This document shows, one piece after another, positions 1 to 41,074 of a stretch of 41,074 bases of DNA (position 1 is its first letter; every line of letters starts with the position of its first letter). Source of the stretch: Alphaproteobacteria bacterium (GTDB lineage Bacteria; Pseudomonadota; Alphaproteobacteria; Rhodobacterales; Rhodobacteraceae); NCBI GenBank assembly GCA_030432315.1, contig JAUIHM010000020.1, positions 1 through 41,074 on the forward strand. The letters are read 5' to 3'. A program made the translations under genes and the position numbers. The notes beneath the pieces were generated by a model. That model was not told the DNA's origin, made no database searches, and saw only the letters and a list, made by a program, of their open reading frames with translations.

Positions 1-466
1 CCCAGACCGAGCCGGCCAGCCCCATCAGGCCCAGCATCCGCGCCATCGGGATCAGCACCATCTGGAACGGGATGAAACAGCCGAACAGCAGCAGGCCGAA
101 CACCCAGGTGTCGCCGTGAAACCGCCACTTGGTCAGAACGTAGCCGTTCAGCGCCCCGAGCACGGTCGAGATCGCAACCGCCGGCACCACCATCAGGATC
201 GAATTGAGGAAAAACGGCTTAAGCCCCGTTGCCGCGACACCGATCTGTGCCGTCGACCAGGCGCTGGCCCAGGGCGCGAGCGTCCAGTCCTGCGGCAGCG
301 ACATCATGCCGCCGGCCTGGATCTCGCTGAGCGGCTTCAGAGAATTCACCAGCATCACATAGAGCGGCAGCAGGTAGTAGAGACAGAAGATCGCGAGCAC
401 CGTGTAGATCACGAAACGCGTACCGGCGCCGGTACGGATCACCTGGGATGAGGCAGCCGAGGACAT
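1..466 (-). CDS. Sugar ABC transporter permease, MalG/GtsC-like (partial)
   Basis: Inner-membrane permease subunit of a carbohydrate ABC importer. The translation runs from an ATG at 466 and is still open at the left edge, so the C-terminal half, with the EAA loop that contacts the ATPase, is missing. What is visible is typical of the MalG/CarB-type family: a short cytoplasmic N-terminus, a first membrane segment around residues 18-38 (FVIYTVLAIF followed by LLPLYVMLVNSLK), the PLSEIQ periplasmic region, then NSILMVVPAVAIST and the NGYVLTKWRF motif. The start codon overlaps the stop of the upstream permease by one base (TGATG), which implies translational coupling. The ATPase gene is presumably beyond the edge; it is not seen. 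The family call is firm. The substrate is inferred from the binding protein next door. Confidence 0.9.
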   Translation of the reverse strand, partial: MSSAASSQVIRTGAGTRFVIYTVLAIFCLYYLLPLYVMLVNSLKPLSEIQAGGMMSLPQDWTLAPWASAWSTAQIGVAATGLKPFFLNSILMVVPAVAISTVLGALNGYVLTKWRFHGDTWVFGLLLFGCFIPFQMVLIPMARMLGLMGLAGSVW

Positions 467-1365
467 CACTTCTTCTCCCTGAGTTCGGACCAGATAAACG
501 GCACCATGATCGCCGCAATCGACATCAGCATGATCACCGCACTCGCGGCACCGATACCCATCTGGTTGCGGGTGAAAGTGTAGGAATACATGAAGGTCGC
601 CGGCAGTTCGGTTGCCGTTCCCGGCCCGCCGCCGGTCAGGGCGATCACCAGGTCATAGGACTTGATCGCCATGTGCGCGAGCACAACGAAGGCCGACATG
701 AAGGCCGGTCGCAGCTGCGGAATGACGATGCGCCGGTAAAGCGCGAAGGTCGAAGCGCCGTCGATCTGCGCCGCCTTCATCACCTCGTTGTCGATCCCGC
801 GCAGACCCGCGAGAAACATCGCCATCACAAAACCCGAAGTCTGCCAGACCGCGGCAATGACGATGGTGTAGATCGCCATGTCACTGTCCTTGATCCACTC
901 GAAGGTGAAACTTTCCCAGCCCCAGGACCGTACCACCGCCTGCAGACCGATGCCCGGATCGAGAAACCACTTCCACGCCGTACCGGTGACGATGAACGAC
1001 AGCGCCATCGGATAAAGGTAAACCGTCCGGATAAAGCCCTCGGCCCGGATCTTCTGATCGAGCAGGATCGCCAGCGCCAGACCGAGCGCACAGGAAATGA
1101 CGATATAGAGCGAGCCGAAGATCAGCAGGTTGTCCACTGCGATGCCCCAGGCACGCACCGAAAACAGCCGTTCGTAATTCTGCATCCCGACCCAGCCGAA
1201 GCTCGGAAGAATGCGGCTGTCGGTGAATGACAGGTAAAGCGTGAACAGGATGAAACCGTAGACAAAGATCAGCACGATCGCGAAACTGGGACTGAGCACC
1301 AGTCTGGGCAGCGCATTGCGCAGCCACTCCCTGCCGCCGATGCGGGACTGCATGGTCTGAGACAT
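466..1365 (-). CDS. Sugar ABC transporter permease, MalF/GtsB-like
   Basis: Partner permease of the same importer, 299 residues, normal for MalF-type permeases that lack the large periplasmic P2 loop. About six membrane helices are visible, beginning with FAIVLIFVYGFILFTLYLSF near residues 28-47. The binding-protein-dependent transport signature lies at about residues 187-215: GLRGIDNEVMKAAQIDGAST is the EAA loop with its conserved G and the AAxxDGA core. The translation then continues with FRR-like arginine-rich residues and PQLRPAF. It lies between the binding protein (56-bp gap holding a hairpin) and the second permease (one-base overlap). It resembles the glucose/mannose GtsB group more than maltose MalF, but exact specificity cannot be read from a permease. 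Confidence 0.92.
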   Translation of the reverse strand: MSQTMQSRIGGREWLRNALPRLVLSPSFAIVLIFVYGFILFTLYLSFTDSRILPSFGWVGMQNYERLFSVRAWGIAVDNLLIFGSLYIVISCALGLALAILLDQKIRAEGFIRTVYLYPMALSFIVTGTAWKWFLDPGIGLQAVVRSWGWESFTFEWIKDSDMAIYTIVIAAVWQTSGFVMAMFLAGLRGIDNEVMKAAQIDGASTFALYRRIVIPQLRPAFMSAFVVLAHMAIKSYDLVIALTGGGPGTATELPATFMYSYTFTRNQMGIGAASAVIMLMSIAAIMVPFIWSELREKK

Positions 1366-1387
1366 TGGGATCCCTCCGGGAAGGACG

Positions 1388-1410
1388 GAGGGGCGGCTGA
1401 TCCGCCCCTC
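1388..1410 (-). promoter_or_regulatory. Intercistronic hairpin between binding protein and permease genes
   Basis: A perfect 9-bp stem (GAGGGGCGG / CCGCCCCTC) with a 5-base loop lies 11 bases after the stop codon of the binding-protein gene and before the first permease. No T-run follows, so it is unlikely to be a full terminator. Such stems are common after the binding-protein gene of ABC importer operons. They protect the upstream message or weaken read-through, so that the binding protein is made in excess. That role here is inferred from position. Confidence 0.6.
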
Positions 1411-1421
1411 ACTCTTTTCGT

Positions 1422-2672
1422 CTACTGGGACAGTTCGACTGCACTGACCATTTCTTCGACGGCGGTTTCGGAATCGAACTCGCCATTGAACTGGGCGGTG
1501 ATGACGTCATACATCGCGTTCTTGACCGATGCCGGGTTGGCATGACCATGCGCCATCGACCCGAAAAGGTTGCCGGAAGACGACGCCGCCTTCAGATCAG
1601 CATAGGCCTTCTGGCCACAGGCATCGAAGGTCTCGACTGACACGTCGGTCCGCGCCGGAACAGAACCCTTGACCGTGTTGAAGGCGATCTGGAACTCGGG
1701 CGAAATCACCGCCTCGGCGAGCGCAGCCTGCTCGGGCGAGACCTCGTCTCCCTGACTGAACACCGCGAACTGGTCGGTGTTGAAGGTCACCTGATTCTCG
1801 GTGCCGGGGAAACGGAAGCAGAGGAAGTCCTCATTTGGGACCTTGCCCGCGTTCAGGAACTCCCCCTTGGCCCAGTCGCCCATGAACTGGAACGCCGCAT
1901 CGCCGTTGATGACCATGGCGCTCGCGAGATTCCAGTCGCGTCCGGAGAAATTGTCATCCACATAGCCGCGGATAACGGTCATCCGGTCGAAAACCTCCTT
2001 CATCGTATCGGACCCGAGGGCTTCGGGATCGAGATCGATAAACGCCGCCTGATAGAATTCCGGCCCTCCGGTCGCCATCGCCACGGCGTCGAAGATCGTC
2101 GCGTCCTGCCAGGCCTGACCGCCATGTGCGACGGCGGTCTTGCCTGCGGCCTTCACGGCTTCCATGGCCGCGACCAGCTCGTCCCAGGTCGTCGGCTGGG
2201 CAATGCCAAGCTCATCGAGCAGCGGCTTGTTGGCCCACACCCAGTTGGTCGAGTGGATGTTGACCGGAACGGCAATCCATTCACCGTCATACTTGGAGAA
2301 TTTCTGCAGAGCCTCCGGCACCACCGCGTCCCATCCACCCTCTTCCGCAATCGGATTGAGGTTGGCGAGCGCGCCTTCCTTCGCCCAGTCAGTGATGTCG
2401 AAACCCAGCATCTGCACCGCCGCCGGTGCATTGCCCGAAGTCACCCGCGCCCGCAGGACGGTCATGGCCTGGGTGCCGCCGCCACCGGCAACAGGCATGT
2501 CCTGCCAGCCGATGCCCTGCGCCGCCAGATCCTCCTTGAGCACGTTGAGCGCCGATGCCTCGCCACCGGATGTCCACCAGTGCAGCACCTCGACATCCGC
2601 CGCCGCTGCCATGCTCGCCGAGGTGGCGAGCGCCGCCAGCGCCGTTACTGTTTTGCGCATTATTCTGTTCAT
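1422..2672 (-). CDS. Sugar ABC transporter substrate-binding protein, GtsA/MalE-like
   Basis: Periplasmic solute-binding protein of extracellular family 1, 416 residues. The chosen ATG at 2672 follows a good ribosome site (GGAGGAAG on the coding strand) and gives a classic signal peptide ([20 protein letters not shown], cleavage near AAA-AD at about residue 24). The open frame extends 30 codons upstream, but that stretch lacks signal-peptide character. The mature protein starts [20 protein letters not shown], followed by [18 protein letters not shown]. Both closely match the glucose/mannose binding protein GtsA rather than maltose MalE. It forms one importer with the two permeases downstream. 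It is preceded by the aldehyde dehydrogenase with a 52-bp gap, so uptake and catabolism share one operon. An aldose or sugar derivative is the likely ligand (inference). Confidence 0.92.
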
Positions 2673-2724
2673 CGTGTCTTCCTCCTTGTTGGCAGTCTCA
2701 GTTCCCGTTGACCCCGATCGAGGA

Positions 2725-4260
2725 TCAATCGGCCGTAATCCAGGGCGACCGGGTGCGGCCAATCCGCATCTGCACGGTTTTCACCTCCAGAAATTCCTCC
2801 AGCCCGTACCGGCCAAGCTCCCGGCCCTGGCCGCTTTCCTTGACGCCGCCAAACGGCAGTTCGGCGAAACCGTCCATCCAGGTGTTGGTCCAGACGGTCC
2901 CCGCCTGTACCGCCCGCGAAAACGCGAGGCAGGTGTGAACGCTCTCGCTCCAAACCCCGGCCGAAAGACCGTATGCCGCGTCATTCGCCAGCGCGACCGC
3001 CTCCTCGAAACTGCGGAACGTCAGCACCGAAAGCACCGGGCCGAACACCTCTTCGCGGGCAATTGCCATGTCACCGGTGACACCGGAAATTACCGTCGGC
3101 GCATAGAACTGCCCGGCAAGACCCGGCACCTCGAGGGGCGCCCCGCCCAGCCGAACCGACGCGCCCGCTTCAACCGCATCGCGGACATATTGGTCGATCT
3201 TCGCCTGATGCTCTCCCGAGACGACGGCCCCGACTTTCGTGGCCGGATCGAGCGGATCGCCAAACGCGACCCTGCGCGACAGCGCCACCACCCGTTCGGT
3301 GACCTCTTCGGCAATGTCCTCATGAACGATGATCCGCGACCCGGAATTGCAGCATTCCCCGGCGTTGAAATAGATGCCGAACACGACAGCATCCGTCGCG
3401 GAATCAAGATCGGCATCGGGAAACAGCACCTGCGGATTCTTGCCGCCCAACTCCAGCGACACCTTCTTCAGGGTCGGTGCCGCCGCGGCGACAATCGCCT
3501 TGCCCACCCCGGTCGAGCCGGTGAAGGTCACCATGTCGACCCGCGGGTCGGTGCTCATCGCCGCGCCCACCGGCTGGCCGTAGCCGAGAACAATGTTGAC
3601 CACCCCCGCCGGCAAACCCGCCTCCATCAGCAGTTCACCGAGAATAACGGTGGTCGAGGGCGTCAGTTCCGACGGCTTCACCACCGCGGTGCAGCCCGCA
3701 GCCAGGGCAAACGGCAGCTTCTGCGAGACGATCAGGAACGGAAAGTTCCACGGCGTGATGATCGCCGCGACACCAACCGGCTCCTTCAGCACCAGGCCCA
3801 GCATGTCGGCGCCAAGGCTGTTGTGGCTGTCCCCGTGCTGGGTGCGGGCAAGTGCCGCAGCATAGCGCCACAGATCCGCGGCCCCTTCGATCTCAGCCAG
3901 GGCCTGACTGATCGGCTTGCCCGATTCCAGCGTCTCGATGCGGGCAATCCGCGCCCGGTCCCGGTCGATCAGATCGGCCACCCGCAACAGCAGCGCCGCC
4001 CGCTCCCTGCCGCCCATATACCGCCAGCCACCGGCATCGAACGCCCGCCGCGCCGCGGCAATCGCCGCATCCACCTCTAGCCCGCCACCCCGCGCCGCCC
4101 GGGTCACCGGCGTGCCATGCGCCGGCGAGTGCCGCTCAAAGGTTGCCCCGTCAGCACTGTCACACCAGACCCCGTCGATCAGATGCCGCCCCACGAACGG
4201 CCCGGTCGGCAAACCCGACGGATCGGTCGCGGAAATCAGGGTGAAATCGTCGAGGCCCAT
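2725..4260 (-). CDS. NAD(P)+-dependent aldehyde dehydrogenase
   Basis: Oxidises an aldehyde to a carboxylic acid in the cytoplasm; 511 residues, within the usual range for the superfamily. Key residues are in place: the Asn of TPWNFPF at 172, Lys195 in [11 protein letters not shown] with Glu198 (which favours NAD+ over NADP+), the FTGSTGVGK nucleotide loop at 246-254, Glu270 in SLELGGKNP, and the catalytic Cys304 in [20 protein letters not shown] and the [13 protein letters not shown] tail motif are also present. The start follows GGGGAG inside the end of the enoyl-CoA hydratase gene, which ends 2 bp upstream, so the two are translated together. It lacks the features of CoA-acylating (IolA/MmsA) enzymes that I would expect, so a free acid is the likely product. 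The real substrate is unknown. Confidence 0.93.
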
Positions 4261-4262
4261 AT

Positions 4263-5030
4263 CTATCTCCCCGGAAACTCTGGTTTGCGCTTCGCGCGGA
4301 ACGCGGTCACACCCTCGGTGCGGTCCGCCGTGGCCGCGATCATCCCGCTGCCGAGCGCCTCGATCATCGCCGCACGGTCCTCACCGGCGCCGGCCTGAAG
4401 CATGTATTTCGCCACTTCCACCGCGCGCGGCGACAGCGTGGCCGCCTTCTGCGCAATCTCCCGCGCCGAGGCCCGCGCATCTTCCGCCACTTCCGCAACG
4501 AACCCGAGCGCCAGTGCCCGCTCCGCCGAAATCCTGCGGCCGAACAGCGCCATCTCCCGCACCACCGGCTCCGGCAGCAGCCGCGCCAGCCGCTGTGTCC
4601 CCGACCAGCCCGGTATGATGCCGACACCCGCCTCCGGCAGCGCCAGCGTCGCCCGCGGTGCCATCACCCTGATGTCGCAGGCGGCGGCCAGTTCAAGCCC
4701 GCCGCCGAATGCATGTCCCGAAATCGCCGCCACCGTCGGTTTCGACAGCCGCGCCAGCCGGTCGAACACCCGGTGGCCCTCCCGTACCCAGTGCCGGGCA
4801 AAATCGAACGGCCCGAGTTCCGACCAGGCGACAATGTCGGCCCCGGTACAGAACGCGCGATCTCCCTCGGCGGTGAGAATGACAGCCAGCACCGAAGGAT
4901 CGCGCTCCAGCGCCGCGCAATGCGCCTCCAGCGCTTCGATCATCGGCACGGTAAAGGCGTTCATTTTCGCCGGATTGTCGAGCCGCAACTCGGCAACCGC
5001 ACCCTCGATGCTCAGATGCAGCGCGCTCAC
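4263..5030 (-). CDS. Enoyl-CoA hydratase/isomerase family protein
   Basis: Crotonase-fold enzyme of 255 residues, standard length. The oxyanion-hole segments are FCTGADI (about 60-66) and GHAFGGGLELA (105-115). Both acid-base glutamates of true hydratases are at the expected places: Glu113 in GGGLELA and Glu133 in LPEAGVGIIPGWSGTQRL. This supports addition or removal of water on an enoyl-CoA/3-hydroxyacyl-CoA pair rather than a pure isomerase role. Translation starts at GTG 5030, overlapping the CoA-transferase stop by four bases (GTGA). Its place between a CoA-transferase and an aldehyde dehydrogenase in a sugar-import operon suggests that a sugar-derived acid is handled as a CoA thioester. 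The substrate is inferred, not shown. Confidence 0.92.
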   Translation of the reverse strand: MSALHLSIEGAVAELRLDNPAKMNAFTVPMIEALEAHCAALERDPSVLAVILTAEGDRAFCTGADIVAWSELGPFDFARHWVREGHRVFDRLARLSKPTVAAISGHAFGGGLELAAACDIRVMAPRATLALPEAGVGIIPGWSGTQRLARLLPEPVVREMALFGRRISAERALALGFVAEVAEDARASAREIAQKAATLSPRAVEVAKYMLQAGAGEDRAAMIEALGSGMIAATADRTEGVTAFRAKRKPEFPGR

Positions 5031-6601
5031 AGCACCAACCCCATCGGACCGGCCCCGAGCAGGCTGACCGGCATCAGCCGCGCATCCTCCGCCACCCGCA
5101 CCCGCCCCTGCGAGGCATCGACAATATCCCGCTGAGGATCGATCCCCGGCATCACCTCGGTGGCAACGAGTCCGCTCTCCGTCAGACGGATGACGCAGCG
5201 TTCCGTGACATAGAGCACCTCCTGCCCGGTCGCCCGCGCGCGCCGGCCCGAAAACGTTACATGCTCGACCGCTTCCACCATCTTCGCAAACCGGCCAGGC
5301 CCGCGAACCCGCAGCGCGGTATCGCCAGGCTCCAGATCCGCCCCGGCCTCGAACAGCCCGGCAGAAACGATCTTGCGTGCATGCGCCGTAATATCGACAA
5401 ACCCGCCGCAGCCCGCCGTCAGATACGGCTTCTTGCCAAGTTTCGAGACATTGACGTTGCCCTCGATGTCGATCTCAAGGAACGAAAGAAACGCCATGTC
5501 GAACCCGCCACCCTGGAAAAAGGTGAACTGGTTCGGCGACGGCACGTAGGCATCGGCATTCGACGCGCAGCCGAACGCAAACCCGGTCAGTGGCATGCCG
5601 CCGACAGCGCCCTGCTCAATCGCCCAGGTCACCGCCTGCGGATGCCCCTCCTCCAGCAGAATCCGCGGCACCATCGAACAGATGCCGAACCCGAGATTGG
5701 CGGTCTGACCCTGTTTGAGTTCCATCGCCGCCCGCCGGGCGACAATCTTCTCCACCCCCGGTTCGGCAAGGCTGAAACTCGACCACGGCCGCATGATTTC
5801 GCCCGAAATCGCCGGATCATAGAGCGTCTCCGTAGTCTGAAACTGGTCGGGGTCGACGACAACGAGGTCGACCAGATGCCCGGGCACCCGCACGTCATGG
5901 GGACGCAGCGATCCCGCCGCCGTCACCCGCTTGACCTGGGCAATCACCAGCCCGCCCCGGTTGCGCACCGCGATCGCCTGATCCAGACCGCCGAGATAGG
6001 CGCCCTCATGTTCATAGGTAAGGTTGCCGCGTTCGTCCGCCGTGGTTGCCCGCAGGATCGCCACATCGGGCACGATGTTCGGAAAATGCAGCCAGGTCTC
6101 GCCACCGAATTCTACCCGGTTGACAATCGGCCGCGCCGCCGCGCGGGCGTTCATTGCGCAGCCTTCGCGGATCGGATCGGCGAAGGTGTCCAGCCCCACC
6201 TGGGTCAGCACCCCGGGCCGCCGGGCGGCAACGTCCCGGTGCATGTCGAACAGAATGCCCGAAGGCACGTTGTAGGCGGCGATCCGATCCTCCACCACCA
6301 TCTTCCAGATTTCCGGCATCGGCAGCGATGACGGCCCGCTGGGATAGGACCCGGCGATCACCGTGCCGATCAGGCCGTCCTTGGCGATATGGTCAATGCC
6401 TTTGATCCCGTACATGTCACCGGCGGCGATAGGATGCAGGCAGGTCAGATTGCGCGGATGTCCCTCCGCGTCGAACCGCGCGCCGATTGCTGCCAGCACC
6501 CGATCCGGGCATCCAAGCCCCGAGGACGACGAAACCGTCACCACCGCATCATCGGCGATTCGCGCTACCGCCGCTTCGGCCGATACGATCTTCGACGCCA
6601 T
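5027..6601 (-). CDS. Family I acyl-CoA:carboxylate CoA-transferase (YdiF-type, fused subunits)
   Basis: Moves CoA from a donor thioester to a carboxylate through a glutamyl-CoA intermediate. At 524 residues it is a single-chain fusion of alpha and beta halves, as in E. coli YdiF and propionate CoA-transferases. The N-terminal half has VSSSSGLGCPDRVLAAIG and the GDMYGIKGIDH region. The C-terminal half has the NLGFGICSMVP segment and the active-site Glu329 in WAIEQGAVGG, which aligns with the E-(S/Q)-G of the family. FFQGGGFDMAFL is also typical. The start ATG at 6601 is preceded by AGGA and lies 3 bp after the oxidoreductase stop. The carboxylate acceptor is likely the acid made by the pathway encoded here (inference). 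Confidence 0.92.
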   Translation of the reverse strand: MASKIVSAEAAVARIADDAVVTVSSSSGLGCPDRVLAAIGARFDAEGHPRNLTCLHPIAAGDMYGIKGIDHIAKDGLIGTVIAGSYPSGPSSLPMPEIWKMVVEDRIAAYNVPSGILFDMHRDVAARRPGVLTQVGLDTFADPIREGCAMNARAAARPIVNRVEFGGETWLHFPNIVPDVAILRATTADERGNLTYEHEGAYLGGLDQAIAVRNRGGLVIAQVKRVTAAGSLRPHDVRVPGHLVDLVVVDPDQFQTTETLYDPAISGEIMRPWSSFSLAEPGVEKIVARRAAMELKQGQTANLGFGICSMVPRILLEEGHPQAVTWAIEQGAVGGMPLTGFAFGCASNADAYVPSPNQFTFFQGGGFDMAFLSFLEIDIEGNVNVSKLGKKPYLTAGCGGFVDITAHARKIVSAGLFEAGADLEPGDTALRVRGPGRFAKMVEAVEHVTFSGRRARATGQEVLYVTERCVIRLTESGLVATEVMPGIDPQRDIVDASQGRVRVAEDARLMPVSLLGAGPMGLVL

Positions 6602-6604
6602 GAC

Positions 6605-7603
6605 CTAGAATCCTCCATAGCTGACGGGTGTGGCCTGACCACTGACCGCCGCCTCGCGTACCGCAAGGGCCACGGCGAGCGACTTGACCCCGTCGACCCC
6701 GTCCGCCGCCACCCGGCCCCGGCCGGCGACCGCATCGGCAAACAGCGACACCGCGCGGCCATAAAGATCATGCCGGTCGAATGCGACTTCGTGCCGGCCT
6801 TCACCATTGACCAGAACCACCCCGCCAAGCGGCTTCTGCGTCATGATACCGGTGCCCAGGATCGACCCTTCGGTGCCGTGCACCTCCAACCCTGATCCGG
6901 CAAACGGATGGGTGAAACTCTCATGGGTCTGCACCATCGCCCCGGACGGCATTGACCAGACCGACATCACGCTGTCCTCAACCCCCTGGCCCATCCCGGA
7001 CGAAGTCGCCCGCGCGGAAACCTCGACCGGATCCTCGCCCAGATGGAACCGCACCGTATCCGCGTCATGCACGACAATATCCGGAATCACTCCGCCGCCG
7101 GCCGCGGCATCATTGATCCGCCAGCCCTGCAGATGCGCCGGCAGATGCACCGCGTGGAACACCCGCACGCTCAGAACCCGTCCGACCCGCCCGGTAGCGA
7201 TCAGATCGCGAATCGCCAGATGCGCTCCGGCATTGCGCAGATGGTGATTGGTGGCGAAGGTGACACCGGCCGCCTGTGCCGCGCGCACCATTTCGACCGC
7301 CTCATCAAGGGTCATTGCCAGCGGCTTCTCGCACAGAACGTGTTTGCCCGCGGCAATCGCCGCCATGGCCTGGGCATGATGCTTTTCGTTGGTGGTGGAA
7401 ATATAGACCGCATCCAGCGACCGATCGGCGAGCAGCGCGGCAAGGTCGGCGGTGCTGTGGGCAATGTCATGCTTCGCGGCATAGTCGGCGCCCCGCGTCT
7501 CACTGGAACTGAGCACCGAAACGATCTCGTGCCCCGCGGCCCGAATGGCCCCGATCACGTATTCCGACGCAATCGTGCTTGCTCCAACGAGCCCCCACTT
7601 CAT
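6605..7603 (-). CDS. Gfo/Idh/MocA family NAD(P)-dependent oxidoreductase
   Basis: Sugar or sugar-derivative dehydrogenase family, 332 residues. It has an N-terminal Rossmann fold (MKWGLVGAST, residues 1-10), the hallmark EKP motif at 92-94 (VLCEKPLAMTLDEA), and the C-terminal domain with DIVVHDADTVRFHLG, where the His and Asp are the usual catalytic positions. The ATG at 7603 is chosen because it begins the Rossmann strand and follows a purine-rich stretch (GGGGGAAGTGGG). The open frame upstream (20 more codons) would run through the operators. It is the first gene of the operon, directly behind the promoter with paired operators. It probably oxidises the imported sugar or an early product. 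The exact substrate cannot be told. Confidence 0.92.
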   Translation of the reverse strand: MKWGLVGASTIASEYVIGAIRAAGHEIVSVLSSSETRGADYAAKHDIAHSTADLAALLADRSLDAVYISTTNEKHHAQAMAAIAAGKHVLCEKPLAMTLDEAVEMVRAAQAAGVTFATNHHLRNAGAHLAIRDLIATGRVGRVLSVRVFHAVHLPAHLQGWRINDAAAGGGVIPDIVVHDADTVRFHLGEDPVEVSARATSSGMGQGVEDSVMSVWSMPSGAMVQTHESFTHPFAGSGLEVHGTEGSILGTGIMTQKPLGGVVLVNGEGRHEVAFDRHDLYGRAVSLFADAVAGRGRVAADGVDGVKSLAVALAVREAAVSGQATPVSYGGF

Positions 7604-7619
7604 CCCACTTCCCCCGCTT

Positions 7620-7633
7620 TTGTATCGTTCCAA
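7620..7633 (-). promoter_or_regulatory. Operator O2, LacI-type half-palindrome over the start of transcription
   Basis: On the coding (minus) strand this reads TTGGAACGATACAA, an imperfect palindrome with a central CG (10 of 14 positions symmetric), as in LacI/GalR-family sites. It repeats the core ATTTGGAACGAT of the site 21 bp upstream and covers the predicted +1. No regulator gene is in view. The family assignment is inferred from the central CG and AA/TT arms. Confidence 0.6.
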
Positions 7634-7634
7634 A

Positions 7635-7663
7635 TTTTTATTAGATCGTTCCAAATGAGTCAA
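7635..7663 (-). promoter_or_regulatory. Sigma70-like promoter of the catabolic operon
   Basis: On the minus strand, a TTGACT -35 box (7658-7663), a 17-bp spacer and a TAAAAA -10 box (7635-7640) lie 32 bp upstream of the oxidoreductase start codon, in a notably AT-rich patch. One operator fills the spacer and the next follows the -10 box, the layout expected of a repressed promoter. The prediction is from consensus match only. Confidence 0.6.
7641..7654 (-). promoter_or_regulatory. Operator O1, LacI-type half-palindrome in the promoter spacer
   Basis: On the minus strand this reads TTGGAACGATCTAA, symmetric at 10 of 14 positions about a central CG. It lies wholly between the -35 and -10 boxes. 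It shares a 12-base identical core with O2; the centres are exactly 21 bp apart, two turns of helix, so two dimers would bind on the same face. Confidence 0.6.
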
Positions 7664-7743
7664 TACATATTTTCACCCACCTCGGGCAGCGACTCGCAGT
7701 TTTTCTGCCGAACCGCGAAAATTTTGGACCGGACGCCGAAACG

Positions 7744-7772
7744 GAAAAGGGCCGGTGCATTGCACCGGCCCT
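7744..7772 (-). terminator. Rho-independent terminator of rhlE
   Basis: A near-perfect palindrome (stem AGGGCCGGTGCA / TGCACCGGCCCT, 7748-7772) is followed on the minus strand by TTTTCC. It lies 31 bp past the rhlE stop codon and before the catabolic operon promoter, so it insulates the two units. Confidence 0.85.
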
Positions 7773-7802
7773 AGAAGATCTTCGTCTGTTCCGAAAAGCG
7801 GC

Positions 7803-9110
7803 CTAGGCCGCTCCGCCGCTCTGCCTGCGGCCACCATGGGCGCCCTGGCCATGGTTCGCGCCACCCGGACGGCCCTTGCTGCGCACCCGACGCGGCCGGT
7901 TGCCCGGTTTCGCGCCGGCGGGTTTGCCCGCACCGTTCTTGCCCGCTGGCGGCACTTCCGACGGCGCCCGCTGCACCGTCATGCCCTCCGGCAGGTCAAG
8001 CAACACCGGCTTCTGCCGCGTCAGCTTCTCGATGTCGCGCATATAGGGACGCTCGTCACCGGCCACGAAGGAAATCGACTTTCCGTCCGCCCCGGCCCGC
8101 GCGGTCCGACCGATCCGGTGCACATACTGCTCCGCCACGTTGGGGATCTCGAAATTGATGACGTGGCTGACCCCCGGCACGTCGACACCGCGCGCGGCAA
8201 TGTCGGTTGCAACCAGCACCTTGTTGTAGCCCGACTTGAACGCGGCCAGCGCTTTCTCGCGCTGCGGCTGGCTCTTGTTGCCGTGGATCGCGGCGGATTT
8301 GAACCCGGAAGCCTCCAGTTTCTTCACCACCCGGTCAGCCCCATGCTTGGTGCGGGTAAACACCAGCACCCGATCGATCTCTTCGGTCCGAAGCACATGA
8401 TGCAGCAGGTCCTGCTTCTCGCCTGCGGTGACAAAATAGGCCTGCTGCAGCACCCGCTCCGCGGTCGTCGACGGCGGTGCCACCGACACCTTCGCCGGAT
8501 CATTCAGGAACTGGGCGGCAAGCTGGGCAATCGCCGGCGGCATGGTCGCCGAGAAAAACAGTGTTTGCCGGCGGCGCGGCAGCAGCGGCACAATCCGGCG
8601 CAGCGCGTGAATGAAGCCGAGGTCCAGCATCTGGTCCGCCTCGTCGAGCACCAGCACCTCGACATTGTCGAGGTTCATCGCCTTGCGGTCGATCAGGTCG
8701 AGCAGCCGCCCCGGAGTCGCCACCAGCACATCCGTGCCGCGCTGCATCTGCTTGATGTGACGGTTGATGGTCACGCCGCCAAAAACGGTGCCCACCGACA
8801 GTTTGAGAAACTGGCCATAGGTCTTGAACGACTGGGCGATCTGCCCGGCCAACTCGCGGGTCGGCGCCAGAACCAGCACCCGCGTGCTCATTCGCGGCAG
8901 CGGACCCGGCGCCCGGCTCAGACGGTCGAGGATCGGCAGCGCGAAAGCCGCCGTCTTGCCGGTCCCGGTCTGGGCAATGCCCAGCAGGTCACGGCCCTGC
9001 AGAACCAGCGGGATCGCCTGGGACTGGATTGGGGTCGGGGTGGTATAGCCGGTCGCCTCGATCGCCTCGACAAGAGGCGCCGCCAGCGAGAGGTCGGAAA
9101 ATTTGGTCAT
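7803..9110 (-). CDS. rhlE: DEAD-box RNA helicase, RhlE type
   Basis: ATP-dependent RNA helicase of 435 residues. The Q motif (GYTTPTPIQSQ, 21-31), Walker A AQTGTGKT (46-53), PTRELAGQ (83-90), TPGR (132-135), DEAD (156-159) and SAT (187-189) mark the first RecA domain. ARGVDVPGVSHVINFE and HRIGRTARAG mark the second. From about residue 385 the chain becomes a low-complexity, Gly/Arg/Lys-rich tail, which is normal for RhlE and binds RNA. It usually acts in ribosome assembly and RNA turnover, often in the cold. The gene stands alone, with its own terminator downstream. Assignment to RhlE rather than another DEAD-box subgroup is likely but not certain. Confidence 0.9.
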   Translation of the reverse strand: MTKFSDLSLAAPLVEAIEATGYTTPTPIQSQAIPLVLQGRDLLGIAQTGTGKTAAFALPILDRLSRAPGPLPRMSTRVLVLAPTRELAGQIAQSFKTYGQFLKLSVGTVFGGVTINRHIKQMQRGTDVLVATPGRLLDLIDRKAMNLDNVEVLVLDEADQMLDLGFIHALRRIVPLLPRRRQTLFFSATMPPAIAQLAAQFLNDPAKVSVAPPSTTAERVLQQAYFVTAGEKQDLLHHVLRTEEIDRVLVFTRTKHGADRVVKKLEASGFKSAAIHGNKSQPQREKALAAFKSGYNKVLVATDIAARGVDVPGVSHVINFEIPNVAEQYVHRIGRTARAGADGKSISFVAGDERPYMRDIEKLTRQKPVLLDLPEGMTVQRAPSEVPPAGKNGAGKPAGAKPGNRPRRVRSKGRPGGANHGQGAHGGRRQSGGAA

Positions 9111-9633
9111 TGTCAGCCTTTACGGTCAGGATACACTCGCAACACCTTGCCGGACGGCAAAACGCTTCGGGCTCAAAGTGAGACGGCCCGCGTGAATCGA
9201 GACGTAGGAAAACGGAGCGTCAGTAGGATCGGGACCCATGGGCGGCACCGCCACCCTGCTTCACGCTGTCCCGTCCAACATCCCACCGGAATGCCGACGC
9301 CGTGCGGATATGACTGCTGCACTGCAAAATGTCAATGATGTTGCGTGACAATTCGCCACGACGCGCCGTCACATGCACCGGCACCGCTGCACGGGGGCAC
9401 TCGGGACCGGCACCCGTCGAACGGCGCCGGCAGCCCCGCGGGGCTGGTTTCAGCGAAATATCGCGCTTCCCTGCGCCGGTGCATGTCGGGATCGAACGCC
9501 ACCCGGAACATGCGGTAAACCAAGGTAAATGCATCAGGAAAACGCGGAGTAATCCGTGGATGCATTGCCAACCGGGAACCATTGCCTTGGGGCCAATAAA
9601 GTGAATACCCTGTAGCGGCGGGAGGGACACGGA
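9111..9633. other. 523-bp noncoding region between rhlE and fabI
   Basis: The two flanking genes are divergent, so both promoters should lie here. No open frame in it looks like a real gene: those present are arginine- and proline-rich, with no ribosome site. Two structures stand out: a 14-bp perfect inverted repeat TTGCCGGACGGCAA (9147-9160), 37 bp upstream of rhlE, and a hairpin at 9529-9565 in front of fabI. A weak -35/-10 pair (TTGCCT 9582-9587, TACCCT 9606-9611) precedes fabI by about 23 bp. The remainder shows nothing I can name. Confidence 0.5.
9529..9565 (+). other. Two-part hairpin upstream of fabI
   Basis: The outer arms ATGCATC and GATGCAT pair over 7 bp. After an asymmetric 7-base bulge (AGGAAAA), the inner arms CGCGGA and TCCGTG pair over 6 bp with one G-T and a 4-base loop (GTAA). 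It lies upstream of the weak fabI promoter, so it is either a DNA operator-like repeat or a structured RNA from an earlier start. Function unknown. Confidence 0.35.
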
Positions 9634-10467
9634 ATGACGACAGGTTTGATGACCGGCAAACGCGGCTTGATTATGGGTCTGGCCAACGAAAAATCCATCG
9701 CCTGGGGCATTTCACAGGCCTGCCATGCCGCGGGGGCCGAACTCGCCTTCACCTATCAGGGCGAAGCCCTTGGAAAACGTGTCATTCCGCTGGCGTCTTC
9801 ACTTGGTTCCGATATCGTCATCCCCTGCGACGTGTCCGACGAGAGCTCGATGGACCAGGCCTTCGCCGCCCTGTCGGAACGCTGGGACCGGCTGGATTTC
9901 CTGCTGCATGCCATCGGCTATTCCGACAAGCGCGAACTGCGCGGGTCCTACACCGAAAACACCACCGCCGCCAATTTCGCCCAGACCATGAACATCTCGG
10001 TCTATTCCTTCACCGCCGCCGTCCAGCGCGCCCTGCCGCTGATGACCGACGGCGGTTCCTGCGTCACCCTGACCTATTACGGCGCGGAAAAGGTCATGCC
10101 CCACTACAACGTCATGGGTGTCGCCAAGGCAGCGCTGGAGGCCTCGGTCAAATACATGGCGATGGACCTCGGACCGCGCGGCATCCGCGTCAACGGCCTC
10201 TCCGCCGGACCGATGAAAACCCTCGCCGCCTCCGGCATAGGCGACTTCCGCTACATCCTGAAATGGAACGAATTCAACGCGCCGCTGCGCCGCAACGTTA
10301 CCGCCCAGGACATCGGCAACGCCGGTCTCTACCTGCTCTCGGACCTCTCGTCCGGCGTCACCGGCGAAACCCATCACGTCGATGCCGGGTACCACGTCGT
10401 CGGCATGAAGGCCGAGGGTGCGCCGGACATCGACGTGCACACCGGCCGAAAACCCGCCGAAGGATAG
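9634..10467 (+). CDS. fabI: Enoyl-[acyl-carrier-protein] reductase, FabI type
   Basis: Reduces the trans-2-enoyl-ACP double bond in the last step of each fatty acid elongation round, using NADH. At 277 residues it is a normal FabI. The nucleotide fold opens RGLIMGLANEKSIAWGI (10-26), which is diagnostic of FabI within the short-chain dehydrogenases. The catalytic pair is Tyr158 and Lys165 in YNVMGVAK, with Tyr148 of TYYG before it. NGLSAGPMKTLAASGI is the substrate-loop region; its GPMKT differs slightly from the commoner GPIRT. The start follows GGGAGGGACACGGA. It is transcribed to the right, and the sulfotransferase gene begins 10 bp after it, so the two are likely co-transcribed. Confidence 0.95.
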   Translation: MTTGLMTGKRGLIMGLANEKSIAWGISQACHAAGAELAFTYQGEALGKRVIPLASSLGSDIVIPCDVSDESSMDQAFAALSERWDRLDFLLHAIGYSDKRELRGSYTENTTAANFAQTMNISVYSFTAAVQRALPLMTDGGSCVTLTYYGAEKVMPHYNVMGVAKAALEASVKYMAMDLGPRGIRVNGLSAGPMKTLAASGIGDFRYILKWNEFNAPLRRNVTAQDIGNAGLYLLSDLSSGVTGETHHVDAGYHVVGMKAEGAPDIDVHTGRKPAEG

Positions 10468-10477
10468 CCGAACCGCC

Positions 10478-11374
10478 ATGCCCCCTGCCGCGCAGATGCT
10501 TGCCCCCGCGGCGCGTTCCTATCGCGGAGCGATCACCAGACCCGACCGCTGGACAACCTGGGCCCCGAGGCCGGGCGACATTCTCGTCTGCACGCCCCCC
10601 AAGAGCGGCACGACCTGGACCCAGACCATCCTCTCGATGCTGGTTCACGGCGGGCCCGACCTGCCGGGCAAACTGCCGGTCCTGTCGCCCTGGATCGATG
10701 CCGACCTCGGCGTCCCGGCCGACGAGGTCTCCGCCGCACTCGCCGCCCAGCCAGGACGGCGCGTCGTCAAGACCCACACCCCGGCCGACGGTTTCCCGGT
10801 CTGGCAGGACGTGACGGTGATCGCGGTCTACCGCCATCCGCTGGACGTGTTCTTCTCGCTGCGAAGCCACATCGCCAACCGTTCGGGTCCGACCGGCGAC
10901 AACCCCGTCGCCTGGCCACTTCCGGATGCAATCCGCGCGTTTGTCGCCAATGGCGCGGATCTGCGCGATTTCGACCGCGACTGCCTCGCGAACCTGGCGC
11001 TGCACCACGAACAGACCGTCCTTTCAGGCAGGCTGCCGGAACTCAGGCCGTTTCACTATGCCGACATGCTCAGGAACCCGCGCCATGCGGTCGCCGGTCT
11101 GGCGGCCGCCGCCGGAATCGATGCGGACGCGGCTTTGATCGACGCGGTGACCCAGGCCACCGCCTTCAGCGCAATGAAGGCAAAAGCCGCCGACTACGCA
11201 CCCGTGGGTGGCACCGGTTTCTGGAAATCCGACGCGAACTTCTTCGACTCGGCCAGTTCGGAAAAATGGACCGGAAAGCTCACCCAGGACGACATCGCGC
11301 TTTATGAGGAAAGGCTCGCCGCCCTGATCCAGGACACCGAAGCACGCTCCTGGCTGGAGCACGGCGACGGATAA
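10478..11374 (+). CDS. PAPS-dependent sulfotransferase family protein
   Basis: Transfers a sulfuryl group from PAPS to a hydroxyl or amine; 298 residues, the usual length of cytosolic (SULT-like) sulfotransferases. The 5'-phosphosulfate loop is CTPPKSGTTWTQT (38-50). His100 in VVKTHTP matches the catalytic base, and VYRHPLDVFFSL (118-129) is the 3'-phosphate motif. The C-terminal KADYAPVGGTGFWK region resembles the GxxGxWK end motif. The ATG at 10478 was chosen over a start 60 bp upstream inside fabI because it leaves the PAPS loop at the normal distance and follows AAGGAT. There is no signal peptide. A lipid or small-molecule acceptor is possible given the fabI linkage, but that is speculative. 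Confidence 0.9.
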   Translation: MPPAAQMLAPAARSYRGAITRPDRWTTWAPRPGDILVCTPPKSGTTWTQTILSMLVHGGPDLPGKLPVLSPWIDADLGVPADEVSAALAAQPGRRVVKTHTPADGFPVWQDVTVIAVYRHPLDVFFSLRSHIANRSGPTGDNPVAWPLPDAIRAFVANGADLRDFDRDCLANLALHHEQTVLSGRLPELRPFHYADMLRNPRHAVAGLAAAAGIDADAALIDAVTQATAFSAMKAKAADYAPVGGTGFWKSDANFFDSASSEKWTGKLTQDDIALYEERLAALIQDTEARSWLEHGDG

Positions 11375-11476
11375 GGGCCGCCCGCACCCGCGCCTCCGAC
11401 GAATTCTCCACCCGCCGCGCCCGCCGGGTATTCTCGCAGTCAAACACGCCGGACCGATGCCAATCTCCAACCTGCC

Positions 11477-12013
11477 TCAGGCGCCGGCTGACCGCCGCTT
11501 TCCGGCCGGATAATGGATCGTATTGCAAAACCGCACCGGCACCGGACCCGGATTGCGATACCCGTGCGGCTGATCCGCCGCGAATCTCACGCCCTCTCCG
11601 ACCCGGCAGCGCTGCCAAACCCCCGCCACACCGATCTCCACTTCCCCCGACCCGGCAAACACATCCTCGACCACACCGCCGGCATGAGCCTCCGACCGGT
11701 GCTCCCATCCCGGCCCCAGGGTGATCTCGAACGTCTCCGTGCCAAATGCCGGGTCAAATGCAAACACCGTGCGATAGGCAAATCCGCCCTCGACCCGCCC
11801 CGCCTCCACCGGCCCCTCGACAAAGGCCGACAGCGGCAGCTCCAGCCCCCGCGCCAGCTTCCACAGCGTGGCAATCGTCGGCGAGGACTCCCCCCGCTCC
11901 ACCTGGCCCAGCATTGCCTTGCTGACCCCGCTCAACGCCGCCAGCCCGGACAGGCTCAGCCCCCGCGCTGCCCGTATCGCCCGCAGGTTGGTCCCCACAA
12001 CATCCTCTTGCAT
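11477..12013 (-). CDS. XRE-family regulator with C-terminal cupin domain
   Basis: Transcription factor of 178 residues, typical of the HTH-cupin group. The helix-turn-helix covers about residues 8-63 (NLRAIRAARGLSLSGLAALS, then SKAMLGQVERGESSPTIATL). The single-strand beta cupin follows at about 80-165, with FEITLGPGWEHRSEAHAGGV and DQPHGYRNPG carrying the usual His positions for a metal or ligand. It is divergent from the BenE-type transporter, with a 69-bp gap holding a perfect palindrome. The simplest reading is that it controls the transporter and itself in response to the transported compound. That link is inferred from layout. Confidence 0.92.
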   Translation of the reverse strand: MQEDVVGTNLRAIRAARGLSLSGLAALSGVSKAMLGQVERGESSPTIATLWKLARGLELPLSAFVEGPVEAGRVEGGFAYRTVFAFDPAFGTETFEITLGPGWEHRSEAHAGGVVEDVFAGSGEVEIGVAGVWQRCRVGEGVRFAADQPHGYRNPGPVPVRFCNTIHYPAGKRRSAGA

Positions 12014-12032
12014 CTGCCTCCAGATCCGCTAT

Positions 12033-12048
12033 GTGCGTTATAACGCAC
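12033..12048. promoter_or_regulatory. Perfect 16-bp palindrome, likely XRE-cupin operator
   Basis: GTGCGTTATAACGCAC sits in the 69-bp gap between the divergent regulator (start 12013) and transporter (start 12083). Its centre GTTATAAC is self-complementary, so a -10-like TATAAC occurs on both strands. This fits a site whose occupation would shut both promoters. Confidence 0.75.
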
Positions 12049-12082
12049 GATACCACAGCCCAAGCGCAGATCAAGGCCGCCC

Positions 12083-13237
12083 ATGCCCCTGAAACTCTCC
12101 CACGTCGTCGCCGGGTTTGTCGCGGTCCTCGTCGGCTACACCAGTTCCGTCGCCATCATCTTCCAGGCCGCCGAAAGCCTCGGCGCGTCCGGGGTCGAGG
12201 CCAATTCCTGGATGCTCGCCCTCGGCCTGGGCATGGGGATCAGCGGCCTGCTCCTCTCGATCCGTTTCCGAATGCCGATTCTTACTGCCTGGTCCACCCC
12301 CGGCGCGGCGCTGCTCGCCTTCGGCACCGAGGGCGTCACCCTGGCTGAAGCGACCGGCGCCTTCCTCTTCTGCGCCCTGCTGCTGATCCTGACCGGCGTC
12401 ACCGGCTGGTTCAACCGCCTGACCAGGATGATCCCCGCGCCGCTGGCCTCCGCCATGCTCGCCGGCATCCTGTTCCGGTTCGGCCTCGGCATCTTCACCT
12501 CAATTCCCGAACGACCCGCCCTCGTTCTGTCGATGTGCACCCTCTACCTGATCGGCAAACGCTGGTTCGGCCGCTTCACCATTCCCGCCGTGCTCGCCTG
12601 GGGTATTGCCTTCGCCATCTTCACCGGCGCAATCGCCCCCGGCTCCCTGCCACCCCTCGAACTCGCCAAACCGGAATTCGTCATGCCCGCCTGGTCTCTC
12701 CAGGTCCTGCTCGGCGTCGGCCTGCCGCTCTGGATCGTCACCATGACCTCGCAGAACATGCCCGGAACCGTCGTGCTGCGCGAGGCCGGCTACACGCCGC
12801 CGGTCAACGCCGCGCTCACCGTCACCGGCCTGACCACCCTCATCCTTGCGCCGTTCGGCGGCTACGCCTTCAACCTCGCGGCGATCACCATGGCGATCTG
12901 CACCGGTCCCGACGCCGATCCCAACCCGACCACCCGCTACAGGGCCGCCATCGTCGCCGGCATCCTCTACTGCCTCGTCGGCCTGTTCGGCGCGACGGTG
13001 GTCAGCCTGTTCCAGATCGCCCCGCGCGAACTCGTCCTCACCATCTCCGGCCTCGCGCTGCTCGGCGCCATCGCCTCCAGCCTGAACACCGCCATCAGCG
13101 ACACGCAGAGCCGCGAGCCGGCGCTGATCACCTTCATGACCACCGCCTCCGGTCTCACCCTCTTCAATATCGGCGCCCCGTTCTGGGGCCTCGTCTTCGG
13201 CCTGGTCGCCGCCGCCCTGCTGCGCGCGCGACATTAA
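12083..13237 (+). CDS. benE: BenE-family benzoate/H+ symporter-like transporter
   Basis: Inner-membrane transporter of 384 residues, very hydrophobic, with about 11-12 membrane helices. The family pattern is clear: GFVAVLVGYTSSVAIIFQAA near the start, MPILTAWSTPGAALLAF (about 74-90), and the conserved TMTSQNMPGTVVLREAGYTPP at about 222-242. It ends FWGLVFGLVAAALLRARH. BenE proteins move benzoate and related aromatic acids with protons, but many homologues are uncharacterised and no benzoate catabolism genes are near. It is paired with the divergent XRE-cupin regulator and has no downstream partner. The family is certain; the substrate is not. Confidence 0.9.
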   Translation: MPLKLSHVVAGFVAVLVGYTSSVAIIFQAAESLGASGVEANSWMLALGLGMGISGLLLSIRFRMPILTAWSTPGAALLAFGTEGVTLAEATGAFLFCALLLILTGVTGWFNRLTRMIPAPLASAMLAGILFRFGLGIFTSIPERPALVLSMCTLYLIGKRWFGRFTIPAVLAWGIAFAIFTGAIAPGSLPPLELAKPEFVMPAWSLQVLLGVGLPLWIVTMTSQNMPGTVVLREAGYTPPVNAALTVTGLTTLILAPFGGYAFNLAAITMAICTGPDADPNPTTRYRAAIVAGILYCLVGLFGATVVSLFQIAPRELVLTISGLALLGAIASSLNTAISDTQSREPALITFMTTASGLTLFNIGAPFWGLVFGLVAAALLRARH

Positions 13238-13365
13238 GGATTCAGGGTCCCGCGCCCGGTGAAACCCACGTCACGGAACCCCGAACGCAGACCAGGCGGG
13301 AGCCATCGCCCGCCAGGCGGACAAAGCAGGCATTCCACACTTCGTTTTGAAAGCCCGCGCAACTG

Positions 13366-14583
13366 TTAACTGCCGACCCTCAGAAACGACAGCAGCCGGC
13401 CAAGCGATACCTGCGGAATGGCAATCAATATCAGGAATGCCGACAACAGGGCGGCGCACAGGAAAGCGAGCGCGATCGCATGGACGGGCCCATCCGCCGC
13501 ACGTTCGACAGCGGTGGCGAATACGAAGGCCACGACACTCGAGAGCGACGCAATGATTGAAGAACTGAGACCCGCCAGGTCTCCTAACGGACGCATTGCG
13601 AATGCGTTGAGATTGCCGAACAACAGGCCAAGGGAAAAGAAGCCGAACCATGCCAGCCCGAGCAGCAGCGCCAGAGGGGGATGGCCGTCCGTGAGCGCCG
13701 CAGCAATGAGCAGCGCCGCCCCGGACATGCCAAGAAAAACGAGGCCGGCCATGATGGGAGCCTCCATGCCGGTGCGGCGTACAAAACGCACATTCAGAAG
13801 TAATGCGACCCCGGTTCCCGTTGCAAGCAGTGCGAAAAACAGGGGCATCGACGCCGCCCGGTCATAAACCGTACCGAACAAATCCGCCACGACCGCGAAA
13901 TAGGTCAGTTGCGCGCCAAAAACAAAGCCGGTGGCAATCACGACCGGGGTGACGTCCTTTCGCCGCAGCACCGCCTTTGAATTCGTCTTCAGCCGTCCGA
14001 ACCGGAACGGTATGCGTTTCTCCCTTGGCAGCGTTTCTGGATGTCTCAGCCAAAGCCACCCGCCAAGCCCAAGCGCCAATCCAAAATAACCCCAGAAGAC
14101 GCCCCGCCAACCGCCTGCTGCAGTAATGACCGCACCGATCGCGGGCGCTATCATCGGAACAAGGAGCAACAGGGTGAAAATAACGGACATGACCTGAGCC
14201 ATTTCTGTTCCCGCATAGCGATCCCGGATCATCGCCCGCGTTCCGATCTTTGGCCCAGCCACGCCAACGCCCTGGAAAAAGCGGCCTGCAACAACAGCCC
14301 CGAGACTGTCGGCAGTGGCCGCCAAAACCGTGCCCGCGACAAAAACCGTCAGCCCCGCGACCACCGCCGGGCGCCTCCCCACCGCATCGCTCATCGGTCC
14401 GATGATCAGTTCACCAAATGCCATCCCAAACACAAACACCGTGATGATCTGGGGGGTGAAAAACGGGGGCGATGCGCCAAGCTCCGTCTCCATCAGGAGC
14501 ATCGCGGGAAGCACCGCGTCAATTGCCAGGGCAGTCATCGCCGTAAGCGCAACGTACAGGGAAAAGCGTTCAATATTGTGCAC
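13366..14583 (-). CDS. MFS multidrug exporter, Bcr/CflA family
   Basis: Proton-driven drug exporter of 405 residues with twelve predicted membrane helices. The DHA1 pattern is seen in LYVALTAMTALAIDAVLPAM, where the acidic residue in helix 1 follows AI, and in motif A, GELIIGPMSDAVGRRPAVV, in the loop between helices 2 and 3. GRFFQGVGVAGPKIGTRAMI is the helix-4 signature; Bcr/CflA members usually show QGxGAAA here. Base composition looks slightly less GC-biased at the third position than in neighbouring genes. It lies alone, convergent with the transporter gene to its left. The substrate is unknown. Confidence 0.88.
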   Translation of the reverse strand: MHNIERFSLYVALTAMTALAIDAVLPAMLLMETELGASPPFFTPQIITVFVFGMAFGELIIGPMSDAVGRRPAVVAGLTVFVAGTVLAATADSLGAVVAGRFFQGVGVAGPKIGTRAMIRDRYAGTEMAQVMSVIFTLLLLVPMIAPAIGAVITAAGGWRGVFWGYFGLALGLGGWLWLRHPETLPREKRIPFRFGRLKTNSKAVLRRKDVTPVVIATGFVFGAQLTYFAVVADLFGTVYDRAASMPLFFALLATGTGVALLLNVRFVRRTGMEAPIMAGLVFLGMSGAALLIAAALTDGHPPLALLLGLAWFGFFSLGLLFGNLNAFAMRPLGDLAGLSSSIIASLSSVVAFVFATAVERAADGPVHAIALAFLCAALLSAFLILIAIPQVSLGRLLSFLRVGS

Positions 14584-14766
14584 CGGTCAACTCCGCGGGC
14601 TGCTCACGGCCTGGAACCGACCTGTGCGACGCTTACCGGTCATTCGGGAAAATTGCAGCATCGAACAGCAGCGGCTGAGAGCGGCCATCGAAATATCTCA
14701 TTCCGCTGGCCGCGGAAACAACATACCGGCACCGCGGCAATTACCTCCGTGTCACATGCCGGGCGC

Positions 14767-16275
14767 CTAAGGTGCCCCGATCCCCAACCGGTCGAACGCC
14801 TCCGGTGGCGCATCACAGGCTGCCATCAGCTCCGCCATGATCCGCGTCATCCGCGCTTCCAGGGCCGCATCCTCCAGCGGTTCCACCTGACCCGGGTCGG
14901 TCAGCAGATCGAACAGCCGCGTCTCCGATTCCAGCAGCACCCCCGGCCCGTAGCTCGCATTCATCGGTGAAGTTTCAATCACCGGCACCTTCAGCAGCTT
15001 CGCCCCCTGGGTGAAGGAAAACCCGTCCGACAGCGTCGCCCCGGCCAGTTCCTCCGGCGTGAACATGGCAAAAATATGCGTCGGCATCAGCGTATACTGG
15101 TAAATCTCCTGGGTCTTCATGTCCGGCGGATAGCGGTGGTAGGTGTACCGCCCGTCCGCCACGTTCACCGCCGCACCGAAATAGCCGAACAGCGCCGCCT
15201 CGCGCCGCGCCTGCCCGGCAAGCTGCGCCGCCAGCGACATGCCCATGCAGTGCTCCATCGGCTGCTGACCGAACAGATCACAGAACGTCGCCGGCAGGTC
15301 GATCATCTGCGTCACCGCATCGCAGCGCGTCCCGGGTGCCGGCGCGCGCGGATCGTGGAAAAACAGCGGAATGCGGGCGATCTCCTCATACATGGTCATG
15401 CGGTTCTTGGCCCAGAAATCGTGCTCGCCGAGCAGGAACCCGTGATCCGTACCCACCACCAGCGCCGTATCCTCCCACATGTCATGTTCATCGAAGAAAT
15501 CCAGCACCCGCCCCAGATGCCGGTCGCACATCCTGGCCAGCGCGTAGTAGTTCTCCCGCAACTCCTCCGCTTCCTCCGGCAGTTCGTCCACCCGCCCGTA
15601 GGTCGGCCAGTCCCGCGTGCCCTGGTTCCATTCCGGCTTTGAGCGGTAATGCCGGGGCACCTGAAACGGCTCGTGCGGATCGAACGTCTCGATCTGCAGG
15701 TACCAGTTGTCCGCCTCCCGGTTCTCCTCCAGAAACGCAATCCCGGCATCGAACACCTTTGTCGACGGAAAATCCGCCTCCCCGACAATCGCCGTCCGGT
15801 TCAGAATCGCCTGCGCCTGGTAGTTTCGCCGGGCGTGTGACACCTGCGCCGGGTGATACGCCCCCGACAGCGCCTGCCAGTCCGGCGCCACCTTCGCCTG
15901 CCAGCGGTCCCCTTCCTGGCCCCGGACGAAGTCATAGCTGTCGTACCGGTTGTGATAGGTCGCCCCGCCATCCTCGAAATAGTGAAAATGATCCGTCACC
16001 AGGTGGCTGTAGACATTGCCGGTCCGGTGCAGGTGATCGGGAAACGCCTGGTCGAACGGCTCCAGCGGCCCCCAGGACCGGTGCAGGAACCCCAGCCGCC
16101 CGGTCATCAGATCCCGCCGCGCCGGGGCACAGGGCATCGAACCGATGTAGTGACTGTCGAAGGTCACCGACCGCGCCGCCAGCCGGGCGAAATTCGGCGT
16201 TTCGATCCGTGTGCCGCCATACGGCGTCAGCGCCCTGCGGTTCAGGGAATCGAACATCACAAATACGGTCTTCAT
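14767..16275 (-). CDS. Type I (formylglycine-dependent) sulfatase
   Basis: Hydrolyses a sulfate ester. 502 residues from the ATG at 16275, which follows a strong GGGAGGAAAGGC; an upstream extension of 55 codons looks like noncoding sequence. Metal ligands begin at VMFDSLNRR (Asp9). The active-site motif is CAPARRDLMTGR (49-60): Cys49 is the residue converted to formylglycine, with Pro51 and Arg53 conserved. VVGTDHGFLLGEHDFWAK carries the second set of metal and substrate residues. No signal peptide is present, so it should act in the cytoplasm. The maturing enzyme (FGE or anSME) is not in this window. A divergent phosphoribosyltransferase lies upstream. Substrate unknown. Confidence 0.93.
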   Translation of the reverse strand: MKTVFVMFDSLNRRALTPYGGTRIETPNFARLAARSVTFDSHYIGSMPCAPARRDLMTGRLGFLHRSWGPLEPFDQAFPDHLHRTGNVYSHLVTDHFHYFEDGGATYHNRYDSYDFVRGQEGDRWQAKVAPDWQALSGAYHPAQVSHARRNYQAQAILNRTAIVGEADFPSTKVFDAGIAFLEENREADNWYLQIETFDPHEPFQVPRHYRSKPEWNQGTRDWPTYGRVDELPEEAEELRENYYALARMCDRHLGRVLDFFDEHDMWEDTALVVGTDHGFLLGEHDFWAKNRMTMYEEIARIPLFFHDPRAPAPGTRCDAVTQMIDLPATFCDLFGQQPMEHCMGMSLAAQLAGQARREAALFGYFGAAVNVADGRYTYHRYPPDMKTQEIYQYTLMPTHIFAMFTPEELAGATLSDGFSFTQGAKLLKVPVIETSPMNASYGPGVLLESETRLFDLLTDPGQVEPLEDAALEARMTRIMAELMAACDAPPEAFDRLGIGAP

Positions 16276-16450
16276 GCCTTTCCTCCCGGTTTTTGCCGAT
16301 CCTGACGCGGCAGGCCGCTGCTGGCAACCACCCGCATGCCGCCGCCGCTTCCGTTGATATGGACGCGCCCCCGACGCCGCTGTATGGTCCGGCCACGTCG
16401 GACCCGGCCCGCCGGGGAGACGCGCAGCACAAGCAAACACTGGAACGCCG

Positions 16451-16957
16451 ATGTCCGACCGCCTGCCACACGAAAAAGGCTTTCACGTCTCCTGGGACCA
16501 GATCCACCGCGACAGCCGCGCGCTGGCCTGGCGTCTCGACAAACACGGGCCGGGAGAGGACGGCGACTGGCACGCGGTGGTGGCGATCACCCGCGGCGGC
16601 ATGGCCCCGGCGATGATCGTCGCCCGCGAGCTTGACATCCGCATGGTCGATACCATCAGCGTCAAGAGCTACGACAATCAGGACCAGTCCGACGCGGTGG
16701 TCCTGCAGGCCCCGAATGAGGAAATCATGAACGGCGACGGCACCGGCGTGCTGATCGTCGACGACCTCGTCGACAGCGGCAAGACCATCGAACTTGTGCG
16801 CACGCTCTACCCCAATGCGCATTACGCCACCGTCTACGCCAAACCGCACGGAAGGGCGATGGTCGACACCTTCATCACCGAAGTCAGCCAGGACACCTGG
16901 ATCTTCTTTCCGTGGGACATGGCCCTGCAATACGTGCGTCCCTACCGGGGAGAGTGA
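16451..16957 (+). CDS. gpt: Xanthine phosphoribosyltransferase
   Basis: Purine salvage enzyme that makes XMP and GMP from xanthine and guanine with PRPP. At 168 residues it is slightly longer than E. coli Gpt (152). [16 protein letters not shown] (47-61) and the PRPP motif [13 protein letters not shown] (100-112) are clear. [10 protein letters not shown] and the C-terminal [18 protein letters not shown], which contacts the base, match Gpt rather than Hpt. The GTG start of a DUF2127 gene overlaps its stop (GTGA), so the two are coupled. Confidence 0.92.
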
Positions 16958-17493
16958 CCATTCCGCCGACCAGCGACCACCCGGGACAGGACCCGGTTTC
17001 CGGCCTTCCCGCCGCAGCCCGCCTGCGGCGCAGGCTGCACAGACTGTTCGAGGCCAGTCTGATCTTCAAGGCAGTCTTCGCCCTCGTCGAGACGCTTTCC
17101 GGCCTCACCCTCTACCTGACCGGCTCCGCGGCAATCGCAAGGACCGTCGGACGGCTGACCCTGCACGAACTCAGCGAGGACCCGGGCGACCATCTCGCCC
17201 TGCTGCTGCAAAAGGCCGCCGACAGCCTGTCGGTCGATTCCGGCCGGTTCTACGGCCTCTATCTGCTCAGCCACGGGCTGGTGAAGCTGCTCATGGTCAT
17301 CGCCCTGCAACGGCGCGCGGCCTGGGCCTATCCCGCGTCGATGGGGGTTTTCGCCCTGTTCATCCTCTATCAGCTGTACCGGTACAGCCATACCGGTTCA
17401 CCTTTCCTGCTCGCGCTCTCCGCATTCGACGTCCTGCTGATCTGGCTGATCTGGCGCGAATACCGCGACGCGATCCGCCCGGAATCCCGCTGA
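16954..17493 (+). CDS. DUF2127 family membrane protein, copy 1
   Basis: Inner-membrane protein of unknown function, 179 residues. The GTG at 16954 overlaps the gpt stop codon and follows GGGGAGA, which makes it a better choice than a start inside gpt. Four membrane helices are likely, at about 36-58, 100-118, 124-143 and 151-167. Conserved-looking blocks are [42 protein letters not shown] and [16 protein letters not shown]. It is a paralogue of the next gene: the same blocks occur in the same order. Function is not known for the family, and the coupling to a purine salvage gene may be incidental. Confidence 0.85.
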
Positions 17494-17562
17494 CATGCCG
17501 CACCGGCGCCCCCTGTCCGGTTACCCGCGCCCCGGCCCGGCACCGGACCCGGGCAGACCATC

Positions 17563-18105
17563 GTGACCGGCCCGAAGCCAGGCAGCCGCCGGCCCGGCAC
17601 CCGAAACCGGGTGGTCACCCAGCCGCGCGTGGCCCGGTGGCTGCACGACCTCTTCGAGGCCAGTCTCGCGGTCAAGGGATTCTTCGCCGGTGTCGAAATG
17701 CTGTTCGGCCTCGCGCTCTGGTTCATCGGCTCGGACCGGGTGGTGGCGCTCGCCAACCGGTTCAGCCTGCACGAACTCTCGCAGCTCAGCCCGGGGCTCT
17801 TCCTGCGCATTTTTTCCCACGCCACCGATGGCCTGTCGATCAACACCGTGCATTTCTACGCGATCTACCTGATGAGCCACGGCGTGATAAAACTCGCCAT
17901 GGTGATCGCGCTGCAACTGCGCGCCATGTGGGCCTGGCCGGCATCAATGGCGCTGCTGGCGGCATTCATCTTCTACCAGATCCACCGCTATACCCTGACC
18001 GGTTCAAACACGCTGATCGCCCTCTCGCTGTTCGATGCGGTGATGATTCTGCTGATCTGGCGCGAATACCGGACCTCGGTCAGACCCCAGCCCGGCGGAT
18101 CGTGA
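17563..18105 (+). CDS. DUF2127 family membrane protein, copy 2
   Basis: Tandem paralogue of the preceding gene, 180 residues, GTG start at 17563. It repeats the blocks in order: LHDLFEASLAVKGFFAGVEM, LSHG-like MSHGVIKLAMVIALQLR, YTLTGSNTLIALS and FDAVMILLIWREYR. It also has four likely helices and a basic, proline-rich N-terminus. The two copies share perhaps half of their residues by eye, so the duplication is old. A 69-bp gap with no clear terminator separates them. No function is known; heteromer formation is a possibility but unsupported. Confidence 0.85.
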   Translation: MTGPKPGSRRPGTRNRVVTQPRVARWLHDLFEASLAVKGFFAGVEMLFGLALWFIGSDRVVALANRFSLHELSQLSPGLFLRIFSHATDGLSINTVHFYAIYLMSHGVIKLAMVIALQLRAMWAWPASMALLAAFIFYQIHRYTLTGSNTLIALSLFDAVMILLIWREYRTSVRPQPGGS

Positions 18106-18198
18106 CCCCCCATCGTGACGCCACGGTGACAATTCGCTCGACTTGTACGGCGATTTCATCGACGCTCGGAAAAAACCGCCACACGGAGGGATGGAGCA

Positions 18199-18636
18199 AT
18201 GCCGGAGTATCAATACGTTTCCGCCGACGAGGTGCGCCGCGTCTGCGCCGATCTTGGCCTCAGCGACTGGACCGCGCCGGGCACCCGCAAGGTCACGCCG
18301 GAGGAGGCTGAAATCCTGTGCAGACTGGTCGGTGCAGAAACCCGTTTCATCCCGCTCGAAGGCTTCATGCAGGGACTTGAGGTCGAACTCGAACACGGCC
18401 ACAAAACCCCCGACGCCAACGTCACCAACAACCATCCCGTACTCACCGCCCGCATCGTCCTCGCCCACCTGAAGGAGGGCCTCGACTACTACCCGCGCCT
18501 CGCGGTGATGGAACTGGAAATGGACCTCGACGCCGCCATCGCCGACGGCAACCCCGGCCGCGCCGCCAAGAAACGCCGCGAACTGGCCGAGGCCCGCATC
18601 AGACTAGAGAACGCGGTGTCCCACCCGCCGGCATAA
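18199..18636 (+). CDS. DUF5661-like small protein
   Basis: Soluble protein of 145 residues with a good ribosome site (GGAGGGATGGAGCA). It contains the block FMQGLEVELEHGHKTPDANVTNNHPVLTARIVLAHLKEGLDYYPRL, which I recall as the signature of the DUF5661 group. That group occurs in many bacteria and some phages and has no known function. The C-terminal part is helical and charged. The call rests on memory of that motif, not on a search. It lies just upstream of the duplicated exported-protein locus and reads in the same direction. Confidence 0.7.
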   Translation: MPEYQYVSADEVRRVCADLGLSDWTAPGTRKVTPEEAEILCRLVGAETRFIPLEGFMQGLEVELEHGHKTPDANVTNNHPVLTARIVLAHLKEGLDYYPRLAVMELEMDLDAAIADGNPGRAAKKRRELAEARIRLENAVSHPPA

Positions 18637-18716
18637 CCCGGCACGCCAAGGTCGCACGGGCGGTTTCCAAAACTCCGAAAATATGGTATGCAAATTCATC
18701 CGAGGTAGTGCATATC

Positions 18717-19388
18717 ATGTCACTTGGTCGAATACTGCGCAGCATGCTGCTGGCAACACTGGCATCCGGCATCATAGTCACGACCGCGGGGGCCGTCACC
18801 ACGACGCTCACGATGGACACCGACCCGGTCGATGAAGGCTGGAGGCTCATTAACAATGGCGGCAGCCATTCGGTTTCTGACGGAATCTTAAAAATTGATG
18901 CACCAAGCTACTACGAATTCTTGGCACCCGACTCGATCTGGAGGTATGCGGTGGACAATGACAGAGGCTGGGCCATAGAAACCCGCATGCGACGTGATCC
19001 TGCATCCGGCACTCCGCCGGAAATGTGGATTCAGGACACCAAACATTATTCACACCCGCAGTTCCTTTCGGATGGAATGAGGTTTACTTCCAACAGCGCA
19101 TTCCAGGGTTTTGCCGCACTCGACACGTCGGTTTTTCACACGTACCTATTTGAGAGTCGTGGTGATCGTCTCGACGTTACAATTGACGGAAAGCTTGTCT
19201 TGATTCTGGATGATCCAAGGTCTTCCGGGGCCAGTTTCGTTTTCTTCTTCGGGAATGGCAAATCTGAATGGGACTACGTCAGTGTCACCACCAATGGCTT
19301 TCCGGTGCCAATTCCTGCAACCATCTGGCTAATGGGCATAGCCCTCGCGGGTCTTGCCGCTGCGGCCCGGCCCCGGAAAGGCCAATAG
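18717..19388 (+). CDS. Exported protein with VPLPA-CTERM-like sorting signal
   Basis: 223 residues. The ATG at 18717 is preferred to a GTG nine bases upstream because GAGGTAG lies eight bases before it. A signal peptide (LGRILRSMLLATLASGIIVTTAGA) is followed by a beta-rich domain. This includes WAIETRMRRDP and a stretch like concanavalin-type sugar-binding folds (DRLDVTIDGKLVLILDD, then EWDYVSVTT). The C-terminus is a tripartite sorting tag: VPIPATIWLMG, a hydrophobic helix, and RPRKGQ, as in PEP-CTERM/VPLPA-CTERM proteins handled by exosortase-like enzymes. Base composition is clearly poorer in GC than the surroundings, which hints at transfer. Ligand and role are unknown. A decayed copy follows. 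Confidence 0.8.
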   Translation: MSLGRILRSMLLATLASGIIVTTAGAVTTTLTMDTDPVDEGWRLINNGGSHSVSDGILKIDAPSYYEFLAPDSIWRYAVDNDRGWAIETRMRRDPASGTPPEMWIQDTKHYSHPQFLSDGMRFTSNSAFQGFAALDTSVFHTYLFESRGDRLDVTIDGKLVLILDDPRSSGASFVFFFGNGKSEWDYVSVTTNGFPVPIPATIWLMGIALAGLAAAARPRKGQ

Positions 19389-19403
19389 GCGCTCTGATGG
19401 CTC

Positions 19404-19500
19404 TCACCCCTGCCGTTTAAGTCGCAACGTCAACCCCCTCAGAACCAGCGGGCGCAGCCTCTCCAGGTCCGGTGCTTCCATCGAGTCTGGAAACAATGCA
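19404..19500 (-). pseudogene. 3' remnant of a DUF1801 gene
   Basis: The minus-strand translation ends PDLERLRPLVLRGLTLRLKRQG then stop, matching the last residues (PDLERLRPLVLRALTYHLKRLG) of the complete DUF1801 gene at 20310-20729. Homology stops near 19500, where unit B of the duplication begins. The scrap therefore marks the far end of the duplicated segment. It has no start or fold of its own. Confidence 0.8.
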
Positions 19501-19516
19501 TCACAAGCTCTGGGAC

Positions 19517-20400
19517 AACCCGGCACGCCCAAGGTCGCGCCGACAGTTCTCAAAAGTCCGGAAATATGGTACATAGTAACCTCCAAGGGGAGGGCATGTC
19601 ATTTCACTTGGTCGAATTTTGCGCTGCATGCTGCTGGCAACACTTGCATCCGGCATCGTAACTACAACCGCCGGGCGGTGACTACAATCCTGACGATTGA
19701 CAAAGACCCGGTTGATGAGGGCTGGGGGCTTATAGAATATGGTGGCCATTCAGTTTCTGATGGGATTCTTAAGGTAACTGCAACGGGTGCCTACTAGTGC
19801 TTCGCGCCCGAGTCGATTTGGCAACGCCGTCAGCAATGCCCGCGGCTGGGCGATTGAAACCAGGATGCGCCGCGACCCAGTGTCGGTCGGCACCCCGTCC
19901 ACGTGGATCTTTGACGGCAAACACTTCACGGCTCCGCTTTTTCGTGAAAACGGCCTTCAACTCGGATTTCCTGGCGCGTTTCGGACTTTCGTCGCGCTCG
20001 AGACGTCAGAATTTCACACCTATCGTTTCGAGGATAAGGGTGATCGGCTCGACGCATACGTCGATGGGACGAGGGTCGATGCGTATAACGTGCCGAAGTT
20101 ATCAGATGCGTCTTTCGTATTCATGTTTGGCGATACAAATATGGGTCCCCGAGGCATTTCGGTCGCGGAATGGGATTATGTCAGTGTCACCACCGACATC
20201 GAACTGGCCCCGATCCCCCTGCCACCGACCTTCTGGCTGATGGGCGCGACCCTCGCCGGCCTCGCCGCAGCCGCCAGGCCCAGGAAAGGCCGCGCGGCGC
20301 TCTGACCTCTCACCCGAGCCGCTTTAGGTGATACGTCAGCGCCCGCAGCACCAGCGGGCGCAGCCGCTCTAGGTCCGGCACCTCCTCTGAGCCAAACAAC
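19517..20400. repeat. Tandem duplication, unit B (about 0.88 kb)
   Basis: Begins AACCCGGCACGCCC, copies the leader and exported-protein gene of unit A, and runs into the C-terminal end of the complete DUF1801 gene, at about 20310-20400. The exact right boundary is uncertain because the match fades. Confidence 0.8.
19601..20305 (+). pseudogene. Decayed copy of the VPLPA-CTERM-like exported protein
   Basis: Aligned with the intact copy, this has ATT where the ATG start was (19601). It then shows a signal peptide (LGRILRCMLLATLASGIV), a one-base loss near 19675 that shifts frame, a block DPVDEGWGLIEYGGHSVSDG in the new frame, a TAG stop at 19795-19797, and a second shift near 19820 that restores the first frame. 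From there to 20305 the frame is long and clean: RGWAIETRMRRDP, the FHTYRFEDKGDRLDAYVDG region, EWDYVSVTT, and the tag PIPLPPTFWLMG with a helix and RPRKGR. The 3' part might still be expressed from an internal start, but it would lack a signal peptide. Confidence 0.8.
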
Positions 20401-20729
20401 ACGGCCCGGTTGCCGTCGAACGTGAAATCCTCGGCAAACATCTCGCGAAATCCGCTGATGACCGTCGTCTGACAATGGGCATAGATCGCAAACCCGCCCT
20501 CCTTCGGCAGACCGAGCCGGATCGTCGACCCTGATTTCGTCTCCGGAGTCAGATACGCCGGCTGCCCCCATTTCAGCGTCTCTTCGATCCGTCCCACCCC
20601 CGGCGTCTCCGCAGCGACCTCGAAGATCAGCCGGCGCAGATCGAAAAGCCCGCCCCGCACGCTCTCCGGAACGGCATCGAACGCCGCTGCCACGTCGGGA
20701 TTTTCAATCGGCGGTACTGCATGCTTCAT
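20310..20729 (-). CDS. DUF1801 (YdhG-like) domain protein
   Basis: Small cytoplasmic protein of 139 residues in the YdhG/DUF1801 group, an alpha-beta fold of unknown biochemical role. Family traits are RGGLFDLRRLIFEVAAETPG near the start, IEETLKWGQPAYLTP in the middle (the W-x-x-P-x-Y core), and the LRPLVLRALTYHLKRLG tail. The ATG at 20729 lies ten bases after GGAGG. Its 3' end overlaps unit B of the duplication, and a scrap of the same end occurs at 19404-19500. Confidence 0.85.
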   Translation of the reverse strand: MKHAVPPIENPDVAAAFDAVPESVRGGLFDLRRLIFEVAAETPGVGRIEETLKWGQPAYLTPETKSGSTIRLGLPKEGGFAIYAHCQTTVISGFREMFAEDFTFDGNRAVLFGSEEVPDLERLRPLVLRALTYHLKRLG

Positions 20730-20777
20730 CGCGTCACGGCCTCCGTACCCCACCTACCCTCTGCACCGCCCAAACGG

Positions 20778-21098
20778 CTACCGATTCTTCTTCGCCGGGG
20801 GCAGGTGCGCAAGCGTTATCCGGATCAGCGGGACCAGCCAGTCCGCATCGTCCCACCGGTCCGCCGGGACGACCATGCTCGGTTTTGCCCCGGCATAGGC
20901 GGGGATCAACTCCAGCTCCGGGGCTGCCGCCAGGCCCGCTTCGGTAGGCTTGAGGTGAAACCGGTCGGCGCAGACAACGCCGATGAAAACCCCGTCGCAA
21001 TAGATCCCGTATTCACCGAACATCTTCCGGGCGCGCATCAGCCCCGCCGGTTCCAGCCGCTCCAGCAGCAGTTCAATCGTCCGCGGATCGCTTGCCAT
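20778..21098 (-). CDS. TfoX N-terminal domain protein
   Basis: 106 residues, containing only the N-terminal domain of the competence regulator TfoX/Sxy. Typical features are LEPAGLMRARKMFGEYGIYCDGVFIG, then FHLKPTEA and a C-terminal WLVPLIRITLAHLPPAKKN helix. Many proteobacteria carry such stand-alone domains with no proven link to competence. It lies 48 bp upstream of the DUF1801 gene on the same strand, and the two may be co-transcribed. Confidence 0.88.
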   Translation of the reverse strand: MASDPRTIELLLERLEPAGLMRARKMFGEYGIYCDGVFIGVVCADRFHLKPTEAGLAAAPELELIPAYAGAKPSMVVPADRWDDADWLVPLIRITLAHLPPAKKNR

Positions 21099-21448
21099 CC
21101 TTGCGTATTCCCTCCGTTAACGAATTCGCGAATCCCGGAAACTGTCGGTATCATCCGGGTATCGGAAGGGTACGGAAAGGGTATTCTCCCGCCACATGGT
21201 TAATGCGCCTGTTTGCGTCCCGTTCCGGTGCCGCCATCGGCGCTGCAAGAGACCGCGACAGAACCGGCCGGCGCATTCCGAACTATCGACAATGCCCCGG
21301 TATGACCGCTCTGCCGGCGCTTGCGATTCCCCCCGCATCATCCACCGGCTTCACAGCCGGAGATGCCGGAGACGGGGCGGGAAACCACGTCAATAAAGAC
21401 AGCGCCACCTACGGGCACCCGTCGCCAACCAATTGATTTTCAAGGATT
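21099..21448. other. 350-bp intergenic region without a recognisable gene
   Basis: Lies between the TfoX-domain gene and the tRNA. The frames here are short and arginine-rich, without ribosome sites. I see no strong terminator for the tRNA and no repeat beyond short palindromic patches such as ATTCGCGAAT near 21124. Confidence 0.5.
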
Positions 21449-21535
21449 TGGTGCGGCTGAGAAGACTCGAACTTCCACGGGAGTTACCCCACAGCGACCT
21501 CAACGCTGCGCGTCTACCAATTCCGCCACAGCCGC
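21449..21535 (-). tRNA. tRNA-Leu (anticodon GAG)
   Basis: An 87-base class II tRNA. The acceptor stem GCGGCTG (21535-21529) pairs with CAGCCGC, the discriminator is A, and CCA is encoded (21451-21449). The D region has the leucine-type GGAATTGGTAGACGC. The anticodon arm CAGCG-TTGAGGT-CGCTG gives GAG. A long variable arm follows (GTGGGGTAACTCCCG), then the T loop GTTCGAGTC. Confidence 0.96.
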
Positions 21536-21546
21536 ACTTGACGGCC

Positions 21547-21574
21547 TGATAACAAACGCTTCAGGCCTCCACAA
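21547..21574 (-). promoter_or_regulatory. Possible promoter of tRNA-Leu
   Basis: On the minus strand, TTGTGG (21569-21574), a 16-bp spacer and TTATCA (21547-21552) would start transcription about 5 bases before the tRNA. The elements sit inside the terminator of the upstream gene. Consensus match only. Confidence 0.4.
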
Positions 21575-21585
21575 GGCCCGAAGCG
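21551..21585 (-). terminator. Rho-independent terminator of the PG-binding-domain gene
   Basis: A 12-bp stem with one G-T pair (CGCTTCGGGCCT / AGGCCTGAAGCG) and a 5-base loop is followed by TTTGTT on the minus strand. It lies 17 bp past the stop codon at 21603 and just before the tRNA. Confidence 0.75.
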
Positions 21586-21602
21586 CCGATTTTTCACAAT
21601 CC

Positions 21603-22970
21603 TCAGTTCGCCGCCGCAGTGGCCCCCGGAAGAACAAAACCGCCCGAAACCGGCGCGGAAGCATCCTGCAGCACAGGCCCCGCCGAAACGCCCGTAGCAG
21701 ACTGCACCGCCGCCTTCAGCAACTGCGTCCTCCCCGCCCCTCCGGTCGAGACCAGCGGGCTGGACCCGGATTCAAGCGACAGGATCGCCACCTCCAGCCA
21801 CTCCATCCCGCGGTCGGTGCGCTTAGGTGCCGCGAACCCGTTAAGCAGATGATGTCCAAGCATTTCTCCGTATGCATCCTCCCCCAGACCGACGAGGACC
21901 ATGGCCGATGCAAGCGCCAGTTCGGCATTGTCGGTCCGGTATCCGATGCCAAGACAGATCCGTGCATTGGCACTGAGCTGCGCCGGCGGAGCCCCGGTGG
22001 CGACGACAAAATCCTGCAGCGACGCCGCCGCTTCCGCGGGAGACTGCGACGCAATCCGCGCCTGATATTCGAACATGGTCGGCGCAAAGGCTTCGCACTG
22101 CTGCTGCATTTCCGCCATCGAGAAGCCCTGTACCGTCACGGCCAGGCTGTCCCCCTGCTCGATCGCGTAAGTACGGGCAAGACAGAACTGCTCATTCAGC
22201 GCCTGCTGCGGATCGGTCATCGATGCCGCGGTAATGAAACCACCGTTGCTGCCGGTCGACATGCTTACACGGTTGCAGTGACTGGCAATCGATACGCCCG
22301 TGGATTGCGCAAGAAAACTGGGAAGTTTGCTGCCCGCCGCCGCTTCGACGACCGGCGCAGCCGGGACCGGAACGGGAACCACGGCCGGCGCGGGTGTCGC
22401 TGCCGCTACCGGCTCCGTCTGCGGCGCAACTGCCGGAGGAGGCGGCGCGGCCGCTTCCTGGACCTGTGGCATTGCCGACCCGCCCATCTGTTCATCGCGA
22501 TAGGCATGAAGCAGACCGCGCGGGCCCAAACCGCGCGCCGCAATCACCTGTGATACCTGCGGACCGCCGATGATCGCCCGCTGATAGGAGGACGTCAGAA
22601 AGGCCCGTTCGTATTCGGTAAGAGCCCCGGTCGCAGGATACCCCATGAACGCCTGGTACTGCGCGACTGCGGAACGTGAATTCCGGCCCATGATCCCGTC
22701 GGGAACCCCCGCTGGAAACCCAAAATAATTCAGGGATGTTTGGACTTCCCGGTTCTGCTGTCGTTCATAGGTGTTTACGGTCGGTCGCGGTGCTGCCTGC
22801 TTGCGCACCACGTATTTGGGTTTCTGGGCGTTGTTGACAATTGCCGATCCAACGATACCAGTCAGGATACCCGCAGCAAAATCCGCCCCGTCGGCGAAAG
22901 TCTTTTGCGGCATAGCCGTCGTGGCAAGCGCCATGGAAACAATTCCAGCCAATGCATTTTTCGTGAACAT
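21603..22970 (-). CDS. Exported peptidoglycan-binding-domain protein
   Basis: 455 residues. The N-terminus (MFTKNALAGIVSMALATTAMPQKTFA) is a signal peptide. Residues about 72-122 form a PG_binding_1 domain: VQTSLNYFGFPAGVPDGIMG, then SRSAVAQYQAFMGYPATG. A proline/alanine-rich linker (about 166-215) follows. The C-terminal 240 residues are a helical domain that I do not recognise, with EQFCLARTYAIEQGD and ICLGIGYRTDNAELALASAM. Its paired cysteines could form disulfides outside the cytoplasm. It probably sits in the periplasm, anchored on the wall. It is divergent from lipB with a 71-bp gap and ends in a terminator. Function unknown. Confidence 0.8.
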   Translation of the reverse strand: MFTKNALAGIVSMALATTAMPQKTFADGADFAAGILTGIVGSAIVNNAQKPKYVVRKQAAPRPTVNTYERQQNREVQTSLNYFGFPAGVPDGIMGRNSRSAVAQYQAFMGYPATGALTEYERAFLTSSYQRAIIGGPQVSQVIAARGLGPRGLLHAYRDEQMGGSAMPQVQEAAAPPPPAVAPQTEPVAAATPAPAVVPVPVPAAPVVEAAAGSKLPSFLAQSTGVSIASHCNRVSMSTGSNGGFITAASMTDPQQALNEQFCLARTYAIEQGDSLAVTVQGFSMAEMQQQCEAFAPTMFEYQARIASQSPAEAAASLQDFVVATGAPPAQLSANARICLGIGYRTDNAELALASAMVLVGLGEDAYGEMLGHHLLNGFAAPKRTDRGMEWLEVAILSLESGSSPLVSTGGAGRTQLLKAAVQSATGVSAGPVLQDASAPVSGGFVLPGATAAAN

Positions 22971-23041
22971 GTCAAACCTATCCCCGCTAAACTGCCTGTG
23001 GATGCCCTCCGTAACGCCGTTATGGTAGTTGATTCTCTAAG

Positions 23042-23743
23042 ATGGACGAAGGACTTTCGAAACAATTGTCACATTCCGGCGCAGTCACACTCCCTGAATG
23101 GATCGTTTCAGCCGGTCAGGTGCCTTATTCAGAGGCATTGTCGGAAATGGATCGCCGGGTGTCGGAGATCCACGCGGGCAAAGCGTCCGAGCTTGTCTGG
23201 CTGTTGGAGCACCCGCCGCTTTACACCGCCGGCACCTCGGCAAACCCGAAGGATCTGCTGCAACCCGACCGCTTTCCTGTCCATCAAAGTCGCCGGGGCG
23301 GAGAATACACCTATCACGGGCCCGGACAGCGCGTCGCCTATGCCATGCTCGACCTCAACCTCCGGGGTCGCGACGTACGTGCGTATGTCCACAGGCTCGA
23401 GGAATGGATCATCCAGACGCTCGCGGAGTTTAACGTGAAGGGCGAGCGGCGCGCGGGGCGTGTCGGTGTCTGGGTCGTGCGCCCCGACAAACCCGCGCTG
23501 CCGGACGGATCGCCCGCAGAGGACAAGATCGCGGCGATCGGAGTGCGGATTCGCCGCTGGGTAACGTTTCACGGCATTGCAATAAACGTCGAACCGAACC
23601 TCGAACATTTCTCCGGCATCGTACCCTGCGGCATTGAGGGGTACGGGGTGACGAGCCTGGTTGATCTTGGCCTGCCCGTCACCATGGAAGACGTGGACGT
23701 CGCCCTGAAGCGGGCATTCGTCCAAGTGTTTGATACCCGCTAG
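23042..23743 (+). CDS. lipB: Octanoyltransferase (lipoate biosynthesis)
   Basis: Moves the octanoyl group from octanoyl-ACP to lipoyl domains, the first step of lipoate synthesis. 233 residues. The signature [13 protein letters not shown] (84-96) and the substrate-channel Lys162 in [14 protein letters not shown] are present, as is the catalytic Cys196 in [14 protein letters not shown]. The insertion between GRVGVWVV and EDKIAA (about 145-160) is usual for alphaproteobacterial LipB. Its stop codon overlaps that of the convergent thrS (shared CTA/TAG bases), leaving no space for a terminator. Maturation of pyruvate and 2-oxoglutarate dehydrogenases depends on it. Confidence 0.96.
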
Positions 23744-25707
23744 CGCAGATCCGGCGGTGTGGCCTCGAACCTGAGGTCCGAAATCACCTGATCGAGTGCC
23801 ACGACCTCGCTCTGTTTCTGCCCCAACCGGCGCACCGACACGGTCCGATCCTCAACTTCGCGCATACCGATTGCAAGAATCACAGGCACCTTGCCGAGGC
23901 TGTGTTCGCGAACCTTGTAATTGATCTTTTCGTTCCGATAGTCACCTTCCGCCCGCAGACCGGCCGCGCGCAGAGCGTCGACAACCTCTTCCGCGAAGCC
24001 GTTCGCATCCGAGACAATCGGCGCGACCACGATTTGGCGGGGTGCAAGCCAAAGCGGGAAATGCCCGGCGTGCTGTTCGATCAGAATGCCGATAAACCGC
24101 TCAAACGACCCCAGAATCGCCCGATGCAACATGTAGGGTCGATGTTTTGCACCATCCTCACCGACATATTCCGCACCGAGCCGTTCCGGCAGGTTGGGAT
24201 CCACCTGAAAGGTGCCAAGCTGCCATTCCCGTCCGATCGCGTCGGTCAGCTTGAAATCCAGCTTCGGCGCATAAAATGCTCCCTCACCCGGATCGATCTC
24301 ATAGGCATTGCCGGTCAGCCTGATTGCGTTTTCCAGTGCTGCTTCCATGCGGTCCCAGCTTTCCTCGGTTCCGACCCGTTTCTCCGGCCGGGTGCTCAGT
24401 TTAATGTCAAACTTCTCGAATCCGAGGTCTTTGTAGACGCTGGCCAGAAGATTGATGAACCGGGCACACTCCACCTCGAGTTGGGCATCGGTACAGAAAA
24501 TATGTGCATCGTCCTGGGTGAAACCACGCACACGCATTAACCCGTGCAGAGACCCGGACGGCTCATAGCGGTTGCAGGAACCAAACTCCGCCATGCGCAA
24601 CGGCAGATCCCGATAGGATTTCAAACCGTGGTTGTAGATCTGCACATGGCAGGGACAATTCATCGGTTTGAGCGCATTGATACGCTTTTCCCGGGCATGT
24701 TCCTCATCGACCTCAACGATGAACATATGCTCCTGGTAATTTTCCCAGTGACCGGACGCCTCCCACAATCTGCGGTCAACGACCTGCGGGGTATTCACCT
24801 CCACGTATCCGTCCGCCGTCTGACGGCGCCGCATGTAATCCTGCAGCACGGTATAGATCCGCCATCCATTCGGATGCCAGAACACCTGTCCCGGCGCTTC
24901 TTCCTGCATGTGGAAGAGGTTCATTTCCCGGCCAAGCTTACGATGGTCCCGGCGGGCCGCCTCCTCTATCCGGTGCAGGTAGGCTTTAAGTTCATCCTTC
25001 GTGCGAAACCCGACGCCGTAAATCCGCTGCAGCATCGGCCGATCGCTGTCACCTCGCCAATAGGCCCCCGCGACAGACATCAGCTTGAAGGCATCGGCCG
25101 GCACCTGACCGGTATGCGCAAGATGAGGCCCGCGGCAGAGATCCTGCCAGTCGCCGTGCCAGTACATCCTGATTGGCTGCCCTTCGGGGATCATGCCAAC
25201 CAGTTCAACCTTATACGGTTCGCCCGTGCTTTCATAATGGGCAACCGCGCGCTCGCGCGACCAGACCTCGAAGCGCACCATGTCACGGGCGGCGATGATC
25301 TCGCGCATACGCTTCTCAATGCGTTCAAGATCATCGGGCGTGAACGGTTCTTCGCGATCGAAGTCGTAATACCAGCCGTTCGCGATGACCGGTCCAATCG
25401 TGACCTTTACGTCCGGCCAGATTTCCTGCACCGCACGCGCCATGATGTGCGCACAGTCGTGCCGAAACAGTTCGAGCGCTTCGGGTTCGTCCTTCGAAGT
25501 AATGATTGCAACCGCAGCGTCGGCCTCGATCGGTCGCGACAGATCCGAGAGCACGCCGTCTATCCGGCAGGCCAGCGCAGATTTGCTGAGGGATTTTGAG
25601 ATTCGGGCTGCAACATCCCCACCGGTCGATCCGGCAGCAAACTCGAGGACAGCCCCATCGGGAAGTGTGATCGCAATGTTGCGGTCGGCGGCGGCTACTT
25701 CACTCAA
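23740..25707 (-). CDS. thrS: Threonyl-tRNA synthetase
   Basis: Charges tRNA-Thr with threonine. The TTG at 25707 is proposed as start: AGGAG lies nine bases before it, and it puts [11 protein letters not shown], the TGS domain, at the normal distance from the N-terminus, giving 655 residues (family about 640-650). The frame stays open 46 codons further, but that part would run towards the divergent gene. The editing domain shows HDCAH at 83-87 and CRGPH at 191-195. The catalytic core has PMNCPCH (zinc Cys351 on this numbering) and [14 protein letters not shown], and an anticodon-binding domain ends the protein. NCPCH in place of the common NCPGH is a mild variant. Confidence 0.95.
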
Positions 25708-25831
25708 GGTCGTGCTCCTATGGTTTTGGCGCCTACGAAACGCCCGGTTCTCAGGTGCGTCGGGTTTATTGATTGCGTGATCGCTGTCAAGAACAGTTGC
25801 CCGTCCAAACTCCGGTTGGTACGCCACCTGA

Positions 25832-26578
25832 ATGGAATTTGACACGCTCCTTTCAGGTGACGGACGCAGGATCGCCTATCGCAGAAGCGCCGGCACCGGC
25901 GCAGGTATTGTCTTTCTGGGCGGTCTGCGGTCGGACATGACCGGGACCAAGGCGGCATTTCTGGAAGGCTGGGCGAAAGCACACCACCGACCGTTCCTGA
26001 GATTCGACTACACCGGCCATGGCGCGTCATCAGGCAGGTTTAACGACGGGTGCATCGGCGACTGGCTACGGGATGCGCAGGACACCATCTTTGCATTGAC
26101 GGAGGGCCCGCAGGTGCTGGTCGGATCAAGCATGGGCGCCTGGATCGGTCTGCTCCTGGGCCGGCAGGTCGCAGAAAAGGTCGCAGGGTTCGTCGGCATT
26201 TCGTCCGCCCCGGACTTCACCGAAGTATCGATGTGGCGCGGCATGACCGAGCCTCAGCGCGCGCAACTCTTGTCCGAAGGTCACATCGCAGTCCCTTCGG
26301 AGTATTCCGATGCACCCTACCTAATAACCCGCCGTCTGATTGAGGATGGCCGGCGCCGCCGCGTATTGGCCGAACCCTTGCGACTTCCATTTGCCGTCAG
26401 GCTGCTTCACGGCACCTTGGACACGGTTGTGCCGACGGAAATTGCGGCCCGCCTCTTTGAGCATGCCGAGAGCCCGGACATCCAGCTGCTAATCGTAAAA
26501 GGATCAGATCATCGATTCAGTACCGACCGGGATCTGTCGTTGATTTCGAGGGCCGTAGCAGATGTCTCACCCGGTTAA
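25832..26578 (+). CDS. Alpha/beta hydrolase, ABHD10-like
   Basis: Serine hydrolase of 248 residues with no signal peptide. The strand-turn [13 protein letters not shown] precedes the nucleophile elbow GSSMGAW, with Ser100. The triad is completed by Asp197 in [11 protein letters not shown] and His227 in [20 protein letters not shown] is also typical. The set matches bacterial relatives of ABHD10 (acyl-protein or acyl-glucuronide thioesterase/esterase) and of BioH-like esterases. The substrate is unknown. It is divergent from thrS, with 124 bp between the starts. Confidence 0.88.
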
Positions 26579-26614
26579 GGTCCGCGGAAAAACCCACGGG
26601 CCTCTTCGGCACTG

Positions 26615-26641
26615 AACTGAGACGCGAGCTACGTCTCAGTT
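26615..26641 (+). terminator. Probable terminator after the hydrolase gene
   Basis: A perfect 10-bp stem (AACTGAGACG / CGTCTCAGTT) with a 7-base loop lies 36 bp past the hydrolase stop. The following TTGTTCT is only partly T-rich on the plus strand. It lies between convergent genes and may serve both. Confidence 0.55.
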
Positions 26642-26727
26642 GTTCTCAAATAATACCGTTAGGAAGGATGAACCCTTACCGGCTGTGACCACGTGTCACG
26701 CAAAATCGAATCATCCAAACGACGACG

Positions 26728-26898
26728 TCAGACCGTCGCACTCAGGCGTTCGATTTCTTCTTTAATGTGCAGTTTCTTGAGCTTGAGTTTTTTTATACTG
26801 AGATCATCAGCAGCCGGCTGCCTTTGTTCGGTTTCAATAGCATCCGATAAGGCCTGGTGCTTTTTTCGAAGCTCAGTGAGATGGGAACCCGTGCTCAT
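26728..26898 (-). CDS. DUF465 (YdcH-like) microprotein
   Basis: A 56-residue protein found by reading the minus strand. It starts at the ATG at 26898, after GGAGGAAAAGC, and ends at TGA 26728-26730. The sequence opens MSTGSHLTELRKKHQALSDA, continues IETEQRQPAADDLSIKKLKL, and ends in KKLHIKEEIERL. This is the standard alphaproteobacterial DUF465 pattern: two antiparallel helices with a heptad-like Leu/Lys layout around a P-x-x-D-D-x-x-I-x-x-L-K core. Function unknown. It is too short for common gene-length cut-offs and is easily missed. Confidence 0.88.
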   Translation of the reverse strand: MSTGSHLTELRKKHQALSDAIETEQRQPAADDLSIKKLKLKKLHIKEEIERLSATV

Positions 26899-26958
26899 GC
26901 TTTTCCTCCAGTTTGGGTCGGAACAACCTCACAAGATAAGCACGGATTTACATTTCTG

Positions 26959-27840
26959 TCACGCCATCCTGGGACTGAATGTCAATAAAATGACTGATTT
27001 AAGTTGTGCGGGTTGAATCAGGTTGATGATGCCGCCTCCGGCGATCGCCAGCAGTCCGACAATCGTTGCAAAACCAAGAGTTTCGCCGAACCAGAGGAAG
27101 CCGACGGTCATTGCGGTCACAAGATTGAAATACAGAAAGGGAGCCAGTACCGAGGCATCGGCGCGCTGATACGCAGCGACGGTAAGAAAATGACAGACGG
27201 CGGAAACTGCGCCGAGGGAAACTGCGCCCATGATCAAAGCCGGTGTCAGCGCAGGCAAACCACCGCTCAAAGCAAACGGCATGATCAACCCTGCCCCCAG
27301 CAGGGACTGCACCGCCAGCGTCGACAGTGCATCCGTCTGCTGTGTTGCGCCACGGGTAGCCGCGAGGTAGGTGCCCAACAACCCTCCGCCGAGAAGCGAA
27401 AACAGGCTCCCCAGTTCAATACCCGCTTCGGGCTGTAGCAGGATAGCCGCGCCGATGAAACTGACCGCGGATCCAGCCAGCCTGGTTGCCGTCGCCGTCT
27501 CCTTCCAAACAACAATGCCAAGCAGACCGGAAATGATGGGCGCTATCAGGAAACCGCCGACGGCCTTTGCCATTGGGACCATACCCAGCGCCGTGATCAA
27601 CGCCGTCATTGCGCCCATGATCAGTGCGGTTCGAAGCAGCTGCCCCATCCGATCCCCTTTCGGCACGACAATCCTGCGGCGGGTCATCTTCGCGATCGCC
27701 AGCGCGATCAGTCCGGCAGTCAGGTACCGCATGAAGGCAATCATCATTGGCGTGTGTTCGGTTGACAGCGTCTTGGCTACACCGTCAACGGCAGGAGTGA
27801 GAAGCATCGCCAAAATCAGGAACATCACACCAGTCTGCAT
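26959..27840 (-). CDS. DMT-superfamily (EamA) transporter
   Basis: Inner-membrane transporter of 293 residues with ten predicted helices in two EamA repeats. The ATG at 27840 follows GAGGAG and begins directly with helix 1 (MFLILAMLLTPAVDGVAKTL). Repeat 1 includes AFMRYLTAGLIALAIAK and the helix pair ending GMVPMAKAVGGFL. Repeat 2 includes AVCHFLTVAAYQRADASVLAPFLYFNLV and FLWFGETLGFATIVGLLAI, the canonical E-x-x-x family signature. Members export amino acids or metabolites; the substrate here is unknown. Confidence 0.88.
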   Translation of the reverse strand: MQTGVMFLILAMLLTPAVDGVAKTLSTEHTPMMIAFMRYLTAGLIALAIAKMTRRRIVVPKGDRMGQLLRTALIMGAMTALITALGMVPMAKAVGGFLIAPIISGLLGIVVWKETATATRLAGSAVSFIGAAILLQPEAGIELGSLFSLLGGGLLGTYLAATRGATQQTDALSTLAVQSLLGAGLIMPFALSGGLPALTPALIMGAVSLGAVSAVCHFLTVAAYQRADASVLAPFLYFNLVTAMTVGFLWFGETLGFATIVGLLAIAGGGIINLIQPAQLKSVILLTFSPRMA

Positions 27841-27900
27841 CTCAAACTCCTCAAACTGCCGGTGATCGCACCGGGCGAACATGCACTTATTAATTGAGTA

Positions 27901-28689
27901 TTAAGTACTAATACCACCATAGCGTGTATCGGGCAACAGTCCAGACAACTCGCGTAAAACTTTCATCGCTTCGTCTGTATAATCGCTATGGTCAGAAACG
28001 TGAGAAGTTCCTTTATGAACGGTTAATGGCGCCAGAAGGGTCATCGGACCGGAACTGCCCTTGACCGCCCGCACCAGAACTCGCCCGGCCGGACGTCCTG
28101 GGCGCGGGGCGAGCGGCAGAATTTCAATCGCGCCCGTCCTGCCTGACAGGCCGACAAGAAGATCCTGCAGCCGGTCGGCTTTCTGAATGAAGGTAATCCG
28201 GCCCCTTGGCCTCAAGCGGCGCAAACCGAAAGAAATCCAGTCACCGAGAACGCTCTCCCGTTCGCGATTGGCAGTATCCCGCCCCCGGTTTGGCGATGCA
28301 GTGGCACTGTGACCTGCGAAGTATGGTGGATTTGCGATCACCTGGTCGAACTGCAATGCCTTGAGGTCCGCAGGAGGCGCCAGCAGATGCCCGACATGCA
28401 CCTTCACCGCAATACCGTTCGCGTCCGCGTTGCGCCGCGCCAAATCGGCATACTCCGGCTGCAATTCGAGACCGTGAAGTTCCAGTCCCTGAATCCGCCG
28501 TCCGAGACAAAGTGCCGCCGTACCCACGCCGCAGCCGAGGTCGAGGATCCTTTCCCCCGGCCTGGCCCGCACATATGCGGCAAGGAACACCGGATCGGTC
28601 GCCGCACGATAACCCTTCAGCGGCTGCAAAAGGGTGAGACGCCCTCCGGCAAAGGCATCACGACTCAATTCGTCCGGCGCGAAGCTCAT
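27901..28689 (-). CDS. TrmN6-like N6-adenine methyltransferase
   Basis: SAM-dependent methyltransferase of 262 residues. Motif I is ILDLGCGVGTAALCL (48-62), the acidic end of strand 2 is LHGLELQPEY, and the catalytic NPPY is at 120-123. The N-terminal block LTLLQPLKGYRAATDPVFLAA is typical of the tRNA1(Val) A37 methyltransferase TrmN6/YfiC. It probably methylates tRNA; rRNA or a protein glutamine is a less likely target. Its start overlaps the DUF2007 stop (ATGA), and the pair is divergent from the polyprenyl synthase gene, an arrangement common in alphaproteobacteria. Confidence 0.85.
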   Translation of the reverse strand: MSFAPDELSRDAFAGGRLTLLQPLKGYRAATDPVFLAAYVRARPGERILDLGCGVGTAALCLGRRIQGLELHGLELQPEYADLARRNADANGIAVKVHVGHLLAPPADLKALQFDQVIANPPYFAGHSATASPNRGRDTANRERESVLGDWISFGLRRLRPRGRITFIQKADRLQDLLVGLSGRTGAIEILPLAPRPGRPAGRVLVRAVKGSSGPMTLLAPLTVHKGTSHVSDHSDYTDEAMKVLRELSGLLPDTRYGGIST

Positions 28690-28907
28690 GCCGGTACAAT
28701 GTCATCCACGTCGTTGTCGCGCAGAACCGCGCGCGCGCGAAACGCATCCCTGTCTGCGACGACCACACGCCTTGGAAACAAACCAATACCGCCTTCGAGT
28801 ATGCTCATGTGGACGTCCAGAACAAAGCAGTCTATATCCTCTGCCCGCAACAACGCAGTGCAAAAGGCGATGGCAGTCGGATCGGTAGTGCGCAGGATGT
28901 CTTTCAT
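28686..28907 (-). CDS. DUF2007 (putative signal transducing) protein
   Basis: 73 residues from the ATG at 28907. It opens MKDILRTTDPTAIAFCTALL, followed by RAEDIDCFVLDVHMSILEGG, and ends GLFPRRVVVADRDAFRARAV plus DDIVPA. This is the DUF2007 fold (GlnB-like alpha-beta sandwich) found across alphaproteobacteria. A longer frame runs upstream through the start of the divergent polyprenyl synthase gene, but the family pattern begins at this methionine. Four-base overlap with the methyltransferase gene suggests one operon. Function unknown. Confidence 0.88.
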   Translation of the reverse strand: MKDILRTTDPTAIAFCTALLRAEDIDCFVLDVHMSILEGGIGLFPRRVVVADRDAFRARAVLRDNDVDDIVPA

Positions 28908-28955
28908 TGATACAAGCTTATTTCCGTTCCCATCCGAGGTCGAGAAGCAACCGCT

Positions 28956-29957
28956 ATGAACATTCCCGAGCGGACGCCGAATCCGATTGAAATGCTGCAG
29001 TCGTCGCTGACCGACGAAATGGAACGCGTCAATGGTCTGATCCGTACCCGCATGCACAGCGACAGCGCTCCGCGCATTCCCCAGGTGACTGCCCATTTGG
29101 TCGAAGCCGGAGGCAAGCGTATCCGCCCGCTGCTGACCCTCGCAGCAGCAAAAATGTGCGGCTATACCGGCCCGTACCACATCCATCTCGCGGCGGCCGT
29201 GGAATTCATCCACACGGCGACACTCCTGCACGATGACGTCGTCGACGAAAGCAGCAAACGGCGCGGCCGGCCCACCGCCAACCTGCTCTGGGACAACAAA
29301 TCGAGTGTGCTGGTAGGGGACTATCTGTTTGCCCGGTCGTTCAAACTCATGGTCGAAACCGGTTCGATCGAAGTTCTCGACATCCTCTCCAATGCCGCCG
29401 CTGTCATCGCCGAAGGCGAGGTTCTGCAAATGACCGCTGCGTCAAATCTCGCGACGACCCCGGAAACCTACCTGCGCGTGATCCGGGGCAAGACTGCGGC
29501 ACTTTTCTCCGCCGCCTCGGAGGCAGGCGCGGTCATTGCCGGCGCGCCACCAGAGCACGTCCGCGCACTGGAATGCTTCGGCGACGCGCTTGGAATCAGC
29601 TTTCAGCTCACCGACGACCTGCTCGACTACGGTGGAAAAACAGCCGCACTGGGCAAGAATGTCGGCGACGACTTCCGCGAAGGAAAGATGTCCCTGCCGG
29701 TCATCCTTGCCGTCGCATCTTCGGATCGGTTCGAACGTGATTTCTGGGACAGAGTGATCGCCAAGGGTCGGCAGGAGGACGGGGATCTGGAACACGCCCA
29801 GTCGATCATGCTCAAACATGGCAGTCTCGACGCAACCCGGGTCGAGGCATTGGCCTATGCCACGCGGGCCCGCGAGGCCCTTTCCCCGCTCCCGCCTTCA
29901 CCGATACGCCGCCACCTGGAAGACCTGACCGGTTTTGTCGTAGCCCGCATCGTCTGA
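28956..29957 (+). CDS. ispB: All-trans polyprenyl diphosphate synthase (ubiquinone side chain)
   Basis: Extends farnesyl diphosphate with isopentenyl units to make the octa- or decaprenyl tail of ubiquinone. 333 residues. The first aspartate-rich motif is LLHDDVVDESSKRRGRPT (90-107), with Asp93, Asp94 and Asp97. The second is FQLTDDLLDYGG (216-227), with Asp220, Asp221 and Asp224. GGKRIRPLL (52-60) binds the diphosphate. Small residues before the first motif fit a long product, but exact chain length cannot be told; alphaproteobacteria usually make Q10. It is convergent with ispE, only 4 bp apart. Confidence 0.92.
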   Translation: MNIPERTPNPIEMLQSSLTDEMERVNGLIRTRMHSDSAPRIPQVTAHLVEAGGKRIRPLLTLAAAKMCGYTGPYHIHLAAAVEFIHTATLLHDDVVDESSKRRGRPTANLLWDNKSSVLVGDYLFARSFKLMVETGSIEVLDILSNAAAVIAEGEVLQMTAASNLATTPETYLRVIRGKTAALFSAASEAGAVIAGAPPEHVRALECFGDALGISFQLTDDLLDYGGKTAALGKNVGDDFREGKMSLPVILAVASSDRFERDFWDRVIAKGRQEDGDLEHAQSIMLKHGSLDATRVEALAYATRAREALSPLPPSPIRRHLEDLTGFVVARIV

Positions 29958-29961
29958 ACTC

Positions 29962-30792
29962 TCAGCCCACATCCGCGGCCCGGACCCACCAGCCCGGCCG
30001 CGCTGATGAAACGGCCCGGCGCGCCGCATCCGCTGTTTCCCGGTCGGCGAAGATGCCAAAGCATGTGGCTCCCGAACCCGACATCCGCGCCAGCAGACAT
30101 CCGGGCCGGGATCTCAGTTCCGCGAGGACCTCGCCGATCACCGGACAGATTTCAATCGCCGGTTGCTCCAGGTCATTGCGCTGACAGGTGAGATAGCCGC
30201 ACAGGTCCCTGACGTTGCGCAAACCCGCCAGCCCGCATAGCGGGGCATTGTCAGGGCATCCGAGACATCGGAATACGTCGCGTGTTGACAGAGGCACGCG
30301 AGGATTTGCCAGCACGATCGGGAACGGTGGCAGGTCCACCCCTTCCAGGAGGTCGCCGATACCCGACATTCGGGCTGATCGTCCTTCGAGACAAACCGGC
30401 ACGTCAGCGCCCAATGACAGGATACTCCGGGCCGATGGCATCGGTCTGGACCATACCCGTGACAGAAGCCTGAGCGTTGCCGCTGCGTCAGCCGACCCTC
30501 CGCCGACCCCGCCTGCAACCGGGAGTTCCTTGTAAAGGGTGAGTGCACCTGGCAAGGCGGGTGCATCGAACAGCCGCGCAGCCTTCAATACAAGGTTGTC
30601 GGCAGTTTCCAACCCCTCCAACCACGTTCCGGCTATACTCAGTGACAACTCCGCGGCAGGACAATACTCGACGAGGTCACCAATGCGCGGGAAAACCACC
30701 AGGCTGTCGAGAAGATGATATCCGTCCGCGCGCCGCCCTGTCACGTGGAGCGCCAGGTTGATTTTGGCGGGGGCCGCCTCACTGTCGATCAT
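29962..30792 (-). CDS. ispE: 4-diphosphocytidyl-2-C-methyl-D-erythritol kinase
   Basis: GHMP kinase of the MEP isoprenoid pathway; it phosphorylates CDP-ME at the 2-position. 276 residues. It starts with AAPAKINLALHVTGRRADGYH (Lys10 conserved). The ATP loop is PVAGGVGGGSADAAATL (91-107), the catalytic aspartate region is LGADVPVCL, and MSGSGATCFGIF is the third GHMP motif. It lies 12 bp after the TPR-protein gene and is probably its co-transcribed partner. The isoprenoid link with the adjacent polyprenyl synthase is functional but not an operon, as they converge. Confidence 0.94.
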   Translation of the reverse strand: MIDSEAAPAKINLALHVTGRRADGYHLLDSLVVFPRIGDLVEYCPAAELSLSIAGTWLEGLETADNLVLKAARLFDAPALPGALTLYKELPVAGGVGGGSADAAATLRLLSRVWSRPMPSARSILSLGADVPVCLEGRSARMSGIGDLLEGVDLPPFPIVLANPRVPLSTRDVFRCLGCPDNAPLCGLAGLRNVRDLCGYLTCQRNDLEQPAIEICPVIGEVLAELRSRPGCLLARMSGSGATCFGIFADRETADAARRAVSSARPGWWVRAADVG

Positions 30793-30804
30793 GGGAAACC
30801 GAGA

Positions 30805-32508
30805 TCAGCCTTTAGGGTCTTCCGGGCCGGCTTCCTCCGTCGCCTGATCCAGCCCAACCTCGAGTTTTCTGCGTAGCAGGTCCATATCGAGGTCCTCTGC
30901 CGGTCCGAACGACAGGGCGCGACGCCACTGAAACTCCGCCTCACGCTTTCGGCCAACCATCCAGAGAACATCGCCAAGATGATCGTTGATGATCGGATCG
31001 TCGGGTGTCAGTTCCACGGCCCTGAGCATATGCGGAACAGCTTCCTCATATCTACCAAGCCGATAGAGAACCCATCCCAGTGAGTCGGTGATGTAACCGT
31101 CGTCCGGCCGGCCCGCGACCGCAGTTTCGATCATGGTGAGCGCCTCGTCGAGGTTCTCCTGCTTCTCAACAAGTGAATACCCAAGATAGTTTAGCACCAG
31201 CGGTTGATCGGGAAGAAGTTCGAGAGCCTTGCGGAAATCTGCCTCGGCCCCGTTCCAGTCTCCGGACCGTTCATTTGCGATCCCCCGGGTATAGTACAGT
31301 ATCCAGTGCAGCGGCTGCGGGTCCCCGATGAGGTCGATCGCCCTGCCGTAGGCAACTGCGGCTTGTGCGAACTCATCCGAATCCCGCAAGGCGTCGCCAA
31401 GCGCGGAATGCACTTCGATCCGGTCGGGGCGCGATACCGACAGTGCCTCCAAGGTTTCGATTCCTGCGGCTGCGTCGCCGGCAAGCCGCTGAGTGTTTGC
31501 CTTGCGTATGACCGCGGTGGCGTACCATGGCGATGTTTCCGGAATCATGGAGAGAGTCTGATCGGCCAGCTCGTACTGCCCCAGACCCTCCAGAATCTCT
31601 GCGGCAAGCAGCTGCGCTTCAAAGAGGTCCGGCTTGATGTGTGCGGCCAGCCTCGCGTGAACCAGAGCAATTCGGGAGGACTCATCCGTATCGAGTGCTT
31701 CGGCAAGAGTCAAAAATGCAATCGCTGCGCCGTTCTTCGCATTCGTTACCTGACGGAAACCAATTTCGTCGCCGTTCTCGATGCGATCGCGCAGATCGAT
31801 CAGAGCGGCATCCGGCACGCCTCCCGCCAGCGCGTCGTTCAGAATGTTGAGCGCCTCGGTCTCGTTGCCCAACTGGCAGTAGATTTCCGCGTGGGCAATC
31901 AGTGCGCCACGGTTCAGGTGCAGAGGTCCGTCGGCATCACCGCTGATCAGTCGTTCCGCCGAAACAAAGTCTCCGGCCAGCGCCAGTGCAAGCGCCTTGT
32001 GATACTGCCCAAACGCCTTCAATGCCCCGTTTCCGGAAATGGTATCAAACCGTTTCTGAGCGGAGTCGAAGTCCTCCAGACCGACGTCGACCCAGCCCGA
32101 CACCAGGCCCCGCAGCAGCGGATTAAGTGTGTGCCCGGCAGTCATGAGCATTTGGGCGCTGCCGTCAAAATCCCCCTGTGCAAGGGAATCGGAGAGTACG
32201 ACCAGCAATCCGAGTTGGTTCTCAGGCACAAGTTCGAGCAACCGTTCCGCATATTTCCGCGCAGCGGGAACATCGCCGAGGGCTACGCTCATGACCGCCG
32301 CATTCTGCAGCAAACCGACGTTTTCCGGATCCGCTGCGAGAATTTCCGCATAATACTCTGACGCCGGCCGGAAATCGTCGCGGAAGTCCGCCTGCATCGC
32401 CGCAAGATACGATCCGGATGACGAAGCACCGGCAGCAGTCGCGCAAACCAATCCAACCCCAACCGTCACGACGAGGGCTCTGGCGGTCCTGGCGAAAATC
32501 ATGAACAC
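30805..32508 (-). CDS. Exported TPR-repeat protein
   Basis: 567 residues from GTG 32508, chosen because GGAGAA lies six bases before it; a GTG nine codons upstream also keeps frame. A signal peptide (FARTARALVVTVGVGLVCATAAGA) leads into tetratricopeptide repeats over most of the length. Examples are YYAEILAADPENVGLLQNAA, DWNGAEADFRKALELLPDQP, NLDEALTMIETAVAGRPDDG and RYEEAVPHMLRAVELTPDDP. This is a conserved alphaproteobacterial protein adjacent to ispE, probably a periplasmic scaffold. The partner is unknown. Confidence 0.88.
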   Translation of the reverse strand: MFMIFARTARALVVTVGVGLVCATAAGASSSGSYLAAMQADFRDDFRPASEYYAEILAADPENVGLLQNAAVMSVALGDVPAARKYAERLLELVPENQLGLLVVLSDSLAQGDFDGSAQMLMTAGHTLNPLLRGLVSGWVDVGLEDFDSAQKRFDTISGNGALKAFGQYHKALALALAGDFVSAERLISGDADGPLHLNRGALIAHAEIYCQLGNETEALNILNDALAGGVPDAALIDLRDRIENGDEIGFRQVTNAKNGAAIAFLTLAEALDTDESSRIALVHARLAAHIKPDLFEAQLLAAEILEGLGQYELADQTLSMIPETSPWYATAVIRKANTQRLAGDAAAGIETLEALSVSRPDRIEVHSALGDALRDSDEFAQAAVAYGRAIDLIGDPQPLHWILYYTRGIANERSGDWNGAEADFRKALELLPDQPLVLNYLGYSLVEKQENLDEALTMIETAVAGRPDDGYITDSLGWVLYRLGRYEEAVPHMLRAVELTPDDPIINDHLGDVLWMVGRKREAEFQWRRALSFGPAEDLDMDLLRRKLEVGLDQATEEAGPEDPKG

Positions 32509-32600
32509 GGACAGTTCTCCAATTCGTTGCGACACCGGAGCCTATGCCCCGCACAAAGCCGTTGCAATCGTGACTTTCCCCACCAAAGGCGCCTGAAACA

Positions 32601-34259
32601 TCACATATTCGGGTAATTGGGCCCGTCTCCGCCCTGTGGCGTGACCCAGGTGATGTTCTGCGTCGGATCCTTGATGTCGCAGGTCTTGCAGTGAACGCAG
32701 TTCTGAAAATTGATCTGGAACCGCGGGTTACCTCCATCTGCGTCACGAAGCACCTCGTACACCCCCGCCGGACAGTATCTCTGCGCAGGTTCGGCATAAC
32801 GCGGCAGATTGATCCCAACCGGTATCTCCGCCATCTCCAGCGTCAGGTGCGCAGGCTGGTCCTCGGCGTGGTTCGTAAATGAAAACGCCACGTTCGTCAG
32901 ACGGTCGAATGAGAGAACGCCATCAGGTCTCGGATAGGCGATCGACTCATACCTCTCTGCCCGGCCGGTCGCCTCCGCATCGGTTTTCCAGTGCCGAAGC
33001 GTACCAAAAAGCGAACGGTTGGCGAAAATCGAATTCCACCACATGTCAAATCCGCCCGCGACAAGGGACGCAACCAGACCGTAGTCGGACCAGATCGGCT
33101 TGACGTTGCGCACTGGCTTGAGGTCTGCCGCGATTGGACCGTTCAGGACCGATGCGGCGTAGGACGTCAGTTCATCGCCCGACCGCTGTGCGGCAATGGC
33201 TTCATGGGCCGCTTCAGCCGCGGCAATGCCTGAAAGCATTGCATTGTGGTTGCCCTTGATCCTCGGCACATTGACAAACCCTGCGGAACAGCCGAGCAGC
33301 GCCCCGCCAGGAAAGGTCAGTTTCGGGATCGACTGCCAGCCGCCCTCGGATATTGCCCGCGCGCCATAGGCAATCCTCTTGCCTCCGGTCAGCACATCGG
33401 AAAACAGATGGTGATGCTTGAGCCGCTGAAACTCCATGTACGGATTGAGGTATGGATTGCGGTAATTGAGATGCACCACCAAGCCGACATACACCTGATT
33501 GTCCTCGGCGTGATACATGAATGAACCGCCTCCGGCAGTGCCTCCGAGGGGCCAGCCCATCGTATGCGTGACCTGGCCGAGACGGTGGACCTCCGGCCGC
33601 ACCTCCCAGATTTCCTTCATTCCGAGCCCGTATTTTTGCGGTTCCCGGCCCTCAGCAAGTCCAAACCGCTCGATCACCTGTTTCGAAAGACTGCCACGCA
33701 CTCCCTCCGACAACAGGACGTACTTGCCCAGAAGCTCCATTCCCGGCTCGTAATTTGGTCCGGGCTTCCGGTCGGCATTGAGCCCGAACTCACCCGCCAC
33801 CACCCCGGCGACCTCCCCGCCGTCACCATAAACGAGGGCGCTTGCCGCCATTCCAGGGAAAATTTCCACTCCCAGCGTTTCCGCCTGTTCCGCCAGCCAC
33901 CGGCAGACATTGGCCATCGAAACGATGTAGTTACCGTGATTGCCCATAAGTTTCGGCATCGGCCAGTTGGGTATCCTGATATCGCCCTTCTCTCCGAGGA
34001 AATAGAACCTGTCGGAGGAAACCTCCGTCCTGACCGGCGCGTTCCCGCCTCGCCAATCCGGGACAAGGCTGTCGAGCCCCACAGGATCCAGCACAGCGCC
34101 TGACAGAATGTGTGCGCCAACTTCGGAACCCTTTTCCAGCACGACGACCGTCAGATCCGCGTCAAGCTGCTTGAGGCGGATTGCGGCTGACAGTCCGGCA
34201 GGACCGGCGCCGACGATAACGACATCGTACTCCATCGACTCGCGTACGATTTCTGTCAT
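32601..34259 (-). CDS. Electron transfer flavoprotein-ubiquinone oxidoreductase
   Basis: Membrane-associated enzyme that passes electrons from ETF (fatty acid and amino acid oxidation) to ubiquinone. 552 residues from the ATG at 34259, which follows GGGGAG. The FAD site is YDVVIVGAGPAGLSAAIRL (11-29), and VLEKGSEVGAHILSGAVLDP is diagnostic. The 4Fe-4S ligands are Cys496 (YCPAGVY) and Cys521, Cys524 and Cys527 (NCVHCKTCDIKDP). The C-terminal GGDGPNYPNM is highly conserved. A promoter is visible upstream. The etfAB genes are not in this window. Confidence 0.95.
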   Translation of the reverse strand: MTEIVRESMEYDVVIVGAGPAGLSAAIRLKQLDADLTVVVLEKGSEVGAHILSGAVLDPVGLDSLVPDWRGGNAPVRTEVSSDRFYFLGEKGDIRIPNWPMPKLMGNHGNYIVSMANVCRWLAEQAETLGVEIFPGMAASALVYGDGGEVAGVVAGEFGLNADRKPGPNYEPGMELLGKYVLLSEGVRGSLSKQVIERFGLAEGREPQKYGLGMKEIWEVRPEVHRLGQVTHTMGWPLGGTAGGGSFMYHAEDNQVYVGLVVHLNYRNPYLNPYMEFQRLKHHHLFSDVLTGGKRIAYGARAISEGGWQSIPKLTFPGGALLGCSAGFVNVPRIKGNHNAMLSGIAAAEAAHEAIAAQRSGDELTSYAASVLNGPIAADLKPVRNVKPIWSDYGLVASLVAGGFDMWWNSIFANRSLFGTLRHWKTDAEATGRAERYESIAYPRPDGVLSFDRLTNVAFSFTNHAEDQPAHLTLEMAEIPVGINLPRYAEPAQRYCPAGVYEVLRDADGGNPRFQINFQNCVHCKTCDIKDPTQNITWVTPQGGDGPNYPNM

Positions 34260-34290
34260 GCTGACTCCCCTGGCAAAAAACGCTCCGTTT

Positions 34291-34319
34291 GGGTAACGTA
34301 TGCCTTGCCTGCCGGTCAA
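34291..34319 (-). promoter_or_regulatory. Sigma70-like promoter of the ETF-QO gene
   Basis: On the minus strand, TTGACC (34314-34319), a 17-bp spacer and TTACCC (34291-34296) would start transcription near 34284, about 25 bases before the start codon. Good -35 match, moderate -10. Confidence 0.5.
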
Positions 34320-34508
34320 TTGCACGAAGCCGTATTTCAGTCTGGCCGACCGGACTGCATCAGAAAATGCAAAAACGGTCCTTGCAGAGCGAAAAAAGGG
34401 TTAATACTGTTTCTTGCGTGCGAATAAGACTGCGCATGCCGGTCCGGGGCGTCTGCAACGGTCCGGTTTTGTTGTTTGCAGCCCCGGCGCAAGGAGAAAG
34501 AGACAAAT

Positions 34509-34979
34509 ATGGAAAAGATCCCCCTGACGGCAAAAGGGTTCGGAAAACTCGATGCGGAGCTTAAGCAGCTTAAATCCATCGAACGACCGGCAGTGATCAA
34601 GGCAATAGCCGAAGCACGCGAGCATGGGGACCTGAGTGAAAATGCCGAATACCACGCCGCCCGTGAAAAGCAGAGCTTCATCGAAGGTCGGGTGCGCGAA
34701 CTGGAATCCATCCTCAGTCTGGCGGACGTAATCGATCCGAAGAAGCTGAGCGGATCGATCAAGTTCGGCGCGACCGTCAGGCTGGCAGACGAAAACACTG
34801 ATGAGGAAAAAACCTATCAAATCGTCGGCGAAGCGGAAGCCCGGATCGAGGACGGTCTGCTGAACATCAAGTCACCGATCGCCAGGGCACTGATCGGCAA
34901 GGAAGAGGGCGACAGCGTTGAGGTCCGCACCCCCGGCGGGGTCAAATCCTACGAGATCCTCTCGGTCGAGTTCATCTAG
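34509..34979 (+). CDS. greA: Transcription elongation factor GreA
   Basis: Rescues backtracked RNA polymerase by stimulating transcript cleavage. 156 residues from the ATG at 34509, after AAGGAG; a longer frame upstream is not supported by homology. The N-terminal coiled coil (about 1-75) opens [20 protein letters not shown], with the tip acidic pair in [20 protein letters not shown] and then [10 protein letters not shown]. The C-terminal FKBP-like domain includes [20 protein letters not shown] and [20 protein letters not shown]. All catalytic-tip acidic residues are present. Confidence 0.96.
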
Positions 34980-35016
34980 CAATTTTGCGGGAACACCACG
35001 AAACAGGGAACGACGG

Positions 35017-36123
35017 ATGATCGCAAGAACCAACGTACTCAGCCATCTTCCCCTCAGCCTGATCGGCATGTTCAGCGGCCCGCGCCGCGCCGCCGCCGTG
35101 GCCAGCGCGGTGTGGATTCTCGTCGTGATAACCTATGCGGTCGGTTTCCTCACGGTATCCGTCAGTACACAGACACGGGGAACCGTGTTCCTGGACGCAA
35201 TGTTTTTTCTCGTCGCATTGGTCCTGCCGATCCTCCTCGTCTGGATCGCCGCGCGGCTGGCCGAAGAACTCCAGTTGCAAAAGGAGGTCGTGCTCGCCCT
35301 CGCGGAACTGACCACTCCACTTTCAGCCGAACTCTCCGCAACCAGGCAGGCTCTCGCCACGGTCGATCCGCAGGTCAGCACCGATCTGCAGAACACGGTT
35401 GCCGCGAACCAGGCACGGGAAATCGCCGACATTGCCTCCCGTGTGTCGCGGCTCCAGGCCAGTATCGACCGCATTGCCCGTGAGTTGCAGACTCCCCAGT
35501 CGAACAACCCACGGCCGCCGGCTCCCGGCGATGAGCCCGAAGCCGAAGCTCCGCGCGGGGCTCCATCCAAAATCGAGGCGCCGAACCCCGGGACCAAACC
35601 TGCACCCGACCAGCCCGACCTTCCGCTCCGGACCACCAACGTCTCCGAGCGGCCCGAATGGAACGAACTCGTGCGCGCTCTCGATTTTCCCAAGGACGAC
35701 CAGGATTTCGAAGGGTTTCGCGCGCTTCAGTCGGTTCTGAAATACCCGCCACTGGCGCAGCTGCTGCAGTCAGCCGAAGATGTCCTGACCCTCCTGTCGC
35801 AGGAGGGCGTCTACATGGATGAAATCGCTGTCGACGAGGTCGACCCGGATCACTGGCGCAGGTTCTTTTGCGGGGCACGCGGCAGTTCCGTCGAAGGTGC
35901 CAACCGGGTCAGAGACCCGCATGCAATCGAACAGGCGGGCACCCTTCTGCGAACCGACCCGATTTTTCGTGATGCGGCGATGTTTTTCCAGCAACGGTTC
36001 AACCAGGCATTGTCCGGTATCGTCCCTGACGCCGGTGATCGCGAGATTCTCGATATTTCAAACACCCGGTCCGGTCGCGCGTTTATGCTTCTTTCCGGCG
36101 TGGGCGGCGCATTCACCGACTGA
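35017..36123 (+). CDS. Two-TM coiled-coil protein of unknown function
   Basis: 368 residues from the ATG at 35017. Two membrane helices at about 27-49 (AAVASAVWILVVITYAVGFL) and 58-79 (FLDAMFFLVALVLPILLVWI) form a hairpin. After it comes a helical, probably coiled-coil stretch (80-165; QLQKEVVLALAELTTPLSAE, then ANQAREIADIASRVSRLQAS). Next is a proline-rich linker (about 170-210), then a compact C-terminal domain (about 215-368: EWNELVRALDFPKDDQDFEG, then FFQQRFNQAL). Both ends should face the cytoplasm. I recall similar proteins in Rhodobacterales without function. It lies 37 bp after greA, so it may be co-transcribed, and converges with moeA 3 bp away. Confidence 0.75.
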   Translation: MIARTNVLSHLPLSLIGMFSGPRRAAAVASAVWILVVITYAVGFLTVSVSTQTRGTVFLDAMFFLVALVLPILLVWIAARLAEELQLQKEVVLALAELTTPLSAELSATRQALATVDPQVSTDLQNTVAANQAREIADIASRVSRLQASIDRIARELQTPQSNNPRPPAPGDEPEAEAPRGAPSKIEAPNPGTKPAPDQPDLPLRTTNVSERPEWNELVRALDFPKDDQDFEGFRALQSVLKYPPLAQLLQSAEDVLTLLSQEGVYMDEIAVDEVDPDHWRRFFCGARGSSVEGANRVRDPHAIEQAGTLLRTDPIFRDAAMFFQQRFNQALSGIVPDAGDREILDISNTRSGRAFMLLSGVGGAFTD

Positions 36124-36126
36124 CTC

Positions 36127-37377
36127 CTAAAGGCCAAACACCGAAAACGGCAGGTAATCCACCGGATCACCAGGGTGAATCTGCTGCGCATCATCTCCCA
36201 GTTCCACCAGGCCATCCGCCCAGCTCAAACCGGAAATCCGGCCGGAGCCCTCTGAGCGGAACACTTCTACTGCACCGTCCGCCGTCAGCCTTGCACGCAG
36301 ATATTCGCGGCGCCCCCGTTTCTTGGTTTTACTGAACGCGGCCGGCAGCTTCGATGCAACCGGCAGGCTCCATTCCGCGCCGGCCAGTCGCCGCAACGCA
36401 GGCCGCGCAAAGACAAGAGTGCAGACAAATGCCGCCACCGGATTGCCCGGCAACCCAAATACCGGAACGCCGCGCCATGTTCCCAGCGCCAGCGGGCGTC
36501 CAGGCTTGACGGCAATTCGCCAGATATCGAGCGTTCCGCGGTCCCGCAGCACCCGCGATATGTGGTCCTCCTCCCCCGCCGACGCTCCACCGCTCGTCAG
36601 AACAACATCTACCGCCTCTGCCGCCAGATCCAGGACACGGACAATCTCCCTGGCGTCATCCGCCGAATGGCCCAGATCGACCGGGTTCATTTCCCATGTG
36701 CGGACAATGTCGAGAAGCATCGGACGGTTGGCGTCATGGGTCTGATGCGGGTGTGCCGCCTGGCCCGCAGGAACGATCTCGTCTCCGGTTGACAGCACGC
36801 CGACCCGCAGCCGCCGGAATACCGTCATTTCGCCGACACCGGTGGCCGCAGCGAGAGCCAGGTCCTGTGACCGCACCTTATGCCCTGCCGCAAAAAGTTC
36901 CGCCCCCGGTTGCCGGTCTTCTCCGGCGCTGCGTGTATTGCTTCCCGCCCGCACGGCGCCGTCAAACCGGACCGCGCCGTCCCGAATGGAAACGTCTTCG
37001 TCCAGGACCACCGTATCCACACCGTCGGGCAGCAGCGCGCCTGTGAGAATCCGAACGGCCTTTCCGGTTGGCACCACCCCTCCGAACGGCGCACCGGCTG
37101 CTGATCTGCCCTCTACCAGCGGCAGTTCCGCCGTGTCTCCACTCAGCGACGCGTGCAGGAATCCGTAGCCGTCAACGGCGGAATTGGCGGCAGGGGGATT
37201 GGCCCGGCGCGCCCTCACCTTCTCGGCGACGATCCGGCCTCCACAGTCTGCGACTGCCATCCGTTCGGTGCCGACGACCGGTTCCAGACCGCTGCGCAGC
37301 CGCGCCAGCGCGCTGTCCACCGGCACCCAGTTTACACCGGGCGGAAGGGCGAAACAGTCGTTCCTGAGATCGGCCAT
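36127..37377 (-). CDS. moeA: Molybdopterin molybdenumtransferase
   Basis: Inserts molybdate into adenylylated molybdopterin, the last step of Mo-cofactor synthesis. 416 residues. Present are PPAANSAVDGYGF (about 61-73), LTGALLPDGVDTVVLDEDV, VGVLSTGDEIV (about 192-202), LTSGGASAGEEDHI and FGLPGNPVAAFV (about 307-318). DGYGF replaces the common DGYAV. The start overlaps the mobB stop by one base (TGATG), so it is the last gene of a mobA-mobB-moeA string. Confidence 0.94.
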   Translation of the reverse strand: MADLRNDCFALPPGVNWVPVDSALARLRSGLEPVVGTERMAVADCGGRIVAEKVRARRANPPAANSAVDGYGFLHASLSGDTAELPLVEGRSAAGAPFGGVVPTGKAVRILTGALLPDGVDTVVLDEDVSIRDGAVRFDGAVRAGSNTRSAGEDRQPGAELFAAGHKVRSQDLALAAATGVGEMTVFRRLRVGVLSTGDEIVPAGQAAHPHQTHDANRPMLLDIVRTWEMNPVDLGHSADDAREIVRVLDLAAEAVDVVLTSGGASAGEEDHISRVLRDRGTLDIWRIAVKPGRPLALGTWRGVPVFGLPGNPVAAFVCTLVFARPALRRLAGAEWSLPVASKLPAAFSKTKKRGRREYLRARLTADGAVEVFRSEGSGRISGLSWADGLVELGDDAQQIHPGDPVDYLPFSVFGL

Positions 37378-37874
37378 CAGATCAGTCCGACCCTGGACAG
37401 AATGAACTGCGAGATCCCGTCCACGTCGTCCAGGTCAAATACAGGCAGAGCCAGTCCCGGAAGCGGGCCGTCCGAAGCGACCGCTTCAATCGACCCGTCA
37501 CCGTTTGCGATCAGATCCTGTCCGGTGGCGATCCTTCGCGCTTCCAGTTTCGGATGCCGGTCACGCTTGAAGCCCTCGACCAGCACCAGATCCACCGGAG
37601 CGATTGACGCGCAAAGTTCCTCCAGCGAAGGCTCCGGCGCGTCCCGAAGCTCGGTCATCAGCGCCCAGCGCCTGGCGGATGATACCAGAACCTGCGATGC
37701 CCCTGCCTCCCGATGCCTGTGGCTGTCCTTCCCGGGCCGGTCGACATCAAAGTCGTGATGCGCATGTTTGATGGTGGAAACGGAAAACCCTCGCTCCGTC
37801 ATGTTTCGGACGAGTTTTTCGACCAGGGTTGTCTTGCCGGAATTCTTCCAGCCGGTGACACCGTAAAGCCTCAT
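37377..37874 (-). CDS. mobB: Molybdopterin-guanine dinucleotide biosynthesis protein MobB
   Basis: GTP-binding helper of MobA in making MGD. 165 residues. The P-loop is GVTGWKNSGKTTLVEKL (5-21). STIKHAHHDFDVDRPGKDSH is the MobB switch-like region, and EGFKRDRHPKLEARR is diagnostic. The ATG overlaps the mobA stop by four bases (ATGA). Confidence 0.94.
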   Translation of the reverse strand: MRLYGVTGWKNSGKTTLVEKLVRNMTERGFSVSTIKHAHHDFDVDRPGKDSHRHREAGASQVLVSSARRWALMTELRDAPEPSLEELCASIAPVDLVLVEGFKRDRHPKLEARRIATGQDLIANGDGSIEAVASDGPLPGLALPVFDLDDVDGISQFILSRVGLI

Positions 37875-38509
37875 GCCTCCCGCGCCTCCAGCATGGCACG
37901 CGCGGTCCGAAGATCTTCGGGGGTGTTAACGTTGAAAAATGGCTCCGGCGACCGGTCATGGAATATTGCCTTCGCGCACCCCACCGGTCCAGTGAACTCC
38001 ACCACCTTTCTCACTCCGCCCGCCAGCGCGTATCGCAGCGCCGCGCGCACTTCGACAGGCCACCATCCAAACGTGGGATGACGGTCCAGGCCGCCACCGT
38101 CGCGCGGCGTCATCGCCATCGCCAAAGGCATCCGACCGGCCACAGCCGCCGCCTCAAGCGCCACGACAAGGTCGGAGGGAAAAAACGGCGTGTCCGCAGC
38201 CGCCGTAACCATGTGCTCAAACCCCCGTTCCGCCGCCCAGTCCAGCCCGGCCAAAACCCCGGCCAAAGGGCCGGCGTAACAATCGATACCATCCGCGACC
38301 ACCGGGTATCCATAATCCGCGAACCGGCTCGGGTCTCCATTGGCATTCAAAACCACCGATGCAACCTGCGGACGCAACCGCTCCGTCACATGACTTAACA
38401 CGGTACCGCGACCCAGGGGCAGCAGACACTTGTCCCCGCCCCCCATGCGGGTAGACCGGCCACCGGCCAGTACCAGTCCCACCACGCCCCGCCTGTCCGT
38501 CACGGCCAT
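37871..38509 (-). CDS. mobA: Molybdenum cofactor guanylyltransferase MobA
   Basis: Adds GMP to Mo-molybdopterin. 212 residues from the ATG at 38509, which follows AAAGGGAC; the open frame runs 52 codons upstream into the fdhD end but lacks family sequence. The nucleotidyltransferase loop VLAGGRSTRMGGGDKCLLPL is at 13-32. VTAAADTPFFPSDLV holds the metal-binding Asp, and PTFGWWPV and FFNVNTPEDL are typical. It starts 97 bp after the fdhD stop, on the same strand. Confidence 0.94.
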   Translation of the reverse strand: MAVTDRRGVVGLVLAGGRSTRMGGGDKCLLPLGRGTVLSHVTERLRPQVASVVLNANGDPSRFADYGYPVVADGIDCYAGPLAGVLAGLDWAAERGFEHMVTAAADTPFFPSDLVVALEAAAVAGRMPLAMAMTPRDGGGLDRHPTFGWWPVEVRAALRYALAGGVRKVVEFTGPVGCAKAIFHDRSPEPFFNVNTPEDLRTARAMLEAREA

Positions 38510-38606
38510 GTCGTCCCTTTTCGACCTTTGCGCACAGGGAACGCACACGAAAAGGTCTGCCTGCCATACCAGAGCCAGTCCCCGCGGCTTCGCTGATCGC
38601 TTGCTG

Positions 38607-39473
38607 TCATCGCCCGCCTTTCCGCCCCGGCACGTCTGATTCTCCGTCATCCGCCGACGGATCACCGTCCCACACCAGCCGTTCTGCTCCGGAAAGACAG
38701 ACGAAACGCCGACCGCGCATGCGCCCTATCAGCGTAAGCCCGACCTGCCGGGCAATCTCCACGCCCCAGGCGGTGAAGCCCGACCGGCTGGCCAGCGACG
38801 GAATACCCATCATGGCCGTCTTGATCACCATTTCAGATGTCAAACGCCCCGTCGTGTAAAGCATCAGACCCGAGGGAGCCGTGCCGGACATCACCATCCA
38901 TCCTGCGATTTTGTCGACTGCATTGTGCCGCCCCACGTCCTCCATGTAGACCAGCGGATCCGCTCCGCGACAAAGAACGGTACCATGGATCGCCCCCGCC
39001 TCCAGATACAGACTGGGCGTGGTGTTGATCCTCCGCGCCAGCGCCTGAAGGTCGGAGATGCGCAGACTCCCGCCACACAGCTGCAGCCCCTCCAGCCCCT
39101 CCATCACATCGCCAAAAACCGTGCCAACGGCACAGCCGGATGTGCGGGTCTTCTTCTTCAGCTTCTCTTCGTAATCTGTCTCGCGCGTCGTCCGCACCAC
39201 GACGGTTTCAAGCTCCTCGTCATAATCGACCGCGATAATTTCATCGTCCGCCAGCAACATCCCCTGATTTCTGAGATATCCAACGGCAAGATAATCCGGA
39301 TAGTCTCCGATCGTCATCGCGGTCACGATTTCCTGACGGTTGAGGTAAATCGTCAACGGACGTTCCTCAACAACACGCGTCGACCGCGTGGTCCCGTCCT
39401 GATCCACTCCGTCGACCTCACGCGTAAGCCGCGGTGCCGCGGGATCGGGTGCGATCAAAAGGGCATGGCTCAT
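38607..39473 (-). CDS. fdhD: Formate dehydrogenase accessory sulfurtransferase FdhD
   Basis: Carries sulfur from the cysteine desulfurase to the Mo-bisMGD cofactor of formate dehydrogenase. 288 residues from the ATG at 39473; a GTG 12 codons upstream is possible. ERPLTIYLNRQEIVTAMTIG, DYLAVGYLRNQGML, YMEDVGRHNAVDKIAGW (the GRHNAVDK hallmark) and SRSGFTAWGVEIARQVGLTL are present. At the sulfur-carrying loop it reads TSGCAVGTVFGD: Cys114 is there, but the second Cys of the CxxC seen in E. coli FdhD is Gly117. No formate dehydrogenase genes are in the window. Confidence 0.93.
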   Translation of the reverse strand: MSHALLIAPDPAAPRLTREVDGVDQDGTTRSTRVVEERPLTIYLNRQEIVTAMTIGDYPDYLAVGYLRNQGMLLADDEIIAVDYDEELETVVVRTTRETDYEEKLKKKTRTSGCAVGTVFGDVMEGLEGLQLCGGSLRISDLQALARRINTTPSLYLEAGAIHGTVLCRGADPLVYMEDVGRHNAVDKIAGWMVMSGTAPSGLMLYTTGRLTSEMVIKTAMMGIPSLASRSGFTAWGVEIARQVGLTLIGRMRGRRFVCLSGAERLVWDGDPSADDGESDVPGRKGGR

Positions 39474-39560
39474 TCCCGGAACATCCTTCTTGCGGCACGT
39501 ATCGCTCACACGTTAGACGAGGCCGGTGGCCAGGAACAGAGCCGAGAGACCAGGAAAACC

Positions 39561-40271
39561 ATGACAACACGGCCCGCGCGGTCCGCTGTCCTGACCGGGA
39601 TGCGGGACTGCATACCCTTCACCCTGGTCATCATGCCGTTCGCCCTGCTGTTTGGCGTCCTGTCAAACGAGGCAGGCTGGGACCTGCTCCAGACCTTCTT
39701 CATGAGCGTCGTGGTGATCGCCGGCGCCTCACAGTTCGCGGCCCTGCAGCTTCTGCAGGAAAACGCGCACTTCCTGGTGATCGTACTGACGGGTCTTGCA
39801 GTCAACCTGCGCATGGCCATGTATTCCGCCTCCATCGCGCAACACCTCGGTGGGGCGCCACTCTGGCAGCGTGCAATTGCCGCCTACGGCCTGACAGATC
39901 AGACCTACGGCATCACAATAAACCGCTTCACCATGTTCCCCGAAACCCCCACTCCACAAAAAATGGCGTATTTTTTCGGCGCCATGGCCGTAATCTGCCC
40001 GACCTGGTATGCTCTCAGCCTGGTCGGCGCCGTCGCCGGCCAGGCGATTCCGCCCGAGTACGCGCTGGATTTTGCCGCCCCCATCACATTCATCGCGCTT
40101 TTCGCTCCGGCCCTGCGCAGCCTTCCCCACGTGGCGGCGGCCTTGGTGTCCATCGTCATTTCGCTGCTCTTTGCGTGGCTGCCCTACAACCTTTGGATGC
40201 TGCTGGCGGCGGCGCTGGCCATGGGGACCGGCGCCCTGCTCGAATATCGGCTTGAACGGAGGCGCGGATGA
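39561..40271 (+). CDS. azlC: Branched-chain amino acid exporter, large subunit (AzlC family)
   Basis: Inner-membrane protein of 236 residues with about five or more helices. The family start is GMRDCIPFTLVIMPFALLFG. The FMSVVVIAGASQFAALQLLQ and LRMAMYSASIAQHLG motifs, and YGLTDQTYGIT, are standard for AzlC. With AzlD it exports branched-chain amino acids. The frame stays open far upstream, opposite fdhD, but the ATG at 39561 starts the family-like sequence. AzlD follows with a four-base overlap. Confidence 0.9.
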   Translation: MTTRPARSAVLTGMRDCIPFTLVIMPFALLFGVLSNEAGWDLLQTFFMSVVVIAGASQFAALQLLQENAHFLVIVLTGLAVNLRMAMYSASIAQHLGGAPLWQRAIAAYGLTDQTYGITINRFTMFPETPTPQKMAYFFGAMAVICPTWYALSLVGAVAGQAIPPEYALDFAAPITFIALFAPALRSLPHVAAALVSIVISLLFAWLPYNLWMLLAAALAMGTGALLEYRLERRRG

Positions 40272-40591
40272 CCGACCTCAAAATCTGGTTCGTGATACTT
40301 TGCCTCGGGATCGGCACCTACCTGATCCGATTTTCGTTTGTCGGCATCATGGGCGCGCGTCCGCTTCCGGGATGGCTCGTTCGCATGCTCCGGTTCGTGC
40401 CTGTTGCCGTCCTGCCGGCACTGACTGCACCGCTCGCTGTCTGGCCCGCTGCCACGGGCGGCGAAACCGACCCCGCACGGATTGCGGCCGCCGCGGCGGC
40501 GCTCGCCGTCGGTGCCTGGCGCAGAAACGTCATTCTCTCGGTATTCTGCGGTCTCTGTGTCCTCTACCTGATGCTTTGGCTGCGGACATAG
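40268..40591 (+). CDS. azlD: AzlD family small membrane subunit
   Basis: 107 residues and three to four helices: IWFVILCLGIGTYLIRFSFV, then LVRMLRFVPVAVLPALTAPL, and VILSVFCGLCVLYLMLWL at the end. GTYLIRFSF and the FVPVAVLPAL core mark AzlD. The ATG overlaps the azlC stop (ATGA). The pair ends in a strong hairpin shared with mscL. Confidence 0.9.
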   Translation: MTDLKIWFVILCLGIGTYLIRFSFVGIMGARPLPGWLVRMLRFVPVAVLPALTAPLAVWPAATGGETDPARIAAAAAALAVGAWRRNVILSVFCGLCVLYLMLWLRT

Positions 40592-40647
40592 ACCAGCCGA
40601 CCGGCCTACGCAGACGCGCCTTCCGGCCGCGGGCAACGACAATACCA

Positions 40648-40677
40648 AACGGGGAGCGGGTCACCCCGCTCCCCGTT
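40648..40677. terminator. Bidirectional hairpin between azlD and mscL
   Basis: A 13-bp GC-rich stem (AACGGGGAGCGGG / CCCGCTCCCCGTT) with a 4-base loop lies 56 bp past azlD and 50 bp past mscL. The minus-strand read is followed by TGGTATTG after GTTT, and the plus strand by only GTT, so it should work better for mscL. Confidence 0.65.
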
Positions 40678-40727
40678 GGCAATCTTTCGGTGCCATGCTT
40701 CCTCCGCCCGTCGAAGGAACTGTAATT

Positions 40728-41074
40728 TCAGGCGGCGCCGGAATTGTTCTTCAGCAGATCGCGGATCTCGACCAGGATTTCGGCCTCGGACTGTTTTGCC
40801 GCCTCCTCGGCAACTTCTTCCTTCTTGATCGCCGCATCCTTGATCCGGTTGACCATCTTGACCAGCAGGAAGACGACCCACGCGACGATCAGAAAATTGA
40901 TCAGTGCGGTAATGAAGTTTCCGTAGGCGAACATCGCGGCATCATCACCTTCGCCGAGGCGGACGCCCATGCCGGAGAAATCTATCCCGCCGGTGAAGAG
41001 GCTGATGATCGGGTTGATCATGTCATCGACCAGCGAAGTGACGATTGCGGTGAACGCCGCACCGATGATGATCC
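40728..41074 (-). CDS. mscL: Large-conductance mechanosensitive channel (partial)
   Basis: Pressure-release channel of the inner membrane; 115 residues are visible and the N-terminus lies beyond the right edge. Reading from the edge gives [21 protein letters not shown], the end of the pore-lining helix and its loop. [24 protein letters not shown] (second helix) and a charged C-terminal helix ending [11 protein letters not shown] follow. All match MscL. The methionine in VDDMINP is internal, not the start. The hairpin at 40648-40677 lies downstream. Confidence 0.95.

Follow-up and report, generated by a model that had tools for sequence, protein, structure and literature searches.

Organization of the locus

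The window, i.e., the whole stretch of 41,074 nucleotides that was analyzed (contig JAUIHM010000020.1 of an alphaproteobacterium of the Rhodobacteraceae), carries at its left edge a locus of seven ORFs, all in one orientation on the minus strand. The families assigned to them by Pfam and NCBIfam agree with those proposed by a first-pass annotation made from the sequence alone. The features are as follows:

7603-6605, minus strand: Gfo/Idh oxidoreductase, orthologue of 1,5-anhydro-D-fructose reductase (AFR) by PDB matches, identity to an S. meliloti protein, and conserved residues
6601-5027, minus strand: class I acyl-CoA transferase of the YdiF/FadX/propionate CoA-transferase type (Pfam/NCBIfam; best solved relative YdiF, 2ahu)
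5030-4263, minus strand: enoyl-CoA hydratase/3-hydroxyacyl-CoA dehydratase, or crotonase (Pfam/NCBIfam; 5zai)
4260-2725, minus strand: aldehyde dehydrogenase, ALDH (Pfam/NCBIfam)
2672-1422, minus strand: solute-binding protein of a CUT1-type importer, glucose-binding-protein group (sequence, model, and structure match)
1388-1410, no strand assigned (match listed on the plus strand): G+C-rich inverted repeat in the gap between the binding-protein and permease genes (terminator-like scan)
1365-466, minus strand: sugar ABC permease 1 (Pfam/NCBIfam)
469-2, minus strand: sugar ABC permease 2, first 156 residues

The ORF coordinates give gaps of 3, −4, and 2 bp between the four enzyme genes, exactly as had been claimed, and a gap of 52 bp between the ALDH and binding-protein genes. 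The inverted repeat at 1388-1410 is perhaps an attenuator or a processing stem; terminator-like matches numbered 8, against 5.8 expected. Permease 2 is cut by base 1 of the window, which is also base 1 of the contig, and its remaining 143 residues open another contig of the same genome (C42, locus L133), where the remainder of the operon is found:

C42 439-1548: UgpC-type ATPase
C42 1551-3053: GMC1 oxidoreductase
C42 3130-4722: GMC2 oxidoreductase
C42 4812-5852: LacI regulator
C42 5886-8009: FAD flavoprotein

The ATPase and the regulator, which the first-pass annotation had sought beyond the left edge, are thus both located on C42, and the parts of a CUT1 glucose importer (binding protein, two permeases, and UgpC-type ATPase) are complete. 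C42 carries neither an aldolase nor a kinase for 2-keto-3-deoxy-D-gluconate (KDG).

Regulation and conservation of the operon

Three predicted regulatory features lie upstream:

7663-7634, minus strand: sigma-70-like match TTGACT-18-AAAAAT (promoter scan, not above chance alone)
7641-7654, minus strand: LacI-type operator 1, TTGGAACGATCTAA, one mismatch to TTGGAACGWTCCAA
7620-7633, minus strand: LacI-type operator 2, TTGGAACGATACAA, from the same genome scan against TTGGAACGWTCCAA (at most one mismatch)

Both predicted operators precede the Gfo/Idh gene and are the only sites with at most one mismatch in the 3.37 Mb of genome scanned. A counterpart (at most two mismatches) stands before the Gfo gene in 73 of 74 loci, against 0/74 for single shuffles; at least two sites are present in 57 of the 74, and TTGAC lies at most 14 bp ahead of the first operator in 63 of the 73 loci that have a site. 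The single promoter claimed earlier is supported by the overlap of the sigma-70-like match with both members of this sole operator pair, although the match itself is not above chance (2 such matches observed in 8 kb, 1.3 expected).

The gene set was compared across 80 loci, the best 80 of 579 by CoA-transferase similarity, a choice that favors close relatives and includes at least two pairs stemming from one MAG each. All nine genes (Gfo, CoA-transferase, enoyl-CoA hydratase, ALDH, binding protein, permeases 1 and 2, UgpC, and GMC1) occur in this order in 61 of the 70 loci that have enough flanking sequence in both directions. The recurrence that the first-pass annotation proposed to look for is hence far beyond chance. 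It had also named loci with importer and enzymes apart as evidence against its reading; the two are linked in 69 of the 72 loci long enough to show it. To our knowledge, a CoA-transferase and a crotonase are rare in sugar operons, as it had stated, yet this particular combination is common among Rhodobacterales and Hyphomicrobiales. The openly licensed literature, where absence says little, yielded no paper on such an operon.

Some parts of the set vary. ALDH is absent from L055, L073, L078, and L091. A gene for an SDR is present in part of the loci and occurs without Gfo in 0 of 64; a search at 1e-55, run with no positive control genome, found no SDR in eight out of eight genomes lacking it in the operon. 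The CoA-transferase alone is a poor marker: at 59% identity or more, it was found at eight places in 385 sampled genomes of the class, three in the operon (own genome, G154, and G164), two in a set like that of pSymA (G117 and G272), and three elsewhere (G148, G327, and G355).

Orthology of the Gfo/Idh protein to 1,5-anhydro-D-fructose reductase

The Gfo/Idh protein matches PDB entries 4koa (E 5.1e-114) and 2glx, the AFR of S. morelense (E 2.3e-113). It is 57.7% identical to the protein in the matching operon position of S. meliloti (CP090106), which is annotated as 1,5-anhydro-D-fructose reductase and differs from 4koa, by eye and over the residues compared, at one residue. The EKP motif (residues 92-94), together with W161, R162, D175, and H179, which we take to be active-site residues, is kept in 77 of 77 distinct rows (repeats of one gene were removed from this count and from the ALDH, hydratase, and CoA-transferase counts below). 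The protein is a full-length AFR orthologue, predicted to reduce 1,5-anhydro-D-fructose (AF) to 1,5-anhydromannitol (AM) with NADPH, and this orthology makes 1,5-anhydrohexitols likely substrates. Other identities were rejected: inositol 2-dehydrogenase (iolG) reached 120.5 bits against an NCBIfam cut-off of 355, levoglucosan dehydrogenase 92.6 against 650, and xylose dehydrogenase stayed far under its cut-off.

The core can do without AFR, which was not found at E 1e-40 in seven whole genomes where the operon occurs in full or in part (L073, L076, L079, L089, L097, L108, and G154). In a quick tree, AFR-less rows are nested in AFR-bearing groups, with five Gfo changes, one of them the pSymA paralogue; since 30 of the 84 inner branches have weak support and two long branches adjoin each other, we take from it no more than a hint that AFR was lost repeatedly. 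The question of whether the CoA genes accompany AFR received a mixed answer, which we count against the route proposed below: AFR relatives (1e-60) adjoin a CoA-transferase in two of five genomes (own and G164) and stand without one in G070, G340, and a short contig of G339.

The importer and its probable ligand

The model of the binding protein (pLDDT 86.5) superposes on the glucose-bound structure 4r2b with Z 58.6 and rmsd 1.9 over 392 aligned residues (64% identity), and the first seven rows of the structure search are glucose- or galactose-binding proteins. The protein resembles those of the GtsA/ppGBP glucose importers (45% identity to ppGBP, 64% to Oant_3817), but the Lys of the QIKG motif in ppGBP and SAR11_0769 is here Leu89, a Leu in 21 of 21 aligned rows, and the operon partners are different. 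Homology and synteny support the uptake of a glucose-like pyranose.

Alternatively, the substrate might be a glycoside or another modified pyranose; AFR orthologues would then act on 2-keto aldoses or 3-keto glycosides, the sugar would be released by keto-mediated beta-elimination, and the CoA branch would degrade the aglycone acid. Indeed, the group binds galactose as well as glucose, GMC1 is similar to sugar dehydrogenases, and four of the AFR-less genomes have in the operon tail another Gfo/Idh protein (Gfo2) that is nearest to levoglucosan dehydrogenase (290-314 bits, cut-off 650). However, the ligands of this importer group are monosaccharides, the conserved set is devoid of a glycosidase, a lyase-type TIM barrel, or an esterase, and the KDG-type tails described below would be left unexplained; we consider such a substrate unlikely.

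A candidate CoA-dependent route to KDG

The catalytic residues listed by the first-pass annotation are intact, and they are invariant in the relatives: Cys304 and Glu270 of ALDH in 78/78 rows, Glu113 and Glu133 of the hydratase in 89/89, and Glu329 of the CoA-transferase (domain PF01144) in 92/92, besides the EKP of Gfo. The closest solved relative of the crotonase is a 3-hydroxypropionyl-CoA dehydratase (5zai, E 4.9e-50). ALDH is nearest to the models for betaine-aldehyde and HpaE dehydrogenases, under cut-off; GMC2 groups with oxidizers of primary alcohols (choline dehydrogenase, alcohol oxidases); and GMC1, whose closest relatives are FAD glucose and fructose dehydrogenases, is a core gene of tentative role.

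The recurring operon, half of which lies in the window, probably serves the import and degradation of 1,5-anhydro sugars, stable ring compounds such as 1,5-anhydroglucitol (AG). More precisely, we read it as a LacI-controlled operon, as the dedicated operator pair and the LacI gene at the operon end suggest, for the import and breakdown of 1,5-anhydrohexitols (AF, AM, and perhaps AG) via a C6 acid, a CoA ester, and KDG; we give this joint reading a probability of roughly 0.4. The GMC pair and, in relatives, DUF993 and a glycerate kinase or KDG kinase, all beyond the window, are what allow a fate to be proposed for the acid and its CoA ester. The route would run as follows. AG may be converted to AF by a dehydrogenase (here GMC1, perhaps the SDR where present), and the absence of the SDR without Gfo is expected if the SDR feeds AFR. 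The Gfo/Idh reductase would then convert AF to AM, a step supported by homology and synteny. GMC2 and ALDH would oxidize the C6 hydroxymethyl to a carboxylate, giving 1,5-anhydromannuronate, which the CoA-transferase would turn into a CoA thioester. This thioester would be a 3-hydroxyacyl-CoA, with C5 as alpha carbon and the hydroxyl on C4, so that the crotonase could dehydrate it across C4 and C5. Addition of water at C5 of the enol ether thus formed, a step to which no operon gene is assigned, would open a ring that lacks an anomeric carbon, and the CoA would be handed to the next acid, whereby no ATP would be spent. According to a derivation by hand in Fischer projection, the product from AM would be exactly KDG, while AG would give its L-threo isomer, which would provide a reason for the inversion of C2 by AFR. 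KDG would be cut or phosphorylated and enter the Entner-Doudoroff pathway. The order proposed earlier, from imported sugar to acid, CoA ester, and de/hydration, fits this scheme, with its CoA chemistry predicted from the genes; the substrate and pathway, left unnamed then, now have candidates. It is a more tentative proposal that a new CoA-dependent beta-elimination opens the ether ring of anhydrohexitols in aerobic alphaproteobacteria, with AFR setting the stereochemistry for KDG.

AM might instead follow the published route, in which AFR converts AF to AM and oxygenation at C1 gives D-mannose, the CoA-transferase and crotonase working elsewhere or disposing of side products. GMC1, given its nearest relatives, could in principle oxidize the C1 ether carbon. 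Nevertheless, a scan of the loci's ORFs for heme motifs revealed no operon P450, its sole match being a 1112-aa frame of L108, far off; moreover, GMC2, ALDH, the CoA-transferase, and the crotonase, although more constant than AFR, would have no explanation. We regard this route as improbable for the operon.

The operon tails of the relatives give independent support to KDG as the predicted product. A tail of GMC2, (Dabb), DUF993, and LacI was found in seven of nine genomes probed, four of these seven also having a MOFRL-type glycerate kinase, which is present in S. meliloti and G164 as well. DUF993, of the aldolase superfamily, keeps the lysine of a GIK motif in 16/16 rows (13 genes), as in the dihydrodipicolinate synthase fold; its fold model from two sequences is poor (pLDDT 48.1), and no mention of it was found in the openly licensed literature. 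Another tail, consisting of LacI, Gfo2, FAD, and KdgK, is carried by G154 and two Thioclava, and in L097, Gfo2, FAD, and KdgK stand immediately ahead of the CoA-transferase. The best NCBIfam model for the tail KdgK is 2-dehydro-3-deoxygluconokinase (241-261 bits, under the equivalog cut-off); the glycerate kinase (GlyK) matches are also under such cut-offs. The operon studied here has neither a DUF993 nor a KdgK tail: its genome contains, outside the operon, eda (over cut-off), a KdgK-like gene, and, as its only DUF993 relative, a paralogue at 53%.

The glycerate kinase and the SDR present in part of the loci, together with an S. meliloti pSymA paralogue that has a CoA-transferase, crotonase, glycerate kinase, acyl-CoA dehydrogenase, and SDR, would also suit a deoxy or branched sugar acid, whose CoA esters would yield glyceryl or acetyl units, with glycerate kinase acting last. 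Oxidative deoxyribose/deoxyribonate breakdown is such a route, sharing with the operon a sugar acid, a CoA-linked step, and glycerate kinase as the end, but relying on a beta-keto acid cleavage enzyme instead of a CoA-transferase and crotonase (PMC6365646). Neither that enzyme nor a thiolase is seen in the operon, and KdgK and AFR would be unexplained; a deoxy-acid route is very unlikely.

Relation to known systems and significance

Among the closest known systems, the AF catabolism of S. morelense has the orthologous reductase (2glx), S. meliloti carries it in the matching operon position, and Rhizobiaceae are among the operon carriers; the next step in S. morelense, however, is reportedly C1 hydroxylation of AM to mannose, whereas C6 oxidation and a CoA branch are proposed here. 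The Entner-Doudoroff node (KdgK and Eda, or KDG aldolase and glycerate 2-kinase) is mirrored by the relatives' tails (KdgK, or DUF993 and glycerate kinase), but KDG would arise here from a ring ether via a CoA ester and not from gluconate dehydration. Lastly, the anaerobic breakdown of AG and AM in the gut (PTS, glycyl-radical YbiW and PflD), as presented in a 2025 review (PMC12441222), concerns the same substrate class; unlike it, the operon would combine ABC import, no initial phosphorylation, and oxidative enzymes, and no PTS or glycyl-radical gene was found among the operon genes identified.

The operon offers concrete candidate genes, including GMC1, GMC2, and the SDR, for an aerobic route from 1,5-anhydroglucitol. 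This sugar serves as a marker of diabetes, and its 6-phosphate causes neutropenia in GSD1b and in G6PC3 deficiency. According to that review, no aerobic enzymes acting on 1,5-anhydroglucitol are known, and the rhizobial step that follows AFR is called unidentified and P450-like (PMC12441222); the CoA route, if true, may fill this step. It would then constitute a new mode of degradation for a sugar that lacks an anomeric carbon, supply the aerobic breakdown of 1,5-anhydroglucitol that has been missing, and be a case of crotonase chemistry opening a sugar ether ring. Moreover, DUF993 would gain a function, and many genes currently annotated as fatty-acid or inositol enzymes would have to be renamed.

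An Operon Split between Two Contigs

The first-pass annotation had named seven genes (a Gfo/Idh oxidoreductase, a CoA-transferase, a crotonase, an aldehyde dehydrogenase (ALDH), a binding protein and two permeases). All are present, and reading frames, Pfam/NCBIfam models and a residue check agree with the gaps and catalytic residues that it gave. The genome amounts to 3.37 Mb in 189 contigs (86.6% complete), and permease 2 is cut by the edge of the window (bases 1–41074 of contig C146). Using a GMC protein of a relative as query, we recovered from the same genome contig C42 (locus L133). It opens, on a single strand, with the remaining half of permease 2, a UgpC-type ATPase, two GMC oxidoreductases (GMC1 and GMC2) and a LacI regulator; the ATPase and the regulator, sought beyond the left edge, are both there on the same strand. 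The contig ends differ by a few bases and do not overlap exactly, so the junction is drawn from the complementary permease halves and the gene order of relatives. At the break (window 1–60, L133 1–60), the differences between the two sides would fit an assembly interrupted by strain variation. A second CoA-transferase, 41% identical, lies elsewhere in this genome (C98:5154–6623).

Features of the operon and its surroundings (window positions unless stated)
7620–7633 and 7641–7654, two palindrome copies upstream of Gfo/Idh
7772–7748, strong terminator-like stem separating the operon from the upstream helicase gene
7803–9110, RhlE-like RNA helicase, same strand as the operon, upstream
12083–13237, BenE-type transporter (Pfam), ordinary neighbour
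14767–16440, sulfatase (Pfam), ordinary neighbour
29962–30792, GHMP kinase (Pfam), ordinary neighbour
32601–34325, ETF-ubiquinone oxidoreductase (Pfam), ordinary neighbour
L133:5886–8009 (C42), FAD_binding_2 flavoprotein (SdhA/FrdA-like), after the operon LacI gene

Recurrence and Control

The operon recurs as a unit. We took 80 loci, the best of 579 by CoA-transferase search; among the 70 whose sequence extends far enough to either side, 61 carry a complete nine-gene set (Gfo, CoA-transferase, crotonase, ALDH, binding protein, two permeases, ATPase, GMC1) in the same order. Four of the nine exceptions lack Gfo alone (L076, L089, L097, L108), two ALDH alone (L078, L091) and two the importer (L088, L112), while L073 keeps the CoA-transferase and the crotonase and nothing else of the set. 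In L112 (12336–13131), the ALDH start adjoins the GMC1 end, which resembles a deletion scar. The carriers belong to Rhodobacterales and Hyphomicrobiales, some of them, such as Roseibium porphyridii, having the operon on a plasmid. It is uncommon across the class: CoA-transferase relatives at 1e-100 occur in 25 of 385 sampled genomes, and the operon itself was seen in three of those 25 (our genome, G154 and G164).

Upstream of the relatives' Gfo/Idh genes, we repeatedly found the palindrome TTGGAACGWTCCAA: of 74 stretches of 200 bp, 73 contain it once or more at up to two mismatches and 57 contain at least two sites, whereas 74 single shuffles contain none. Of the 73 loci with a site, 63 have a TTGAC box immediately ahead of the first one. 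In our genome, no third site was found at up to one mismatch, nor any site of a control pattern. The LacI protein of C42 is 51–74% identical to the operon-end LacI proteins of nine loci. The confinement of the palindrome pair to the operon, the TTGAC box and the LacI gene at the operon end argue that the operon is very likely under one dedicated LacI-controlled promoter.

Reductase, Binding Protein and Substrate Class

The best PDB matches of the Gfo/Idh protein are both 1,5-anhydro-D-fructose reductases (AFR), 4koa (5.1e-114) and 2glx (2.3e-113, described in PMC5969746 as the S. morelense enzyme), the next best standing at about 1e-21. It is 57.7% identical to the S. meliloti protein in the equivalent operon position, whose own record names AFR and which, compared by eye, differs from 4koa in one residue. 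The structure nearest to the binding-protein model (pLDDT 86.5) is that of glucose-bound Oant_3817 (64% identity, Z 58.6, 392 residues), followed by glucose and galactose binding proteins; since 1,5-anhydroglucitol (1,5-AG) is 1-deoxyglucose, such a pocket would be apt for it. Therefore, our best reading, held at a probability of about 0.7 and with more confidence than the detailed mechanism, is that the operon handles 1,5-anhydrohexitols. In this binding-protein group (window 1422–2672), the QIKG of the glucose-binding proteins ppGBP and SAR11_0769 reads QMLG (Lys to Leu89, 21 of 21 rows), which would suit a 1-deoxy sugar if that lysine contacts the sugar O1.

A Putative CoA Route

GMC2 groups with primary-alcohol oxidisers, the ALDH is an ordinary member of its family, the CoA-transferase is YdiF-like, and the crotonase, with both catalytic Glu, is nearest to 3-hydroxypropionyl-CoA dehydratase. 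Beyond these family names, we infer every chemical step. C6, the sole primary alcohol in a 1,5-anhydrohexitol, would be oxidised to the acid, whose CoA thioester would be a 3-hydroxyacyl-CoA, because a hydroxyl lies on the beta carbon C4, and hence a normal substrate type for such a dehydratase. Dehydration would give an enol ether, and water added onto C5 would form a hemiketal opening to a 2-keto-3-deoxy acid. Numbered from C6, the former C3 and C2 would become C4 and C5 of the product. In the manno series both hydroxyls would then be placed as in 2-keto-3-deoxy-D-gluconate (KDG), whereas the gluco series would instead yield 2-keto-3-deoxy-L-galactonate, which would give the inversion by AFR a purpose.

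The operon tails lend this product independent support. DUF993, annotated as dihydrodipicolinate synthase family, was found in seven of nine genomes that we probed farther out than the initial 80 loci extend. It always lies directly after GMC2 or Dabb and ahead of LacI, and in four of the seven a MOFRL glycerate kinase comes next. All 16 rows (13 genes) keep the lysine of its GIK motif. G154 and a near-identical pair of Thioclava, all without AFR and SDR, have a different tail, in which LacI is followed by a second-type Gfo/Idh, an FAD flavoprotein and lastly a sugar kinase; in L097 the three genes other than LacI stand immediately ahead of the CoA-transferase. The best NCBIfam model for the sugar kinase of AFR-less loci is 2-dehydro-3-deoxygluconokinase (241–261 bits, cut-off 400). 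That two unrelated tails both fit KDG is the strongest hint that it may be the product. Our own operon has neither tail, LacI being followed by just the FAD flavoprotein; Eda and a KdgK-like gene lie elsewhere in the genome.

Several related arrangements were seen. The FAD_binding_2 flavoprotein stands beside the operon in AFR-less relatives, with the second Gfo/Idh and the KDG-kinase-like gene (L073, L097, L162, L163, L164). On our contig C152 (L134:7863–11000), a DUF993 paralogue (53%) has a Gfo/Idh gene on one side and a gene for an AP_endonuc_2 barrel on the other. A paralogous set in L116 (S. meliloti M162 pSymA) and L154 combines CoA-transferase, crotonase, glycerate kinase, SDR, DUF993, a xylose-isomerase-like barrel and aldo-keto reductases, pSymA adding acyl-CoA dehydrogenase and ETF genes; it is probably a sister pathway for a different polyol or sugar acid.

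Points against the Putative CoA Route, and Published Work

AFR was not found at 1e-40 in seven genomes carrying the operon wholly or partly; thus, the core genes must be able to function in its absence. There, the second-type Gfo/Idh, nearest to levoglucosan dehydrogenase, may substitute for AFR, or the substrate may differ. AFR relatives lie beside CoA genes in two of five cases, the remainder being without them. In L157 (genome G340), an AFR relative (46%) is flanked by ALDH and GMC genes with no CoA genes, possibly a shorter version of the oxidative steps. The CoA scheme also gives the constant GMC1 no role and names no enzyme for the enol-ether hydration. An SDR without Gfo occurs in none of 64 loci, which fits an SDR feeding AFR but could also reflect shared ancestry.

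According to a review (PMC12441222), the published step after AFR differs from the CoA route, this step is 'still unidentified', and no aerobic enzyme is known for 1,5-AG. Our searches of the open-access literature turned up no report tying AFR to a CoA-transferase or a crotonase. The reductase and its substrate class are already known, and the route proposed here is probably undescribed.
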